From Bacteroidota bacterium (GTDB lineage: Bacteria > Bacteroidota > Bacteroidia > Bacteroidales > Prolixibacteraceae), in the NCBI GenBank assembly GCA_030698405.1, contig JAUYMU010000078.1:1-60643 (forward strand): a stretch of 60,643 nucleotides of DNA, read 5' to 3'. The notes under the pieces are model-generated. The model did not search any database. It worked only from the letters and a program-made list of their open reading frames with translations, and was not told the DNA's origin. The position numbers and the translations under genes were made by a program. Each line of letters begins with the position of its first letter. Position 1 is the stretch's first letter. Of this stretch, positions 1 through 60,643 are shown piece after piece.

Positions 1-2
1 AC

Positions 3-122
3 AAGATGGTGATCAACAAAGAGGCATTCAACCCATGTGCCATAGAAGATTATCAGCAAAAATATAAAGAAAAGAAAATCAATCAACTAAAGAAGAAAAT
101 AGCCCTTCTTGAAGCTGCTTGA
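3..122 (+). CDS. C-terminal fragment of an unrecognised protein (cut by window edge)
   Basis: The frame is open from the window edge and ends at TGA 120-122, giving about 39 residues. They are rich in Lys, Gln and Glu and end in a basic helix (KYKEKKINQLKKKIALLEAA). No Met-led start fits a complete gene. The tail looks like the basic helical end of some transposases, but I cannot identify the family from this piece. Confidence 0.4.
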   Translation, partial: KMVINKEAFNPCAIEDYQQKYKEKKINQLKKKIALLEAA

Positions 123-299
123 AAAACAAGTTACATAAGAGGTTATTCATGTCTATATCCTTTGCCGTTTGCCTTTAGGCAACGGACATAAAGGCGACGA
201 TGAAAACCAACCGTCCGCGCGAATTTTTTTTTATGGCAAAAACCTCTTTTCGGACGCCTGCCAGCCGCACGCAGGAAACAAAATCCGCCTTCAAAAAAA
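123..299. other. Spacer with an imperfect hairpin
   Basis: No gene is supported. An imperfect dyad around 160-186 (CCGTTTGCCT / AGGCAACGG, one bulged T) could form a hairpin between the left-edge gene and the end of folA. It lacks a clear U-run, so calling it a terminator is weak. Confidence 0.3.
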
Positions 300-821
300 T
301 TACATTGGAGAAGGGCTGGCGATGAGGCTTTTTCTCTTTAAATTCAAATTCGAATACTTAAATCCGTTCTTTGTGTCGAACAGATCTTCGCGGGCCGTTT
401 CTTCCCATTGCGAATAATCAACTTCAGGAAACCAAACATCTGCATCAAAATCGCGGTGAACAACAGTCAGGTATAGTTTTCCTGCCAGAGGGAAAAATTC
501 CCGGTAAATCATGCCTCCGCCGATAATAAATGCTTCGGACTCATTTTTTACGGCTTCAACAGCTTCATCAATAGAGAAAACCATTTCGCAACGTTCAAAT
601 TTATCCTCGGGATTGTCGGTAATTACTATGTTCCTGCGGTTCGGAAGCGCACCTTTTGGCAAAGAAAGCAAAGTATTTCTGCCCATAATTACCGGATGCC
701 CGGTGGTAATTTTTTTGAACCGTTTTAAGTCATTTGGCAGGTGAAAGAGCAAATCGTTATTTTTCCCAATGGCAAAATTCTGAGCGATTGCTACAATTAT
801 CGAGATATTTTCGTGTATCAT
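300..821 (-). CDS. folA: Dihydrofolate reductase
   Basis: Reduces 7,8-dihydrofolate to tetrahydrofolate with NADPH in the cytosol, regenerating the cofactor oxidised by thymidylate synthase. The 173 residues show the family pattern: SIIVAIAQNFAIGKNNDLLFHLPNDLKRF near the N-terminus with the catalytic acidic residue in NDLKRF, then HPVIMGRNT and the nucleotide-binding IIGGGMIYREF. Length is close to the usual 160 residues plus a short tail. It follows thyA on the same strand by 15 bases, so the two are almost certainly co-transcribed. The ATG at 821 is the only sensible start. Confidence 0.97.
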   Translation of the reverse strand: MIHENISIIVAIAQNFAIGKNNDLLFHLPNDLKRFKKITTGHPVIMGRNTLLSLPKGALPNRRNIVITDNPEDKFERCEMVFSIDEAVEAVKNESEAFIIGGGMIYREFFPLAGKLYLTVVHRDFDADVWFPEVDYSQWEETAREDLFDTKNGFKYSNLNLKRKSLIASPSPM

Positions 822-836
822 AATCTGGTTAAAATT

Positions 837-1631
837 CTAAACTGCCACTTTCCCGGCAATGTGCGGATGGGCAGTATAATCGGTAAGTTCAAAATCTTCG
901 TATTTAAAATCGAAAATGCTTTTCACTTCCGGATTGATTTTCATTAGCGGAAGTGGAAAAGGTTCGCGCGACAATTGTAATTTAACCTGTTCCATGTGGT
1001 TCAGGTAGATATGTGCGTCGCCAAGTGTGTGCACAAAATCGCCCGGCTGCAACCCGCAAACCTGCGCCATCATTAATGTTAACAGTGCGTACGATGCGAT
1101 ATTGAAAGGTACTCCGAGGAAAATATCTGCACTTCGCTGGTAAAGCTGGCACGAAAGTTTTCCATCGGCAACATAAAATTGAATCAGAAGATGGCAGGGT
1201 GGAAGTTTCATTTTGTCGATTTCACCCACATTCCATGCGCTTACAATGTGGCGACGCGAATCGGGATTGTTTATGATGCTGTTAACGACCTGCGTGATCT
1301 GGTCGATGTGCCGGCCATCTGGTGTTGGCCACGATCGCCACTGGTAGCCGTAAACCGGACCAAGTTCTCCGTTTTCGTCGGCCCATTCGTTCCAAATCCG
1401 TACGCCGTTTTCCTGAAGGTATTTTATGTTGGTATCGCCCGTCAAAAACCAAAGTAATTCGTGAATGATTGATTTCAGGTGCAGTTTTTTTGTAGTCAGT
1501 ACCGGAAATCCCTGAGAAAGATCGTACCTCGACTGATGACCGAAAACACTGATGGTTCCTGTTCCTGTCCGGTCGCTTTTTTCAACTCCGGTATTGATTA
1601 CATGATTCAGTAAATCAAGATATTGCTTCAT
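837..1631 (-). CDS. thyA: Thymidylate synthase
   Basis: Makes dTMP from dUMP using 5,10-methylene-tetrahydrofolate as carbon donor and reductant, releasing dihydrofolate for FolA. It has 264 residues, the same length as the E. coli enzyme. The nucleophile is Cys146 in PPCHLL; RTGTGT (residues 21-26), the [19 protein letters not shown] block and [17 protein letters not shown] are all present. Its ATG shares one base with the stop of the upstream permease (TAATG), indicating translational coupling. Confidence 0.98.
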
Positions 1632-2854
1632 TAAATTTTAGTATGTTTATATTTAAATGCAAATGGAAAAATCAATCCAAGTACCAATGCATAACCGGCA
1701 AAAACCAACCAAATGGTAGGCCAGTCGCGTATTCCGTCTTTGGTAAATAAATCAACAACCAATCCGCTTCCATAGCCGCCAAGTGTTGCCCCAACTCCGT
1801 TTGTTACCATCATAAAGAGTCCCTGTGCACTTGCCCGATAGGATGAAGGAACCTCTTGTTCAACAAATAAAGAACCCGATATATTGAAAAAATCGAAGGC
1901 CATTCCATATACAATCATGGATAAAACAAGCAGGTACAATCCGCTTCCGGGGTCACCAATACTGAATAATCCGAAACGCAGCACCCAGGCAAAAATACTC
2001 AATATCATCACCTTTTTGATTCCAAATTTTCGCAGAAAGAAAGGGATGGTAAGAATGAAAAGAGTTTCAGACATTTGAGAAATTGATAACAGAACTATCG
2101 GGTGTTTTACTCCAAATGTATCGGGATGCGTAAGGTTAAAACTTTCGAGAAACGAACCGCCAAATGCATTGGTGATTTGAAGTGCAGCGCCTAAAAACAT
2201 CGCAAACAAGAAAAATACAGCCATTCTGCTTTGTTTGAAAAGCACAAGTGCATCCAGTCCAAGCCATGAAACAAGGGTTTTCTTTTCAGTTGATCTTACC
2301 GGTTTGCAGGCAGGTAAAGTAATTGCATAAAGACCTAAAGCGATGGAAGAAAAGCCGCTAAAAACCAATTGCATGTTGCTTGATTTCCAACCGAACAGAT
2401 CAACAATCCACATGGCAGCAATAAATCCAATAGTTCCCCAAACCCTGATTGGTGGAAAATCCTTGACCACATTAAATCCTTTTTGCTCAAGGACTACGTA
2501 TGAAACGGTACTGTTCAGCGCAATCGTTGGCATATAGAACATCGAATTCAAAAGCATCACATAAAAAAATACATTGGGATCAGTTATAGTTGATGCCCAA
2601 AAAAGCAGCATCGCTCCAACTATATGGCAAATTCCGAGAAGTTTTTCAGCATTGATCCATTTGTCGGCAATGATGCCCATGATTGCAGGCATAAATAACG
2701 ACGCGATGCCAAGGGTTGAGAATACTGCACCGATTTCAGAACCACTAAAACCCAGTGTTCCACCCAAATAGCCACCAATAGATATCAGCCACGCCCCCCA
2801 GATGAAAAACTGGAGGAAGTTCATTACGATTAAACGATTTTTAATTCCCATCAT
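1631..2854 (-). CDS. Nucleoside permease, NupG-type major facilitator
   Basis: Predicted inner-membrane nucleoside:proton symporter of 407 residues with about 12 hydrophobic segments. The N-terminus ([20 protein letters not shown]) and the [20 protein letters not shown] block are typical of the NupG/XapB branch of the major facilitator superfamily. It lies between a bifunctional-nuclease gene (11 bases upstream) and thyA (one-base overlap), which fits supply of nucleosides to dTMP metabolism. There are two adjacent ATG codons (2854 and 2851); either could be used. Substrate is inferred from family and neighbours. Confidence 0.88.
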
Positions 2855-2865
2855 GTAGTTCTTGT

Positions 2866-3465
2866 TTATTCTTTTCTGCGGCGGTTAATTTCATCCCTGA
2901 TGGCCGAAGCCCTTTCGTAATCTTCATCATTAATTGCGCTGGTAAGCATTTCTGAAAGTTCGGCTGAAGTATATTTTCCGTATTCGTGTTTTTTTCCTCT
3001 TGGCTGCTCTTCACTTGTTGGTCGGTTCCATTCTTCCTGGTGTGGCTCGTTCTCAAATTCAATGACTATTCCGGCTCGTTCAAGAATTTCTTCGGTGGTA
3101 TAAATCGGACTTCCAAAACGAAGGGCGAGTGCAACTGCATCCGAAGTTCTTGAGTCAATGATCAATTGATTGCCATCTTTAATACAAACCAGTTCAGAAT
3201 AAAAAATCCCTTCCTCAAGTTTATAAATGATGACTTCCGAAATATTAATGTCGAAAGCGGAGGCCATTTGTTTAAAAAGATCGTGGGTAAGTGGCCGGGG
3301 TGGTTTCAATCCTTCAAGCTGAATGGCGATTGACTGTGCTTCAATTGGTCCTATAATAATAGGTATTCGGCGGTCGCCATTTTCCTCGGCCAGCACCAAA
3401 GCATAGGCGCCCGATTGAGATTGACTGACTGACAGACCCAATATGTTTAGTTTTACTTTATGCAT
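2866..3465 (-). CDS. Bifunctional nuclease (DUF151) with C-terminal UVR motif
   Basis: This 199-residue protein has a DUF151/BFN domain at about residues 1-140 (GLSVSQSQSGAYALVLAEENGDRRIPIIIG, then SRTSDAVALALRFGSPIYTTEEIL). A short UvrB/UvrC-type motif lies at about 165-199 (SEMLTSAINDEDYERASAIRDEINRR). Plant relatives were reported to have DNase/RNase activity; the bacterial role is unsettled. The UVR helix pair normally mediates protein contacts, for example with UvrB- or Clp-type partners. It is the first gene of the nupG-thyA-folA run and has its own TAnnTTTG box 30 bases upstream. Confidence 0.9.
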   Translation of the reverse strand: MHKVKLNILGLSVSQSQSGAYALVLAEENGDRRIPIIIGPIEAQSIAIQLEGLKPPRPLTHDLFKQMASAFDINISEVIIYKLEEGIFYSELVCIKDGNQLIIDSRTSDAVALALRFGSPIYTTEEILERAGIVIEFENEPHQEEWNRPTSEEQPRGKKHEYGKYTSAELSEMLTSAINDEDYERASAIRDEINRRRKE

Positions 3466-3495
3466 TTATCTTTTTAATAGAATCGCTAAGGGTAA

Positions 3496-3503
3496 CAAAT
3501 ATA
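3496..3503 (-). promoter_or_regulatory. Promoter -7 box for the nuclease-permease-thyA-folA operon
   Basis: TATATTTG on the minus strand matches the Bacteroidota sigma-ABfr -7 consensus TAnnTTTG. It lies about 30 bases before the ATG at 3465. No clear -33 TTTG was seen at the usual distance. Confidence 0.55.
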
Positions 3504-3632
3504 AGAATTGTTTTGCATTTCGATTATTTTTTTTGTCTTTTGAATTCTTGTTCCTGAATTGGAACGATTGGCGGTAACTGAATTTGAAAATCGGGATCAT
3601 TCTGAAATATTTCTGAAAAAATAATGTAAACC

Positions 3633-3663
3633 TTTGGTGATCACCTAAAATTATCTACTTTTG
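3633..3663 (+). promoter_or_regulatory. rplU promoter (-33 TTTG / -7 TACTTTTG)
   Basis: TTTG at 3633-3636 and TACTTTTG at 3656-3663 are 19 bases apart, a near-ideal Bacteroidota promoter. It supports rplU starting at 3748, since an upstream in-frame TTG at 3661 lies inside the -7 box and cannot be translated. A palindrome GGTGATCACC (3636-3645) sits between the boxes. Confidence 0.7.
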
Positions 3664-3747
3664 CAATCCGAAAGTTTTCGCGCAGGCTCAATAAGCGGTA
3701 ATTCAATTGATTCCCGCCTGCCGGATGAAATATTAAAGATAATCGAA

Positions 3748-4059
3748 ATGTACGCAATTGTAGAGATTGCCGGTCAGCAAATGAAAGTTGAGAAAGGCCG
3801 GAAAATTTATGTTCACCGTTTGGAAAATGCTGAAGGCGAAACTGTTGTTTTCGACAAAGTTCTTTTAGTTGACAACGAAGGTGATGTGAAAGTTGGAACT
3901 CCTGTAGTAGAAGGCGCTTCGGTAACGGTAAGCGTTCTGGAACATGTAAAGGGTGATAAGGTATTGGTATTCAAAAAGAAAAGAAGAAAAGGATACCAGA
4001 AAATGAATGGTCATCGTCAATACCTGACCAAAGTTCAAATTGAAGAAGTAATAGGATAA
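3748..4059 (+). CDS. rplU: 50S ribosomal protein L21
   Basis: Structural component of the large ribosomal subunit that binds 23S rRNA. From ATG 3748 the protein is 103 residues ([17 protein letters not shown]...), the usual L21 length, with the signature [16 protein letters not shown] near the C-terminus. The longer frame back to 3661 is rejected because it starts inside the promoter. rpmA follows after 18 bases, the standard rplU-rpmA pair. Confidence 0.98.
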
Positions 4060-4077
4060 CATTAAAAAAAATTTACC

Positions 4078-4350
4078 ATGGCTCATAAGAAAGGTGCGGG
4101 TAGTTCAAGAAACGGTCGCGAATCAGAAAGCAAAAGACTAGGCGTAAAAATATACGGAGGTCAGGCTGCAACAGCTGGTAACATTATTGTTCGCCAGAGA
4201 GGTACTTCACACCACCCGGGTTTAAACGTTGGTATGGGTAGAGACCATACATTGTTTGCTTTGGTGACAGGAACAGTTGTTTTCAAGAAAAGAAGCGACA
4301 ACAGATCGTGGGTTACTGTTGAGCCAGTAGTGGCTGCAGAAGTAAACTAA
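4078..4350 (+). CDS. rpmA: 50S ribosomal protein L27
   Basis: Large-subunit protein whose N-terminal tail reaches towards the peptidyl-transferase centre. Its 90 residues begin [24 protein letters not shown], the family hallmark. There is no cleavable Firmicutes-type N-terminal extension. It is co-transcribed with rplU and followed by a strong terminator. Confidence 0.98.
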
Positions 4351-4374
4351 CACGATTAAAAATATTCGTTGAAT

Positions 4375-4410
4375 AATCTCCTGCTTTTCCGAAGGCAGGA
4401 GATTTTTTTT
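4375..4410 (+). terminator. Rho-independent terminator after rpmA
   Basis: A perfect 10-bp stem AATCTCCTGC / GCAGGAGATT (4375-4384 and 4395-4404) with a 10-base loop is followed by a run of T. It ends the rplU-rpmA unit. Confidence 0.85.
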
Positions 4411-4414
4411 GTCT

Positions 4415-4422
4415 TAAATTTG
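4415..4422 (+). promoter_or_regulatory. serS promoter -7 box
   Basis: TAAATTTG matches TAnnTTTG and lies 26 bases before the serS ATG, immediately after the rpmA terminator, so serS appears to be transcribed independently. Confidence 0.55.
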
Positions 4423-4447
4423 CTGACCAATAATAAACATACCCAAA

Positions 4448-5722
4448 ATGCTCAATCTAAAGTTCATCCAGGAGAATCCCGAATTGGTAATTGCCAAGCT
4501 GAAGAAGAAAAATTTTGACGCTTCGGCTATCGTTCTTCAAATTACCTCATTGTCAGTAAAGAAAAACGAGATACAGGCCAGTGCAGATAATTTCAAGGCC
4601 GAAATGAATAAAATATCCAAGGAAGTTGGTTTGTTAATGCGCGAAGGCAAAAAAGAAGAGGCAAATGCAGCCAAAAAACGAACCAGCGAACTGAAAGATT
4701 CAATCAAACAACTCGACGAGGATTTTGCCCAAATTGACAAAGAAGTTTTCAATTTACAGGTTTTGCTTCCAAATCTACCTTCCGACCTTGTTCCTGAAGG
4801 TCGCACTCCGGAAGATAATATGGTTGTGCGAAGTTTTGGCGAAATTCCTGTGTTGCCCGAAAACAGCATTCCTCACTGGGAATTGGCGAAAAAGTACGAT
4901 ATCATCGACTTCGAGCTTGGCGTTAAAATAACCGGTGCCGGGTTTCCGGTTTACAAGGGAAAAGGCGCCCGCATCCAACGTGCACTGATCAGCTTTTTTC
5001 TTGACGAAGCGCGTGATTCCGGTTATCTTGAAATTCAGCCACCACTGATGGTGAATGAAGATTCAGGTTTCGGAACCGGACAGTTACCCGACAAGGAAGG
5101 TCAAATGTACCACGCCACCGAAGACAATCTGTATCTGATTCCTACCGCTGAAGTTCCGGTAACCAACCTTTACCGCGATGTGATTGTGGATGTCAAAGAT
5201 TTACCGATTAAAAATACAGCTTACAGTGCCTGTTTCCGACGTGAAGCCGGTTCCTACGGAAAAGATGTTCGCGGATTGAACCGCCTCCACCAGTTCGACA
5301 AAGTGGAGATTGTACAGATTGCCCATCCTGATAATTCATATGAATTACTCGATGAAATGGTGGCGCACGTTGCCGGGCTGGTCGAAAAGCTTGAATTACC
5401 TTACCGTATTCTGCGTTTGTGCGGAGGCGACATGAGTTTCACCTCAGCATTGACTTACGATTTTGAAGTTTTCTCTGCCGCTCAGGAAAAATGGCTGGAA
5501 GTAAGTTCTGTTTCCAACTTCGAAAGTTTTCAGGCAAACCGCCTAAAATTACGTTTCCGCGACGAAGCCACAAAAAAAACTGTTCTTGCCCACACACTTA
5601 ACGGAAGTGCGCTGGCATTGCCGCGTATTCTGGCTTCAATTCTCGAGAACAACCAAACTCCTGAAGGAATTCGTGTTCCAAAAGTACTGGTTCCTTATTG
5701 CGGGTTCGAGATGATTGATTAA
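4448..5722 (+). CDS. serS: Seryl-tRNA synthetase
   Basis: Class II aminoacyl-tRNA synthetase that charges tRNA-Ser (and tRNA-Sec where present) in the cytosol. It has 424 residues. An N-terminal coiled-coil arm (about 1-110, MLNLKFIQENPELVIAKLKKKN) binds the tRNA long variable arm. The catalytic core carries motif 2 (ACFRREAGSYGKDVRGLNRLHQF) and motif 3 (LNGSALALPRILASILENNQ). Length and motifs are normal. Confidence 0.98.
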   Translation: MLNLKFIQENPELVIAKLKKKNFDASAIVLQITSLSVKKNEIQASADNFKAEMNKISKEVGLLMREGKKEEANAAKKRTSELKDSIKQLDEDFAQIDKEVFNLQVLLPNLPSDLVPEGRTPEDNMVVRSFGEIPVLPENSIPHWELAKKYDIIDFELGVKITGAGFPVYKGKGARIQRALISFFLDEARDSGYLEIQPPLMVNEDSGFGTGQLPDKEGQMYHATEDNLYLIPTAEVPVTNLYRDVIVDVKDLPIKNTAYSACFRREAGSYGKDVRGLNRLHQFDKVEIVQIAHPDNSYELLDEMVAHVAGLVEKLELPYRILRLCGGDMSFTSALTYDFEVFSAAQEKWLEVSSVSNFESFQANRLKLRFRDEATKKTVLAHTLNGSALALPRILASILENNQTPEGIRVPKVLVPYCGFEMID

Positions 5723-5730
5723 TCAGGGAA

Positions 5731-5792
5731 TCGGACTTTCCTAAGTCCGACATTTCAATTGAGGGTTTGCTTTTTCGACTTTGGAAAGTCGA
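5731..5792. repeat. Two adjacent short palindromes between serS and the sulfatase
   Basis: TCGGACTT/AAGTCCGA with a 4-base loop (5731-5750) and TCGACTTT/AAAGTCGA with a 2-base loop (5775-5792) are both perfect and share the GACTTT core. Neither has a U-run, so they look like dispersed palindromic repeats rather than terminators, though the first could still end serS transcription. Confidence 0.55.
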
Positions 5793-5817
5793 AATCCTTT
5801 TACGTGCTTCTTTTTTT

Positions 5818-5825
5818 TACCTTTG
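5818..5825 (+). promoter_or_regulatory. Sulfatase promoter -7 box
   Basis: TACCTTTG fits TAnnTTTG. It favours translation from ATG 5853 over the upstream in-frame ATG at 5781, which would lie before the transcription start. Confidence 0.5.
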
Positions 5826-5852
5826 GGAGTGTTCAACCAAACTAATTTGCCG

Positions 5853-7316
5853 ATGAATACTCTTTTCAAACAATCATTACTTTCCGGATTAGTCACCTTC
5901 CCTTTGGCTGCAATTTGCAATGAAGCTCCAAAAACCAAGAATCCCAACATCATCCTCATTTTTTGCGACGATCTTGGCTATGGTGACTTAAGTTGCTATG
6001 GTGCAACACAATATAAAACTCCGAATCTCGACCGGATGGCTTCACAGGGAGTTCGGTTTACCAGCTTTCTTTCGGCACAGGCTGTTTGCAGCGCTTCACG
6101 TGCAGGAATTCTTACCGGTTGTTATCCGAATCGTGTTGGAATTTCAGGCGCGCTTTTCCCTGATTCAAAGATTGGTTTAAACCCTTCCGAAGAAACTATC
6201 GCTGAAGTGTTGAAAAAACGCAACTACAAAACAGCGGCTATCGGTAAATGGCATTTGGGTCATTTTCGAGATTTTTTGCCTTTACAGCAAGGGTTTGACG
6301 AGTATTTAGGAATTCCGTATTCGAACGACATGTGGCCGGTGAATTTCGATGGAACTCCGGCAAAACCGGAGTCGAATGTTCGAAAGAGGGATTATCCGGT
6401 CCTTCCCCTAATTGATGGGAATGAAAAAATCCGGGAATTCAACACACTGGAAGATCAGGCGGAAATAACAACGATTTATACTGAACGGGCAGTAAAGTTT
6501 ATCGGCCAGAATAAAAAGAACCCGTTTTTCCTTTATCTGGCGCACTCCATGCCACATGTTCCATTGGCAGTTTCTGAAAAGTTTAAAGGGAAAAGTGAGC
6601 AGGGAATATACGGTGACGTAATCATGGAAATCGACTGGTCGGTGGGCGAAATTATGAAAGCGCTCGAAAAGAACGGCCTTGATAAAAATACGCTGGTAAT
6701 TTTCACTTCGGATAATGGGCCGTGGTTGAACTTTGGCAATCATGCCGGTTCAAATGGAGGGTTGCGCGAAGGCAAAGGTGCCAGTTTCGAAGGCGGACAG
6801 CGTGTTCCATGTATAATGAAATGGCCGGAAAAAATTCAGGAAGGGACAATTTGCAATAAACTGTCTTCAACCATTGATATTTTGCCAACTCTGGCTGAAA
6901 TTACAAAATCGCCACTTCCGGAGAAAAAGATTGACGGTGTAAATATTTTGCCACTTCTATTGGGCGATGAAAATGCCATTCCACGTGAATCATTCCTATA
7001 TTATTACCGCAAAAACAGTTTGGAAGCAGTACGAAAAGGCGACTGGAAACTCGTGTTTGCCCATCCCGGACGTACTTATATTGGATTTAAACCCGGAGCA
7101 GATGGATTTCCGGGAGCGACAAATGAAAACTTTGCACACGAAGAAGGCTTGTACGATCTCCGCCGCGATGTGGGCGAACGCTTTGATGTGAAGGAATTTT
7201 ATCCTGAAGTGGTTGCCGAATTGAAGAAGCTGGCCGATGAAGCCCGTCAGGATTTAGGCGATGATATTCAGAAAATGGAAGGGAAAAACCGGAGGCAGCC
7301 GGGAAGAGTGGAGTAA
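5853..7316 (+). CDS. Formylglycine-dependent sulfatase (arylsulfatase A-like, S1 family)
   Basis: Predicted exported hydrolase that removes sulfate esters from a glycan or small aryl substrate. From ATG 5853 it has 487 residues with a hydrophobic N-terminus (about 1-22) acting as export signal. The metal-binding IFCDDLGYGD is at 37-45. The modification motif C79-S-A-S-R83 is the canonical CxAxR type, so Cys79 should become formylglycine, which requires an anaerobic or FGE-type maturase not found here. FTSDNGPW and AAIGKWHLGH complete the active site. The substrate cannot be read from sequence. A second sulfatase lies 182 bases downstream. Confidence 0.92.
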   Translation: MNTLFKQSLLSGLVTFPLAAICNEAPKTKNPNIILIFCDDLGYGDLSCYGATQYKTPNLDRMASQGVRFTSFLSAQAVCSASRAGILTGCYPNRVGISGALFPDSKIGLNPSEETIAEVLKKRNYKTAAIGKWHLGHFRDFLPLQQGFDEYLGIPYSNDMWPVNFDGTPAKPESNVRKRDYPVLPLIDGNEKIREFNTLEDQAEITTIYTERAVKFIGQNKKNPFFLYLAHSMPHVPLAVSEKFKGKSEQGIYGDVIMEIDWSVGEIMKALEKNGLDKNTLVIFTSDNGPWLNFGNHAGSNGGLREGKGASFEGGQRVPCIMKWPEKIQEGTICNKLSSTIDILPTLAEITKSPLPEKKIDGVNILPLLLGDENAIPRESFLYYYRKNSLEAVRKGDWKLVFAHPGRTYIGFKPGADGFPGATNENFAHEEGLYDLRRDVGERFDVKEFYPEVVAELKKLADEARQDLGDDIQKMEGKNRRQPGRVE

Positions 7317-7410
7317 AAAGTGATCAGTCGCAGTTTGCAGTCTCAGTTGCTAGGCTCAGTTTTCGAAAACTAGTCGCAAGCAGCTAACAGTTTGGAGTAG
7401 ATTACTTTAT

Positions 7411-7450
7411 ATTCAACCATTCAGCCATTCAACCATTCAACCATTACAAC
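7411..7450. repeat. Short CCATTCAA-type tandem repeat
   Basis: TTCAACCATTCAGCCATTCA-type units repeat about four times with a 9-10 base period between the two sulfatases. The preceding 7321-7375 has a second simple pattern (CAGTCGCAGTTTGCAGTCTC). Both resemble the low-complexity spacers seen elsewhere in this window. No gene is seen in 7317-7498. Confidence 0.6.
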
Positions 7451-7498
7451 AACTATAACAACGACAACAATTAAAAGTAACCATTCAATAATTTATAG

Positions 7499-9070
7499 AT
7501 GAACAAAACAAACCTTTTACCCATTCTCGGCCTTTGTTCGGCGGCCATTCTGCCATCGTGTAAAGATCAGACTCCGAAGCAAACCCGCCCAAACATTATT
7601 TATATCATGAGCGATGATCATGCTTACCAGGCCATTAGCGCTTACGGGCATGGATTAAACAAAACCCCGAATATCGATCGGTTAGCCAAGGAAGGGGTCA
7701 TATTTACCAGAGCTTGTGTAACCAATTCAATTTGTGCACCGAGCCGGGCGGTAATGCTTACCGGTAAACACAGTTTCGTGAATGGCAAAGTGGATAATAT
7801 GTTCCCCTTCAACTGGGATCAGGACAACTTCCCGAAACAATTGCAAAAAGCGGGTTATCAAACAGCCATGATCGGAAAAATCCATCTGGATGGCCTGCCC
7901 CAGGGTTTTGATTATTCGATGGTTTTGCCCGGACAAGGTCAGTATTACAATCCTGATTTTCTGATTAATGGCGTGAAACAACGGATTCCGGGCTATTGTA
8001 CCGAAATTACTACCGAATATGCCATGAAATGGCTGGACGAAATGCGCGATAAAACCAAACCTTTCTGTTTGTTGTATCACCAGAAAGCGCCACACCGCAA
8101 CTGGTTGCCAGCTCCAAAATATTTGAATCTGTACGACGACACCACGTTTATACCTCCGGCAAATTATTACGATGATTACTCAGGACGTGGAACTGCTGCA
8201 AAAACACAGGAGATGAAAATTGACGGACATGGGATTTGGGGGCACGACTTTAAACTGATTGTAGATCCAAAGGGAGATTCTACCGATTTTGTTCGTGATC
8301 TGAAACGAATGGATCCGGAACAGCGTGCCAACTGGATGAATGCCTACGAAAGCGAAAATCAGGAATTCCTGAAAGCCAAACTCACAGGGAAAGTGTTGGC
8401 GGAATGGAAATACAACCGGTATATTAAAGATTATCTGCGCACTATAAAGTCGGTTGATGATGGAGTGGGCGAGTTACTCGATTACCTCGATAAAAACGGA
8501 TTGGCTGAAAATACAATAGTGGTATATACTTCCGATCAGGGATTTTATTTGGGCGAACACGGCTGGTTCGATAAACGGTTTATGTACGAAGAATCTTTCC
8601 GTACACCTTTGTTAATTCGTTATCCGAAAGAAATAAAGGCAGGAACAACAATCAATAAGTTGGTTCAAAACCTCGACTTCGCACCAACATTTCTGGATTA
8701 TGCCGGTGTCGAAATTCCGAAAGACATTCAGGGAGAATCTTTTCGCAAACTGGTTTCGGGCGAAACAAGCGAGTGGCGCGATGCAGTATATTATACGTAT
8801 TACGAATACCCATCGGTTCACATGGTAAAACGACATTACGGCATTGCCACCGAACGCTACAAACTGATGCATTTTTATTACGATGTAAACGAATGGGAAA
8901 TGTACGATCTGGAGACTGATCCTTCAGAAATGAAAAGTGTTTACAACGATCCGGTGTATGCTGATGTTCAAAAGATGATGCATGAGCGTTTAAACGAATT
9001 GCGAACCAAGTATGGGGATTCAGACGAGTTGAACCAACAGTTTATTGATCAGGCCATAAAAAAGAAATAA
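7499..9070 (+). CDS. Lipoprotein sulfatase, possibly N-acetylglucosamine-6-sulfatase-like
   Basis: Surface or periplasmic sulfatase of 523 residues. The N-terminus ends in AILPSC21, a plausible lipobox, so Cys21 may be lipidated. YIMSDDHAYQAISAYG (35-50) binds metal, and C79-A-P-S-R83 is the formylglycine motif (CxPxR). VVYTSDQGFYLGEHGWFDKR gives the second metal-ligand block. The MSDDHAYQAISAYG and TNSICAPSRAVMLTGKHSF blocks recall GlcNAc-6-O-sulfatases of the S1_11 type; this is from memory and substrate remains unproven. No polysaccharide-utilisation SusCD pair lies nearby. Confidence 0.9.
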   Translation: MNKTNLLPILGLCSAAILPSCKDQTPKQTRPNIIYIMSDDHAYQAISAYGHGLNKTPNIDRLAKEGVIFTRACVTNSICAPSRAVMLTGKHSFVNGKVDNMFPFNWDQDNFPKQLQKAGYQTAMIGKIHLDGLPQGFDYSMVLPGQGQYYNPDFLINGVKQRIPGYCTEITTEYAMKWLDEMRDKTKPFCLLYHQKAPHRNWLPAPKYLNLYDDTTFIPPANYYDDYSGRGTAAKTQEMKIDGHGIWGHDFKLIVDPKGDSTDFVRDLKRMDPEQRANWMNAYESENQEFLKAKLTGKVLAEWKYNRYIKDYLRTIKSVDDGVGELLDYLDKNGLAENTIVVYTSDQGFYLGEHGWFDKRFMYEESFRTPLLIRYPKEIKAGTTINKLVQNLDFAPTFLDYAGVEIPKDIQGESFRKLVSGETSEWRDAVYYTYYEYPSVHMVKRHYGIATERYKLMHFYYDVNEWEMYDLETDPSEMKSVYNDPVYADVQKMMHERLNELRTKYGDSDELNQQFIDQAIKKK

Positions 9071-9136
9071 GAATTATTATTTAGGCAATGTTAACGACAA
9101 CTTGTTTTTCCTATCTTTAAGCAAATTGTAAAAGCG

Positions 9137-11149
9137 ATGGAATTACCAAATTTTGTTAAAAACGATCAATGGCTTGAGCCTTTTGCGCCAACCATTATTT
9201 CACGATTAAATATTGCCAGGCAAAAAGAGCATGAAATTCTTCGAAACGTCAGTTTGTCGGAATTTGCTCAGGGGCACAAATGGTATGGTTTGCACAAAGT
9301 TGACAATCAATGGGTTGTTCGCGACTGGGCGCCGAATGCCACAGAGATATATCTGACAGGCGACTTTAATAACTGGAAGGAAACGCAGGAGTACGCAATG
9401 AAGTCAGTTGGCAATGGAAACTGGGAATTAATTCTTCCTTCAGAAAAAATGAGCCATGGCGATTTGTTCACTCTTTCGATGTTTTGGGAAGGTGGGCACG
9501 GAAAACGAATTCCTGCATGGATAAACCGGGTTGTTCAGGATGAGCAGACGAAAATTTTCAGCGCTCAGGTTTGGGCTCCTTCAGAAACCTATAAATGGAA
9601 GAAAGATGCTTTTCGCAGATCGAACGAAGCGCCTTTGATTTACGAGGCGCACATTGGAATGGCCGGCGAAAACGAAAGGGTACATACCTATAATGAATTC
9701 AGAATTGATATTTTGCCGCGAATTCAGAAGGCCGGATACAATACCATTCAGTTAATGGCCATTCCGGAGCATCCTTACTACGGAAGTTTTGGCTACCACG
9801 TATCAGGTTTCTTTGCCCCATCATCCAGATTTGGGACTCCGGAGGAATTAAAACAACTGGTTGACGAAGCGCATGGGATGGGCATTTCAGTAATCATCGA
9901 TTTGGTTCATTCTCATGCCGTAAAAAATGAAGTAGAAGGGTTGGGCAAATACGATGGAACCCGCTGGCAATTTTTTCACGAAGGCGCCAAAGGAGAGCAT
10001 CCAGCCTGGGATTCGTACTGTTTTAATTACGGAAAGCCTGAAGTCATTCATTTTTTACTTTCAAATATCCGCTATTGGCTCGAAGAATTTAAGTTTGATG
10101 GTTTCCGTTTCGATGGAGTAACCAGCATGTTGTATTTCGATCATGGTTTGGGAAAAGCATTTACATGCTACGACGATTATTTTGATGGCGGGCTCGATCA
10201 GGAAGCGTTTACCTATTTTATAATGGCGAACCGGCTGATTCACGAAATAAATCCGCATGCACTTTCTGTTGCCGAAGAAATGAGCGGTTTGCCGGGGCTT
10301 GCTACTCCCACTATTGACGGAGGGTTGGGTTTCGATTCCCGCATGGCAATGGGAGTTCCTGATTTTTGGATCAAAACAATTAAAGAAGTTGCTGATGAAC
10401 AATGGGATGTCGGAACCATCTTTCACGAACTGACTTCGAAGCGGTTGGATGAAAAGGTTGTAAGTTATGCCGAATCGCACGATCAGGCTTTGGTGGGCGA
10501 CAAAACCATTATTTTCAGGCTGATTGATAAGGAAATGTATTTCAGTATGCGCAAGGATCAGCCAAATCTGGCAGTTGAACGTGGAATTGCCTTGCATAAA
10601 ATGATCAGACTGGCTACCCTTTCATGTGCTGGTGGCGCTTACCTGAACTTCATGGGAAATGAATTTGGCCATCCGGAATGGATTGATTTTCCGCGTGAAG
10701 GAAATAACTGGTCGTACGCACATGCCCGTAGGTTATGGAGTTTGGCTGACAATAAAAGCTTGCGTTATCATCTTTTAGCCGATTTCGACCGTGAAATGAT
10801 TTCGTTGGCCAAAAAATCGAAATTGATTGAAAATCCTGAAGTGAATTGGTTGTACGATCACAAGGGAAATGAAATATTGGTATATTCCAGAGGGAAATAC
10901 TTGTTTGTTTTCAACTTTCATCCTTCACAATCGTTCACTGATTACGGAATACCGATGCACGCTTCCAAATACAAAATAGTTTTGGATACCGACGATGATC
11001 GCTTTGGCGGACAAAACAGGATTGACCGGCGAATGACTTATTTTACTGTTCCTGAAAGCGGTTTAACCAGCCAGCATTATTTGCGTTTGTATTTGCCTGC
11101 GAGAACTGCCCTGGTGCTTGAGAAACAGGAGTTTAAGAGGGTGAGGTAG
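9137..11149 (+). CDS. glgB: 1,4-alpha-glucan branching enzyme (GH13)
   Basis: Cuts alpha-1,4-glucan and transfers the piece to a 6-OH, adding branches to glycogen. The 670-residue protein has an N-terminal CBM48 (VRDWAPNATEIYLTGDFNNW at about 60-80), a GH13 barrel and a C-terminal beta domain. The nucleophile is Asp326 in GFRFDGVTSML, the acid Glu380 in SVAEEMSG, and the stabilising Asp is in ESHDQAL. The shape and the SMLYFDHG segment resemble the eukaryote-like GH13_8 branch common in Bacteroidota. It opens the glycogen cluster; a near-consensus -7 box (TATCTTTA) lies upstream. Confidence 0.95.
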   Translation: MELPNFVKNDQWLEPFAPTIISRLNIARQKEHEILRNVSLSEFAQGHKWYGLHKVDNQWVVRDWAPNATEIYLTGDFNNWKETQEYAMKSVGNGNWELILPSEKMSHGDLFTLSMFWEGGHGKRIPAWINRVVQDEQTKIFSAQVWAPSETYKWKKDAFRRSNEAPLIYEAHIGMAGENERVHTYNEFRIDILPRIQKAGYNTIQLMAIPEHPYYGSFGYHVSGFFAPSSRFGTPEELKQLVDEAHGMGISVIIDLVHSHAVKNEVEGLGKYDGTRWQFFHEGAKGEHPAWDSYCFNYGKPEVIHFLLSNIRYWLEEFKFDGFRFDGVTSMLYFDHGLGKAFTCYDDYFDGGLDQEAFTYFIMANRLIHEINPHALSVAEEMSGLPGLATPTIDGGLGFDSRMAMGVPDFWIKTIKEVADEQWDVGTIFHELTSKRLDEKVVSYAESHDQALVGDKTIIFRLIDKEMYFSMRKDQPNLAVERGIALHKMIRLATLSCAGGAYLNFMGNEFGHPEWIDFPREGNNWSYAHARRLWSLADNKSLRYHLLADFDREMISLAKKSKLIENPEVNWLYDHKGNEILVYSRGKYLFVFNFHPSQSFTDYGIPMHASKYKIVLDTDDDRFGGQNRIDRRMTYFTVPESGLTSQHYLRLYLPARTALVLEKQEFKRVR

Positions 11150-11196
11150 GGGTTCTATTTGTAAATAGTAAATAATTAAATAGTAAATTTTTGCTG

Positions 11197-12210
11197 ATGT
11201 CATTTTTTACTGAAATAAAAATTCCGAAGTTTCCATGGAAAATGGATTATTCGAAGAGCATGATGTTCTTCGGCTCTTGCTTTTCGGAAAATATCGGTCA
11301 AAAATTGATTGATCTGAAATTTAATGTCGATTTAAATCCGTTTGGCATTTTGTACAATCCGATATCAATAGCCAACAGTTTGAAGATATTACTTGAAAAG
11401 CGGGTTTTTAACGAAAATGATCTGTTTCAGGATCAGGGAATTTGGAACAGTTTTTATCATCACAGCCGGTTCTCTGATATCGATAAGGGAAAAACGCTCG
11501 AAATGATCAATGACCGGATTGTTAAATCCAGTGAATTTTTACTGAATGCTGATTTTCTGGTAATTACTTTTGGTACTTCCAGGGTGTATGAACTGAAACA
11601 GACTGGTCAGATTGTTTCAAACTGCCACAAGGCGCGTGCAGCCGAATTCAGGCAATATCGGTTAGGTGTGTATGAAATTACAGAGGCTTACCGCGAATTA
11701 CTGGAGAAACTTTGGAGATTTAACCCAAATTTAAAGGTGATTTTTACTGTGAGCCCGATTCGGCATTTGAAAGATGGTGCAGTCGAAAATCAGGTCAGTA
11801 AAGCTACTTTATTGCTTGCCATCGACCGATTGTTAAATGGGTTTGGAGAGTCGAATTGCAGGTACTTTCCGTCCTATGAAATTATGATGGATGAATTGCG
11901 TGATTACCGCTTCTATGCAGAGGATATGTTGCATTTAAGCCCTGTGGCAACCGATTACATTTTTGATCGGTTTAGCAAGACAATTATTTCAAACGAGAGC
12001 ATGAATGTGGCAAAAGATGTTGTTAGAATCCTGAAGGCTGTTCTGCACCGTCCTGTACATTCTTTTTCAGATGAATACAAGAAATTTCTGTTGTATAACC
12101 TGGAAGAAATTATTAAATTAACAATTAATTTTCCGTATCTTAATTTTGCAAATGAGAAAATGTATCTGGAACAGAAGTTAACTGGTTTTCAGGAATCAAG
12201 GATAAATTAG
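11197..12210 (+). CDS. GSCFA-domain protein
   Basis: A 337-residue cytosolic protein of the GSCFA family, related to SGNH-type hydrolases. The diagnostic MMFFGSCFSENIGQKL (about 23-38) contains the GSCF motif, and VITFGTSRVYEL and SPIRHLKDG follow. The ATG at 11197 is preferred over an upstream TTG at 11191. Biochemical function of the family is unknown to me. Its position inside a glycogen-metabolism gene run is noteworthy, but a direct link to glycogen is only inference. Confidence 0.85.
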   Translation: MSFFTEIKIPKFPWKMDYSKSMMFFGSCFSENIGQKLIDLKFNVDLNPFGILYNPISIANSLKILLEKRVFNENDLFQDQGIWNSFYHHSRFSDIDKGKTLEMINDRIVKSSEFLLNADFLVITFGTSRVYELKQTGQIVSNCHKARAAEFRQYRLGVYEITEAYRELLEKLWRFNPNLKVIFTVSPIRHLKDGAVENQVSKATLLLAIDRLLNGFGESNCRYFPSYEIMMDELRDYRFYAEDMLHLSPVATDYIFDRFSKTIISNESMNVAKDVVRILKAVLHRPVHSFSDEYKKFLLYNLEEIIKLTINFPYLNFANEKMYLEQKLTGFQESRIN

Positions 12211-12235
12211 TAAGCTTATAAAAGCTATTTTTGTA

Positions 12236-12243
12236 ACGGCTTT
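12236..12243 (+). promoter_or_regulatory. Internal promoter -7 box before the debranching enzyme
   Basis: TATTTTTG fits TAnnTTTG in the 101-base gap between the GSCFA gene and the debranching gene, suggesting a second transcription start inside the cluster. Confidence 0.4.
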
Positions 12244-12311
12244 ATGCAATATTTCTTAAACACTAACTTTTCCGGAAGTTTTCGGATTAAAGACCCAAAA
12301 AGTCAGGAACT

Positions 12312-14258
12312 ATGAGTTATCTAAAATTTGATAAAAATCAATTGGTCAATCTGGAGTATTCACTTCAGCGGGAGTTGCTTCGTTCGAACCGAGCCGGTTC
12401 ATACACGAGTACAACCATTTCAGGATGTAATACACGAAAATACCACGGTTTACTTGTTTGTCCGCTTGAGGAGCTGGATGGAGAAAAGCATGTGTTGCTT
12501 TCGTCGTTTGATGAAACAGTGGTTCAGCACGGATCATCTTTTAACCTCGGAATTCATAAATATGAGGGAGACCATTATGAACCAAAAGGTCACAAGTACA
12601 TTCGTGATTTCGATGTTGAAATAATTCCCCGAACCACATTTCGTGTTGGAGGAGTTGTATTGACCAAGGAACGTATTCTGGTTGAAAAAGAGAAACAACT
12701 ACTCATTAAATATACGCTTGAAGAAGCTCATTCGCCTACTGTTTTAAGGTTCAGACCATTTTTGGCGTTCCGAAATGTTCATCAACTGAGCAAAGCCAAT
12801 ATGTATGCGAATACCCGGTACACCGAAATCGAGAATGGCATCAAGATACAACTTTACGAAGGCTATCCGTTTTTGCACATGCAATTTTCCAAAGAGATGG
12901 AATTTATTGCCGCTCCTGTCTGGCAAAACGGAATTGAATATCCCAAAGAACAAAACCGGGGATACGAATTCAAAGAAGATCTTTTTGTGCCGGGGTATTT
13001 TGAATTACCCATCGAGAAAGGTGAAACGATCATTTTTTCGGCTTCAACCATCGAAATTACAACCGGTTCACTCAAACAAAAATATACACGCGAGCTAAAA
13101 AAGCGAATACCCCGCGTGACTCTATTGGGAAATTTAACCAATGCAGCCCAACAATTTTTTGTTAAGAAAAACAGTCATACTGAAATACTTGCAGGATTTC
13201 CATGGTATGGGCAAATTTCCAGGCAAACATTTATTTCTGCTCCCGGATTGACCCTTGATCTCAATGACAGGGAATCATGCGAGAAGGTTTTGGATACCCA
13301 GCTTGAATATCTGAAAGATGGCTTGTTCCCAAAATTCCCCGGAAAGGCCGGAACCTTCTGTGATTCGATAGATGCTCCGCTATGGTTTTTCTGGTCAGTT
13401 CAACAATATTACAGGTCGGTAAAAGATCCCAAAAAAATATGGGCTAAATACGGACCAGCCATGAAGTCTATTCTTTCAGCTTATAAACGTGGAACTGATT
13501 TCAATATCCGTATGCTTGATAATGGAATGATTTACGGAAAAGTGGAGAATGTTGCATTGACCTGGATGGATTCGTATGTGGATGGAAAACCAGTTGTGCA
13601 AAGAGGAGGAATGCCTGTTGAAGTGAATGCGCTTTGGTACAATGCCATCAATTTGGCGCTTGAATTGGCAGAAGCCGAAGACGATACGGAATTCATCAAT
13701 GAGTGGAAAGATTTACCAACTTTAGTTGCAAAATCATTTATTGAATTGTTTTGGAGTGAAAAACGGCAATACCTGGCCGACTGCATCGATGGAGATTCAG
13801 TGGATTGGTCAATCAGACCAAATATGCTGATTGCAGCAACTCTTGAGTTTTCGCCTCTCGACCGTGAAAAACAAAAAGCGGTATTAAGTGCGGTAAAGCG
13901 TGAATTGCTTACACCACGGGGCTTAAGAACATTGTCCCCAAGAGATCCAAAATATCAGGGTTGTTATCAGGGGAATATACATGAACGTGAATTAACCATC
14001 CATCAGGGAACTGTATTTCCATGGTTTGTTTCATTCTTTGTTGAAACATACCTGAAAATACACAAGCGTGGTGGAGTGCCATTTGTGAAGAAAATAATTG
14101 AAGGATTTGAAGAAGAAATGACAGAACACTGTATCGGCACAATATCTGAAATATACAATGGGAATCCGCCTCACAAGGGCAAAGGAGCAATATCTCAGGC
14201 ATGGAGTGTTGCTGCCCTGATTCGTGCAAATAAATTACTCGAGAATTGTGGAGAATAA
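12312..14258 (+). CDS. Glycogen debranching enzyme (amylo-alpha-1,6-glucosidase type)
   Basis: Hydrolyses alpha-1,6 branch points left after phosphorylase action. It has 648 residues: an N-terminal GDE_N-like beta domain (about 1-230, NRAGSYTSTTISGCNTRKYHGLLV) and a C-terminal alpha/alpha barrel (about 280-640) with AGFPWYGQISRQTFISAPG, DAPLWFFWSVQQY and TWMDSYVDGKPVVQRGG. The TWMDS block carries a conserved acidic residue of the barrel. It is followed 24 bases later by the GT4 gene. Confidence 0.93.
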   Translation: MSYLKFDKNQLVNLEYSLQRELLRSNRAGSYTSTTISGCNTRKYHGLLVCPLEELDGEKHVLLSSFDETVVQHGSSFNLGIHKYEGDHYEPKGHKYIRDFDVEIIPRTTFRVGGVVLTKERILVEKEKQLLIKYTLEEAHSPTVLRFRPFLAFRNVHQLSKANMYANTRYTEIENGIKIQLYEGYPFLHMQFSKEMEFIAAPVWQNGIEYPKEQNRGYEFKEDLFVPGYFELPIEKGETIIFSASTIEITTGSLKQKYTRELKKRIPRVTLLGNLTNAAQQFFVKKNSHTEILAGFPWYGQISRQTFISAPGLTLDLNDRESCEKVLDTQLEYLKDGLFPKFPGKAGTFCDSIDAPLWFFWSVQQYYRSVKDPKKIWAKYGPAMKSILSAYKRGTDFNIRMLDNGMIYGKVENVALTWMDSYVDGKPVVQRGGMPVEVNALWYNAINLALELAEAEDDTEFINEWKDLPTLVAKSFIELFWSEKRQYLADCIDGDSVDWSIRPNMLIAATLEFSPLDREKQKAVLSAVKRELLTPRGLRTLSPRDPKYQGCYQGNIHERELTIHQGTVFPWFVSFFVETYLKIHKRGGVPFVKKIIEGFEEEMTEHCIGTISEIYNGNPPHKGKGAISQAWSVAALIRANKLLENCGE

Positions 14259-14282
14259 AGTCAACTTTTTTAATTTGAATCT

Positions 14283-15575
14283 ATGAAGGTATTGATGTTT
14301 GGTTGGGAATTTCCGCCTCATATTTCGGGTGGTCTGGGTACTGCCTGTTATGGTCTGACAAAAGGACTGGCAGAATTTAAAGATGTGAGTGTAATTTTTG
14401 TGGTACCAAAAGCTTATGGCGACGAAGATCAGTCGAGCATGAAACTTGTTGGCGCCAATGAAGTACCTGTAACCCGAAAGCAAATTCAATTCAGCAATCT
14501 TCAGTCGAAAATTGATTATTACGAAGTTGAATCCGGAATGATACCTTATGTCGATCCCGAAGAGTTCTGGAAATTAACAACCAAAGTGGTTTCAGAAAAA
14601 ACAAGATTCATAGAAACCAATTCGGAGGGGAAAATCAACTTCTCCGGAAAGTATGATCAAAATCTTTTTCAGGAAATATACAACTATTCAATCGTTGCTG
14701 AAGTAATTGCCCGCGACAACGAGTTTGATGTTATACATGCCCACGACTGGCTGGCTTATCCTGCGGGTATTGCGGCCAAGCGAGCATCGGGGAAACCATT
14801 GGTGATACATGTTCATGCTACCGATTTCGACCGGAGCGGAGGAAGTGTAAACCCAACGGTTTATGCAATGGAAAAGGAAGGAATGGATGCTGCCGACCAG
14901 ATTATTGCGGTTAGTAACATGACCCGAAACATAGTTATCGAAAAATACAATATCAATCCTGATAAGGTTACAACCGTTTACAACGCAGTTGAACCGTTAT
15001 CACAGGAAGAAAAAATAAAGCTCAAAAAAGGAGTAGATGAAAAGATTGTAACTTTTCTGGGACGGATCACCATGCAAAAAGGTCCTGAGTATTTTGTTGA
15101 GGCCGCAAACATGGTACTGAAGAAAATGAACAACGTTCGCTTTGTAATGGCCGGAAGCGGCGACATGATGAATGCGATGGTAAAACGGGCAGCCGAATTG
15201 AAAATTGCCGATCGGTTCCATTTTACAGGCTTTTTGAAAGGCGACGATGTTTTTGATATGTTCCGGATGAGCGACGTATTTGTGATGCCTTCTGTTTCAG
15301 AACCTTTTGGAATCGTACCACTTGAAGCCATGCAATCAAACGTTCCCGTGATAATTTCTTATCAGTCGGGCGTTTCCGAAATTTTGAGATATGCCATTAA
15401 GATTGACTACTGGGATACCTACGCAATGGCCGATGCAATATACGGTCTGATTAATTATCCGGCGCTTCACAACATGTTTAAAGAATATGGAAAAGCCGAA
15501 GTTGACAGCCTCCTTTGGAAAAACTCAGCTAAAAATGTACGGGATGTATATCTCAAAGCAATTGGAAATGAATAA
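14283..15575 (+). CDS. GT4-type glycosyltransferase, glycogen synthase-like
   Basis: A 430-residue GT-B glycosyltransferase. The N-terminal half begins MKVLMFGWEFPPHISGGLGTACYGLTKGLAE, the glycogen-synthase-like glucan-binding loop. VIHAHDWLAYPAGI follows at about 155, and the C-terminal domain has VTFLGRITMQKGPEYF and the donor-binding SVSEPFGIVPLEAMQSNVP (ExxxxxE motif). Neighbours make alpha-1,4-glucan chain elongation the likely role. No adenylyltransferase (glgC) is in the window, so the sugar-nucleotide donor (ADP- or UDP-glucose) is open. It sits 18 bases before the GH57 gene. Confidence 0.88.
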   Translation: MKVLMFGWEFPPHISGGLGTACYGLTKGLAEFKDVSVIFVVPKAYGDEDQSSMKLVGANEVPVTRKQIQFSNLQSKIDYYEVESGMIPYVDPEEFWKLTTKVVSEKTRFIETNSEGKINFSGKYDQNLFQEIYNYSIVAEVIARDNEFDVIHAHDWLAYPAGIAAKRASGKPLVIHVHATDFDRSGGSVNPTVYAMEKEGMDAADQIIAVSNMTRNIVIEKYNINPDKVTTVYNAVEPLSQEEKIKLKKGVDEKIVTFLGRITMQKGPEYFVEAANMVLKKMNNVRFVMAGSGDMMNAMVKRAAELKIADRFHFTGFLKGDDVFDMFRMSDVFVMPSVSEPFGIVPLEAMQSNVPVIISYQSGVSEILRYAIKIDYWDTYAMADAIYGLINYPALHNMFKEYGKAEVDSLLWKNSAKNVRDVYLKAIGNE

Positions 15576-15593
15576 CAAGAAAAAACCATAGAT

Positions 15594-16952
15594 ATGAAGT
15601 CCATCTGTTTCTATTTTCAGGTTCACCAACCATTTCGTTACCGTCGTTATCGTTTCTTCGATATCGGTAATGATCATTACTATTACGATGATTATGCCAA
15701 TGAATCAATTCTTCGTAAAGTAGCCGACCGCTGTTACCTGCCGGCCAACCAAATGATGCTTGAACTGATTAATAAGCACAAGGGTAAATTCAAAGTTGCC
15801 TATTCTATTTCAGGATTGGCACTCGAACAGTTTGAATTGTATGCACCTGAAGTGCTCGATTCATTCAGAGCTTTGGCGGATACCGGCCATGTTGAATTTT
15901 TGTCGGAAACCTATTCACATTCTTTGGTTTCGATGAAAAATAATGATCTTTTCAGGCAGCAGATACTGGAACATGACCGGCTGATCGAAAAATATTTTGG
16001 GCAGAAACCAACCGTTTTCAGAAATACCGAATTGATTTATTCGGATGAAATTGGTGAATTGATTGCCGACATGGGTTATAAAGCAATGATTACTGAAGGT
16101 GCACGGCACATTCTCGGCTGGAAATCGCCTAATTTTTTGTATGTAAACGCGATAAATCCAAGATTGAAAGTGCTGATGCGCAATTTTAAATTGAGCGACG
16201 ACCTAGCTTTCCGCTTTTCAAATCAAGGGTGGAATGAATATCCGTTAACTGCAGAAAAATATGTGGGATGGCTAAAAAGCATGGGTAAAGATGAAATCTT
16301 CAACATTTTTCTCGATTACGAAACATTTGGCGAACACCAGTCTGCAGAAACCGGCATATTCAAGTTTATGGAGCAATTACCTGATGCCGTTTTCAAAAAC
16401 TCAAAGATAACATTTGCCACTCCTTCCGAAATCGCGGCTAATTTTCAGCCCGTTTCAATTGTTAGCGTTCCGACTCCAATTTCGTGGGCTGATGAAGAAC
16501 GTGACCTGTCGGCCTGGCTGGGCAATGAACTTCAGGACGAGGCATTCAATAAAGTATATGAACTGGCCGACCGCATGAGCAGGGTTACCGATAGCGCCAT
16601 GATAAAAGACTGGAACTATTTGCAGGCCAGCGACCATTTTTATTACATGTGTACTAAGTTCTTCTCTGATGGCGAAGTTCACAAGTATTTCAATCCATAT
16701 GAAAGTCCCTATGAAGCATTTATCAATTACATGAACGTATTGAGCGATTTCAAGTTAAGGCTAAACACTTTTGCTCCTGAAAGCAAATCGCAACTGGAAA
16801 TTGCAGGGCTAAATAAAATTCTGGAAGAGAAAGAAGCCAAACTTAAAAAATATGAGGCAGAAATCATCTCACTGCAAACAAAACAAACTGTTCAGCGTTC
16901 TGTAAGTTCAGTTAAAACTGTAAAAGAAAAATCCCCCGGCAAGAAAAAATAG
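15594..16952 (+). CDS. GH57 family alpha-amylase / glucanotransferase
   Basis: A 452-residue cytosolic alpha-glucan-active enzyme. Conserved GH57 regions: FYFQVHQPFRYRR (8-20), FLSETYSHSL (about 100), the nucleophile glutamate in FRNTELIYSD (about 144), FLDYETFGEH with the acid aspartate (about 241), and a helical C-terminal domain. Residues about 400-452 form a charged coiled coil (LEEKEAKLKKYEAEIISL) and a basic tail. Hydrolysis versus transfer cannot be decided from sequence. It lies between the synthase-like gene and the phosphorylase. Confidence 0.92.
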   Translation: MKSICFYFQVHQPFRYRRYRFFDIGNDHYYYDDYANESILRKVADRCYLPANQMMLELINKHKGKFKVAYSISGLALEQFELYAPEVLDSFRALADTGHVEFLSETYSHSLVSMKNNDLFRQQILEHDRLIEKYFGQKPTVFRNTELIYSDEIGELIADMGYKAMITEGARHILGWKSPNFLYVNAINPRLKVLMRNFKLSDDLAFRFSNQGWNEYPLTAEKYVGWLKSMGKDEIFNIFLDYETFGEHQSAETGIFKFMEQLPDAVFKNSKITFATPSEIAANFQPVSIVSVPTPISWADEERDLSAWLGNELQDEAFNKVYELADRMSRVTDSAMIKDWNYLQASDHFYYMCTKFFSDGEVHKYFNPYESPYEAFINYMNVLSDFKLRLNTFAPESKSQLEIAGLNKILEEKEAKLKKYEAEIISLQTKQTVQRSVSSVKTVKEKSPGKKK

Positions 16953-16977
16953 TAGTTATTTATTAAATCATTCAATT

Positions 16978-19518
16978 GTGGATCAACCAGTTTGGAAAAA
17001 ATTATTTGTTGAATCAAATATTCCGGAGAAATTATCATCGTTAAAAGAATTAAGCCGTAACCTTTGGTGGGTATGGAATACAGAGGCGCGTGAGTTGTTT
17101 CAGTATATCGATGCCGAATTATTTGAAGAATGTGAGCACAATCCCATTTTATTGCTCGAAAAAGTAAGTTATCAGCGTTTTCTTGAACTTGAAAATGATG
17201 GAAGTTTTTTGCTTCAGATGGGCAAAGTTTCGAATTTGCTTCAAACATACCTGGCTGACAGAAAATCTCTTTCCGGCCCGTCTATAGCATACTTCAGCAT
17301 GGAATATGGCCTGCACGACAGCCTGAAAATTTTCTCAGGTGGTTTGGGCATTCTTGCAGGCGATTACCTTAAAGAAGCCAGCGACTCGAAAGTTAACCTT
17401 ACAGGTGTAGGACTCTTATACCGTTACGGTTACTTTCGTCAGAATATTTCGATTACCGGCGAGCAAATGTCACATTACGATGCCCAGGAGTTTTCGAAAA
17501 TACCCGTACAGCCTGCATTCGACCAAAATGGCGAATGGGTGAGTGTTCAGGTTGATTATCCCGGCAGAACTGTAACCGCCCGTGTTTGGCAGGTTAACAT
17601 TGGATCTGTCAGACTATTTCTTCTTGATGTGGATTTTGATGCCAATTCAGATGAGGATCGTTTTGTAACGCATCATTTATATGGCGGCGATAACGAAAAC
17701 CGGCTGAAACAGGAAATATTACTTGGCCTTGGAGGTATTCGTGCCCTGAAAAAACTTGGTATTGAATCTGATATCTATCATTGTAATGAAGGACATGCTG
17801 CAATGATTGGCCTTGAAAGAATGAAAGTTCTGGTTGAAAAGAAATCACTGAAGTATTTGGAAGCAAAAGAAGTCGTAAGAGCTTCAACTTTGTTTACAAC
17901 ACATACGCCTGTGCCTGCCGGACATGATTCATTTCATCAGGATCTTTTTAAAAGGTACATGGAAAGTTACCCACAGTCAATAGCAATCACCTGGGATGAA
18001 TTCATCAGTTTGGGTAAAGCCAACCCGTATGAAGATCATTTCAATATGAGTTATCTGGCTTGTAACCTTTCGCAGGGAATTAATGGTGTTAGCCGCTTGC
18101 ACGGTGATGTATCCAAGGATATATTCCGACCATTGTATGAAGGATATCTTGCTGAAGAAATCAACATAGGTTACGTTACCAATGGTGTGCATTACGCAAC
18201 TTGGGTAGCAAAGGAATGGAGAGATCTTCATCAAAAATATTTTGGTCCTAAATTTCCGGAAGAGCAACTTAATTTTGACCTTTGGGATAATATTTACCAG
18301 GTTCCTGATGAAGAAATCTGGAACATGAAACAAAATCTTCGCCTGAAAACGATAGGGTTTATTAAACAGCGGTTTACAAATAACTGGGTCAATAGGAATG
18401 AAAATCCGAAGCAGATTAATGAGGTGCTGGGTAAATTGAACCCTTACGCGCTCACAATTGGTTTTGCAAGGCGTTTTGCAACTTATAAAAGAGCACATTT
18501 ATTGTTCCGTAACCTCGATCGTTTGTCGAAACTCGTGAATGATCCGGCACGTCCGGTTCAGTTTATTTTTGCCGGAAAAGCACATCCTGCCGATAAAGCC
18601 GGTCAGGATTTAATAAAATACATTGTCGAAATTTCAAAACGCCCGGAATTCATCGGCAAAATTCTGTTTGTTCAGAATTACGACATGAATCTGGCTAAAA
18701 TGATGCTGCAAGGTGTCGATATCTGGATGAACACTCCAACCCGCCCACTCGAAGCATCGGGTACCAGCGGCGAAAAAGGTGTGATGAACGGAACCATTCA
18801 TTTCTCGGTACTCGACGGATGGTGGGTAGAAGGTTACAAAAAGGATGCTGGTTGGGCGCTTTCGCAGGAAAACACCTACGATGTAAACGAACTTCAGGAT
18901 GAATTGGATGCAGAAACCATTTACAATATTTTTGAAGAAGAAATTTTACCCGCATTTTATACACGAAATATCAAAGGTGTTCCTGAAAAATGGGTTTCTT
19001 ATATCAAGAATACTTTTGCTCAGGTAGCTCCAAATTTCACTACTGCCCGCATGATACGCGATTATCAGGATCGGTTTTATAACCCACAGGCCAAACGTTC
19101 TGCAAGGTTAAATGCTTTCGACTATACATTGGCCAAAGAAATTTCAGAATGGAAAATCAATGTTTCATCGGTATGGGATCAGATTGAAGTGAAGAGTGTA
19201 CGAATGACTGATGGTATTACCAATGTATTGAAAATTGGCGATAATTATCCGGCACAGGTGGTGGCCGATCTGAAAGGATTGAACCCACAGAATGTTGGCA
19301 TTGAAATGGTTATTACCGAGCATGGAAACGATGACTCTGTTGAATTGGTAGATTGCCTTCAGTTTGACATCGAAAAAATCGAAGGATCCATCATCACGTA
19401 TAACTTGAATCTCCAATTGATGAATGCAGGTGCATTTAGTTATGCCATCAGGATGTATCCGAAACACGTGGAATTGCCTCACCGGCAGGATTTTCATCAT
19501 TTAAAATGGGTGCAATAA
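16978..19518 (+). CDS. Alpha-glucan (glycogen/maltodextrin) phosphorylase, GT35
   Basis: Releases glucose-1-phosphate from alpha-1,4-glucan ends using pyridoxal phosphate. It has 846 residues of the short bacterial phosphorylase type, beginning with a conserved SSLKELSRNLWWVWNTEAREL. PLP-site Lys600 lies in EASGTSGEKGVMNGTIHFSVLDGWW; FARRFATYKRA and GKAHPADKAGQ bind substrate. The start is GTG at 16978, with an in-frame TTG one codon earlier. No ATG would preserve the N-terminus. It is the last gene of the cluster and is followed by a strong terminator. Confidence 0.95.
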   Translation: MDQPVWKKLFVESNIPEKLSSLKELSRNLWWVWNTEARELFQYIDAELFEECEHNPILLLEKVSYQRFLELENDGSFLLQMGKVSNLLQTYLADRKSLSGPSIAYFSMEYGLHDSLKIFSGGLGILAGDYLKEASDSKVNLTGVGLLYRYGYFRQNISITGEQMSHYDAQEFSKIPVQPAFDQNGEWVSVQVDYPGRTVTARVWQVNIGSVRLFLLDVDFDANSDEDRFVTHHLYGGDNENRLKQEILLGLGGIRALKKLGIESDIYHCNEGHAAMIGLERMKVLVEKKSLKYLEAKEVVRASTLFTTHTPVPAGHDSFHQDLFKRYMESYPQSIAITWDEFISLGKANPYEDHFNMSYLACNLSQGINGVSRLHGDVSKDIFRPLYEGYLAEEINIGYVTNGVHYATWVAKEWRDLHQKYFGPKFPEEQLNFDLWDNIYQVPDEEIWNMKQNLRLKTIGFIKQRFTNNWVNRNENPKQINEVLGKLNPYALTIGFARRFATYKRAHLLFRNLDRLSKLVNDPARPVQFIFAGKAHPADKAGQDLIKYIVEISKRPEFIGKILFVQNYDMNLAKMMLQGVDIWMNTPTRPLEASGTSGEKGVMNGTIHFSVLDGWWVEGYKKDAGWALSQENTYDVNELQDELDAETIYNIFEEEILPAFYTRNIKGVPEKWVSYIKNTFAQVAPNFTTARMIRDYQDRFYNPQAKRSARLNAFDYTLAKEISEWKINVSSVWDQIEVKSVRMTDGITNVLKIGDNYPAQVVADLKGLNPQNVGIEMVITEHGNDDSVELVDCLQFDIEKIEGSIITYNLNLQLMNAGAFSYAIRMYPKHVELPHRQDFHHLKWVQ

Positions 19519-19538
19519 TCACACATTATAAATAAACC

Positions 19539-19567
19539 AAAAAGGTAGCTATCAGCTACCTTTTTTG
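19539..19567. terminator. Terminator ending the glycogen cluster
   Basis: A stem of about 12 bp (AAAAAGGTAGCT / AGCTACCTTTTT) with a 2-3 base loop runs into a T tract. The A-rich left arm means it may also work on the other strand. Confidence 0.85.
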
Positions 19568-19688
19568 TTTTTGGAAATATAACATTCAAACTTTTTTCGA
19601 GATTTGGTATCTTTATTAAAATTGCAGGAAATTTATTTCACGAATGATACTATTTGTACTATCTTCGTTCCACTAAACTATCCAACTA

Positions 19689-19883
19689 ATGAAAAAGCTA
19701 AAGGTTTCTGATGTCTTGAGATTGCTTATCGATGATGGATGGTATTTGATCGATCAAAAGGGCAGCCACCGACAGTTTAAGCATCCTACGAAAAAGGGGA
19801 AAGTAACGGTAAATGGTAAACCAAGCGAAACTTTAGAACAGTTTATTTTAAACATTATTTTCAAACAGGCAGGTTGGCGATAA
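19689..19883 (+). CDS. hicA: HicA-family mRNA interferase toxin
   Basis: A 64-residue dsRBD-like fold toxin that cleaves mRNA when not bound by HicB. The catalytic His is in QKGSHRQFKHP (about residue 27), followed by KKGKVTVNGKPSETL. Size and motif are typical. hicB begins 22 bases downstream. It lies in a small island with a broken restriction-enzyme gene. Confidence 0.93.
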   Translation: MKKLKVSDVLRLLIDDGWYLIDQKGSHRQFKHPTKKGKVTVNGKPSETLEQFILNIIFKQAGWR

Positions 19884-19905
19884 TTGCAGATCCATTAAAA
19901 ACGAT

Positions 19906-20307
19906 ATGATGCAAAAAATTAAGGTACAAATAGGATGGTTGGATAATTACGGTGCCGGAAGTAATGAAGTACCTGGCTGCGTGGCGACTCATAAAACATT
20001 AGATGGTGTAAAAAAGGCATATGCAGAATCATTGGAATGGCACCTGGAAGCTATGCGGGCTGATGGTGACGAAATACCCAATGAACTGCAAGGAGAATAT
20101 GAATTAGAATTCGAGTTAAATACGCAGGCGGTGCTTCATTATTTCAATGGCATACTTACCCGGTCGGCACTTGCGCGTGTTACCGGAATAAATGAACGAT
20201 TGCTGGGACATTATGCCAGTGGGTATAGAAATCCACGTCCGGCTCAAAGGCAACGGATAATTGACGGTATTCGTAAAATTGGGGCTGAGTTTAATTCTGT
20301 CGTATAA
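19906..20307 (+). CDS. hicB: HicB-family antitoxin with C-terminal DNA-binding helix-turn-helix
   Basis: A 133-residue antitoxin that should bind HicA and repress the operon. The N-terminal partial RNase-H-like fold (about 1-70) includes YGAGSNEVPGCVATHKTLDGVKKAYAESLEWHL. The C-terminus (about 85-133, GILTRSALARVTGINERLLGHYASGYRNPRPAQRQRI) is an XRE-like helix-turn-helix. Two adjacent ATG codons exist at 19906 and 19909. The frame is intact, so the pair may be functional. Confidence 0.9.
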   Translation: MMQKIKVQIGWLDNYGAGSNEVPGCVATHKTLDGVKKAYAESLEWHLEAMRADGDEIPNELQGEYELEFELNTQAVLHYFNGILTRSALARVTGINERLLGHYASGYRNPRPAQRQRIIDGIRKIGAEFNSVV

Positions 20308-20321
20308 TTCGGCACCGTTTC

Positions 20322-20810
20322 TTACAGATATAATCTGCAGATAGGTTTCCGATTATTATCATCAAGGAGAACAGCAAAGTAGGTCTGTGCATCCCGATAT
20401 GATAAGCGCTTCAGATCTATTTTTTGCCGTAAGATTGATTTAATAATCATATATCCTTCTAATTCTTCTTCCGTAGTTTCAATTTTACTTCCGCTTTCTT
20501 TATCAGGAACAATAACTTGTTTAATGTCTTGGTCTTTTGAGGCTTCATCTTCTTTGGTAAGAGCCGTTTTTAGTCTCTCAGTGATTAGGTCGCTAATATA
20601 TTGCTGAACAGGTTTTTTCGTCAGGTTTGTGAATTGGTCAAGGATTTTAGCAGTAACCATACCCGGATAAACTTGTTTTGCTAAGTGTTTTACAAATTCA
20701 GGAGTGGGATTATTTAATTCCTGATGGAGGAGTTGTTTTAGTTCATTGGTAAACTTTAATTCGCTTGCGGTATTAACAATACTATCAGCATCAAAGTATG
20801 ATTTGTGAAA
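20322..20810 (-). pseudogene. Fragment of a restriction-endonuclease-like gene (HSDR_N-type family, C-terminal part)
   Basis: The minus-strand frame is open from a stop at 20811-20813 to a TAA at 20322 and reads as the C-terminal region of HSDR_N-containing endonuclease-like proteins: YFDADSIVNTASELKFTNEL, PGMVTAKILDQFTNLTKKPV, then EEELEGYMIIKSILRQ and YFAVLLDDNNRKPICRLYL. From memory, full proteins have an N-terminal nuclease domain and a few more C-terminal residues; both are missing here. The Met at 20660 is internal to the conserved region, so it is not a true start. It abuts hicB tail-to-tail. The piece looks like debris of a larger gene. Confidence 0.7.
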
Positions 20811-21194
20811 CTAAGTTATTATCAAATTAATTTTTTATTCTTTTAGTTTGCATATAATCCTTTCAATTATATGGAATGCAAAAGAAAGACCGTCAGTAAT
20901 GCTTTTGAATATAGAATGCTGGAAAATAACGTTCATTAGTACTTCGTGTTTGTAAGTACTAACCCTGTTGATGAACTTCTCCTATGGTTGGTGCAAATGT
21001 GATTTCGTTATAATGTTTAAAATGATTTGATACTTTTGAGAAAAATATAAATGAGATGGATGCAATTATTATTACATCAAAAGATAAAAAGTCTATCTTT
21101 TTTTGAATCAGTTGGTAACCAACTTCAGTGAAGTCTGATTAATAATTTTGGATTTTAGATTTGTAAAATACCTTTTCTCACGTGTACAACCTTC
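20811..21194. other. Gene-poor spacer with a possible antitoxin remnant
   Basis: No intact gene is seen. At 21056-21106 a short frame (MDAIIITSKDKKSIFF) resembles the start of small Bacteroidota antitoxin-like proteins. It ends at TGA inside a 7-T run; adding one T would extend it to 21138 (FLNQLVTNFSEV). A TACTTTTG box lies just before it at about 21031. This is weak evidence for a frameshifted remnant. Confidence 0.3.
21156..21163 (+). promoter_or_regulatory. Promoter -7 box for the EamA transporter
   Basis: TAGATTTG matches TAnnTTTG, 31 bases before the ATG at 21195. A second match, TAATTTTG (21143-21150), lies immediately upstream. Confidence 0.5.
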
Positions 21195-22124
21195 ATGAAA
21201 AAATACCTTTCCCAAACTGTATTTCTGGCCATCGCTGCCTGCCTGCTTTGGTCATCAGCCTTTGTGGGGGTCAAGATTGGCCTGAAATACCAAACACCGC
21301 TTCAGTTTGCCGGCATTCGGTTTATCATTTCAGGTTTGATGTTAATTCCTTTTGTGCATAATTTTGCACGTTTCAGGAAGGAGGTCATTGCGAATTTTTG
21401 GTACGTATGCCTGATCGCATTTTTGCAGGTAATCCTTCAATATTCGCTTTTTTATCTGGGCGTCAGTTTGGTTCCGGCTTCCATTGCAGCAATGATTGTT
21501 GGGTCTTCTCCATTGTTTATTGCCCTGACCTCGCATTTTATTAACCCTGGCGACCGGTTGGACTGGTTTAAAACCGGCAGTTTTTTGATTGGGATAATTG
21601 GGGTCGCCATCATTACACTTGGACGTGACCGCCTTCCATCGGGAGCCGAAATAGCTATGACAGGGGTGATTTTATTGCTGGTGAACAATGTGACATCGGG
21701 TATCACCAGTGTTGTAATTGCCCGAAAGCAGCAAACCATTTCTCCAATGGTTTTAACTTCAGCTTCACTTTTTATTGGTGGTCTTTTCCTTTTCCTGGTT
21801 TCCATACCTATTGAAGGTCTTCCATACCGGATTTTTCCTCCTGAATATTTTGTTGCATTGGCGTGGCTGAGTTTTCTTTCAGCAGCGGCATTTACAATCT
21901 GGAACACCTTGCTGCGCAGGCCAATGGTGAAAGTATCAGAGTTAAGTATCTGGAAATTTCTGATACCGGTAGCAGGCGCAATTCTAAGTTGGTTGCTGCT
22001 TCCCGATGAATCTCCTGACTTTGTATCTGTTTCAGGAATGATATTGATTGCTTCTTCATTGTTAATTCTGAATTTACCGAATATCAGGAGAAAAATTACT
22101 TCCCGGAAAGCTGTTCGAAAGTGA
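21195..22124 (+). CDS. EamA/DMT-superfamily transporter
   Basis: A 309-residue inner-membrane protein with about ten hydrophobic helices arranged as two EamA repeats (about 10-145 and 155-295). AACLLWSSAFVGVKIGLKYQTPLQFAGIRFIISG is the typical first-repeat signature. These carriers usually export amino acids or other small metabolites; the substrate cannot be inferred. It stands alone between the hicAB island and the pyrophosphatase. Confidence 0.92.
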   Translation: MKKYLSQTVFLAIAACLLWSSAFVGVKIGLKYQTPLQFAGIRFIISGLMLIPFVHNFARFRKEVIANFWYVCLIAFLQVILQYSLFYLGVSLVPASIAAMIVGSSPLFIALTSHFINPGDRLDWFKTGSFLIGIIGVAIITLGRDRLPSGAEIAMTGVILLLVNNVTSGITSVVIARKQQTISPMVLTSASLFIGGLFLFLVSIPIEGLPYRIFPPEYFVALAWLSFLSAAAFTIWNTLLRRPMVKVSELSIWKFLIPVAGAILSWLLLPDESPDFVSVSGMILIASSLLILNLPNIRRKITSRKAVRK

Positions 22125-22267
22125 TTGAATGTTTTGAATTAAAAGCTATATTAAGAATTTGTTTACAAATTGTTACCTGAAGTGCAGTCGATGATTCAAT
22201 TTGGTGAAAATTTATAATTTCGGCTTCAGCAAAAGAAGTGGTTATGCTGTCATATAACATTTAGATC

Positions 22268-22355
22268 GATTGATCAATCAAGTCATTAATTGTTAATTTC
22301 GAGACTTTCAAAAAATACTGAATAAACACAATTATCTAACTGCAACTTTGTTGCA
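22268..22355. promoter_or_regulatory. Two palindromes upstream of the membrane pyrophosphatase
   Basis: GATTGATCAATC (22268-22279) is a perfect 12-bp palindrome, and TGCAAC-TTT-GTTGCA (22341-22355) overlaps a CAACTTTG near-match to the -7 box. Both lie in the 247-base leader before hppA and could be operator sites; no binding protein is known to me. Confidence 0.3.
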
Positions 22356-22371
22356 TAAAAACCAAAAATTT

Positions 22372-24576
22372 ATGAGTAATATTTTCTTTTTGATACCCTT
22401 TGCAGCCATCGTCGCTTTGGGTTTCGCGCTGTACTTCTTCAAGCAGATGATGCGTGAAAGCGAAGGCACCGACACGATGAAAAGAATCGCACAGTATGTG
22501 CGTGAGGGCGCGATGTCTTATCTGAAACAACAGTACAAGGTGGTTGTTATCGTTTTCATTGTATTGGCTTTGGTCTTTACGGTGATGGCTTATTACGAAC
22601 TGCAAAATCCATGGGTTCCTTTCGCCTTCCTTACCGGTGGGTTCTTCTCGGGGCTGGCTGGATTCTTCGGGATGAAAACAGCTACCTATGCTTCGGCCCG
22701 TACCGCTCATGCGGCCTCTAAGTCACTGAACAGGGGATTGCAGGTTGCTTTCCGCTCAGGTGCCGTGATGGGATTGGTGGTCGTTGGATTGGCTTTGCTT
22801 GATATCTCAATCTGGTATATGGTACTTGACTACTTTGTTGAGGATCCAGATCAGGGACACAAGATGATGATTATTACCACCACCATGCTTACTTTCGGAA
22901 TGGGTGCGTCAACTCAGGCATTGTTTGCAAGGGTTGGTGGAGGTATCTATACGAAGGCTGCCGATGTGGGCGCGGACTTGGTGGGTAAAGTGGAAGCGGG
23001 TATTCCTGAAGATGATCCGCGCAACCCTGCCACCATTGCCGATAACGTAGGTGATAACGTAGGTGACGTAGCTGGTATGGGAGCCGATTTATATGAATCG
23101 TATTGCGGTTCAATTTTAGCAACCGCTGCCTTGGGTGCATCGGCATTTATTCTCACTCCTGAAATGCAGACAAAAGCAATTTTTGCTCCAATGCTCATCG
23201 CTGCCGTTGGTATTTTCCTCTCTATTATCGGAATCTTTTTGGTAAAAACAGGTGAAAAAGCTGATATGAGACAATTGATGGCTGCCTTGAACCGCGGAGT
23301 AAACATCAGTTCACTGCTTACTGCAATCGCCACTTTTGGTATTCTTTATTACATTGGCCTTGAAAATTGGATGGGCATATCGTTCGCCGTAGTTTGCGGT
23401 TTGGTTGCCGGTATTATCATTGGTCAGGGAACCGAATATTACACTTCACACTCTTTCCGTCCAACTCAAAAAGTTGCCGAAAGCGCTGCAACAGGTCCTG
23501 CAACAGTTATTATTTCAGGATTAGGACTGGGAATGATCTCTACCGCCATCCCGGTGGTAACCATTGGATTCGCTATCATGCTCTCATTCCTCTGTGCAAT
23601 TGAATTTGATGTGAAAAACATGCTTACTGCCGGAAACCTGAGCATGGGATTGTATGGTATCGGTATTGCCGCCGTGGGTATGCTTTCTACTTTGGGAATT
23701 ACTTTGGCAACCGATGCTTATGGTCCGATTGCCGACAACGCTGGTGGAAATGCTGAAATGAGCGGATTGGGAGCAGAGGTTCGCAAACGTACCGATGCTT
23801 TGGATGCCTTGGGCAATACCACTGCTGCTACCGGAAAAGGATTCGCGATTGGTTCGGCTGCACTAACCGCTTTGGCCTTACTTGCTTCTTATATCGAAGA
23901 AATAAAAATGGGGCTTTTGCGATTGGGACAAACCACTCTGGAATTTGCAAATGGTGATATCATTGAAACAAGCAAAGCATCATTTGTCGATTTTATGAAT
24001 TATTATCAGGTGACATTAATGAACCCAAAGGTGCTTATCGGTATGTTCTTGGGATCAATGATGGCCTTTGTGTTCTGTGGTCTGACGATGAATGCCGTTG
24101 GCCGTGCCGCTCAGCAAATGGTTGAGGAAGTTCGCCGTCAGTTCCGGGAAATCAAAGGTATTTTAGAAGGAACAGGAACACCCGATTACGCTCGTTGCGT
24201 AGAAATTTCAACCAAAGGCGCTCAAAAGGAAATGATGTTCCCTTCACTTTTAGCCATTATCGTTCCTGTTGTTACCGGAGTTATTTTTGGTGTTGCAGGT
24301 GTAATGGGTCTGCTCGTTGGAGGTTTGTCTGCTGGTTTTGTACTTGCTATTTTCATGGCCAATGCCGGTGGTGCATGGGACAATGCCAAGAAATACGTTG
24401 AAGAAGGTCATTTGGGCGGAAAAGGCTCTGATATTCACAAAGCCTGTGTTGTTGGCGATACTGTTGGCGATCCGTTTAAAGATACTTCCGGTCCTTCGCT
24501 CAATATCCTGATCAAGCTGATGAGTATGGTTTCTATTGTGATGGCTGGTTTGACAGTTGCCTTTAGTTTGTTGTAA
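22372..24576 (+). CDS. hppA: Membrane-bound, cation-translocating pyrophosphatase
   Basis: Couples PPi hydrolysis to export of Na+ and/or H+ across the inner membrane. From ATG 22372 the protein is 734 residues with about 16 membrane helices. The active-site block [38 protein letters not shown] and the C-terminal [14 protein letters not shown] and [14 protein letters not shown] are complete. The sequence [18 protein letters not shown] has Ala where K+-independent enzymes carry Lys, indicating a K+-dependent enzyme. This class in Bacteroidota includes Na+ and dual Na+/H+ pumps; which ion cannot be fixed here. An in-frame TTG at 22348 is less likely as start. Confidence 0.96.
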
Positions 24577-24633
24577 TTTCAAGGCTGAAAGTATTTAAAA
24601 CAAATACTGATCATTTTTTTGTACTCAAATACG

Positions 24634-24671
24634 AATAACCCTGTGGATTCTTCCCGGGGTTATTTTTTTTT
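24634..24671 (+). terminator. Terminator after the pyrophosphatase gene
   Basis: AATAACCC and GGGTTATT form an 8-bp stem (24634-24641 with 24657-24664) that is followed by a run of T. Confidence 0.75.
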
Positions 24672-24743
24672 GCAACTTTACTGAACAAAATTGGCAGGCA
24701 TTGAGTTTAAGTAATAAAATTGACAACACTAAAACCAAATATT

Positions 24744-25757
24744 ATGGCAGATTTATCAACTACCTACATGGGCGTCAAATTAAAAAATCCTTTGATTTTG
24801 GGCGCCAGTAATCTTGTTACAAAACCCGAAGTAATAAAAGAACTCGAAGAAGCCGGAATTGCTGCAATTGTTTACAAATCGCTTTTTGAAGAGCAGATCC
24901 AGTTGGAAAGCCTTCAGTTTGATGAGGAATTGAACGAATATGACAACCGGAATTCAGAGATGGGTCGTCTATTTCCTGACATCGAACATGCCGGCCCGAA
25001 AGAACACCTTTATAACCTCAAAAAGTTAAAAGAAAATACATCTGTTCCTGTTTTTGCCAGTTTAAATGCCATGTACGAGCCCAGTTGGGTCGAATATGCC
25101 AAACTGCTTGAAGAAACCGGTGTCGATGGTCTTGAGCTGAATCTATATGCAACTCCAGGTTATTTCGAAGTTGGCGCTTCTTCAATCGAAGACAAGCAGT
25201 ATCAGATTGTAAAAAGTGTAAAAAAAGCTGTTAAAATACCAGTAAGTGTAAAGTTAAGCCCATTTTATACCAATACCCTGAATTTTGTTAAAAAACTGGA
25301 TGAAGCCGGTGTTGACGGCTTTGTAATGTTTAACCGGTTCTTTCAGCCCGAAATTGACATTGAAACTGAAAATTTTCACTTCCCGTGGGAATTGAGCCAG
25401 CCACGTGATCATCATTTGGCTTTGCGGTATGCTGGTTTGCTGCATGGAAATATTGATGCAAGTATTTGTGCCAGCCGTGGTATTTATACTTCGGAAGATG
25501 TAATCAGGCTTATTCTGGCTGGTGCCGATGTCGTACAAATCGTTTCGGCAGTTTACAAAAAAGAATTGTCGTATGTAGCTACAATGCTCGAAGGGATTCA
25601 TATCTGGATGGACAACAAAGGCTATAAAAACCTGAACGATTTCCGCGGAAAATTATCCAGAAAAAACCTTAAAGATCCGTTCACCTATCAACGTGCCCAG
25701 TATGTTGATATTCTGGCGAAATCAGAAGAAATATTCAAGAAATACCCGATGGTTTAA
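24744..25757 (+). CDS. Dihydroorotate dehydrogenase-like FMN protein
   Basis: A 337-residue TIM-barrel protein related to PyrD. It begins MADLSTTYMGVKLKNPLILGASNLVTKPE; PVFASLNAMYEPSWVEYAKLLEETGVDGLELNLYATPG and IPVSVKLSPFYTN are typical FMN/substrate segments, and SRGIYTSEDVIRLILAGADVVQIVSAVY binds the phosphate. The canonical catalytic Cys/Ser loop is not obvious, so true dihydroorotate oxidation is doubtful; such paralogues are common in anaerobic bacteria. The ATG at 24744 is chosen over an upstream TTG at 24720. Confidence 0.85.
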   Translation: MADLSTTYMGVKLKNPLILGASNLVTKPEVIKELEEAGIAAIVYKSLFEEQIQLESLQFDEELNEYDNRNSEMGRLFPDIEHAGPKEHLYNLKKLKENTSVPVFASLNAMYEPSWVEYAKLLEETGVDGLELNLYATPGYFEVGASSIEDKQYQIVKSVKKAVKIPVSVKLSPFYTNTLNFVKKLDEAGVDGFVMFNRFFQPEIDIETENFHFPWELSQPRDHHLALRYAGLLHGNIDASICASRGIYTSEDVIRLILAGADVVQIVSAVYKKELSYVATMLEGIHIWMDNKGYKNLNDFRGKLSRKNLKDPFTYQRAQYVDILAKSEEIFKKYPMV

Positions 25758-25768
25758 TTATCGAATTG

Positions 25769-25820
25769 TATAAATCAGAAAGGCAGAATTCAAAGTTGAA
25801 TTCTGCCTTTCTGATTTATA
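25769..25820. terminator. Perfect 25-bp inverted repeat, bidirectional terminator
   Basis: The arms 25769-25793 and 25796-25820 are exact reverse complements with a 2-base loop (AG). It lies between two convergent genes, and the outer AAATCAGAAAGG / CCTTTCTGATTT arms give T-rich 3' sides in both directions. It probably terminates both genes. Confidence 0.75.
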
Positions 25821-25822
25821 CC

Positions 25823-27460
25823 CTATTTTCCAATAAACCCTGCCAGTGCATAAACCAGCGCTCCCTGCCAGTTGATGGCGATTTCGTTGGTGCGGTAATC
25901 TTCCTCTTCGTCTTTCCAGCCAGTTGCCGAATGTCCGCCGCCAACGATGTAGCCTGGCCATGGTTCAACTTCATTGTCCGATCCTGAACGACGGTCGTGC
26001 GGTTTCATCGCAGGGTTAATTCCCAATCCTGTTACATAGGATCGATTGTAGTAGTTGCGCCCAAAAATATGCGCAATTGCATCCTGTGAAGCCTGAATGT
26101 AATTTTTGTCAGGTGAAATTTTGTTTGCTACCTGCAGGTTTAGCACCTGACGGGCAATGGTTCCGTTGCAGCCCCAATAATACCTTACCAATGGTCGTCC
26201 GTAAACATCGGAATTCGCATTTTTCACGATTGAATTGGCTCCGTCCACAATGTTTTTTTGAATGGCTTTTAAAACTTCAGGATTCTTTCCTGATTTTTTA
26301 GATAGCGTATATTGAAACATTCCCAGATTCGAAACATCGCCCCAGTCCCAATCTTCATCAATTTTGAAATTCATTTTTGTAGCCTGTTCTTCAAAATCTT
26401 TCAGGAAAGTTGCATCGCCGGTGGTTTCCCACATTTCTACAGCAGCCCAAAGCCGGTCGTCAGGATCTGAGGTTTGGTAGCCTCCGGTTTTGAATTCGCC
26501 CTGAACAAAATTTTTATCTTCAGGATTTTCTTTCAGGAATTTGTAGCTCAGTTTTGCCGCTGCAAGGCATTTTTGCGAATATGCTTTGTCGTAAGGTTCG
26601 AAATAGCGGGCAGCCTGAGCCATCATGGCCACAAAATCGGCAACTGCAGCCGAACTCCATTCTGTGAAATATCTTTTTTGCTTGTCATCTACAGGCTTGC
26701 AAAATGGTTCGAAATTCTTCGCGGTTAATTTATGGGCCACTTTTCCTGAACCATCGGTGTATTGCATCGTCAGCAACCAGTCGGTTTCCCATTTCATTTC
26801 TTTCAGAAAATCAGGATAACCTTTTGCCGTTTCGGGCAGGTCGAGCGAGAATTTCTTCAAATTATCCTGAAACTGATCCCATGCCATAAACATTATTCCA
26901 ACAGTTACTCCGGCATTTACCACATATTTTCCGTAGTCACCTGCATCGTGCCAGCCACCGGTTCCGTTTCGGCGCACACCCGGTTTGCCCTGGTAATCTT
27001 CGTAACCATCTTCCAAATGACAGGCTTCGTTGGCAAAATGATGGCCATTGTGTGTTCCTGAAACTGCAGTGCCGCAGCGCCACAAATAGAATCCGCGCAT
27101 ACTGGTATAAAATGCCTGATTGTAAACTTTTGGAGAAATCTCGAACTCTGCAGATTTGGTTCCTTCTGCTGTCTCGATGTAATATTTGCCATTTTTGTTC
27201 ACAGACGAGAAATCAGCCACTGCAACGTTCTGATTCACGTCTTTCTGGAAGACAGGTTTTGAAACCTCCCCTTTAAATACGACTGACTTATTTGAAACCT
27301 GTTTTACAACAAACGATTTGGTATCGCCAACGATAGAGGCTTTTTTCGATTGCTGAGGCAGAAATCCCAATGAATTCAATTGTACACTTTGCGTTTGACC
27401 TGTTGCTATTAAATAGCCGAGTAAGAAAAAAATGAAGGAAATTAGAAAAGTTGGTTTCAT
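25823..27460 (-). CDS. GH9 endoglucanase / cellulase, secreted
   Basis: Exported inverting beta-1,4-glucanase. From ATG 27460 it has 545 residues: a signal peptide (about 1-22, KPTFLISFIFFLLGYLIATGQ), an N-terminal Ig-like CelD_N domain (about 25-110), and a GH9 alpha/alpha barrel. The base aspartates are in GGWHDAGDYGKY, and the acid is the Glu in TNEIAINWQGALV. The KPHDRRSGSD segment matches the family pattern near the third catalytic region. An upstream in-frame ATG at 27553 would add 31 residues lacking signal character and is rejected. It is monocistronic. Confidence 0.93.
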   Translation of the reverse strand: MKPTFLISFIFFLLGYLIATGQTQSVQLNSLGFLPQQSKKASIVGDTKSFVVKQVSNKSVVFKGEVSKPVFQKDVNQNVAVADFSSVNKNGKYYIETAEGTKSAEFEISPKVYNQAFYTSMRGFYLWRCGTAVSGTHNGHHFANEACHLEDGYEDYQGKPGVRRNGTGGWHDAGDYGKYVVNAGVTVGIMFMAWDQFQDNLKKFSLDLPETAKGYPDFLKEMKWETDWLLTMQYTDGSGKVAHKLTAKNFEPFCKPVDDKQKRYFTEWSSAAVADFVAMMAQAARYFEPYDKAYSQKCLAAAKLSYKFLKENPEDKNFVQGEFKTGGYQTSDPDDRLWAAVEMWETTGDATFLKDFEEQATKMNFKIDEDWDWGDVSNLGMFQYTLSKKSGKNPEVLKAIQKNIVDGANSIVKNANSDVYGRPLVRYYWGCNGTIARQVLNLQVANKISPDKNYIQASQDAIAHIFGRNYYNRSYVTGLGINPAMKPHDRRSGSDNEVEPWPGYIVGGGHSATGWKDEEEDYRTNEIAINWQGALVYALAGFIGK

Positions 27461-27510
27461 GGTGGTTAGGTTTTTAAGTATGTGTTTATTGTATATATTA
27501 CAATATGAAA

Positions 27511-27518
27511 CAAAACTA
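27511..27518 (-). promoter_or_regulatory. Promoter -7 box for the GH9 gene
   Basis: TAGTTTTG on the minus strand matches TAnnTTTG and lies about 50 bases before the ATG at 27460. No convincing -33 element was found. Confidence 0.45.
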
Positions 27519-27591
27519 ATGCAATGTTTGAATATATTTCCTCTTTCAAACAAAAAAGATCAACCTTTTATAGCATAAATCAACCAGAAGC

Positions 27592-28776
27592 CTAGACCAA
27601 TTCAACTGTTACTTTTTTAAAAAAACGGGTTTCAAGCAACCGTACAATCCGCCTTACAACCGACTTGCGGATTTCAAGTTCGATGGGCTGATCAGGATCC
27701 TGGTGCGCCCAGTTGATGCGGGTTCCAACGATAATATGAATGTCGTCGTGTTGTGTCAGGAGCTTTACAACTTCTTCCGGCGGACTATCTTCCAGCCGCA
27801 TATCAGTTGTATAATTCTCCAGAATTTCCTCCACGCGTCCCAGTGTCAGAATCCCTTCGGTAACAATTTCGAACCCTTCCATTTTAGCTGCCGGGGGCAA
27901 TGTTTTTTCCGAAAACCGATGCTGAATATCAATTTCCAGATCCAGTTCGCGGGCAATAATTTCAGCAGTTGTTCCACCGCAAATAATCTTTTTCCCCGGA
28001 AATTCCTGAATTTTCTTTACAAATTCGGCATCCTTTATTTTATAAAATGGAGGCCCGGTAATCAACATAAACTGGCGGGGTTGTCTGAAATAAACAACTC
28101 CGCAACTGGCGTCATCGCTCATTTCGAACCCATCGTTCATCGAAGCCTGGTTCAGTATTTTACGGGCCAGTTTGGTGGCCGATATTTCATATTCGCGGGC
28201 AATCTGGCTTTCAGCAAATTTTTCAATGTTATCGAGTTCCCAACCCGCAGGGTAACGTTTGCTTCCCAAACCTGACTGAACAATGCCATCGGTCATGAAT
28301 ATAATTCTGTCTTCGAGCATGGGCGAAAACTCTCTGATCCGTAGTATTTTGCCTGCATTTTCTTCTCCTCTTATTGGAATTTGAGATTCTTTTGGATTAA
28401 AAACCTGCCCTCTCCTGAAAATTACAGAGCGCGGATTTTCGTAGTTGATGATCCTTACCTGTCCGGCATCTTCAATTTCGATAATGGTAAATGTGGCATA
28501 ACTTTCTTTGCCGTCCCTGCTTTTGGGCAGTGCACGCATGAAAATATTGGCAGCAACTTCCGGTTTTGTGTGGAACGAGGCATAGTTCAAAGCCATTGAG
28601 GCGGTGAGCGTTGCCAAAACATTGGCTTTTACACCATGTCCAATTCCATCCGAAAGCACCAGAATTGTTCTCCCTTCGGCACTGATTAGCCTTGAATGAA
28701 AAACATCGCCGCAAACGACTTGTCCGTGATGGTTGAGTTGATGAACATCTACTTCTATGTGGTAATCACTATTCAT
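27592..28776 (-). CDS. SpoIIE-type PP2C serine phosphatase with extra C-terminal domain
   Basis: Predicted cytosolic phosphatase of 394 residues. The PP2C/SpoIIE domain (about 1-235) keeps the metal-binding aspartates in LVLSDGIGHG, FMTDGIVQSG and MSDDASC. SpoIIE phosphatases normally dephosphorylate STAS-domain anti-anti-sigma factors in partner switching. The remaining about 160 residues (FMLITGPPFYKIKD, KIICGGTTAEIIARELDLE, DIHIIVGTRINWAHQ) form a domain I do not recognise. The ATG at 28776 overlaps the stop of the upstream PAS gene by 8 bases, so the pair is translationally coupled. The module divergent from it contains an RsbW-like ATPase. Confidence 0.88.
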   Translation of the reverse strand: MNSDYHIEVDVHQLNHHGQVVCGDVFHSRLISAEGRTILVLSDGIGHGVKANVLATLTASMALNYASFHTKPEVAANIFMRALPKSRDGKESYATFTIIEIEDAGQVRIINYENPRSVIFRRGQVFNPKESQIPIRGEENAGKILRIREFSPMLEDRIIFMTDGIVQSGLGSKRYPAGWELDNIEKFAESQIAREYEISATKLARKILNQASMNDGFEMSDDASCGVVYFRQPRQFMLITGPPFYKIKDAEFVKKIQEFPGKKIICGGTTAEIIARELDLEIDIQHRFSEKTLPPAAKMEGFEIVTEGILTLGRVEEILENYTTDMRLEDSPPEEVVKLLTQHDDIHIIVGTRINWAHQDPDQPIELEIRKSVVRRIVRLLETRFFKKVTVELV

Positions 28777-29695
28777 CCTCTCCGTATTTATAAGATTCGA
28801 TGATTGAATTAAGCAATTCCTCAGTAAGTGAAGCGTTGTCGCCAAGCAGGAATGCGATTTTCTGTACAGTTTCCAGATTTTGCCTGTTCACACGTTGTGC
28901 GCGACTGATAATTTCTTCGCGAACAAGCGACGGAGCCGACATATCGCGCAATAATGCCCCTACCACCCGGTGTTTATAAATAGTAATTACCGAAACATGC
29001 AGCAATTTATTCTGAATTTTCAGGTCGCGCTCAATCATATTTTCTCCTGAAATCATGGCTGAGGAGAACATTTTGAAGATAACATCCGGAACCAGTTCTT
29101 TCAGGTCGGCACCATGCAAACCCGGAATAGTTTCGTATAGTTCCTCTATTTCGGGACCAAACAGTTTTGCAAAACCTTCGTTCGAGTCTATCACTTTAAA
29201 CTCGCTGTCGATAATAATGATTCCGGCCCTGATTTTGTGCATCATGGCCGAAGCAATCACTGTAGCTTCGCGGGCTTTTTCAAGTTTACGTTCTGCTTTT
29301 TTACGTTCGGTTATGTCGAAAATTGACCCCACAATTCCGGCAATTTCCCCTTGGTTGTTGCGAATAACCGCTTTGTTGAAAACCACATCGTGCACCACCC
29401 CGGAAACATCGCGGAACTTCGCTTCATAATTCTGATCTCCCGGACTGTCAAACAATTCCTGATCGCGTTTCGAATAAATCTCAGCGATCTCAAAAGGCTG
29501 GATATCGAAAACAGTTTTCCCGATAATTTGAGATTTGGGCAAGCCCAACAGTTTTTCCTGAGCAAGGTTACAGGCTTTGTAAATGCCACTCAGGTCGCGG
29601 TAGAAAATCGGAATTGGCAATGCATCAATAATTTTTTGATGCAATTCAGGATCATCAATAAATCCCTGATTGAAAGATTTTTCTTCGTAAATCAT
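28769..29695 (-). CDS. PAS-domain sensor protein (two PAS domains)
   Basis: A 308-residue cytosolic sensor. PAS-1 (about 18-135) includes ALPIPIFYRDLSGIYKACNLAQEKLLGLPKSQIIGKTVFD and a PAC-like end GIVGSIFDITERKKAERKLEKAREA. PAS-2 (about 145-255) includes AGIIIIDSEFKVIDSNEGFAKLFG. A helical C-terminus (VNRQNLETVQKIAFLLGDNAS) follows. There is no kinase or output domain, so it likely acts on its partner, the coupled SpoIIE phosphatase. No heme- or flavin-binding signature can be asserted. It faces the hydrogenase regulatory genes across a 427-base divergent region. Confidence 0.88.
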   Translation of the reverse strand: MIYEEKSFNQGFIDDPELHQKIIDALPIPIFYRDLSGIYKACNLAQEKLLGLPKSQIIGKTVFDIQPFEIAEIYSKRDQELFDSPGDQNYEAKFRDVSGVVHDVVFNKAVIRNNQGEIAGIVGSIFDITERKKAERKLEKAREATVIASAMMHKIRAGIIIIDSEFKVIDSNEGFAKLFGPEIEELYETIPGLHGADLKELVPDVIFKMFSSAMISGENMIERDLKIQNKLLHVSVITIYKHRVVGALLRDMSAPSLVREEIISRAQRVNRQNLETVQKIAFLLGDNASLTEELLNSIIESYKYGEDE

Positions 29696-30122
29696 AGTGT
29701 GTGAATTTCGAACTTAAATTACGAAACATTTGTGAATTTCCAACCGCAGTCATTTATTAGTTAGGAATTCCAAAGCGCTGTACACCTTGTTCCTGCTTAC
29801 GAACTGCATGCGCCGTTTAAAAATATGAATTAGCAGCTAATATTGCCTTTGAAAAAGGTTCAATGATCAGTAGATTCCTGTTTCTTTTTAAAAAAAGCAA
29901 AATATGGGTGCCGGATTTCTCTGGAGAATTTTGCAGGATACGAAAATATTCAGGTTTACCCGCTTTATTCTGTAGCAAATATTTTGGACTGAAAAATCAG
30001 AAGCAGGAATTCATTTGAATTTCTTCTCTATAACCATTTTAAATAAGCCTCAATACTGATTTAGATCACAGGTATTTGGTAATTTTTTCTGAAATTTGCC
30101 GCAAACCCATTTAAAAATTACA
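29696..30122. promoter_or_regulatory. Divergent regulatory region between PAS/SpoIIE and the DRTGG-hydrogenase series
   Basis: The 427 bases contain no gene. The one distinct site is TGAT-TTAG-ATCA (30057-30068), which fits the core of CRP/FNR-family sites (TTGAT-N4-ATCAA) and lies 55 bases before the DRTGG start. No perfect TAnnTTTG box was found for either direction; GAAATTTG at about 30091 is a near match for the rightward gene. Confidence 0.4.
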
Positions 30123-30467
30123 ATGAAGCTGAAAGAGATCGCTGCTGTTTTAAATGCCAACATATCTTGTGGTGCCGATAAACTCGATGAAGAGGTGGAG
30201 ATGGGATACAGTTCCGACCTGATGAGCGATGTACTTACACTTGATACCGACAATCTGGTTCTTCTGACTGGTATGGTCAACCTTCAGGCAATACGTACCG
30301 CCGAAATGGCCGATATCCGCGCCATTGTATTTGTTCGCAACAAAAAAGCCAATCAGCCAATGCTCGATCTGGCCAAAGAGAACGGAATGTGTATTCTCGA
30401 ATCACCGTATTCGCTTTTTAAGTCGAGCGGCCTTTTATTTCAGGCCGGACTAAAACCGATCTATTGA
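30123..30467 (+). CDS. DRTGG-domain protein 1
   Basis: A 114-residue stand-alone DRTGG domain (MKLKEIAAVLNANISCGADKLDEEVEMGYSSDLMSDVLT...). The MGYSSDLMSDVL segment and the alternating hydrophobic strands match the second small protein at 32453-32788, so they are paralogues. DRTGG domains occur in CBS-type pyrophosphatases and other regulatory proteins and are thought to bind ligands or partners; exact role is unknown. ATG 30123 is chosen over an upstream TTG. It opens the rightward series leading to hydrogenase cluster 1. Confidence 0.85.
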   Translation: MKLKEIAAVLNANISCGADKLDEEVEMGYSSDLMSDVLTLDTDNLVLLTGMVNLQAIRTAEMADIRAIVFVRNKKANQPMLDLAKENGMCILESPYSLFKSSGLLFQAGLKPIY

Positions 30468-30562
30468 TTTACAATTTTGCTATTTACCATTTACTATTTT
30501 AGGATAACGACCAAGAAACAAAGCATGAGAAATATGAAACCCTTTCATCATTGCGATTTTTT

Positions 30563-30595
30563 CTCCCCCTCTTTTGGAGGGGGTAGGGGGGAGGC
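30563..30595. repeat. C/G-rich palindromic repeat, copy A
   Basis: CCCCCTC-TTTTG-GAGGGGG hairpin followed by GTAGGGGGGAGGCT. It belongs to the same family as the copies at 30641, 48412 and 48562 and lies in the 212-base gap before the RsbW-like gene. Confidence 0.75.
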
Positions 30596-30640
30596 TATCA
30601 ATAATCAAATGAGAAAATATTCGGGAACCGGTTCATTAAG

Positions 30641-30676
30641 CCCCCTCTTGTGGAGGGGGTTTGGGGGAGGCTTTTT
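30641..30676. repeat. C/G-rich palindromic repeat, copy B, abutting a start codon
   Basis: CCCCCTC-TTGTG-GAGGGGG hairpin followed by TTTGGGGGAGGCTTTTT. It ends 3 bases before the TTG start at 30680 and could form an mRNA hairpin next to the initiation site. Confidence 0.75.
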
Positions 30677-30679
30677 ATC

Positions 30680-31093
30680 TTGAAACTAATTTTTTCCATA
30701 CAAGGAGGCGATTTTACACACGCAGGACATCCGTCGAGCGAGGTAAAAAAGGTATTGAAGCAATTGGACATTGATGGGAAAACCATTAAAAACATTGTGA
30801 TTGCATTGTACGAAGCGGAGGTGAATGTGGTGGCACATGCCTGGCGCGGAACAGTCGATGTTGAAATTGACGAAAGCAAGATCACGATTTTGGTGAGCGA
30901 CGAAGGCCCTGGCATTCCCGATATTGAACAGGCAATGCAGGCAGGGTTTTCAACAGCAAGCAAGCAAGTTCGCGAAATGGGTTTCGGCGCCGGAATGGGT
31001 CTGCCAAATATGAAAAAAAATACAGACGAATTATATATTGAATCGGAAGTGGGAAAAGGTACAACGGTTAAAATGGTAAATAATTTCTCATGA
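30680..31093 (+). CDS. RsbW-like anti-sigma-factor-type ATPase (GHKL)
   Basis: A 137-residue single-domain GHKL ATPase. The N box is in IVIALYEAEVNVVAHAW, the G1 box in VSDEGPGIPDIEQAM, and the glycine-rich lid in GFGAGMGLPNMKKNTDEL. RsbW proteins phosphorylate STAS antagonists and bind sigma factors, but neither partner type is encoded nearby. The start is set at TTG 30680 (KLIFSIQGGDFTHAG) because upstream in-frame codons lie inside the C/G-rich repeat. Its stop overlaps the next gene (ATGA), indicating coupling to the hydrogenase-like protein. Confidence 0.85.
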   Translation: MKLIFSIQGGDFTHAGHPSSEVKKVLKQLDIDGKTIKNIVIALYEAEVNVVAHAWRGTVDVEIDESKITILVSDEGPGIPDIEQAMQAGFSTASKQVREMGFGAGMGLPNMKKNTDELYIESEVGKGTTVKMVNNFS

Positions 31094-32466
31094 GCGGATT
31101 ACCAAATTATCACGCGTTAAAAGTAGATGCTGCCAAATGCATCGGGTGCACGCACTGCATGAAAGCATGTCCTACCGAAGCCATTCGGGTGATAGACGGG
31201 TTAGCGGTTATCGACCACGAACGTTGCGTCGACTGTGGCCAATGCCATCGTTCCTGTCCTACCCAGGCATTTTATGTGGAACAGGACGATCTGACAAAAA
31301 TTAGAGCTTTCAAATACCGCGTGATCCTTTTTCCATCCATCATGATCGGTCAGTTTCCGGAGAAATACAATGAAACACAGATATACAGCGGCTTGAAAAA
31401 AGTTGGGTTTACCCATGTTTTCGAGGTCGAACAGCCAATACAACTACTGTTAGATTCAGTGAACGAATATCTCAGGAACGAAGAAAATCCCAAACCTGCA
31501 ATTTCCACCTACTGTCCGGCAATCGTTCGCCTTATTCAGGGGCGGTATCCATCGCTTACCGAAAATCTCATTCTCCGGAAAGCTCCACACGATCTGGCAG
31601 CGCATTTTGCCATTGAACGCTTGCTGCTCGAAGGAGCACAGCGCGAGGAAATTGGTCTTTTTTATGCAACTCCCTGTATTGCCAAAATAGCTTCAGTAAA
31701 AAGTCCGGTAGGAGAGCGCGAGTCGATTGTGGATGGCATTGTTAATATGAACCATCTGTACAATGAAGTCATGAAAGTGATTTCGGAAGTTGAAGCTGAA
31801 GACAATTCGGAACAGCGGCAAAATCTTTCGGAGGAGGGCATTCTGTGGAGCCAGACACGCGGTGAGTCCGGCCATTTTGGTTCCAGAAGTATTGCCATCG
31901 ACGGAATACACAATGTAGTACGGTTTCTTGAAAGGCTCGAAAACGATCAGGTGAAGGGAGTCGATTTTCTGGAACTTCGTGCCTGTGACCAAAGTTGTGC
32001 CGGTGGCATTCTGCTTACCGGAAACAGGTTTCTGACTGTTGAAAAACTTGAGCGACGGGCAAAGCGCTATCCGTCAGCAAAAGATATTTCGGAATCCACG
32101 ATCAGGGTTGATATTGAAGAACTGAAACAAAAGCTGGTCATCGATTCTATTAGCCCGAAACCACTTTTCATATTTGGAAAAGACAGGGTGAAGGCGATGG
32201 AGAAAATGACCAGAGCACAACGAATCGTATGCTCTTTGCCGGGAATTGACTGCGGGGCTTGTGGTGCACCCAACTGCCATGCCCTTGCCGAAGACATGGT
32301 TAACGGCAAGGCGAAAATGTCGGATTGCATTTTCCTGCAACAGATGTGGGAAGACGAGGGAAAGATTACGGCCAGAAAAGCGCTTCAGAATGTGCAAAAA
32401 AAATGGGGAAAAGATAGATTTAAAGCAGATTGTAATAAAAGAGGACGACGAAATGAAGGTTTCTGA
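31090..32466 (+). CDS. [FeFe]-hydrogenase-like iron-sulfur protein, probable sensor
   Basis: A 458-residue protein. Two ferredoxin [4Fe-4S] motifs come first (Cys17-20-23-27 and Cys46-49-52-56), then a hydrogenase large-subunit-like domain (about 80-345), then a further four-Cys iron-sulfur motif (Cys388-391-396-413, GIDCGACGAPNC). All four H-cluster-type cysteines are kept: Cys142 (STYCPAIV), Cys196 (TPCIAK), and Cys299 and Cys303 (RACDQSC). The position of the proton-relay cysteine is Tyr141, and the active-site Met before Cys299 is Arg. This suggests H-cluster binding without normal turnover, hence sensing; that role is inferred. It overlaps DRTGG gene 2 by 14 bases. Confidence 0.85.
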   Translation: MSGLPNYHALKVDAAKCIGCTHCMKACPTEAIRVIDGLAVIDHERCVDCGQCHRSCPTQAFYVEQDDLTKIRAFKYRVILFPSIMIGQFPEKYNETQIYSGLKKVGFTHVFEVEQPIQLLLDSVNEYLRNEENPKPAISTYCPAIVRLIQGRYPSLTENLILRKAPHDLAAHFAIERLLLEGAQREEIGLFYATPCIAKIASVKSPVGERESIVDGIVNMNHLYNEVMKVISEVEAEDNSEQRQNLSEEGILWSQTRGESGHFGSRSIAIDGIHNVVRFLERLENDQVKGVDFLELRACDQSCAGGILLTGNRFLTVEKLERRAKRYPSAKDISESTIRVDIEELKQKLVIDSISPKPLFIFGKDRVKAMEKMTRAQRIVCSLPGIDCGACGAPNCHALAEDMVNGKAKMSDCIFLQQMWEDEGKITARKALQNVQKKWGKDRFKADCNKRGRRNEGF

Positions 32467-32788
32467 AATTGTTGAAAAGCTAAAATTAAAAGTGTATTCG
32501 GGCCAAAAAGGTTTGGATCGCGAAATCTCGGGCGGATATGTTTCCGACCTGTTGAGTGATGTGATGGGAAATGCCCGTGAAGGCGAAGTTTGGATTACCT
32601 TACAGGTGCATCAGAATGTGATGGCAATTGCATCGCTGAAAGATTTGGCCGCTGTAATTCTGGTGAATAACCTTGAGCCGCTGGAAAATACGGTCAGGCA
32701 TTCCAACGATGAAAATATACCGGTGCTGGGAACCAGCCTGTCAACATTCGAAATTGCTGGAAAACTGTATCAACTCTTTAACCAGTAA
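32453..32788 (+). CDS. DRTGG-domain protein 2
   Basis: A 111-residue paralogue of the protein at 30123-30467; GGYVSDLLSDVMGNAREGEVWITLQVHQNVMAIASLKDLAAVILV aligns with the same parts of the first. Starting at ATG 32453 makes a 14-base overlap with the hydrogenase-like gene, indicating tight coupling. The presence of two single-domain DRTGG proteins on either side of the RsbW-like and hydrogenase-like genes suggests they are module partners. No catalytic motif is seen. Confidence 0.86.
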   Translation: MKVSEIVEKLKLKVYSGQKGLDREISGGYVSDLLSDVMGNAREGEVWITLQVHQNVMAIASLKDLAAVILVNNLEPLENTVRHSNDENIPVLGTSLSTFEIAGKLYQLFNQ

Positions 32789-32791
32789 ACG

Positions 32792-33532
32792 ATGAAATCG
32801 TTCAGGACAGATCTTCATATCCACACTGTTTTATCACCTTGTGGCGATCTGGAAATGAGTCCTGCGCGCATCGTTTCGCTTGCCGGTAAAAGAGGGTTGG
32901 ACATCATCGGAATCACAGATCACAACTCGACCAAACATTGCCAGTTGGTTTGGAAACTGGGGCGAAGGTCGGGTTTGACGGTGATTCCGGGTTGCGAAAT
33001 GACTTCGCGCGAAGAAGTTCACTGCCTCGGTTTTTTTGAGGATTTTGATGCGCTGAACGAATTTCAGGACTTTCTGGACCTGCATCTCACAATTATTCCA
33101 AATAAACCTTCCTTGTTTGGCTATCAGGCGGTGGTCGATGAATTCGATTATATTTTGGAAGAACAGGCCAATTACCTCGGTGCATCATTGGATGTGAGTA
33201 TCGAAGAAGTAGAGCAGAAAGTACACGAACTCTCCGGAATTTTTATTCCGGCGCACATCGACAGGCCGCGAAACAGCCTGTACAGTCAGTTGGGATTTTT
33301 CCCTCCTGAATTAAAAGTGGAGGCCCTTCAGATTTCGAAACTTGCTGATGAAAAGGTCGTTCGTGAAAAATTCAGGATTAATCCTGAAATCACTTTAGTG
33401 AAATTCTCGGATGCCCATTATCCTGAAGATCTGGGAAAAACATTCACAATCTTTGAAATGGAAGAACCCACATTTACCGAAATAAGGAAAGCTTTGTTGC
33501 GGGAGGATGGACGAAATGTGAGGATTCCGTAG
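32792..33532 (+). CDS. PHP-domain phosphoesterase-like protein
   Basis: A 246-residue metal-dependent PHP fold. Metal-binding motifs are present in order: DLHIHTVLSPCGD (6-18), ITDHNSTKH (about 41-49), PGCEMTSREEVHCLG (about 66-80), PAHIDRPRNS (about 152) and KFSDAHYPEDLG (about 208). The set looks catalytically complete, so hydrolase activity is plausible, but the substrate is unknown. It follows DRTGG 2 by 3 bases and is part of the same operon. Confidence 0.9.
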   Translation: MKSFRTDLHIHTVLSPCGDLEMSPARIVSLAGKRGLDIIGITDHNSTKHCQLVWKLGRRSGLTVIPGCEMTSREEVHCLGFFEDFDALNEFQDFLDLHLTIIPNKPSLFGYQAVVDEFDYILEEQANYLGASLDVSIEEVEQKVHELSGIFIPAHIDRPRNSLYSQLGFFPPELKVEALQISKLADEKVVREKFRINPEITLVKFSDAHYPEDLGKTFTIFEMEEPTFTEIRKALLREDGRNVRIP

Positions 33533-33608
33533 TGAAAGTTGGCAGTCACAGAAAGCAATATTCAAAGCCAACCTGGAATTTTGAACCTGAAACTTGGAAC
33601 TAATTCAA

Positions 33609-34157
33609 ATGAAAGACCTTTCTCTTCATATTCTCGACATTGTCCAGAACTCAATCCGGGCAAAAGCTACACTGATTGGGATAGAAATTGATGAATATCC
33701 CAATGAAAATCAATTAATTATTACCATTTCCGACGATGGGACCGGCATGGATCCGGAACAATTGAAACGCGCCATCGAACCGTTTTATACTTCGCGAACT
33801 ACCCGAAAAGTTGGCCTGGGTTTGTCGCTTTTCAAACAGAATGCTGAAATGACAGATGGCTCATTCAGTATTGAATCAGAGCTGGGCAAAGGAACAAAAG
33901 TCACCGCAATATTTGGAATGTCTCATCTCGACCGTCCAATAATGGGCGATATGGTTGGAACCTTACTCATCCTGATATGCTCTTCCGACGAAATCAACTA
34001 TGTCTTTAAACATAAAACACCTTCAGGCGAATTTGAGATAGATACCCGCGAAATAAGGCAAACGCTTGAAAATGTTCCGATTAGTAATCCTGACGTCAGG
34101 TTATTCCTGAAGGAAATGCTTCAGGAAAATTTAGAACAAATCCAAATTAGCGAATAA
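33609..34157 (+). CDS. Histidine-kinase-like ATPase domain protein (HATPase_c)
   Basis: A 182-residue protein with a GHKL ATPase domain (about 1-115): N box LSLHILDIVQNSIRAKA, G1 ISDDGTGMDPEQL, and G2 TTRKVGLGLSLFKQNAEM. No phosphoacceptor-histidine domain is present. The C-terminal about 65 residues (VGTLLILICSSDEINYVFKHKT) are not recognised. It is the second stand-alone ATPase in the module, distinct from the RsbW-like one. The ATG at 33609 is preferred over an upstream TTG. The spacer before it (33533-33608) has simple GAACCTGAAACTTGGAAC repeats. Confidence 0.88.
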   Translation: MKDLSLHILDIVQNSIRAKATLIGIEIDEYPNENQLIITISDDGTGMDPEQLKRAIEPFYTSRTTRKVGLGLSLFKQNAEMTDGSFSIESELGKGTKVTAIFGMSHLDRPIMGDMVGTLLILICSSDEINYVFKHKTPSGEFEIDTREIRQTLENVPISNPDVRLFLKEMLQENLEQIQISE

Positions 34158-34210
34158 TGACAAAACTTAGATATTTTTAGATTCAAACTATTGACCTTTA
34201 GCGAATAATG
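34147..34210. repeat. 13-bp direct repeat flanking the HATPase / 2Fe-2S gene junction
   Basis: TTAGCGAATAATG occurs at 34147-34159 (including the HATPase stop codon) and again at 34198-34210, 51 bases apart. It suggests a short duplication in the leader of the hydrogenase genes. Confidence 0.5.
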
Positions 34211-34232
34211 TATAACTCTTAATCTACTAACG

Positions 34233-34631
34233 ATGAACAAAATAAAAAGTCTGGCTGACTTAAAGAAACTTCAATCCGAAGTTCAGTCGAAAATTAAACT
34301 TAGAGAAAAAGGCGACAGCCCGGAGCAATTGGTTCAAATTAAAGTTTCGATGGCAACCTGCGGCATTGCTTCAGGAGCAAAAGAAACCATGAACTTCCTG
34401 ATTGAGGAGCTTGATCATCAGGGAATTGATGTTATCGTTACCCAAACTGGTTGCATGGGATATTGCTACGCCGAACCAACCATCGAATTGACAATTCCGG
34501 GAAAAGCGCCAGTGGTTTATGGTTTTGTCAACAAAAACAAGGCGCAGGAAATCATTGATAAACACATCAAACTCAATGAAATGGTAGATGGAATTATTCC
34601 GGTAGCTTATTCAACAATTGATAATAAATAA
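34233..34631 (+). CDS. Thioredoxin-like [2Fe-2S] ferredoxin protein of the hydrogenase cluster
   Basis: A 132-residue protein with a thioredoxin-like [2Fe-2S] fold: MATCGIASGAKETMNFL gives the first cysteine and TQTGCMGYCYAEP two more. Only three cysteines are in the usual positions (CGIAS, CMGYC), one fewer than the classical NuoE set, though this small-subunit type often has that spacing. It resembles the N-terminal domain of HydB and likely shuttles electrons in cluster 1. It is encoded 16 bases before hydB. Confidence 0.85.
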   Translation: MNKIKSLADLKKLQSEVQSKIKLREKGDSPEQLVQIKVSMATCGIASGAKETMNFLIEELDHQGIDVIVTQTGCMGYCYAEPTIELTIPGKAPVVYGFVNKNKAQEIIDKHIKLNEMVDGIIPVAYSTIDNK

Positions 34632-34647
34632 AAACAAACGGACTATT

Positions 34648-36441
34648 ATGGCCGAATACAATATGCATATCCTTGTATGCGGAGGAACCGGATGCAAGGC
34701 TTCACAAAGCGAACTGATCAAATCGAATTTTCAACACCGCCTCAATGAGTTCGGGCTTTCCGATGAAATTCAGGTTATCCTGACCGGTTGTTTCGGATTT
34801 TGCGAAAAAGGTCCCATCGTGAAAATTTTGCCAGACAATACTTTTTACACTCAGGTTAATCCTGAAGATGTGGCCGAGATTGTTGAGGAACATATTATTA
34901 AAGGCCGAAAAGTGGAGCGTTTGCTTTACCGCGATCCTGAAACGCAAGAATTGGTGGGCGATTCGAAGGGAATGGATTTTTACAAAAAGCAGATTCGGAT
35001 AGCACTTCGCAATTGTGGTTTTGTCAATCCTGAAAACATAGAAGAGTACATTGGTCGAGACGGTTACGCTGCTCTTGGAACCTGTCTTTCAGAAAAAACA
35101 CCGGATGAAGTGATCGACATGATCAAAGATTCCGGTCTGCGTGGGCGTGGCGGCGGTGGTTTTCCAACGGGGCTGAAGTGGCAATTGACACGCAAATCGG
35201 TGAGCGACCAGAAATACGTGGTTTGCAACGCCGACGAAGGCGATCCGGGCGCATTTATGGATCGTTCAATTTTGGAAGGCGACCCACATTCGGTGCTCGA
35301 AGCGATGGCCATTTGCGGCTATTGTATTGGCGCCGACAAAGGCTTGGTTTACATTCGGGCTGAATACCCGTTGGCCATCGAACGCCTGAAGATTGCCATC
35401 AATCAGGCACGTGAATATGGTTTGTTGGGTGACGATATTTTGGGAACCGGATTTAATTTCGATGTTGAAATCCGATACGGAGCCGGAGCTTTTGTGTGCG
35501 GCGAAGAAACCGCACTGATCCATTCGATGGAAGGAAAACGTGGCGAACCGACCGTAAAACCACCATTTCCGGCAGAAAAAGGTTACAATGGCAAACCTAC
35601 CAATGTGAACAATGTGGAAACTTTTGCCAACATTCCGGTTATCATTAATAAAGGTGCGGAATGGTTTGCTTCAATCGGAACTGAAAAATCAAAGGGAACC
35701 AAAGTATTTGCTCTCGCCGGAAAAATCAATAATGTGGGTTTGATTGAAGTTCCAATGGGAATTACCCTTCGCGAAATAATATACGATATTGGAGGCGGAA
35801 TAAAGGATGGCCGCAAATTCAAAGCAGTACAGACTGGTGGTCCCTCCGGAGGTTGTTTGACCAATACGTTTTTGGATACACCGATTGACTACGATAATCT
35901 GGTTGCTGCCGGCTCCATGATGGGTTCAGGCGGAATGATTGTGCTTGATGATACCGATTGCATGGTGGCTATTGCTAAATTTTACCTCGAATTTACGCTC
36001 GACGAATCTTGCGGAAAATGCACTCCCTGCCGTATTGGTAACAAACGACTGCACGAAATTCTGGAAAAAATAACCGAGGGAAACGGCAAAGTGGAAGATC
36101 TCGACCGGCTGAGGTTATTGAGCAATGTAATTAAAGATACATCACTTTGCGGGTTGGGACAAACATCGCCCAATCCGGTACTTTCAACACTCGACCATTT
36201 TTACGACGAATACCTGGCGCATGTCACAACGTCTTCCTGTCCGGCAGGCCAGTGCAAGGCATTGATGCACTATTCAATTGATACAGACCGCTGCACCGGA
36301 TGTACTATTTGTTTCAGGAATTGCCCGGTTGGCGCCATTTCAGGAGAAAGACGTGCCCCCCATTACATCGACCAGTCGTTGTGTATAAAATGTGGTATGT
36401 GTGTTGCGAAATGTAAGTTTGATGCAGTTTTAATTGGCTAA
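34648..36441 (+). CDS. hydB: [FeFe]-hydrogenase NADH-binding beta subunit (NuoF-like), cluster 1
   Basis: A 597-residue flavoprotein that exchanges electrons with NAD(H) via FMN. Domains in order: thioredoxin-like [2Fe-2S] (about 1-90, CGGTGCKAS and TGCFGFC); the NuoF core with SGLRGRGGGGFPTGLKW, NADEGDPGAFMDR and GAGAFVCGEETALIHSMEGKRGEPTVKPPFP; an N3-type [4Fe-4S] site ESCGKCTPCRIG; and a C-terminal two-[4Fe-4S] ferredoxin domain (CTGCTICFRNCP, CIKCGMCVAKC). This full set is that of electron-bifurcating HydB. ATG 34648 is chosen over an upstream in-frame ATG that would overlap the previous gene. Confidence 0.95.
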   Translation: MAEYNMHILVCGGTGCKASQSELIKSNFQHRLNEFGLSDEIQVILTGCFGFCEKGPIVKILPDNTFYTQVNPEDVAEIVEEHIIKGRKVERLLYRDPETQELVGDSKGMDFYKKQIRIALRNCGFVNPENIEEYIGRDGYAALGTCLSEKTPDEVIDMIKDSGLRGRGGGGFPTGLKWQLTRKSVSDQKYVVCNADEGDPGAFMDRSILEGDPHSVLEAMAICGYCIGADKGLVYIRAEYPLAIERLKIAINQAREYGLLGDDILGTGFNFDVEIRYGAGAFVCGEETALIHSMEGKRGEPTVKPPFPAEKGYNGKPTNVNNVETFANIPVIINKGAEWFASIGTEKSKGTKVFALAGKINNVGLIEVPMGITLREIIYDIGGGIKDGRKFKAVQTGGPSGGCLTNTFLDTPIDYDNLVAAGSMMGSGGMIVLDDTDCMVAIAKFYLEFTLDESCGKCTPCRIGNKRLHEILEKITEGNGKVEDLDRLRLLSNVIKDTSLCGLGQTSPNPVLSTLDHFYDEYLAHVTTSSCPAGQCKALMHYSIDTDRCTGCTICFRNCPVGAISGERRAPHYIDQSLCIKCGMCVAKCKFDAVLIG

Positions 36442-36453
36442 AAAGTACTTTCT

Positions 36454-38205
36454 ATGGAAATGATAAACCTTACAATAGATCATAAACCGGTAGTAGTCCG
36501 CAAAGGAACCACCGTGCTGAAAGCGGCTTCGAGCATCGGGATCGACATTCCAACGCTTTGTTATATGAAGCTGGATGACATGAACATCGAGAATAAACCC
36601 GGAGGTTGCCGTGTTTGCGTGGTTGAAGTGAAGGGCCGTAAAAATCTCGCGCCTGCCTGCTGTACCGAAGCCACTGAAGGGATGGAAATAAGTACGCATA
36701 CCATCCGCGTGGTAAATGCCCGTCGCACCGTGGTTGAGCTGATTTTATCGGATCATCCGGCTGATTGCCTGATTTGTGCAAAATCCGGGAACTGCGAATT
36801 GCAGGACATGGCGCATCACCTCGGAATCCGTCAGATTCATTACGAGGGAGAAAAATCGATGTACCGCGAAGATACTTCTCCGGCAATTATCCGCGATATT
36901 AATAAATGCATCATGTGCCGCCGTTGCGAAACCATGTGCAACGACGTGCAAACTGTCGGAGTTCTTTCAGCGATAAACCGAGGTTTCAATGCCGTTGTGG
37001 CGCCGGCTTTCGAGATGAACCTCGACCACTCCGTTTGTACTTACTGCGGTCAGTGTGTGGCTGTCTGTCCTACCGGCGCCCTGACTGAAGTTGACCAGAC
37101 CGGCGCTGTGATTCGTGCACTTTCCGATCCGATGAAAACGGTAATCGTACAAACTGCGCCTGCTGTTCGTGCGGCATTGGGCGAAGAATTCGGAATGCCT
37201 GCCGGAACGTTGGTGACCGGGAAAATGGTTGCAGCTTTACGCCGTTTGGGTTTCGACTACGTTTTTGATACCGATTTCGCTGCCGACCTCACCATTCTGG
37301 AAGAAGGAACCGAGTTGCTGAACCGTTTGTCTGCCTACATAGCTGGCGATCAAAATGTTAAACTTCCGATCCTGACATCCTGCTGTCCGGCCTGGGTGAA
37401 GTTTTTCGAGCATTCTTTTCCTGAATTAAAAGACATTCCTTCAACAGCGCGATCGCCCCAGCAAATGTTTGGTTCGATTGCCAAAACCTATTTTGCTGAT
37501 AAAATTAAGGTGAAACGCGAAAATCTTGTGGTGGTTTCCATCATGCCTTGTCTGGCAAAAAAATACGAAAGCAGCCGTCCTGAATTTGCTGTGAATGGCA
37601 ATCCTGATGTGGATTATGCACTGACCACAAGAGAATTGGCTCATTTGATCAATCTTGGAAACATCGAATTTAAGTCACTTCCGAATGAAGAATTTGATGC
37701 TCCGTTGGGCGAATCTACCGGTGCAGGAGTGATTTTTGGCACCACCGGTGGTGTAATTGAAGCTGCAGTTCGTACAGCCTACGAATTATTTACAGGGAAA
37801 CCTTTGCCACGTGTCGATTTCGAGGAATTGCGCGGAATGGACGGATTGCGCAAGGCAACCATCGACTTTAACGGAACGCCGATAAATATCGGAATTGCTC
37901 ATGGTTTGGGAAATGCGCGTAAGTTGCTCGAAGATATTCAGGCCGGAAACAGTGAATTTCATGCCATCGAAATTATGTCGTGCCCCGGTGGTTGTATTGG
38001 TGGAGGCGGTCAGCCATACCATCATGGCAATGCCGAAATTTTGAAAAAACGGCAAAAGGCTATTTATTCTGAGGATAAAAATAAAACACTCCGGAAATCG
38101 CACGAAAACCCATACATAAAAAAGCTTTACGAAGAATTTTTGGGCGCACCGATGAGCGAAAAAGCCCATCATTTGCTGCACACCAAGTATTTCGACAGGA
38201 GCTAA
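36454..38205 (+). CDS. hydA: [FeFe]-hydrogenase catalytic subunit, cluster 1
   Basis: A 583-residue H2-evolving/oxidising subunit. N-terminal [2Fe-2S] (Cys36, 52, 55 and 69 or 70), His-ligated [4Fe-4S] (His101, Cys105, 108, 114) and two [4Fe-4S] sites (Cys152-155-158-162, Cys195-198-201-205) lead to the H-cluster. L1 is TSC310-C311-PAW, L2 MPCLAKKYE, and L3 MSCPGGCIGGGGQP, all canonical. With HydB and HydC it should form the trimeric NADH/ferredoxin-linked enzyme. It lies 12 bases after hydB; an inserted repeat element separates it from hydC. Confidence 0.97.
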   Translation: MEMINLTIDHKPVVVRKGTTVLKAASSIGIDIPTLCYMKLDDMNIENKPGGCRVCVVEVKGRKNLAPACCTEATEGMEISTHTIRVVNARRTVVELILSDHPADCLICAKSGNCELQDMAHHLGIRQIHYEGEKSMYREDTSPAIIRDINKCIMCRRCETMCNDVQTVGVLSAINRGFNAVVAPAFEMNLDHSVCTYCGQCVAVCPTGALTEVDQTGAVIRALSDPMKTVIVQTAPAVRAALGEEFGMPAGTLVTGKMVAALRRLGFDYVFDTDFAADLTILEEGTELLNRLSAYIAGDQNVKLPILTSCCPAWVKFFEHSFPELKDIPSTARSPQQMFGSIAKTYFADKIKVKRENLVVVSIMPCLAKKYESSRPEFAVNGNPDVDYALTTRELAHLINLGNIEFKSLPNEEFDAPLGESTGAGVIFGTTGGVIEAAVRTAYELFTGKPLPRVDFEELRGMDGLRKATIDFNGTPINIGIAHGLGNARKLLEDIQAGNSEFHAIEIMSCPGGCIGGGGQPYHHGNAEILKKRQKAIYSEDKNKTLRKSHENPYIKKLYEEFLGAPMSEKAHHLLHTKYFDRS

Positions 38206-38210
38206 AACAG

Positions 38211-38299
38211 GTCATTGGTTGTCATTGGCTACGCGTCATTTGTAGTCATTGAAAAACGTCATTGTTTGTCATTAGGTCATTAAATTGTCATTAATTGTA
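38211..38299. repeat. GTCATT array, left arm
   Basis: Eight copies of GTCATT spaced 7-14 bases apart. The array is the reverse complement type of the AATGAC array at 38491-38560, and the two flank a decayed four-helix-bundle gene. Confidence 0.8.
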
Positions 38300-38313
38300 G
38301 AAAAAAATTAGGA

Positions 38314-38502
38314 ATGAAATTGGAGGATTTACAGGTTTATCAGATTTCGATGAAACTTGCTGATGAAGTTCATGATTTGGTTATGGAATGGGATAATTTC
38401 CATAAGTTCTCTGAATTGATTGACCGATATAATTCTCTGGGAATTAAACTTAATAATTACATCAATACCATCGGAAATTCAGGCAACACCAATGACCACT
38501 AA
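38314..38502 (+). pseudogene. Internally deleted four-helix-bundle (S23/IVS-type) gene
   Basis: A 62-residue frame that reads MKLEDLQVYQISMKLADEVHD, the start of four-helix-bundle proteins of the 23S rRNA intervening-sequence type, then jumps to FSELIDRYNSLGIKLNNYINTIG, their usual C-terminus. From memory, full proteins are about 115-120 residues with a central SIAANIAEG-type segment that is absent here, so about half is missing although the frame is kept. It is enclosed by GTCATT and AATGAC arrays between hydA and hydC and is probably not functional. Confidence 0.7.
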
Positions 38503-38560
38503 ATGACCATTAATGACTATTGAATGACAATTGAATGACTACTAATGACCACTAAATGAC
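38491..38560. repeat. AATGAC array, right arm
   Basis: Seven copies of AATGAC with a close to 10-base period (AATGACCACT, AAATGACCAT, TAATGACTAT...). It is the inverted partner of the GTCATT array at 38211-38299 and begins over the end of the decayed gene. Confidence 0.8.
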
Positions 38561-38595
38561 TATTCTTTAAATATTAACGAATCAACTATACAGAA

Positions 38596-39102
38596 ATGCC
38601 AGGAATAAAACTTTCAGAAAAAACAATCGGAATCATCCAGCAGGTTTGTTCCGATTTCAGGAATGAGGGAAGTGAACTGATCAACGTTTTGCACCAGACT
38701 CAGGGTAAACTTGGCTATTTGCCTGCCGAGGTTCAGGAAGTGATTGCCAAAGAACTGAATATTTCGGTCGCCAAAGTTTATGGAGTGGTAACCTTCTATT
38801 CCTTTTTTACCATGATCCCAATGGGCGAGCACCCGATTTCCATTTGCATGGGAACAGCATGCTACGTGCGCGGTTCGGAGCAGGTGCTTGCCGAATTCAA
38901 ACGCCAGTTAAGTATTGAAGTCGGGCAATCTACTCCCGACAATAAATTTTCGCTCAACTGCCTGCGTTGCGTTGGCGCCTGTGGACTGGCGCCTGTGGTG
39001 ATGGTTGGCGACAGAGTGTATGGCCGTGTTTCGCCGCAAATGGTAAAAAACATCATTTCTGAGTACAAGGAAGGTTGCGTTAGCGAAGCGAAAAGTGCTT
39101 AA
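38596..39102 (+). CDS. hydC: [FeFe]-hydrogenase gamma subunit (NuoE-like), cluster 1
   Basis: A 168-residue NuoE-type subunit with a helical N-terminus (about 1-80, VLHQTQGKLGYLPAEVQEVIAKELNISVAKVYGVVTFYSFF) and a thioredoxin-like [2Fe-2S] domain. The four cluster cysteines are in CMGTACYVRG and CLRCVGACGLAP. It should pass electrons between HydB and HydA. Normally it is directly linked to hydB and hydA; here a 390-base spacer with the GTCATT element intervenes, which may affect co-expression. Confidence 0.94.
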   Translation: MPGIKLSEKTIGIIQQVCSDFRNEGSELINVLHQTQGKLGYLPAEVQEVIAKELNISVAKVYGVVTFYSFFTMIPMGEHPISICMGTACYVRGSEQVLAEFKRQLSIEVGQSTPDNKFSLNCLRCVGACGLAPVVMVGDRVYGRVSPQMVKNIISEYKEGCVSEAKSA

Positions 39103-39111
39103 AAAGCCATA

Positions 39112-39142
39112 GTGAGAGTGTGACTTAAAGTCACGCCCTCAC
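39112..39142 (+). terminator. Hairpin after hydC
   Basis: GTGAGAGTGTGACT pairs with AGTCACGCCCTCAC with one mismatch and one G-U pair. There is only a weak T tract, so it is either a terminator or another spacer palindrome. Confidence 0.45.
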
Positions 39143-39234
39143 TAATATTTGATAAAGGGATATGAACTTTTAAATAAAGTCGTATCCCTTTGTTCTGAAA
39201 TGTCTACTTTTATCCCATCTCAAAATATAGAATT

Positions 39235-40035
39235 ATGATCCGAACACTATTACTCACTATAGTTTTTGTTGGTTTTATCACTTCAATTATAGCGCAGACT
39301 AATTACAAAACCGAAAACAATATTTCCTACCGAAGTGGCGAAAACCTTGACGAATACATGAAAGAACGGTGCAAGCTGGACATTTACTTTCCTGAAAATG
39401 TGGACAGTTTTACCACAGTGGTTTGGTTTCATGGTGGTGGTTTGACTGGCGGCGAGAAGCATATTCCGGAGCGCCTGAAGAATAAAAAGGTGGCCATTGT
39501 TGCAGTGAATTACCGACTCAGTCCGAAAGTAAAAAGCCCTGCCTATATTGACGATGCAGCGGCTGCCGTTGCCTGGACATTTAAAAATATCAGCAAATAC
39601 GGAGGCGACCCGAAGAAAATTGTGGTGTCGGGTCATTCTGCTGGCGGTTACCTTGCCTGCATGATCGGGCTCGACAAACATTACCTTTCAGCCTATGGAA
39701 TTGATGCCAATTCGATTCAGAAACTGATGCCGTTCAGCGGACAGATGATTACCCATTTTAATATCCGGAAAGAACGGGGCATTCCTGAAAAGCAGCCATT
39801 GGTTGATGAATTTGCACCTCAGTTTCATGTTCGCGCCGATGCACCGCCCTTGTACTTAATTACCGGCGACCGCGAATTGGAAATGTTGGGCCGCTACGAA
39901 GAAAATGCCTACATGTGGCGCATGATGCAGATTTCAGGACATAAGCAAACTACACTTTACGAACTGGATGGTTTCGACCACGGCGGAATGGCAGAACCGG
40001 CGTTTGATTTATTGCTGAAGATTTTGAAGAAATAA
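39235..40035 (+). CDS. Secreted alpha/beta-hydrolase, carboxylesterase type
   Basis: A 266-residue exported esterase. A signal peptide (1-20, ending TSIIAQT) precedes the alpha/beta fold. The oxyanion HGGG motif is at 66-69, the nucleophile Ser135 in GHSAGG, the Asp in TGDRELEM and the His in DGFDHGGM. The sequence resembles feruloyl/acetyl-xylan-type esterases (BD-FAE-like), but the substrate is not proven. It lies between the two hydrogenase clusters without an evident functional link. A near-consensus TACTTTTA box lies 24 bases upstream. Confidence 0.9.
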   Translation: MIRTLLLTIVFVGFITSIIAQTNYKTENNISYRSGENLDEYMKERCKLDIYFPENVDSFTTVVWFHGGGLTGGEKHIPERLKNKKVAIVAVNYRLSPKVKSPAYIDDAAAAVAWTFKNISKYGGDPKKIVVSGHSAGGYLACMIGLDKHYLSAYGIDANSIQKLMPFSGQMITHFNIRKERGIPEKQPLVDEFAPQFHVRADAPPLYLITGDRELEMLGRYEENAYMWRMMQISGHKQTTLYELDGFDHGGMAEPAFDLLLKILKK

Positions 40036-40230
40036 TAACATACTGTTGAGTTCTTCAACACAATTTATATGTCGCATAACACTTTGTAGCGTTGATTTTC
40101 TGACGGATAATCATCGTTTATCTGTTTCTACTTCCTTATTTTTATGCGAACCGATCAGCATACATATTCTGTTTTTATTCAGGAAAATTTATAGATATAG
40201 ATATACATCAACTAACTAATCTTTTTCCTT

Positions 40231-40716
40231 ATGAATCCTGTTTCCGATCTTATTAAAAATCTGGCCGATCAACATGGACGCAGCAGACACAATCTGTTGC
40301 CCATACTTCAGGGAGTTGTTGAGCAGGAAAAATACCTTTCCGAATTTTCGATGACTGAAATTGCCCGCGAGCTAGACTTGCCTGCTGCTGAAGTTTATGG
40401 AACTGCAACCTTCTATTCTTTTCTGGAACACAAAAAAATGGGTCGGTACATCATCCGTATCTGCAAAACCATTACATGTTCCATGAAAGGTAAAAATCAG
40501 GTTTTGCTGGCCATTGAGGACATGTTGAAAATTAATGTCGGCGAAACTACCCCCGATGGAACTTTCTCGCTACTTCAGACCAACTGCCTTGGTTTTTGCC
40601 ACAAAGCTCCTGCAATGCTCATTAACAATGAGGTTTTTACCGACCTTACTCCTGAAAAAGTGCGCGATATTTTAAGTACTTATATGAAAAAGAAAGGAGC
40701 ATCGCATGACAACTAG
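40231..40716 (+). CDS. [FeFe]-hydrogenase gamma subunit (NuoE-like), cluster 2
   Basis: A 161-residue NuoE-type subunit. LLPILQGVVEQEKYLSEFSMTEIARELDLPAAEVYGTATFYSFL is the helical part, and the [2Fe-2S] cysteines are in CKTITCSMKG and CLGFCHKAP. It is paralogous to HydC at 38596. It overlaps the next gene by 11 bases, and so begins the second hydrogenase operon, which has its own order (gamma, beta, alpha). Confidence 0.93.
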   Translation: MNPVSDLIKNLADQHGRSRHNLLPILQGVVEQEKYLSEFSMTEIARELDLPAAEVYGTATFYSFLEHKKMGRYIIRICKTITCSMKGKNQVLLAIEDMLKINVGETTPDGTFSLLQTNCLGFCHKAPAMLINNEVFTDLTPEKVRDILSTYMKKKGASHDN

Positions 40717-41890
40717 TTACCAGCTTAAAAGGGTCGATTTTATTTTCAAGAATGAAAATGACTGGGAAGATGTGTTAAGCAAAAGCATCAGTAAACCCCC
40801 TCAGGAATTAATTAACGAATTGATAAGTTCGGAATTAAAAGGCCGGGGAGGTGCCGGTTTTCCGACAGGGTTGAAATGGAAACTTTCGTCGGAAGCTGTT
40901 GACGACACCAAATATGTAATTTGCAATGCCGACGAAGGCGAGCCCGGAACATTCAAGGATCGTGAAATTCTGTCGCGGGTTCCGTTTAAAGTTTTGACTG
41001 CTATGGCAGTTTGTGGTCACGTAATTGGCTCAAAAGAAGGCTACATTTATCTGCGTGGCGAATATTTTTTCCTTCAGCCTGAACTAAATAAAGCGATCAG
41101 CGAATTCGAATACTACTGCAAGGAAATCAATCTGGATTTCAAAATCAGGATATTTATGGGCAGCGGGGCATACATCTGCGGCGAAGAAACCGCTCTTTTC
41201 GAGTCGATGGAAGGCAAGCGCGGTGAACCAAGGAATAAGCCGCCATATCCTTCTTCTTATGGATACATGGGCAAACCAACCGTTATCAATAATGTGGAAA
41301 CACTGGCCCACACTTTTACCATTTTTAAATACGGAGCCAAGCGCTTCTACGATTTGGGCGTACAGTATTCGCGCGGCTCAAAACTGTTTTCGGTTTCAGG
41401 AGATACGCCCAAACCCGGAATTTATGAACTTGAACTTGGGATGAGCCTTGCCGATTTTGTGGATGAATTTGGCGACGGCGATACCAAAGCTGTTCAGGTG
41501 GGTGGCGCTTCGGGCTTTCTGGTTCCACGCAAACGGTTTAATGAAACTGCTATCGGATTCCAGGGAAAACTGACAGGAATATCGCTGCCTACCGGAGGTT
41601 CGATGATGCTTTTCAACAGTTCGCGTTCCATGTTCAATGTGATTGACAATTATCTTGAATTTTTCCGCGAAGAATCGTGCGGACAGTGTACGCCTTGCCG
41701 CGTGGGCTGTCAGCAGTTGCTTAGCGGAATAAAAGCAGTGAAAAGGGGCGAGAAAAATGCACAATACCTCGATAAACTGATGCGTTTGGCCGAAACCATG
41801 CAATACACCGCCAAATGCGGTTTGGGGCAATCGGTCGCCAACTCATTTTCGTCGATTGTTGAAAATTTCAGGGAAGAAATGATTTATTAA
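40706..41890 (+). CDS. Short NuoF-like NADH-binding beta subunit, cluster 2
   Basis: A 394-residue flavoprotein with the NuoF core only: LKGRGGAGFPTGLKW (FMN/NADH), NADEGEPGTFKDRE, GSGAYICGEETALFESMEGKRGEPRNKPPYP, and the [4Fe-4S] site ESCGQCTPCRVGCQQL. It lacks both the N-terminal thioredoxin-like [2Fe-2S] domain and the C-terminal two-[4Fe-4S] domain seen in HydB of cluster 1. In the literature as I recall it, absence of that C-terminal ferredoxin domain goes with NADH-dependent, non-bifurcating enzymes, so this cluster may differ functionally. The ends look natural. Confidence 0.92.
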   Translation: MTTSYQLKRVDFIFKNENDWEDVLSKSISKPPQELINELISSELKGRGGAGFPTGLKWKLSSEAVDDTKYVICNADEGEPGTFKDREILSRVPFKVLTAMAVCGHVIGSKEGYIYLRGEYFFLQPELNKAISEFEYYCKEINLDFKIRIFMGSGAYICGEETALFESMEGKRGEPRNKPPYPSSYGYMGKPTVINNVETLAHTFTIFKYGAKRFYDLGVQYSRGSKLFSVSGDTPKPGIYELELGMSLADFVDEFGDGDTKAVQVGGASGFLVPRKRFNETAIGFQGKLTGISLPTGGSMMLFNSSRSMFNVIDNYLEFFREESCGQCTPCRVGCQQLLSGIKAVKRGEKNAQYLDKLMRLAETMQYTAKCGLGQSVANSFSSIVENFREEMIY

Positions 41891-41910
41891 CGCTGCAAAA
41901 CCGATTCGAA

Positions 41911-43701
41911 ATGACTAAAAAAATCAAAATAAGCATCAACGGCGTTTCTGTTGAAATAGAACCGGGAACAACTATTCTCGATGCCGCACTTCAGGCCGGC
42001 GTGATTATCCCAACACTGTGTTATCATAAAGACCTTTGTGTGGCGGGAAATTGCCGTGTTTGTGTGATCGAAGTTGCCGGACAAAAACGACTGGCAGTAG
42101 CATGTGCAACTCCCTGCGAAGAAGGAATGGAAATTCTTACCAATTCGCTGAAAGTTAGAAACTCACGAAAACACATCATTGAATTATTACTTTCGGAGCA
42201 CAATGCCGATTGTACGCGGTGTTACAAAAACGGAAATTGCGAACTGCAATACCTGGCTTCGGAGTTTAAAATTATGACACAGGATTTTATACAACTTGCA
42301 CCACTTAAGAAATATACGATTGATATGTTTTCGCCGTCAATAGTAAAAGACGACAGCAAGTGCATCCGTTGCCAGCGCTGTGTCCGTACATGCGTTGAAT
42401 TACAGGGAGTAAACGCATTAACCGTGGCTCACAAGGGCGACCACATGAAAATCACGACCTTCTTCGAAAAAGCCATGAGCGATGTTGTTTGCACCAATTG
42501 CGGACAATGCATCAATCACTGTCCGACCGGTGCGCTCGTCGAAAAAAACTACATCGAAGAAGTTTGGGATGCCATTGCCGATAAAACCAAGCATGTAATT
42601 GTTCAAACAGCTCCAGCTGTGAGGGTTGGTTTGGGTGAAGAACTTGGTTTTGAGCCTGGAACCAGGGTAACCGGTAAAATGGTTGCCGCCTTGAAACGCT
42701 TAGGCTTTGACGCGGTAATGGACACCGATTTTACTGCTGACCTTACCATCATGGAAGAAGGCACCGAATTGCTGACCCGCCTGAAAAAAGTGCTGGTCGA
42801 TCACGATCCGGAAGTAAAACTACCGATGGCAACTTCCTGTTCGCCGGGCTGGATAAAGTACATTGAGCACATGTTTCCCAATTACCTCGACCACTTATCA
42901 ACCTGTAAATCGCCACAGCAAATGTTCGGAGCACTGGCAAAAACCTACTATGCCAAAGCACGAAACCTCGATCCCGACAAGATCGTTTCCGTTTCGATTA
43001 TGCCATGTACTGCCAAAAAGTTCGAGGCTGCCCGCCCTGAGATGCACGACAGCGGCTATCGCGATGTAGATTACGTGCTGACTACCCGCGAATTGGCGAT
43101 CATGATCAAACAGGCAGGTATCGATTTCATGAAACTTGAAGATATGCACTACGACCGGCTGATGGGTGAATCGACTGGTGCAGGTGTGATATTCGGAGCT
43201 ACCGGTGGTGTAATGGAGGCTGCTTTGCGCACCGCTTACGAGCTGGTTACCGGTCGCGAAGTCCCGTTCGAAAACCTGAATATTGCTCCGGTTCGGGGTA
43301 TGGAAGGAGTTAAGGAGGCATCAATTATAATTGAAAATCCTTTGAAAGAATGGGCATTTCTGGAAGGGGTTGAACTAAAATGCGCTGTAGCACATGGTCT
43401 GGTGAATGCCGGGAAAGTAATGGAGGCCATTCGTTCCGGTCAGGCAAGTTATCATTTTATCGAATTCATGGCTTGCCCCGGAGGATGTTTGGGCGGTGGC
43501 GGACAACCGATTCCGACCAGTCCTGAAATTCGCAGGAAACGCGCCGAAGCCATTTATGCCGAAGATGCCGGAATGCCAATTCGGAAATCGCATCAGAATC
43601 CGGAAATCATTAAGATTTACAAGGATTTTCTGGATCATCCGAACAGTGAAAAATCGCACCATCTTTTGCATACCCATTATACTTCAAGAGAAAGATTTTA
43701 A
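41911..43701 (+). CDS. [FeFe]-hydrogenase catalytic subunit, cluster 2
   Basis: A 596-residue HydA paralogue with the same N-terminal clusters: [2Fe-2S] (Cys37, 48, 51, 65), His-ligated site (HNADCTRCYKNGNC) and two [4Fe-4S] (Cys151-154-157-161, Cys194-197-200-204). L2 is MPCTAKKFE and L3 MACPGGCLGGGGQP. L1 is TSC310-S311-PGW, where the cluster 1 enzyme has TSCCPAW; I recall this variant in NAD(P)-linked HndD-type enzymes. The C-terminal small domain with KSHQNPEIIKIYKDFL is present. It is the last gene of the second operon. Confidence 0.95.
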   Translation: MTKKIKISINGVSVEIEPGTTILDAALQAGVIIPTLCYHKDLCVAGNCRVCVIEVAGQKRLAVACATPCEEGMEILTNSLKVRNSRKHIIELLLSEHNADCTRCYKNGNCELQYLASEFKIMTQDFIQLAPLKKYTIDMFSPSIVKDDSKCIRCQRCVRTCVELQGVNALTVAHKGDHMKITTFFEKAMSDVVCTNCGQCINHCPTGALVEKNYIEEVWDAIADKTKHVIVQTAPAVRVGLGEELGFEPGTRVTGKMVAALKRLGFDAVMDTDFTADLTIMEEGTELLTRLKKVLVDHDPEVKLPMATSCSPGWIKYIEHMFPNYLDHLSTCKSPQQMFGALAKTYYAKARNLDPDKIVSVSIMPCTAKKFEAARPEMHDSGYRDVDYVLTTRELAIMIKQAGIDFMKLEDMHYDRLMGESTGAGVIFGATGGVMEAALRTAYELVTGREVPFENLNIAPVRGMEGVKEASIIIENPLKEWAFLEGVELKCAVAHGLVNAGKVMEAIRSGQASYHFIEFMACPGGCLGGGGQPIPTSPEIRRKRAEAIYAEDAGMPIRKSHQNPEIIKIYKDFLDHPNSEKSHHLLHTHYTSRERF

Positions 43702-43708
43702 GGTGGTG

Positions 43709-43736
43709 GTAGAGACAAGGCATGCCTTGTCTCTAC
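43709..43736. repeat. Perfect 28-bp palindrome
   Basis: The arms GTAGAGACAAGGCA and TGCCTTGTCTCTAC are exact reverse complements with no loop, 8 bases after hydA of cluster 2. It could terminate that operon but lacks a T run. Palindromes of the GTAGAGAC...GTCTCTAC form are known dispersed repeats. Confidence 0.75.
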
Positions 43737-43751
43737 TTCGCCGGACTTTCT

Positions 43752-43759
43752 TATTTTTG
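43752..43759 (+). promoter_or_regulatory. ogt promoter -7 box, leaderless arrangement
   Basis: TATTTTTG matches TAnnTTTG and ends four bases before the ATG at 43764, so transcription would start at or next to the A of the start codon. Confidence 0.5.
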
Positions 43760-43763
43760 GGGC

Positions 43764-44243
43764 ATGCAATATCAAACCTCATTCAATAGTCCTTTAGGTT
43801 TCCTGATTTTAAAGTCAGACGGCCAGTTTGTTAATGAAATTTCCTTTTCAGAAAGTGAAATTTTAGAGCAAAACGATTGCGAAATTTTGCAGAAATGCAA
43901 ACAGCAATTGGAAGATTATTTTTCGGGAAAAGCGCTGGTTTTCGAGCTTCCACTTTCGCCTGAAGGAACTGAATTTCAGCAAAAAGTATGGGCAGAATTA
44001 CTGAAAATCCCTTATGGTGAAAACATTACTTATTTGGAACTGGCCGTTCGTTTGGGCGATGCGAAAGCGGTTCGGGCAGTTGGAACAGCCAATGGGCGAA
44101 ACCCAATTGCGATCGTAATTCCCTGTCACAGGGTAATTGGCGCCGGAAACAAATTGACTGGCTATGCCGGAGGAATCTGGAGAAAAAAAGTCTTGCTCGA
44201 ATTGGAGATGAAACATTCTATTCCGAAGAATTTATTATTTTGA
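43764..44243 (+). CDS. ogt: Methylated-DNA--protein-cysteine methyltransferase
   Basis: Suicide repair protein that takes the methyl group from O6-methylguanine. From ATG 43764 it has 159 residues; the acceptor is Cys121 in IPCHRVIG, with the helix-turn-helix segment VWAELLKIPYGENITYLELAVRLGDAKAVRAVGTANGRNP. The N-terminal domain is short as in Ogt. The upstream in-frame ATG at 43722 lies inside the 28-bp palindrome and before the promoter box, so it is rejected. Confidence 0.95.
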   Translation: MQYQTSFNSPLGFLILKSDGQFVNEISFSESEILEQNDCEILQKCKQQLEDYFSGKALVFELPLSPEGTEFQQKVWAELLKIPYGENITYLELAVRLGDAKAVRAVGTANGRNPIAIVIPCHRVIGAGNKLTGYAGGIWRKKVLLELEMKHSIPKNLLF

Positions 44244-44250
44244 GGCCGGT

Positions 44251-44335
44251 GTTCAATCCCAGTGTTCAGTCTCAGTGTTCAGTTGGGGTTACTGCCAACT
44301 ATTAGTATTCAGTCTCAATATTCACAAAAGAAATG
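44251..44335. repeat. Simple CAGTGTTCAGT-type spacer repeat
   Basis: CAGTGTTCAGTCTCAGTGTT-type units followed by TATTCAGTCTCAATATTCAC. The pattern recalls 7321-7375 after the first sulfatase. Confidence 0.5.
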
Positions 44336-44382
44336 ATCAATACTTAAATAGATGTCCGTAATATTACCCAACGTCATAAAAG

Positions 44383-44452
44383 TCATTCAATTGTCATTTG
44401 GTAGTCATTAAGTTGCTAGTAAATGACTACCAAATGACCACTACTGACTGAC
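44383..44452. repeat. Solo GTCATT/AATGAC inverted repeat
   Basis: Four GTCAT(T) copies and three ATGAC copies face each other. The central 17-bp arms (44393-44409 GTCATTTGGTAGTCATT, 44422-44438) are perfect reverse complements with a 12-base loop. It has the same units and orientation as the arrays flanking the four-helix-bundle remnant at 38211-38560, but without a gene inside. Confidence 0.8.
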
Positions 44453-44501
44453 ACAAATGCCAGATAGGTACTTAAACAGACAATCATAATATTTAATATT
44501 T

Positions 44502-45128
44502 ATGACGACAAATAAGCTGATATTTGAATCCTGTGTTGAAACACTTGAAGATGCAATTATTGCCGAAGAAAAAGGCGCTAACCGCATCGAGTTGTGTTCA
44601 GAACTTGAGCAGGATGGTTTGACACCTTCCCGTGAATTGACCGCACAATGCGTGTATTACTTATCCATTCCGGTGATGGCAATGGTTCGGCCTCGCGGTG
44701 GTAATTTTTTTTATTCTGAAGAAGAAATTAAACAGATGGAAGCTGAAATTGAATTTTTCAAACAGGCAGGCGTTGCCGGAGTTGTGTTTGGATTGCTCAC
44801 CAATGAAGGCAAAATTGACATTGAAAACACCCGCAGACTGGCTAAACTTGCTTTCCCTTTGGAAGTGACTTTTCACAAAGCCATCGATTACACAGGCGAC
44901 CTGTTAAAATCATTTCAGGAACTGAATGAAATTGAAGGAATTACCAGGGTATTGACTTCCGGAGGAATGGACACTGCATGGAATGGCCGGGAAGTATTAA
45001 AACAAATGCAAAGGTTGCCTGACCGGAAAATCAAAATTATTACTGCCGGAAAAGTACTTCCGGAGAACCGAACCCGGATTGCCGAATTTACCGGGATTAG
45101 CGAATTACATGGAAAGAAAATAGTTTAA
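44502..45128 (+). CDS. cutC: CutC family protein
   Basis: A 208-residue TIM-barrel protein of the CutC family, once linked to copper tolerance although its biochemical function is disputed. FESCVETLEDAIIAEEKGANRIELCSELEQDGLTPS at the N-terminus, VMVRPRGGNF (as MAMVRPRGGNFFYSEEE), and LTSGGMDTAWNG are the conserved segments. Two conserved Cys residues (about 11 and 32) are present. It is slightly shorter than the roughly 240-residue typical size but the ends look complete. It is monocistronic. Confidence 0.93.
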   Translation: MTTNKLIFESCVETLEDAIIAEEKGANRIELCSELEQDGLTPSRELTAQCVYYLSIPVMAMVRPRGGNFFYSEEEIKQMEAEIEFFKQAGVAGVVFGLLTNEGKIDIENTRRLAKLAFPLEVTFHKAIDYTGDLLKSFQELNEIEGITRVLTSGGMDTAWNGREVLKQMQRLPDRKIKIITAGKVLPENRTRIAEFTGISELHGKKIV

Positions 45129-45255
45129 TGTTAATTCATTAGAATATATTGCATTATTAGTCGAATAAATTAAATGAAATCATTGTTTGTTTTTTTGAAA
45201 TACCTAAAATTGCACCACAATTATTAATCTAAGTATTTCAAGAAAACATTTAAAA

Positions 45256-45813
45256 ATGAGAACAATTAAACTATTTTCAGTTATAGTGATTTTAAGCGCG
45301 ATCACTTCTTTTTCATGGGCACAAACTGTTTCCCAGTCAAACAAAAGCCTTTACAAAGCATTCGAAATGTCTGCCAGCGAAGGGTTGAACCTTCAGGCAG
45401 CCGCCAAAGTTGGTATCCAGCCGGTTTACGGTATTTTCGGAATAGGAACGCAGTTTCTCTCTGAAGACTACAAATGGGCTTTTGGCTTGGGTATCGGAAC
45501 TCACCTGATGAAGCAGGAGAAACAATCGCTGAACCTCGAATACATGATTTACCATGTCAACCAGAATGAAATCTGGACTGACAACTACAACAACCTTCAG
45601 CAGGTTAAATTGCATTATAGCAGACGTTTAGGTGAAAAAGTAAGCGTTTTTGGAGGTCCCAGCCTTAATTTAAATATTGCCGAAAACAAGGAAAGTTTTG
45701 GGCACACTTTCGAAAGCACTTTCGCACCGTACGATATTTATTCGAATATTGGAGACAATCACACTGTCAAAGGCTGGGTTGGATTTACATTGGGTATCCG
45801 GTTCGATAAATAG
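45256..45813 (+). CDS. Small outer-membrane beta-barrel-like protein, unknown function
   Basis: A 185-residue protein with a signal peptide (about 1-22, LFSVIVILSAITSFSWAQ). The rest has alternating polar and hydrophobic strands with aromatic ends (GIFGIGTQFL, WAFGLGIGTHLM, SLNLEYMIYHVN, VKLHYSRRLG, GWVGFTLGIRF), consistent with a porin-like small beta barrel. No family is recognised. It ends in a typical barrel C-terminus (RFDK). Confidence 0.75.
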   Translation: MRTIKLFSVIVILSAITSFSWAQTVSQSNKSLYKAFEMSASEGLNLQAAAKVGIQPVYGIFGIGTQFLSEDYKWAFGLGIGTHLMKQEKQSLNLEYMIYHVNQNEIWTDNYNNLQQVKLHYSRRLGEKVSVFGGPSLNLNIAENKESFGHTFESTFAPYDIYSNIGDNHTVKGWVGFTLGIRFDK

Positions 45814-45841
45814 TTTGGATCTCAGGAAACAAATAATGTAA

Positions 45842-45874
45842 AAGCCCTGCCAATTTTATTAACTGGCAGGGCTT
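45842..45874. terminator. Bidirectional terminator between convergent genes
   Basis: AAGCCCTGCCA and TGGCAGGGCTT form a perfect 11-bp stem with an 11-base loop between genes ending at 45813 (plus) and 45898 (minus). Confidence 0.8.
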
Positions 45875-45897
45875 CTAAATAAAAGTATCACTATTTA

Positions 45898-47265
45898 TCA
45901 AAGGTTTTCGCCATAAGCAAACCCTTCGCGGGCGGGTTCTTTAATGTAGGCATCCAATTCAGGATGGTTGGTCACTTTCATGCTCGCGGCATCATATTCG
46001 ATGCGGGTATTGAACCGCTGGGCCAAAACCCCGGTCAGCGACATTTCCATTAACTGCGTGGCATAATCGAAGTTCGAACCGCATTCCTTGCCGTTTTTAA
46101 TGGCATCGATCCATTCGCGCTGCGGATTTTCTTCAAATGTTCTTGGAATTGTTTGTGCCGGTAAGCTCTTCTGGAATTCGGTCCACTCATCGCCGGGCAA
46201 TAAGATTTTAGGCTGGTTCGGACGACCACCAGTCATCAGGCAGTTTTTGTCGCCAACCATAATCATTCCACTTCCGGGTAATTTCTCAAGGTTCCACTCC
46301 GGACGAAGTTCAGGTTTCAATCCACCTTCAAACCAGCGCATTGTTAGCGGTACTTTTTCTCCACGTGTAGGAAAATCCCAGCGAATAATTGCCTGATCGG
46401 AAACAAATCCATTGTCGGGAACTGGTGTTTTAAATTCGGCTTCCACTACATCGGGCATTCCCATATCCAGCGCCCAGAAAGGGGCATCGAGCGTGTGGCA
46501 ACACCAGTCGCCGAGTTCTCCGTTACCAAAATCGAACCAGCTACGCCATGTTTTCGGTACGTAAATTTCGTTGTACGGGCGGAATGCTGCCGGTCCAACC
46601 CACAAATTCCAGTCTAAATAATCCGGAACAGGCTGTTCTGGAGGCGGAAAACTTTCCGGTTTATTGAAGTATTTTCCGAGTCCAAAAGTTGGCCCGTCGA
46701 ACCACGCAATTACTTCGGTAACATTTCCTAAAAGTCCGGCTTCGTACCATTCTTTTACCTGACGGATTCCGTTGGTGGCGTGTCCCTGGTTGGCCATTTG
46801 GGTTACAACTCCGTAATGTTTTGCGGCTTTCTGTAGGGTGCGTAATTGCCAGATGTTGTGTGCAAGCGGTTTTTCAACGATCACGTGTTTGCCTAATTCC
46901 ATTGCTGCCATGGCTGCCGGAAAATGTGTATGGTCGGGGGTACAAACCATCACCGCATCAATTTCCTTGTGCATTTCGTCGAACATCACCCTGAAATCCT
47001 TGTAGCGTTTGGCATTGGGCATCACTTTGTAGCCTTCAGCAGCGCGGTTGTCGTCCACATCGCAAAGTGCGACAATATTCTCGTTCCACGTTGGATCTTT
47101 CTGGTTAATCAGTTTGCTCCAGTTCGATTTGCCTTGTCCGCCAACGCCAATTACAGCAATATTCATGCGGTTAGATGGCGAACAACTCATCATGTTCGGG
47201 ATTAAAAATGCTCCGGCAGAGAGTATCGATGCCGATTTTAGAAAATCTCTTCTTGTTGGTTTCAT
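45898..47265 (-). CDS. Gfo/Idh/MocA oxidoreductase with Tat signal
   Basis: A 455-residue exported NAD(P)-dependent sugar oxidoreductase-like protein. The N-terminus (MKPTRRDFLKSASILSAGAFLIP) is a twin-arginine signal, and NMMSC suggests possible lipidation. The Rossmann fold has IAVIGVGGQGKSNW and the family EKPLAHN motif (lysine in VEKPLAHNIW) with HTHFPAAMAAMELGKHV. The C-terminal domain includes GDWCCHTLDAPFWALDMG. Substrate unknown, probably a sugar or inositol derivative. The ATG at 47265 is chosen because it starts the Tat signal. Confidence 0.92.
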   Translation of the reverse strand: MKPTRRDFLKSASILSAGAFLIPNMMSCSPSNRMNIAVIGVGGQGKSNWSKLINQKDPTWNENIVALCDVDDNRAAEGYKVMPNAKRYKDFRVMFDEMHKEIDAVMVCTPDHTHFPAAMAAMELGKHVIVEKPLAHNIWQLRTLQKAAKHYGVVTQMANQGHATNGIRQVKEWYEAGLLGNVTEVIAWFDGPTFGLGKYFNKPESFPPPEQPVPDYLDWNLWVGPAAFRPYNEIYVPKTWRSWFDFGNGELGDWCCHTLDAPFWALDMGMPDVVEAEFKTPVPDNGFVSDQAIIRWDFPTRGEKVPLTMRWFEGGLKPELRPEWNLEKLPGSGMIMVGDKNCLMTGGRPNQPKILLPGDEWTEFQKSLPAQTIPRTFEENPQREWIDAIKNGKECGSNFDYATQLMEMSLTGVLAQRFNTRIEYDAASMKVTNHPELDAYIKEPAREGFAYGENL

Positions 47266-47312
47266 AGTTGGTTTATAAATATTGAATTTAGCGGCATAAA
47301 TGTAGAAATTAT

Positions 47313-48386
47313 TTATTTGAAAAAATGTTTCGAATCGCCCCATTCGCCATAACCTATTTCGCAGCCTGAAATTTCAATCCGCGCTTCCAGGCAGTTTTTG
47401 CACAATTCGGCATCTTCATCCAGACAAGGTTTGTCTTCGTACAACTGGTATTCTTTGCGGTATTTTACTGAAGTTAGGTTGGGCATCAGGATGTTGGCTC
47501 CAATTGTCAGCGCTTTTTCACGACCGGCCGGATCAATTGCCTGTAATGCCGTTGCAGCGGCAATATTGATGTCGGGCATCAGCAAACGCAAAGTCGCTAT
47601 CATTTTCAGGGCAAGGTCAAACCGCTCCTGTTTGGTTTTTATGTTTTTCCTGAATTCGTAAAGCGGCGTGTCTTCGTGTTCAATGTACGGTCCCATTCCA
47701 ACCATGTCAACATCAATTTGTTTGAAGAACAAAAGATCGTTGGCCAAATCCTCAATGGTTTGAAATGGAAAACCGATCATTACACCGGTTCCAAACTGAT
47801 ATCCGGTAGCCTTTAAATCTTTTAATGCCTGAAGTCGTCGCTCAAAACTGTGGAAATCATTTTCAGGATGAATTTTTCGGTACAAATCAGGATTGGAACT
47901 TTCGACCCGAAGCAAATAACGGTGCGCCCCGCTTTCGCGCCACTGACTGTAGGTTTCGAATGTTTGTTCTCCGCAGGAAAGGGTAATTCCAAGCTCTCCA
48001 TTGGAAAGTTCCTTGATTTTCCGGAGCAGCAAATCAACCCGATTTACAAATGCCGGAGACGACAACTCGCCCGATTGAAGCACCACCGAACCAAAACGGT
48101 TTTCCCAGGCAAAGCGGCAGGCTTCCAGAATTTCGTCATCGGTCGCCTCGTAGCGAATTACTTTTTCGTTGCTTTTGCGGATTCCGCAATATAGACAGTC
48201 TTTTGCGCAGATGTTCGAGAATTCAACCAATCCGCGGAAATACACTTTGTTACCAACCGTTTGCAGCTTAACGGCTTGTGCCCGCTGAAAAAGTAGCATT
48301 CGGTTATCGCCTTCGGCAAGCAATAAAGTCACCAGATCGCTTTGCGAAAAATCGGTTTGAAGCAGTATTTCCTTAAATGTTTTCAT
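47313..48386 (-). CDS. hydE: [FeFe]-hydrogenase H-cluster maturase HydE (radical SAM)
   Basis: Radical-SAM enzyme that, with HydF and HydG, builds the H-cluster diiron subsite. From ATG 48386 it has 357 residues. The CX3CX2C cluster motif is Cys60, 64 and 67 (ICAKDCLYCGIR), followed by SGELSSPAFVNRVD, TLSCGEQTFETYSQWRESG, RVESSNPDLYRKIHP and GTGVMIGFPFQT. Its presence supports functional hydrogenases here; HydF and HydG are not in the window. Confidence 0.95.
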   Translation of the reverse strand: MKTFKEILLQTDFSQSDLVTLLLAEGDNRMLLFQRAQAVKLQTVGNKVYFRGLVEFSNICAKDCLYCGIRKSNEKVIRYEATDDEILEACRFAWENRFGSVVLQSGELSSPAFVNRVDLLLRKIKELSNGELGITLSCGEQTFETYSQWRESGAHRYLLRVESSNPDLYRKIHPENDFHSFERRLQALKDLKATGYQFGTGVMIGFPFQTIEDLANDLLFFKQIDVDMVGMGPYIEHEDTPLYEFRKNIKTKQERFDLALKMIATLRLLMPDINIAAATALQAIDPAGREKALTIGANILMPNLTSVKYRKEYQLYEDKPCLDEDAELCKNCLEARIEISGCEIGYGEWGDSKHFFK

Positions 48387-48411
48387 CTTGGCGATAAAAA
48401 TACGAAATAAT

Positions 48412-48477
48412 AGCCCCATCCCCAACCCTTCCCCTGATTCGACAAGCTCATCAACCGAAAAAGGGAAGGGAGTTGGT
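48412..48477. repeat. C/G-rich repeat, inverted copy D
   Basis: GCCCCATCCCCAACCCTTCC ... AGGGAAGGGAGTTGG. It is the reverse-oriented relative of copies A, B and C, upstream of hydE. Confidence 0.6.
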
Positions 48478-48561
48478 TAATGCATTTGGAATGATTTATT
48501 TTCAAAGATAAGTAGAGAAAATGATTTCAAAATTGGTATTGAACTGATCGGGAGGTTCTTT

Positions 48562-48607
48562 CTCCCCTTCCGCCAGATGGCGGAGAGGGGTTGGGGGAGG
48601 CTTCTTG
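48562..48607. repeat. C/G-rich palindromic repeat, copy C
   Basis: CTCCCCTTCCGCCA / TGGCGGAGAGGGG stem with the GGTTGGGGGAGGCTTCTT tail, same family as copies A and B. It lies just before the marR operator. Confidence 0.75.
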
Positions 48608-48610
48608 TTT

Positions 48611-48634
48611 GTTAGAATAATCTAACTATATTTG
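48611..48634 (+). promoter_or_regulatory. marR promoter and operator
   Basis: GTTAGA-ATAA-TCTAAC (48611-48626) is a perfect 6-bp-arm palindrome directly abutting TATATTTG (48627-48634), a TAnnTTTG box that ends four bases before the marR ATG. A similar site lies before the P-type ATPase, so MarR autoregulation and control of the ATPase are likely. Confidence 0.55.
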
Positions 48635-48638
48635 CGGC

Positions 48639-49055
48639 ATGGAAAAACTGGTTGAAGCTATTGCGAAACTTTCGCGCGAGATTGGCCACATGGAAGAAGC
48701 GGCCAAAGATCAATTCGATTTTAAGGAATTGACCTTGACGCAAATGAATTATCTGGAGACCATCAGTCAGTTGGGGAACCCCAATTTAACTGAGTTGGCT
48801 GCTGAGATGCACATGACCAAACCTACCACCAAAGTTGCTGTAGATAAGCTGATAGAGAAGGGTTTTATCTTCCGGGTGAAGTCGGATGAAGACCGCAGAA
48901 GCGCTCATTTTCATCTTACTGTGAAGGGAAAGCTGATCAATCACACCCACGATTTTGCACACAAACAAATGGCTGAGCTGATTAAACTGAAATTGGATCA
49001 GACAGAGGTTGGACTACTCGAAATGTTGCTCGAAAAGGTATTCCGCAAACAATAA
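48639..49055 (+). CDS. MarR-family transcriptional regulator
   Basis: A 138-residue winged-helix regulator. The recognition region is LTELAAEMHMTKPTTKVAVDKLIEKGFI, and the wing is RVKSDEDRRSAHFHLTVKGK. It probably binds the two TTAGAAT-type palindromes flanking its own gene (48611, 49071) and controls itself and the adjacent P-type ATPase. The ligand is unknown. It is transcribed with a very short or absent leader. Confidence 0.92.
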   Translation: MEKLVEAIAKLSREIGHMEEAAKDQFDFKELTLTQMNYLETISQLGNPNLTELAAEMHMTKPTTKVAVDKLIEKGFIFRVKSDEDRRSAHFHLTVKGKLINHTHDFAHKQMAELIKLKLDQTEVGLLEMLLEKVFRKQ

Positions 49056-49070
49056 AAATTTAGGCTTTTA

Positions 49071-49086
49071 GTTAGAATATTCTTAT
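49071..49086 (+). promoter_or_regulatory. Second MarR-type operator before the P-type ATPase
   Basis: GTTAGAATATTCTTAT shares 13 of 16 positions with the site at 48611-48626 and includes the perfect core AGAATATTCT. It lies 10 bases before the ATPase start. Confidence 0.5.
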
Positions 49087-49095
49087 CAAATAATC

Positions 49096-51642
49096 ATGAC
49101 CATCGATTTAAATTCAGAAAAATATAAAGGCCTGACAAACGATCAGGTTCTGGAGAAACGACACCGCGAAGGACTGAACGAATTACCATCGTCGAAACCC
49201 AAAAACCTGTTTGCAATTGCCTGGGGAGTTGTAAAAGAGCCTATGTTTATGCTGCTTGTTGCATGCGGTGTTTTGTACCTTATTTTGGGCGACGTTCAGG
49301 AGGGATTGATGTTGATGTGCTTTGTTATCTTCATCATGGGCATCGAATTTTATCAGGAAAAGAAAACCGAAAAGGCGCTGGATGCATTGAAAGATATGGC
49401 AAGTCCGCGAGCTTTGGTTATTCGGGAGGGTATTGAAAAACGTATAGCAGGCCGCGATGTGGTGACCGACGATCTGGTAATTTTACAGGAAGGCGACCGT
49501 GTTCCGGCCGATGCCACGGTTTTGTATTCGGTGAACCTGATGGCTGACGAATCGCTGCTGACCGGCGAGTCGGTTTCGGTGCGCAAATCGGAATGGAATG
49601 GGACAGACAAAAATACTCATCCCGGTGGCGATGATTTACCTTTTGTGTATTCCGGATCGATGATCGTACAGGGAAATGGCATCGTAAAAGTGACTGCAAT
49701 TGCGTCGAATACCGAAATCGGCAAAATCGGCAAAGCGCTCGATTCGGTGGTAGAAGAACCGACCAAGCTGAAAACGGAGATGGCTACATTGGTTAAACGA
49801 CTTGCCATTATTGGTATTTTAATGTGTGTATTGGTTATTGTGGTTTATACCCTCACCCGGGGCGATTTACTGAAAGGTTTTTTGGCCGGAATTACCCTTG
49901 CAATGGCAATGTTGCCCGAAGAATTTCCGGTGGTGCTGACGGTTTTTATGGCTTTGGGCGCCTGGCGGATGTCGAAGAAAAATGTACTGACACGCAAACC
50001 TTCAGCCGTTGAAACACTGGGTTCAGCAACTGTTCTTTGTACAGATAAAACGGGTACGCTTACCCAAAATAAAATGACGGTTACACGTCTTTACAATGGG
50101 GAAAACTTTCATACTGTCAGTAAATCAAACGGTTTTCCTGATGAGTTTCACGAAATAATCGAATACGGAATTTTGTCGAGCCAAACCAACCCGTTTGACC
50201 CGATGGAACGCGCCATTACCAACATGGGCGAGGCTTATCTGCAAAATACAGAGCACATTCATACCGACTGGCAGATGGTGAAGGAATATCCGCTTTCGAA
50301 AGATTTGCTGGCTATGTCGCGCGTTTTTACCAATCACGAAAAGCATCGGCAAACCATTGCCACCAAAGGCGCTCCGGAAGCGATTTTCGAATTGTGCCAC
50401 CTTTCAACTGCGGAAATTGTGAAATTTTCAGCAGCAGTTGCCGAAATGGCTTCTGCCGGATTGCGTGTTTTGGGCGTGGCCAAATCAATGATTGGCAACA
50501 AAAACCTGCCGGAAATTCAGCACGATTTTGATTTTGAATTTATTGGATTGATCGCCTTGTCAGACCCGATTCGGGAAACGGTTCCTTTGGCTGTAGGCGA
50601 ATGTTACCAGGCCGGAATTCGGGTGATAATGATCACGGGCGATTATCCGGTTACTGCCATGAACATTGCCCGCGAAATCGGATTGAAAAACCACGCGGTT
50701 TCAATCAGCGGAACTGAACTTCAGGAAATGACCGAAGAGGAGCTGGCTGAGCGGATTAAAGATGTGAATGTTTTTGCCCGTGTGGTTCCGGAGCAGAAAC
50801 TGAAGATTGTAAATGCGCTGAAACGAAACGGCGAAATTGTGGCCATGACCGGCGATGGCGTAAACGATGCACCCGCCCTGAAGGCTGCCAACATTGGTAT
50901 CGCAATGGGAGAAAAGGGAACCGATGTTGCCCGCGAAGCCTCGTCGCTGGTGCTGATGGACGATAATTTTGCTTCGATTGTGGGTGCTGTAAAAATGGGG
51001 CGCCGCATTTTTGATAACCTGCAAAAAGCATTGGGCTACATTTTTGCCATCCACGTTCCAATCGCCGGATTGTCGCTTATTCCGGTGTTTGTGGCCGACT
51101 GGCCTCTGTTGCTCTGGCCGGTTCACATTGTGTTTCTGGAACTGATTATCGATCCGGCCTGTTCCATCATTTTTGAGGCAGAAAAGGAAGAGAAAAACGT
51201 AATGAACCGTCCTCCAAAAGATATCAATGAGCCGTTTTTCGGGGCTAAAAAGATTTGGCTGAGTTGTTCGCAGGGAATCGGGATTCTGATGATTGTTTTT
51301 GCAGTATATTTTTTTGGAATGAAATATTATTCGGAGCAGGAAGTTCGTGCACTGGCTTTTACCACGCTGATTGCCGCCAACATCGCGGTTATTCTCTCGA
51401 ACCGTTCGTGGACGCGCAACATTTTCCAGATACTTCTCACCTCCAATAAAACCGTTAAATGGGTAGTTGGCGGCGCCGCTTTTTTCCTGATCCTGATCCT
51501 GAATGTACCATTTTTACTTCAACTTTTCCAGTTCGAGAAAATTAGTCTGACAGAAGCGCTGATATGTATTGTTGCCGGTTTTTCGAGTATTATTTGGTTT
51601 GAAATGTACAAGGTTTGGAGAAGTTGGGGACGAGCGAGTTGA
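49096..51642 (+). CDS. P-type cation-transporting ATPase (Ca2+-type)
   Basis: An 848-residue inner-membrane pump of the P2 type. The phosphorylated Asp317 is in CTDKTGTLTQNKM; TGES in the actuator domain (LLTGESVSVRKSEW), KGAPE (nucleotide binding) and MTGDGVNDAPALKAANIGIAMG (hinge) are all present. M4 carries AMAMLPEEFPVVLTVF, where PEEFP is the variant found in Ca2+/Mn2+-type bacterial pumps. Ten membrane helices are expected. The adjacent marR gene suggests metal- or stress-responsive control. Confidence 0.93.
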   Translation: MTIDLNSEKYKGLTNDQVLEKRHREGLNELPSSKPKNLFAIAWGVVKEPMFMLLVACGVLYLILGDVQEGLMLMCFVIFIMGIEFYQEKKTEKALDALKDMASPRALVIREGIEKRIAGRDVVTDDLVILQEGDRVPADATVLYSVNLMADESLLTGESVSVRKSEWNGTDKNTHPGGDDLPFVYSGSMIVQGNGIVKVTAIASNTEIGKIGKALDSVVEEPTKLKTEMATLVKRLAIIGILMCVLVIVVYTLTRGDLLKGFLAGITLAMAMLPEEFPVVLTVFMALGAWRMSKKNVLTRKPSAVETLGSATVLCTDKTGTLTQNKMTVTRLYNGENFHTVSKSNGFPDEFHEIIEYGILSSQTNPFDPMERAITNMGEAYLQNTEHIHTDWQMVKEYPLSKDLLAMSRVFTNHEKHRQTIATKGAPEAIFELCHLSTAEIVKFSAAVAEMASAGLRVLGVAKSMIGNKNLPEIQHDFDFEFIGLIALSDPIRETVPLAVGECYQAGIRVIMITGDYPVTAMNIAREIGLKNHAVSISGTELQEMTEEELAERIKDVNVFARVVPEQKLKIVNALKRNGEIVAMTGDGVNDAPALKAANIGIAMGEKGTDVAREASSLVLMDDNFASIVGAVKMGRRIFDNLQKALGYIFAIHVPIAGLSLIPVFVADWPLLLWPVHIVFLELIIDPACSIIFEAEKEEKNVMNRPPKDINEPFFGAKKIWLSCSQGIGILMIVFAVYFFGMKYYSEQEVRALAFTTLIAANIAVILSNRSWTRNIFQILLTSNKTVKWVVGGAAFFLILILNVPFLLQLFQFEKISLTEALICIVAGFSSIIWFEMYKVWRSWGRAS

Positions 51643-51696
51643 GAGGGGAAATATGATTGCTCAACGTAAAAATGTGCTTATACCTGTGCGATGGCT

Positions 51697-53187
51697 TTAC
51701 TCTTTCCCATTTATTGTTATCATTATTTCTCTGAAACTTTCCAGTCCTGCTTCAAGATTTTCAATTATCTCACCGGCTAAAACATCAGGATCAGGCAAGT
51801 TGTCAAGGTCTGCAAGTGATTTATCCTTTATCCATGTAATGTCAAGCGAGGTCTTGTCACGTTTGATGATTTCATCATAAGTGAATTTTCTCCAGCGTCC
51901 TTCAGAATTTGTGTCGGCGTTGTAAATTTCTTTGCGTTTGTGTCTATTGTCTGGATTGTAGCAACTGATAAAGTCACGAAGGTCTTCTAATTTAAGCGGA
52001 TTCTTTTTCAGTGTAAAATGAATGTTGGTTCTGAAATCATAAATCCAAATATCCTTTGTCCAAGGCAGTTTTGCCGCAGGTTTGTTGTCAAAGAAAAGCA
52101 CATTTGCTTTTACACCTTGTTTGTAGAAAATCCCTGTCGGTAAACGAAGAATTGTATGTAGTTCGGTTGTTGCCATTAACTTTTTACGAACTGTTTCGCC
52201 TGCTCCGCCCTCAAACAAAACATTGTCAGGCAATACAACTGCCGCTTGTCCTGTGGATTTGAGCAGTGTCCTGATGTGCTGAACAAAGTTCAACTGCTTG
52301 TTACTTGATGTTTCCCAAAAGTCCTGTCTGTTGTAAGTTAGTTCATCCGTTTCTTGTTCTCCTTCTTCATTTGTCGCGGTCATGCTACTTTTTCTGCCAA
52401 ACGGTGGATTGGCTAAAACATAGTCGACACGTAAACCACTATCCGAAATCAAGGCATCTGCCGGAGAAATAAAGTTCTCACTTTCAAAATCGCCAATGTT
52501 GTGTAAAAACAGATTCATCAAACACATTCTTCTTGTGTTTGGCACAATCTCATTTCCGAAAAATGTTTCGTGTTTTAAAAAATGCTTTTGTGTCTTATCA
52601 AGTTTCTGCTTTGCAATAAGATCATAAGCAGCAAGGAAGAATCCACCAGTTCCACATGCAGGGTCTGCAATGGTTTTCATAGGTTCAGGTTGAACACATT
52701 CCACCATTGCTCTAATCAAAGCTCTTGGTGTAAAATATTGACCTGCTCCGCTTTTCGTATCCTCTGCGTTTTTCTCTAAAAGACCTTCATAAATAGTTCC
52801 TTTAATGTCTGCTCCAAGTGTTGCCCATTGCTCTTTATCAATCATGTCAATGATTTTATAAAGCATGGCTGGTTCTTTAATCTTGTTCTGACTTTGCACA
52901 AAGATTTGGCCCAAAACACCTTTTTGTTTTGATAATACACTCAAGGTTTTTGTGTAATGTAATTCTAATTCATCACCGCGTTTTGAAGTGAGGCTTTCCC
53001 AATTGTTTTCTATTGGAATGGGTAATTTCCTGTCATATGGTGGTTTGCTGAATTCATCAGCCATTTTTAAGAACAACAAATAGGTGAGTTGTTCCAAATA
53101 GTCGCCGTAGCCAACGCCAATATCTCTTAGCGGATTACAGAATGACCATACTTTACTGACAATTGCTGATGTATTTTCGTTATTCAT
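51697..53187 (-). CDS. hsdM: Type I restriction-modification methyltransferase (M) subunit
   Basis: A 496-residue N6-adenine methyltransferase. An N-terminal helical HsdM_N domain (about 1-130, FCNPLRDIGVGYGDYLEQLTYLLFLKMADE) is followed by the SAM-binding motif I DPACGTGGFFLAAYD and the catalytic motif IV NPPFGRKSS. It should form M2S1 with HsdS. Its start lies just after the TATCCGGC repeats. Unusually, two other genes lie between it and hsdS. Confidence 0.95.
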   Translation of the reverse strand: MNNENTSAIVSKVWSFCNPLRDIGVGYGDYLEQLTYLLFLKMADEFSKPPYDRKLPIPIENNWESLTSKRGDELELHYTKTLSVLSKQKGVLGQIFVQSQNKIKEPAMLYKIIDMIDKEQWATLGADIKGTIYEGLLEKNAEDTKSGAGQYFTPRALIRAMVECVQPEPMKTIADPACGTGGFFLAAYDLIAKQKLDKTQKHFLKHETFFGNEIVPNTRRMCLMNLFLHNIGDFESENFISPADALISDSGLRVDYVLANPPFGRKSSMTATNEEGEQETDELTYNRQDFWETSSNKQLNFVQHIRTLLKSTGQAAVVLPDNVLFEGGAGETVRKKLMATTELHTILRLPTGIFYKQGVKANVLFFDNKPAAKLPWTKDIWIYDFRTNIHFTLKKNPLKLEDLRDFISCYNPDNRHKRKEIYNADTNSEGRWRKFTYDEIIKRDKTSLDITWIKDKSLADLDNLPDPDVLAGEIIENLEAGLESFREIMITINGKE

Positions 53188-53200
53188 ATACTAATTTTTC

Positions 53201-53296
53201 TATCCGGCGATATCCGGCAAATGTTTTTTTTACTAATTACTTGGTAAACAAGCATTATTTTGTATTTCAGAACTGCTATCCGGCAAAGTCCGGCAA
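53201..53296. repeat. Two tandem pairs of TATCCGGCRA before hsdM
   Basis: TATCCGGCGA and TATCCGGCAA are contiguous at 53201-53220. TATCCGGCAA and AGTCCGGCAA are contiguous at 53277-53296, 57 bases further on. A degenerate copy (TATTCCGGTAAC) lies at about 53331. They lie between the AlbA_2 gene and hsdM, the first pair 13 bases before the hsdM start, and could be operators. No other gene content is seen in 53188-53336. Confidence 0.65.
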
Positions 53297-53336
53297 TATT
53301 TCTTATTCGTTGAATTTAATTCGTATTCCGGTAACA

Positions 53337-55121
53337 TCAATTAACCTTCAATTGCATTTTTGTTGATAAATAATATCCACCTGTCTTAGGTGCTCCTTTA
53401 AACTCTACTATTCCTGCTTCCTTAGCTATTCTCAGGTATCTTTCTATTGTAGGCTTAGACTTTCCTCTTTTAGTAGCAATATCTAAAGCATTAGCTCCTT
53501 CTTTAACCAGAATTAGCTCTACTATCTTTATTATCTCTATTCTTACACCATCATTTACACCATCAATTAGACCATCATTTACACCATCATTTATTAGTTT
53601 GTTTACACCATCACTTACGCCATCACTTACACCATCATTTACACCATCAATAAGATTAATAGCTTTCCTTGTTAAGTAATAGCCCCCTGTTCTATTTGCT
53701 CCTTCAAATACCACTAATCCAGATTCTCTTAGTTGCTTAATGTAGCTCTCTATGGTCTTTGCAGGGATTTCCAGTCTTTTTTCAATATCTACAGTTCTAA
53801 CTCCACCTTCTTTATAAAGCACTAGCAGAATCTTAGTAATCTTTTCTTTTACATCATCAGTTATTCCCTCAGTTATTCCCTCAGTTATTCCCTCAACTTT
53901 AACAACAACTCCTTTACTTATTCCCTCAGTTATTCCCTTAGTTATTCCCTCACTCTTTCTATTATGAGCGACATCAGGAAAAGTAACAGTTGTTGTATTC
54001 TCTTTTTGTTTCCATACTGGAATCTTAAACTTATTCTCCTTACAATCTCTAATCATTCTTTGTGTTCCTGTTCCAAGCATTTCAATATACTTTCTATAAA
54101 AGCACATTTGAGCAACATCTGGATTACGTAGAATAGAACTATGTTCTATTTTTAAATCAGCAACAGTAATTCCATCAGGTAAAGCACCATAATTACTTAT
54201 CTCTGTTCTATCAGCGTAAATAGATATTTGCAGAAAACCTTTAACGGAATTATAATCTCTATGCACAATAGCATTTAAAATACCTTCACGTAAAGCCAAT
54301 ACAGGATAGTTTGGTTTATCTGTTCTTAAAAAACCTTTAACAGTAAGGTTTTTACCATAAACAATGTCAAGGTATTCGAATATAGACGTGATGTTTTTAA
54401 AGACATTGCCTTCAAACATTTTATCATCAATAAACTGGTTGCCTGATGTTTTAGAAGGATAAAGCGTAAGCCTGATTCTTGATTGAGGAATGAAACGTAT
54501 TGGATTTTTACCAAACAACACCATACAAGCATTGGTGATATTGCCGTTTTGAAGTAATCCAACCTGAATGAGAAAATCTTCTACATCTTCAATTTTAGCT
54601 TCTTTCTTATATTCTTTATACAGTTTAATAGTTTGTTTTATTTCTGCTGTATCTAAATCTGTTAATTCAGCACCTAACACAGGCATTCTCTCCCAATGAA
54701 AATCTGCTTGCTTCCTTTGCGAAATAAGATTGGTTAGTTTTTCAGGACTGGTAGTTTTTGTTGTTTGACCTATTCTGTTATAAATAACTCCTTTATATTG
54801 ATAAGGTTTTTTAGCTCCTTCCCAAACACTGATTAAAAGTACTTCCTTTTGTTTGTAAGTAATTACCTGCACCGAAATCGGTGCTGTGGGTTTAATTAAA
54901 TCAACCAAAGCATTTTGTATTGCAACAGATTGTTGCATGGCATTTTCAACACCTAAAACATTTTTATTGTCGTCTATTCCTACAATTAAATCACCACCCT
55001 GTGTATTGATTAATGCAGTAATAGATTTGGCAATGGTATCAATGTTTGGCTGTGCCTTAAATTCCAGACGAACACCTTCATTCTGTTGCAACAGATTTTC
55101 TATAATGAAATTATTATCCAT
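53337..55121 (-). CDS. AlbA_2/Schlafen-type putative regulator with repeat linkers
   Basis: A 594-residue protein. An AlbA_2 domain (about 15-135: VRLEFKAQPNIDTIAKSITALINTQGGDLIVGIDDN) is followed by a central RecG-like/HATPase_4-like region (about 280-380: ALREGILNAIVHRDY and DRTEISNYGALP). Two winged-helix domains follow (about 430-495 and 525-590), each ending in an F-x-G-A-x-x-TGGYYL motif, so they are duplicates. Each is preceded by a 4-residue repeat linker: EGIT/KGIT type at about 390-423 and DGVN/DGVS type at about 490-524. It overlaps the DUF4062-like gene by 8 bases. Function is inferred as DNA or RNA binding regulation. Confidence 0.82.
   Translation of the reverse strand: MDNNFIIENLLQQNEGVRLEFKAQPNIDTIAKSITALINTQGGDLIVGIDDNKNVLGVENAMQQSVAIQNALVDLIKPTAPISVQVITYKQKEVLLISVWEGAKKPYQYKGVIYNRIGQTTKTTSPEKLTNLISQRKQADFHWERMPVLGAELTDLDTAEIKQTIKLYKEYKKEAKIEDVEDFLIQVGLLQNGNITNACMVLFGKNPIRFIPQSRIRLTLYPSKTSGNQFIDDKMFEGNVFKNITSIFEYLDIVYGKNLTVKGFLRTDKPNYPVLALREGILNAIVHRDYNSVKGFLQISIYADRTEISNYGALPDGITVADLKIEHSSILRNPDVAQMCFYRKYIEMLGTGTQRMIRDCKENKFKIPVWKQKENTTTVTFPDVAHNRKSEGITKGITEGISKGVVVKVEGITEGITEGITDDVKEKITKILLVLYKEGGVRTVDIEKRLEIPAKTIESYIKQLRESGLVVFEGANRTGGYYLTRKAINLIDGVNDGVSDGVSDGVNKLINDGVNDGLIDGVNDGVRIEIIKIVELILVKEGANALDIATKRGKSKPTIERYLRIAKEAGIVEFKGAPKTGGYYLSTKMQLKVN
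53544..53651. repeat. Coding 12-bp repeat array (DGVN/DGVS linker)
   Basis: On the plus strand ACACCATCATTT-type 12-bp units repeat about seven times with some degeneracy. Read on the minus strand it gives DGVNDGVSDGVSDGVN and more. Unit length divisible by 3 keeps the frame through gain or loss. Confidence 0.8.
53858..53952. repeat. Coding 12-bp repeat array (EGIT/KGIT linker)
   Basis: On the plus strand TTATTCCCTCAG-type 12-bp units repeat about six times around a divergent centre. On the minus strand it encodes EGITKGITEGIS and EGITEGITEGIT. Confidence 0.8.
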
Positions 55122-55671
55122 TGTCGCTGTTTGTTTGGTTCATTACCTGATTAATAAATTCTTTATCGGAAAACTGGGCTATGATGTAAATCATCATTTC
55201 ATCCAAACGGTAAAATTCCTGCGCCCAGTTCCCATTTCGGAGTGTTACCGGAACGTGATTTTGAATAACATACTCATAAACATCGATTGATCTTTTATCA
55301 AAAAAGCGGTTGTCATTTATAATGATTTCATCTCCACTTTTCAATTTCATCTTTTTAAATAGATTCCGGGCAAATACCACATCCCGATGAACCAAAAACC
55401 AATAAGGCTTTTTCAATTCAATCGCCTTTTTTATTTCCTCAAACGTGATGTTTTTATCGCCAATGTTTCCAGTTCCGTACAATGGCCGAATAATCCCCAG
55501 AAATAAATCACATTCTTCTACAGCATTCAGGCAATTGTCCAAATTCGATAACTTGGGATTAACCTTTACGCTGCCGTAGTGAGAATTAAGCACTTCATAG
55601 CCCAAAGTGATAAGTTGAGCAACTATTTGTGAAATTTGGTCCTCAAATCCATAAACGGTTGAGCCAACCAT
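55114..55671 (-). CDS. DUF4062-like protein of the restriction operon
   Basis: A 185-residue protein. The N-terminal part (MVGSTVYGFEDQISQIVAQLITLGYEVLNSHYG, then CDLFLGIIRPLYGTG) follows the DUF4062 pattern of an SS-T start and an ECDxFxxIxxxxYG segment. The C-terminal part is not recognised. DUF4062 domains often lie in defence-associated or signalling proteins. It starts 27 bases after hsdS, inside a type I restriction operon, so an accessory defence role is likely but unproven. Confidence 0.7.
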   Translation of the reverse strand: MVGSTVYGFEDQISQIVAQLITLGYEVLNSHYGSVKVNPKLSNLDNCLNAVEECDLFLGIIRPLYGTGNIGDKNITFEEIKKAIELKKPYWFLVHRDVVFARNLFKKMKLKSGDEIIINDNRFFDKRSIDVYEYVIQNHVPVTLRNGNWAQEFYRLDEMMIYIIAQFSDKEFINQVMNQTNSDNG

Positions 55672-55698
55672 ATATTTTCACATTATTCTTCTTTTTAC

Positions 55699-57003
55699 TC
55701 ATGCTAATTGAGTTTTCTTTTTAGATGTTTTTACCTTTTCTTCTTTCACAGGTTTCACTTTTCCCTTTGCAGCTCTTATTCGCTCCAACAACTTTTCAGC
55801 AGGTTCATCGCTCGGGTTCTGAGGAACCAGTTTTCCTTCAAATGCTTTTTTTATGATGCTCAACCGCAATGCTTCCGCTTGCAACAAGCTGGTTTCAATG
55901 GTTTCTTCAATTTTGTCGCAAACGGAAAGGCGGGTTTCTAATTCCTTAACAATTTTTTCTTGTTCTTCTTTTGGACAATATGGAAATGGAATTACCCTGC
56001 AAGTAGAAACTTTTATATTCCATTGACCAGCTGTTGCCTTTGAAGTTCCTTCAAGCCAATGAATAGTTACAAAGTTTTGCAGGAAATAGGAAATGTATTT
56101 TGAAATTACATTTTCATTTGGCCTAAACATTACAATCGCCTGATTTATGTTCCATTCAGGATATTGATTTGTAACTACTGAAACTTTTCCTAGCGGTGGG
56201 CCAACAATATTTGTTAATACATCACCGGGTAAACAAATTGAACGTTTTAAATCTTTTTTGTGAACTGCATTAGGAATGAATGTTGGATTTTTTTTGAAGT
56301 TTAACGTGCCATCAAAATTCAAATTATAAACTTTTAAAAATGGAATTTCACCACTTCCTTCAAAAAGAAATTCACTTGTTGGAGTGTAACCATTGTTTAT
56401 AATTTTAATTACATCACCACTTACAACCATTTTAAATTTTGTATGGGTGAACTTCCCTTCAAATGCCCATTTCAAAACTGCCTGTCTATATACTTTAAGT
56501 TGTTGTTGTGCTGTTACTAAATATTCAATTCCTTTATCAAGGTCAGTAATTAGTTCTTCTATTTTTTCAATAATCCTTCTTTGCTCGTTTAATGGTGCAA
56601 GTGGAACAGGAAGTTTAGAATATTCTGAAATCCAAAACCGTTTATGCGTATCGCCTTTAATGTTTTGAATTTGCATGAAATAATAAGCCAGCTTGATATT
56701 CACCAGTTCGCATGTTGGCTGTAAAATCTTCATGGCCGATGATTTTACTTTGAATGGAAAGTTTACAAACTGCGTTGCGGTGGTAAAGTCGTCAAAAATG
56801 ATAGTAGGCAGGGAATTGAAAATTCCTTCTGTTTCGTTGGTGTAACCTTTAATAAATGATTTGCCTGCGGTCAATACTGGCGTGGTATATTTGTCATTGT
56901 ATTCGGTTGATTCTACTATGTATTTGGTCGGTTGGACATAATCCAACAAATCTTCAAATTTGGCAATTGTCCATCCTTTGGGTAAGTCGTTATTTTCAAT
57001 CAT
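55699..57003 (-). CDS. hsdS: Type I restriction-modification specificity (S) subunit
   Basis: A 434-residue specificity subunit with two target-recognition domains (about 8-140 and 190-330). Each is followed by a conserved helical spacer (APLNEQRRIIEKIEELITDLDKGIEY and CPKEEQEKIVKELETRLSVCDKIEET). The tail (IIKKAFEGKLVPQNPSDEPAEKLLERIRAAKG) is typical. The DNA target cannot be read from sequence. It starts one base after the hsdR stop. Confidence 0.94.
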   Translation of the reverse strand: MIENNDLPKGWTIAKFEDLLDYVQPTKYIVESTEYNDKYTTPVLTAGKSFIKGYTNETEGIFNSLPTIIFDDFTTATQFVNFPFKVKSSAMKILQPTCELVNIKLAYYFMQIQNIKGDTHKRFWISEYSKLPVPLAPLNEQRRIIEKIEELITDLDKGIEYLVTAQQQLKVYRQAVLKWAFEGKFTHTKFKMVVSGDVIKIINNGYTPTSEFLFEGSGEIPFLKVYNLNFDGTLNFKKNPTFIPNAVHKKDLKRSICLPGDVLTNIVGPPLGKVSVVTNQYPEWNINQAIVMFRPNENVISKYISYFLQNFVTIHWLEGTSKATAGQWNIKVSTCRVIPFPYCPKEEQEKIVKELETRLSVCDKIEETIETSLLQAEALRLSIIKKAFEGKLVPQNPSDEPAEKLLERIRAAKGKVKPVKEEKVKTSKKKTQLA

Positions 57004-57004
57004 T

Positions 57005-59785
57005 TTATGCTGCCAGTGCTTCGTTTAATTCGTCAATAATTTCATTCATGTTTTCGCCAAACAGTTGCCACATTTTACCTTTTCCGCCTTCTGCATCAAA
57101 AGGCGTGTAATTCAAATCGTCAGCATCTAAATGAATGCTTGTGCTAATATGGTCTTTTATCATTCTCAGCCATTGCATTTGTTCTTCGGTAAAGCGGTTG
57201 TGTTGTCCGGCGTTCTTTTTCAGAATCCAGTCGCGGAAATTTAAATCTACTTTGTTTGAATAATCAATCAGCGTTGAATCGATGCCTGAAATTCTGCGAA
57301 GTAATGAAACCAATGCAATCAATTCTGATTTTGGGCTGCCTGTTGCTTTTTCTAATTGCTCGTAAGCCCGCCAAACCTGCATAGGAGCAAGTTGTGGCCT
57401 TTCCAGTTTCAACTTCTCCAATACTTCCTGAATCATTTTATAATTCAGTTCACGTCGGCGCAAAGGTTGTGAATAGAATATCTGTAAAGCTGTAATCTCG
57501 TCCTGATGTTGTGAAATCCAAGCTTTAAAATCGGCAACAAGGTTTTCTGCCTTTTCTTTGCTGTCGGTTGCCCAGCCTTTATTTAAAATCGAATCAGGGT
57601 TTGTAATGTCTATGGTTTGCTCGTGTACCCTGCGAACATTGTCAATAAAAGTATTCAGCTCGCCATTAAAAATGTCGGCAGCTTTTTCCTTCAGTTGATC
57701 TTTCAGTTTATTAAAGGCTTCTTCTTTTGCAATAGGCGATTCCCCTGCAAGTTCGGTTTCAACCTTTGTTTTCAAATCGTCTAAAACATCCGGATTGTAT
57801 GCGTTCAACAATTCGTTTACAACTTGCTTTAAACTTTTGCCGTCGGCCTTTTCGCTAAACTGTTGCTTTTCCTGCTCTGTAATTTGCTTTTCTAATCGTG
57901 ACAATCGGTTTGCCAGCGATGAAAACAAATCTTCATCACGGTTACCAACGGCAATAGCGCCAAGCAAATCTTTTAGCGGTACGCCAGGCTTTTTCTCCAA
58001 TGGACGACTATCAGTTTTACAGCTTTTTGTTACTCCAACCGAATCAATAATTACAAAATGGTCTTTGGTTCGTTTAGCTTTGGGCGTAACTTTTCGTAAA
58101 TCGTCCAGCGAAATTATTCTTGTTCCACGACCTTTCATTTGTTCGAAGTAATTTCGACTTCGTACATCTCTCATAAACAGTAAACACTCCAACGGTTTCA
58201 CATCTGTACCGGTGGCAATCATGTCAACGGTTACAGCAATCCTTGGATAATAGTCGTTTCTGAACTGTGCCAACACCGATTTCGGATCTTCATCTTTGTT
58301 CTTGTAGGTTATTTTTTTGCAGAAACTGTTGCCTTCGCCAAATTCTTCCCTTACAATGTTGATAATGTCGTCGGCATGTGAATCTGTTTTTGCAAAAATC
58401 AGGGTTTTGGGGATTTCAAATTCTCCATCTCCTGAAAGGCGGTCAGGAAATATCTCAGGGAAATGCTCTTTGACCGTTTTGATGATGAGTCTGATTTGAT
58501 TTGGATTTACAACATCCTTATCTAATTGGTTAGCTGTGTAGTTTTCGTTTTCATCCTGTAATTCCCAACGTCTTTTTCGGGATAGTTTTTCTCTGCGTTC
58601 TATATATTCACCTTTCCAAATAGTTCCACCTTGTTGGGTAATTTTCGTTTCTATCAGGAATACATCATAACCCACGTTTACACCGTCTGCAATGGCTTGT
58701 TCGTGGGTGTATTCACTTACAATGTTTTGGTTAAAGTATCCAAAAGTTCTGTTGTCCGGAGTGGCTGTTAATCCAACCTGAAAAGCATCATAATATTGAA
58801 GAACCTGCATCCACAAATTATAAATACTGCGGTGGCATTCGTCAATTACAATGAAATCGAAAAACTCGATCGGCATTTTTTCGCTGTAAACAACCGGCAT
58901 TGGTTCTTTAGGTTGCCACCTTTCATTTGGGTTTTCTTCCTCTGCAGCTTCTTCTAATTCCGTTCCCTTTAGAATCGAATAAAGTCGTTGAATGGTGCTG
59001 ATATAGACTTGATTGTCACTTGGAACAAAGCTTGATTTCAAGCGATGAACTCCATATAATTCGGTAAATTTTCTATTGTCGTCATTGGGCAAAAAAGACA
59101 TGAATTCCTGTTCTGCTTGTTCACCAAGGTTTTTGGTGTCGACCAAAAACAAAATTCGTTTTGCTTCTGTGAATTTCAGCAAACGATAAATGAACGAAAT
59201 GGCTGTAAATGTTTTACCTGAACCAGTTGCCATTTGGATCAATGCCTTTGGTTTGTATTCTTTGAAAGAACTTTCCAGTTTTGTTATTGCATTGATTTGA
59301 CAATCCCTTAAACCTTCGGTTTGTAATACAGGAATATCAAGCAAGCTTTTACGGATTGATTTTTCTTTCTTCAACCAAGTTCTGACAGTTTCAGGTCGAT
59401 GAAATGTAAAAACTGGTCTTGAACGTGGCTTTGGGTCCCGGAAGTCAGTAAACCTTGTCAAATCCCCTGTACTTTCATATACAAAAGGCAATGGGTCGTT
59501 GTTCAGATATTTCAGTTTGCTTTGAGCATAATCATTCGATTGTTCTTCAACGGTTGTTAGTCTATGTCCTTCTTCTTCTCGTTTTGCTTCAATTACTCCA
59601 ACAGGCTTTTTTTCAACGAATAGAACATAGTCAGTTTCTTTCCCATCCTGTGTCAAATAATAACGAACCACTACACCGATTCCGGCATTCAAGTTTAACT
59701 TATCCTTGTCTTGAATAACCCAGCCGCAGGCAATCAACTGTTTGTCAATGTTATCTCTTGCTATTTGTTCCGGGTCTTGATTCAT
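57005..59785 (-). CDS. hsdR: Type I restriction enzyme R subunit (EcoEI-type)
   Basis: A 926-residue motor-nuclease. The N-terminal HsdR_N nuclease has the PD-(D/E)xK-like GKETDYVLFVEKKPVGVIEAKRE; then the SF2 helicase: Walker A QMATGSGKTFTAISF, DEAH-type VIDECHRS, motif III LTATP, and GRGTRI in the second RecA domain. The C-terminal EcoEI_R_C domain (about 760-926) is present. It is first in the operon, so it is transcribed from the repeat-rich region at 59786 onward. Confidence 0.95.
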   Translation of the reverse strand: MNQDPEQIARDNIDKQLIACGWVIQDKDKLNLNAGIGVVVRYYLTQDGKETDYVLFVEKKPVGVIEAKREEEGHRLTTVEEQSNDYAQSKLKYLNNDPLPFVYESTGDLTRFTDFRDPKPRSRPVFTFHRPETVRTWLKKEKSIRKSLLDIPVLQTEGLRDCQINAITKLESSFKEYKPKALIQMATGSGKTFTAISFIYRLLKFTEAKRILFLVDTKNLGEQAEQEFMSFLPNDDNRKFTELYGVHRLKSSFVPSDNQVYISTIQRLYSILKGTELEEAAEEENPNERWQPKEPMPVVYSEKMPIEFFDFIVIDECHRSIYNLWMQVLQYYDAFQVGLTATPDNRTFGYFNQNIVSEYTHEQAIADGVNVGYDVFLIETKITQQGGTIWKGEYIERREKLSRKRRWELQDENENYTANQLDKDVVNPNQIRLIIKTVKEHFPEIFPDRLSGDGEFEIPKTLIFAKTDSHADDIINIVREEFGEGNSFCKKITYKNKDEDPKSVLAQFRNDYYPRIAVTVDMIATGTDVKPLECLLFMRDVRSRNYFEQMKGRGTRIISLDDLRKVTPKAKRTKDHFVIIDSVGVTKSCKTDSRPLEKKPGVPLKDLLGAIAVGNRDEDLFSSLANRLSRLEKQITEQEKQQFSEKADGKSLKQVVNELLNAYNPDVLDDLKTKVETELAGESPIAKEEAFNKLKDQLKEKAADIFNGELNTFIDNVRRVHEQTIDITNPDSILNKGWATDSKEKAENLVADFKAWISQHQDEITALQIFYSQPLRRRELNYKMIQEVLEKLKLERPQLAPMQVWRAYEQLEKATGSPKSELIALVSLLRRISGIDSTLIDYSNKVDLNFRDWILKKNAGQHNRFTEEQMQWLRMIKDHISTSIHLDADDLNYTPFDAEGGKGKMWQLFGENMNEIIDELNEALAA

Positions 59786-59939
59786 TTATCTTTTTAACTA
59801 CGCAATATAACAAAAAAGCTCTGGTGTGTTAGTAAAATCACGAAAAACTGATGTACTTTTTAACCCTTCGATCTTTTTCAATCCGCTATTTTGCTGCCAA
59901 AGGGTTGGTTTTAAATTGCGTTAAAAGTAAGCAGTTATG

Positions 59940-60076
59940 CTTACAAATCAAAACTAATTATTTTTTTATTCAGGAATTGTGGCGCGTTTACGTCCCGAAA
60001 GAGTTCGAACTTTTCAGGGCGTTTCAAAGAGCATTCAGCTAAAAGCCACGCCCACACTCGCCCTGCTAAAGATTTT
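59940..60076 (-). other. Possible structured noncoding segment next to the tandem array
   Basis: A compact G/C-rich segment with a GTTCGAAC-centred dyad (AGTTCGAACT) and paired GGGCGT/ACGCCC elements. Read on the minus strand it also yields a small frame (AGRVWAWLLAECSLKRP...) that I believe recurs in other Bacteroidota next to the same repeats, but I cannot verify this. It could be a conserved RNA or a relic. Confidence 0.3.
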
Positions 60077-60290
60077 GCCGTCCTGTTAGTGAAAATTGCC
60101 GTCAGGTTGGTAAAAATGCCCGCCATGTTGGTTCGGGAGCCGCCATGTTGATAGAAATAGCTTGCCATGTTAAAGATTTTGCCGTCCTATTGGTAGAAAT
60201 CGCCTTCATGTTACATGGGAAGCCGTCATGTTAGAGAAAATGCCCGTCCTGTTAAAAATATTTCCGTCCTGTTGGTTTGGGAGTCATCCT
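60077..60290. repeat. Tandem array of about 11 GCCGTCCTGTT-type units, 20-21 bp period
   Basis: Units begin near 60077, 60098, 60118, 60139, 60161, 60181, 60201, 60222, 60242, 60262 and 60283. The core is GCCGTCATGTT or GCCGTCCTGTT followed by A/T-rich sequence. Units are degenerate and contiguous without unique spacers, so this is not a CRISPR array. Period is about two helical turns. It lies upstream of hsdR. Confidence 0.85.
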
Positions 60291-60315
60291 AAACTGAATA
60301 ATAGAAAAAATAATA

Positions 60316-60510
60316 GAACGCGGATTTATGCGGATTTAGCAGAGGGAAAGCGGATTTATATTCCAATCCCGAGTGCTCGGGATGGAATGGATTCAAAAAA
60401 GACAAATGAGATAATGGATGATCGACAATTGCTAAGTGTTTTTTAGAAAATCATCACGACAAGTCGGGATTTTAATCCGTTTTAATCCGCCAGATCAATT
60501 TTAATCCGGT
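60316..60510. repeat. cggatt/aatccg inverted repeat pair, gene lost
   Basis: Copies of CGGATTT on the left (60316-60360) face AATCCG copies on the right (60474-60507, three copies). Between them is a palindrome TCCCGAG-TG-CTCGGGA (60367-60382) and no intact gene. In Bacteroidota such arms often enclose a small gene, GxxExxY type as I recall; here it may have been lost. Confidence 0.5.
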
Positions 60511-60522
60511 GCGCCACGAGGC

Positions 60523-60643
60523 GTGCGTTAATATAAATCAAATACCTATAAGGATGAAAGAGCCTTACAACCCAATTAGCCGTTCAGGTTGAAGATCGCC
60601 TGACACACTGTTAGGAAACGAGCTTTGTGAAGCTCGGGCGGAT
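60523..60643 (+). mobile_element. Possible 5' end of a group II intron (cut by window edge)
   Basis: GTGCG at 60523 fits the GUGYG 5' consensus of group II introns, and the following TATAAGGATGAAAGAGCCTT and GAAACGAGCTTTGTGAAGCTCG (a hairpin) look like intron domain I sequence as I recall it. The reverse transcriptase would lie beyond the window. Low confidence. Confidence 0.3.

Follow-up and report, generated by a model that had tools for sequence, protein, structure and literature searches.

A conserved DRTGG-RsbW-HydS cassette beside a bifurcating hydrogenase in Bacteroidota, a candidate for partner switching without STAS

What connects a run of regulatory genes to the hydrogenase operon that they adjoin, and do these genes form a single circuit? 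The window (the whole stretch of DNA analysed: 60,643 nt, contig JAUYMU010000078.1 of assembly GCA_030698405.1, from a Bacteroidota bacterium of the Bacteroidales, Prolixibacteraceae) contains a bifurcating hydrogenase operon, Fdx-HydB-HydA(A6)-HydC (34233-39102, + strand; HydA by NF040763, E 3e-272, and HydC by PF01257), with a second HydCBA set downstream at 40231-43701. The eight genes that precede the operon were described in an initial annotation as a partner-switching module divergent from it. All eight were recovered where described, and their overlaps of 8, 4 and 14 bases were confirmed. The divergent orientation holds for the PAS and PP2C genes; the other six are co-directional with Fdx-HydB-HydA-HydC. 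Pfam matches above cut-off among the window proteins were SpoIIE, PAS, HATPase_c_2, Fe_hyd_lg_C with Fer4 and FeS, PHP, and HATPase_c. A Bacteroidetes promoter motif showed no enrichment (3 occurrences against 4.4 expected), and the window contains no tRNA.

The eight-gene set is two modules, DRTGG1-RsbW-HydS and PAS-PP2C. The first opens with DRTGG1 (30123-30467, +), followed by an RsbW/SpoIIAB-type kinase-ATPase (PF13581; +) that ends at 31093 and starts with TTG at 30680 or possibly GTG at 30650. The spacing between the two genes is 182 or 212 bases, depending on the RsbW start, and a G-rich repeat known from elsewhere in the genome stands there twice (30565-30660, unstranded). HydS (31090-32466, +) is next, then DRTGG2 (32453-32788, +; Pfam), a paralogue of DRTGG1 (99.6% by hhalign), a PHP metal-dependent phosphoesterase (32792-33532, +; PF02811) and a GHKL ATPase, HATPase, with a C-terminal extension (33609-34157, +; PF02518 and neighbourhood survey). 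The predicted metal ligands of PHP, columns of His, Asp and Glu, are conserved in 97-100% of 68 sequences. One metagenome-assembled genome encodes PHP and HATPase as a single 427-aa protein (locus L094).

Several lines of evidence indicate that the DRTGG1-RsbW-HydS arrangement is far beyond chance. We surveyed 83 HydS loci, the best-scoring of 495, which are mutually related and on which the profiles were also trained; DRTGG1 is present at 80 of them and RsbW at 82. A mechanical count had given 79 and 79, and a check of the misses located RsbW at L078, L092 and L114 and DRTGG1 at L114, hence the corrected figures. Family labels came from positional profiles; first-pass labels were discarded because the HydS and HydA profiles, and those of RsbW and HATPase, hit each other's families. 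One alignment (A2), in which DRTGG1 rows were apparently shifted onto RsbW columns, was left out. One locus (L089) starts at a contig edge, and two (L116, L117) carry RsbW-HydS with no DRTGG1 in the 2 to 2.5 kb preceding HydS. The reverse test, starting from RsbW in 198 genomes of the order, found DRTGG1 adjacent or fused at 61 of 62 RsbW loci and HydS at 57. At the sole DRTGG1 miss (L193) the contig ends 128 bases away, and the same genome has DRTGG1 on another contig; the five loci with no adjacent HydS retain DRTGG1-RsbW. Random co-occurrence, which had been named as grounds for abandoning the module, is contradicted for DRTGG1, RsbW and HydS. The triad is present in Bacteroidota, Bacillota and Spirochaetota, and DRTGG2-PHP-HATPase mostly follows it in the first two; an Acetivibrio (L115) is one of the genomes with the complete cassette.

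Gene fusions and an exchange of sensors mark out DRTGG1 and RsbW as the constant pair. Four genomes encode natural DRTGG1-RsbW fusions (269, 269, 279 and 272 aa), which arose in at least two events according to a quick tree; Tepidanaerobacter has the two as a single protein. A further 769-aa "fusion" at L114 was rejected; DRTGG1 and RsbW are intact genes there, and the N-terminal half of the supposed protein comes from reading across them in the wrong frame. In two genomes (G047, G228) RsbW bears two CBS domains and adjoins DRTGG1, DRTGG2, PHP and HATPase, and among the five candidates scored per genome there was no strong HydS match.

The initial annotation had proposed that DRTGG proteins stand in for the missing STAS partner, and for DRTGG1 this is supported by its place beside RsbW and by the fusions. 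Pfam detected no STAS among the cassette proteins, as had been noted, and no sigma factor is among the genes conserved in the cassette. A genome search located four STAS genes on other contigs (two on C123, one each on C95 and C26); for the C123 and C95 genes, an RsbW is no more than 3 kb away and a SpoIIE no more than about 6 kb. Such STAS/RsbW/SpoIIE sets lie together, so the concern that a STAS/sigma pair elsewhere matches the window's enzymes finds no support. We consider it well supported, from gene order and sequence, that DRTGG1 is the predicted RsbW partner in place of STAS; synteny and fusion are evidence of association, and the role of DRTGG1 as substrate is putative.

RsbW matches the SpoIIAB structure 1til (E 6.9e-12) and has the HATPase_c_2 fold, with the E...N and DxGxG residues in all 143 aligned rows, while scoring below the curated cut-offs (74.2 vs 135 bits for spIIAB and 35.4 vs 145 bits for the RsbW model). 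DRTGG1 was recognised by a profile match (E 0.002) to structures 3l2b and 3l31, in which the DRTGG domain is that of a CBS-type pyrophosphatase, and this places it in the same fold family; unlike that domain, DRTGG1 stands alone or is fused to RsbW and not to a pyrophosphatase. Its match to the STAS profile has a probability of 1%. The two window DRTGG proteins score 18.7 and 25.2 bits with PF07085, whose gathering cut-off is 25.2; relatives and fused forms fall above it (L108 28.5, L208 31.4, L254 25.6) or below it (L209 24.2, L255 22.2). Ser35, in the DRTGG1 motif SDLMSDV, is invariant in 140 of 140 rows, and in DRTGG2 in 98 of 98. One Thr is equally conserved (139/140 and 98/98), and the invariant Ser may be structural.

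HydS contains two Fer4 domains, an H-cluster domain and a C-terminal Cx2Cx4Cx16C motif, and no PAS match was found in it by Pfam. The motif occurs in 81 of 83 HydS sequences, the window's included. The four H-cluster Cys and the Lys are retained in all 83, and with positions assigned by motif, C299 is absent and a hydroxyl residue occupies M353 in every one. The window HydS adjoins a bifurcating group A hydrogenase, as expected for group D. We provisionally classify it as group D (M2e-like) on motif and residue features given in the available part of PMC8163306. The proximity of group D HydS to kinases is already on record there and in the available part of PMC13104023. In the clade of Bacteroidota, Spirochaetota and UBP6, the pocket has Arg at CpI M497 (62 of 63) and Phe or Tyr at C299 (63 of 63), an odd environment that makes H2 activation uncertain. 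That a hydrogenase-like sensor is the likely input, as first suggested, is supported, and H2 itself would be a candidate signal.

The PAS-PP2C module has a different history. A SpoIIE-type PP2C phosphatase with an uncharacterised C-terminal domain (27592-28776, - strand; PF07228, E 2.5e-16) adjoins the gene of a PAS-PAS protein (28769-29695, -), in which Pfam detects PAS domains only, with no hydrogenase domain. Residues 149-306 of the PAS protein are 48% identical to residues 458-613 of the 617-aa HydS at L053, its group C-like C-terminal tail, which has no PAS match by Pfam at E 0.01; the window PP2C is 51% identical to the PP2C at L053. A HydS-type protein with such a tail occurs at 23 of 30 PP2C loci. 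PP2C columns D24, D43, D163, D221 and D222, which we take to be metal-binding Asp, are invariant in all 12 sequences aligned. By sequence, PAS-PP2C descends from a group C-like HydS-PP2C pair, with PAS replacing the hydrogenase domain. Separately, 16 group C-like loci were fetched, and at 10 of them (L122, L125-L128, L130-L132, L134, L135) HydS and a kinase-like ATPase form one fused protein, with no gene labelled PP2C.

PAS-PP2C is optional to the cassette: within the stretches fetched, 6 of the 83 cassette loci have it; elsewhere PP2C adjoins group C-like HydS. A full partner switch, in which RsbW phosphorylates DRTGG1, a PAS-controlled PP2C dephosphorylates it and HydS modulates the exchange, is in our estimate unlikely. 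PP2C does directly precede DRTGG1, in the same direction, at L053 and at L216 (order HydS-C, PP2C, DRTGG1, RsbW, HydS-D), and L220, with no adjacent HydS-D, has HydS-C-PP2C in the same locus. PP2C is also found in 50 of 62 RsbW genomes, and the association appears strong, uncorrected for relatedness, in all 198 genomes (both, RsbW only, PP2C only, neither: 50/12/19/117; p 7e-20) and in the 126 that bear HydA (50/11/18/47; p 6e-10). However, it vanishes in the 74 genomes with close HydA orthologues (matches of at least 64% identity, a stratum chosen by the analyst), where PP2C has about the same frequency in genomes lacking RsbW (13 of 17) and in those that have it (48 of 57; 48/9/13/4, p = 0.48), and we therefore do not count the co-occurrence in favour of one common circuit. 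Six HydS-C-PP2C loci fetched from other Bacteroidota have neither RsbW nor DRTGG, and a close relative (G469) retains PAS-PP2C beside its hydrogenase with RsbW and DRTGG1 undetected in the genome. The earlier view that PP2C plus RsbW forms the core logic is not supported by these observations.

Could the cassette have no signalling role? GHKL ATPases include chaperones, and together with PHP and DRTGG they might assist assembly, repair or maturation of HydABC, with HydS as a redox or cluster-transfer component. In G228 the cassette neighbours a NiFe-type hydrogenase with HydB, and the HydA-like protein has no detected [FeFe] catalytic domain, as such helpers would allow. We nevertheless think this quite improbable: RsbW falls nearest to kinases of the SpoIIAB/RsbW group, it carries CBS domains in the two genomes with no strong HydS match, and six loci of Spirochaetota and UBP6 (L096-L099, L102, L104) hold DRTGG1-RsbW-HydS with no hydrogenase visible within the fetched stretch. 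HydA lies within 49 of 83 HydS loci as fetched, many of which are limited by contig ends. Although the anti-sigma F factor SpoIIAB is the top match of RsbW in both NCBIfam and PDB, it is very unlikely that RsbW restrains an unlinked sigma factor with DRTGG1 as antagonist and a transcriptional output, given that no sigma factor is among the conserved cassette genes.

We favour a model, with a probability of about 0.5, in which two separable sensor modules are stacked on the bifurcating hydrogenase, the core being DRTGG1-RsbW-HydS and the second PAS-PP2C. By means of its H-cluster and three accessory [4Fe-4S] clusters, HydS would read H2 or the ferredoxin/redox state and shift the RsbW-type kinase to a different state. 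This kinase would bind, and probably phosphorylate, DRTGG1 (perhaps also DRTGG2) at the invariant SDLxSDV Ser, so that DRTGG would fill the place of STAS in classic partner switching. The output may tune the presumed target, the hydrogenase, and protein-protein control is a likelier means than a linked transcription factor, because the conserved cassette proteins have no recognised DNA-binding domain. PAS-PP2C may feed the core module and need not.

Known systems share parts of this arrangement. As described in the available parts of PMC8163306 and PMC13104023, TamHydS of Thermoanaerobacter mathranii (group D/M2e) has, like the window HydS, two N-terminal [4Fe-4S] clusters, an H-domain and Cx2Cx4Cx16C; both lack PAS and C299, have Ser/Thr at M353, and have a bifurcating group A hydrogenase encoded close by, as well as a histidine-kinase-like ATPase. 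The window HydS differs in its Bacteroidota-type pocket (Phe/Tyr at C299, Arg at M497), and the DRTGG1-RsbW-DRTGG2-PHP context receives no mention for TamHydS in those parts. The window PP2C and the C-terminal half of the PAS protein are homologous to the adjacent HydS-PP2C pair of other Bacteroidota, which resembles group C HydS-PP2C and, by description only, HfsB/HfsC (hfsB-hfsC; available parts of PMC11837493, PMC5707799); unlike group C HydS, the PAS protein has a second PAS in place of a hydrogenase domain. With SpoIIAA-SpoIIAB-SpoIIE and RsbVWU the window shares kinase motif residues and a nearby SpoIIE-type PP2C, whereas its cassette has no STAS or sigma and DRTGG occupies the STAS position. 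CapK-CapS, according to the available part of PMC13373217, likewise pairs an anti-sigma-type GHKL kinase with an adjacent invariant-Ser protein; CapS is a STAS-wHTH repressor, whereas the window partner is a DRTGG protein in which no DNA-binding domain was found. Among the matches listed in the open-access literature, one paper mentions both DRTGG and hydrogenase, and there was no other account of the DRTGG1-RsbW-HydS cassette.

The pairing within the triad suggests that bacteria may sense H2 or redox state by a route that does not need the customary partners. HydS-C/PP2C and HydS-D/RsbW/DRTGG can now be told apart as modules; with PP2C and RsbW as their proxies, both are present in 50 of the 198 genomes sampled from the order. 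The DRTGG1-RsbW pair offers a specific two-protein test case. More broadly, and at somewhat less than even odds, we propose a STAS-less form of partner switching in which RsbW-type kinases with phosphorylatable DRTGG partners and an exchangeable sensor, either a group D [FeFe]-hydrogenase or kinase-fused CBS domains, would control electron-bifurcating hydrogenases; this would hold for no fewer than two phyla and probably for three. If DRTGG does replace STAS, the partner-switching principle is wider than its textbook parts, and such switching would supply the missing signal path of the group D sensory hydrogenases.

The eight regulatory genes lie on contig C57 of a 5.49-Mb genome (G000) whose closest named relatives, judged by the hydrogenase-like sensor HydS, are Prolixibacteraceae (Bacteroidota). 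A GH9 cellulase gene flanks them on one side and a bifurcating hydrogenase operon on the other. The minus strand encodes PAS and PP2C; the plus strand encodes DRTGG1, RsbW, HydS, DRTGG2, PHP and HATPase, which run towards Fdx-HydB-HydA-HydC. The window coordinates bear out the eight genes and their overlaps of 8, 4 and 14 bases, but the "divergent" layout described in the initial annotation holds only for PAS and PP2C (2 of 8 genes) and not for the six plus-strand genes. A second HydC-HydB-HydA set (group A6, 40231-43701) lies directly 3' of the first, and a gene named hydrolase-like from a look at its sequence (39235-40035) lies between the two.

A contig scan with the HydS alignment yielded at least 495 confirmed relatives; the best 80, the window and two further genomes gave 83 HydS loci. 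A distance-limited mechanical count found DRTGG1 and RsbW at 79 loci each, and inspection of the misses brought the upstream totals among these best loci to 80 and 82 of 83, respectively. RsbW lay beyond the distance limit at L078 and L092, both genes were hidden under a longer false frame at L114, and L089 starts at a contig edge. L116 and L117 are real exceptions to the DRTGG1 rule: they carry RsbW-HydS, and a search, with filters off, of 2 to 2.5 kb upstream of HydS found no DRTGG1. With starts taken from the longest frames, median spacing is 4 bases between DRTGG1 and RsbW (77 pairs) and 9 bases between RsbW and HydS (79 pairs). Downstream, DRTGG2 and PHP were each found at 68 of the 83 loci, HATPase at 58, and HydA at 49, many contigs being short. 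The eight families had been proposed as one module; the survey found DRTGG1-RsbW-HydS to be consistent, but PP2C and PAS at 6 of 83 loci each. Spirochaetota and UBP6 loci (L096-L099, L102, L104) showed DRTGG1-RsbW-HydS alone, indicating that the cassette splits into this part and DRTGG2-PHP; HATPase, frequently beside hydrogenase genes, is grouped with the second part. Directly 5' of the cassette in G172 and G180 (L006, L007) is a protein that looks like HdrA from its sequence.

To make the selection independent of HydS, 198 genomes of the order were searched with an RsbW profile. RsbW was present in 62, including the window's genome, always as a single copy, and DRTGG1 adjoined it or was fused to it in 61. 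At the one remaining RsbW locus the contig ends 128 bases away, and the same genome carries DRTGG1 on another contig. The DRTGG1 profile matched 63 of the 198 genomes, namely all 62 with RsbW plus G373, where the score is at the DRTGG2 level. HydS adjoins RsbW in 57 of 62; the other five loci all keep DRTGG1, and four also keep DRTGG2-PHP-HATPase, as counted by adjacency only. In a phylum-wide sample of 296 genomes RsbW occurred in five: with HydS in the window's genome, G172 and G180, and without it in G047 and G228. A further RsbW-type ATPase is encoded at G000:C25:10305-10664; a STAS gene was not found on its contig.

Fusion of DRTGG1 to RsbW occurs at two Bacillota loci (L108, L118) and in two Bacteroidota genomes (G363, G439). 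Pfam identified DRTGG plus an ATPase domain in the three fusions scanned (L108, L208, L209), the L209 DRTGG (24.2 bits) falling slightly below cut-off, as did HATPase_c_2 in L208, where HATPase_c was above. A quick HydS tree (59 rows) requires the fusion label to change twice, a number that its starred branches also enforce. Together with the 61 of 62 RsbW loci, the fusions make the key guess of the initial annotation, that DRTGG may take the place of STAS, its best-supported part.

Residues were counted in rows of at least 80 bits, pooled from both surveys. All 143 of 143 RsbW rows carry the N-box Glu and Asn as well as the Asp/Gly of the ATP-binding motif. The Ser in SDLMSDV of DRTGG1 is present in 140 of 140 and its equivalent in DRTGG2, a paralogue, in 98 of 98; in each paralogue a Thr equals it in conservation (139 of 140 and 98 of 98). 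RsbW matches SpoIIAB (6.9e-12) ahead of RsbW (2.4e-5) and is below the curated cut-offs of both. DRTGG1 matches DRTGG domains of CBS-pyrophosphatase structures (E 0.002), and comparison with four STAS rows detected no relation. In the recent CapK-CapS system, as far as the available text of PMC13373217 describes it, an anti-sigma-type kinase was shown to act on its neighbour, a protein with an invariant Ser, as substrate; the partner there is STAS, whereas the proposed partner in the cassette is DRTGG. A G-rich near-palindromic repeat stands twice between DRTGG1 and RsbW in the window (30565-30584 and 30641-30660) and has ten genomic copies, against none for a reversed control pattern. The RsbW start region reads TTG or GTG, and the repeat may have changed it.

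CpI residue numbers were placed on HydS by motif. The four H-cluster Cys and the Lys358 position are kept in 83 of 83 HydS, and the C-terminal Cx2Cx4Cx16C in 81 (L081 stops at a contig end and L105 is spaced differently). In the Bacteroidota/Spirochaetota/UBP6 set the C299 position is Phe or Tyr (63 of 63) and the M497 position Arg (62 of 63), which disfavours reading HydS as a simple hydrogenase; both are variable in the Bacillota-type set (n = 20). Ser/Thr at position 353 (83 of 83) agrees, by residue comparison, with group D in the part of PMC8163306 consulted, which treats the signal path of these sensors as an open question. PMC3561251, in the portion available, had already noted group D HydS genes close to bifurcating hydrogenases and to a histidine/serine kinase. 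An earlier description of the DRTGG1-RsbW-HydS-DRTGG2-PHP cassette was not found among the matches listed, chiefly open-access literature.

The second half of the PAS protein shares 48% identity with the tail of a Labilibacter HydS (L053; 617 aa), and the window PP2C (27592..28776) is 51% identical to the PP2C adjoining it. That HydS has Pfam hydrogenase and FeS domains and is labelled group C-like because of its tail, which lacks a PAS match in the Pfam scan at E 0.01. A protein combining HydS with this tail is encoded at 23 of the 30 best PP2C loci in the order; two loci have the tail alone (partly cut or in a different frame), two have neither, and three (G000, G366, G469) have the 308-aa PAS form, which at 308-311 aa also occurs at L040, L041, L043 and L050. 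Sixteen group C-like loci of other Bacteroidota include six with HydS-PP2C, five of them beside HydA and none of the six with RsbW or DRTGG; in the other ten HydS is joined to a kinase-like ATPase and the PP2C label is absent. By description, hfsB-hfsC of Thermoanaerobacterium is an analogue of HydS-PP2C (PMC11837493 and PMC5707799, from the sections available). The last ~150 residues of PP2C (C-terminal half, 27592-28050) are conserved (GGTTAEIIARE, DLVTEGILTLG) without a Pfam match, and are common to 12 of 12 hydrogenase-linked PP2C proteins aligned.

PP2C is directly 5' of DRTGG1 in the same strand direction at L216 and L053, and in at least 9 of the 50 genomes having both, coordinates place it on the RsbW contig, within ~12 kb of that gene. 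With kinship ignored, the two are associated across the 198 genomes (Fisher p 7e-20) and across the 126 bearing HydA (p 6e-10). Among 74 genomes with a close HydA orthologue (at least 64% identity), PP2C occurs in 13 of 17 without RsbW, a small group, versus 48 of 57 with it (p = 0.48, kinship again ignored), leaving the proposed PP2C logic the weakest part of the initial annotation. At least one of the two genes is present in 70 of these 74, and this, with the p value, is read as two modules that would serve one enzyme; direct cross-talk between them is putative only.

With five candidates scored per genome, the strongest HydS matches in G047 and G228 were weak (1.3e-8 and 9.1e-8, respectively). 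The RsbW proteins of these two genomes (305 and 310 aa, HATPase_c_2 below cut-off) carry two N-terminal CBS domains (PF00571, E 4e-27 and 1e-26) and are flanked by DRTGG1 and by DRTGG2-PHP-HATPase. The G228 locus (L257, G228:C46, 1918-12945) reads DRTGG1-[CBS-CBS-RsbW]-DRTGG2-PHP-HATPase, and its neighbours, HydB, a 1083-aa HydA-like protein and two NiFe-hydrogenase-type subunits, resemble an electron-bifurcating NiFe hydrogenase. This arrangement implies that sensor and catalytic module are both exchangeable while DRTGG1, RsbW and DRTGG2-PHP stay. The system first noticed in the window is genuine and spread more widely than one sequence could show, and the exchange in G047 and G228 is the best evidence that RsbW would be its centre and HydS its input.
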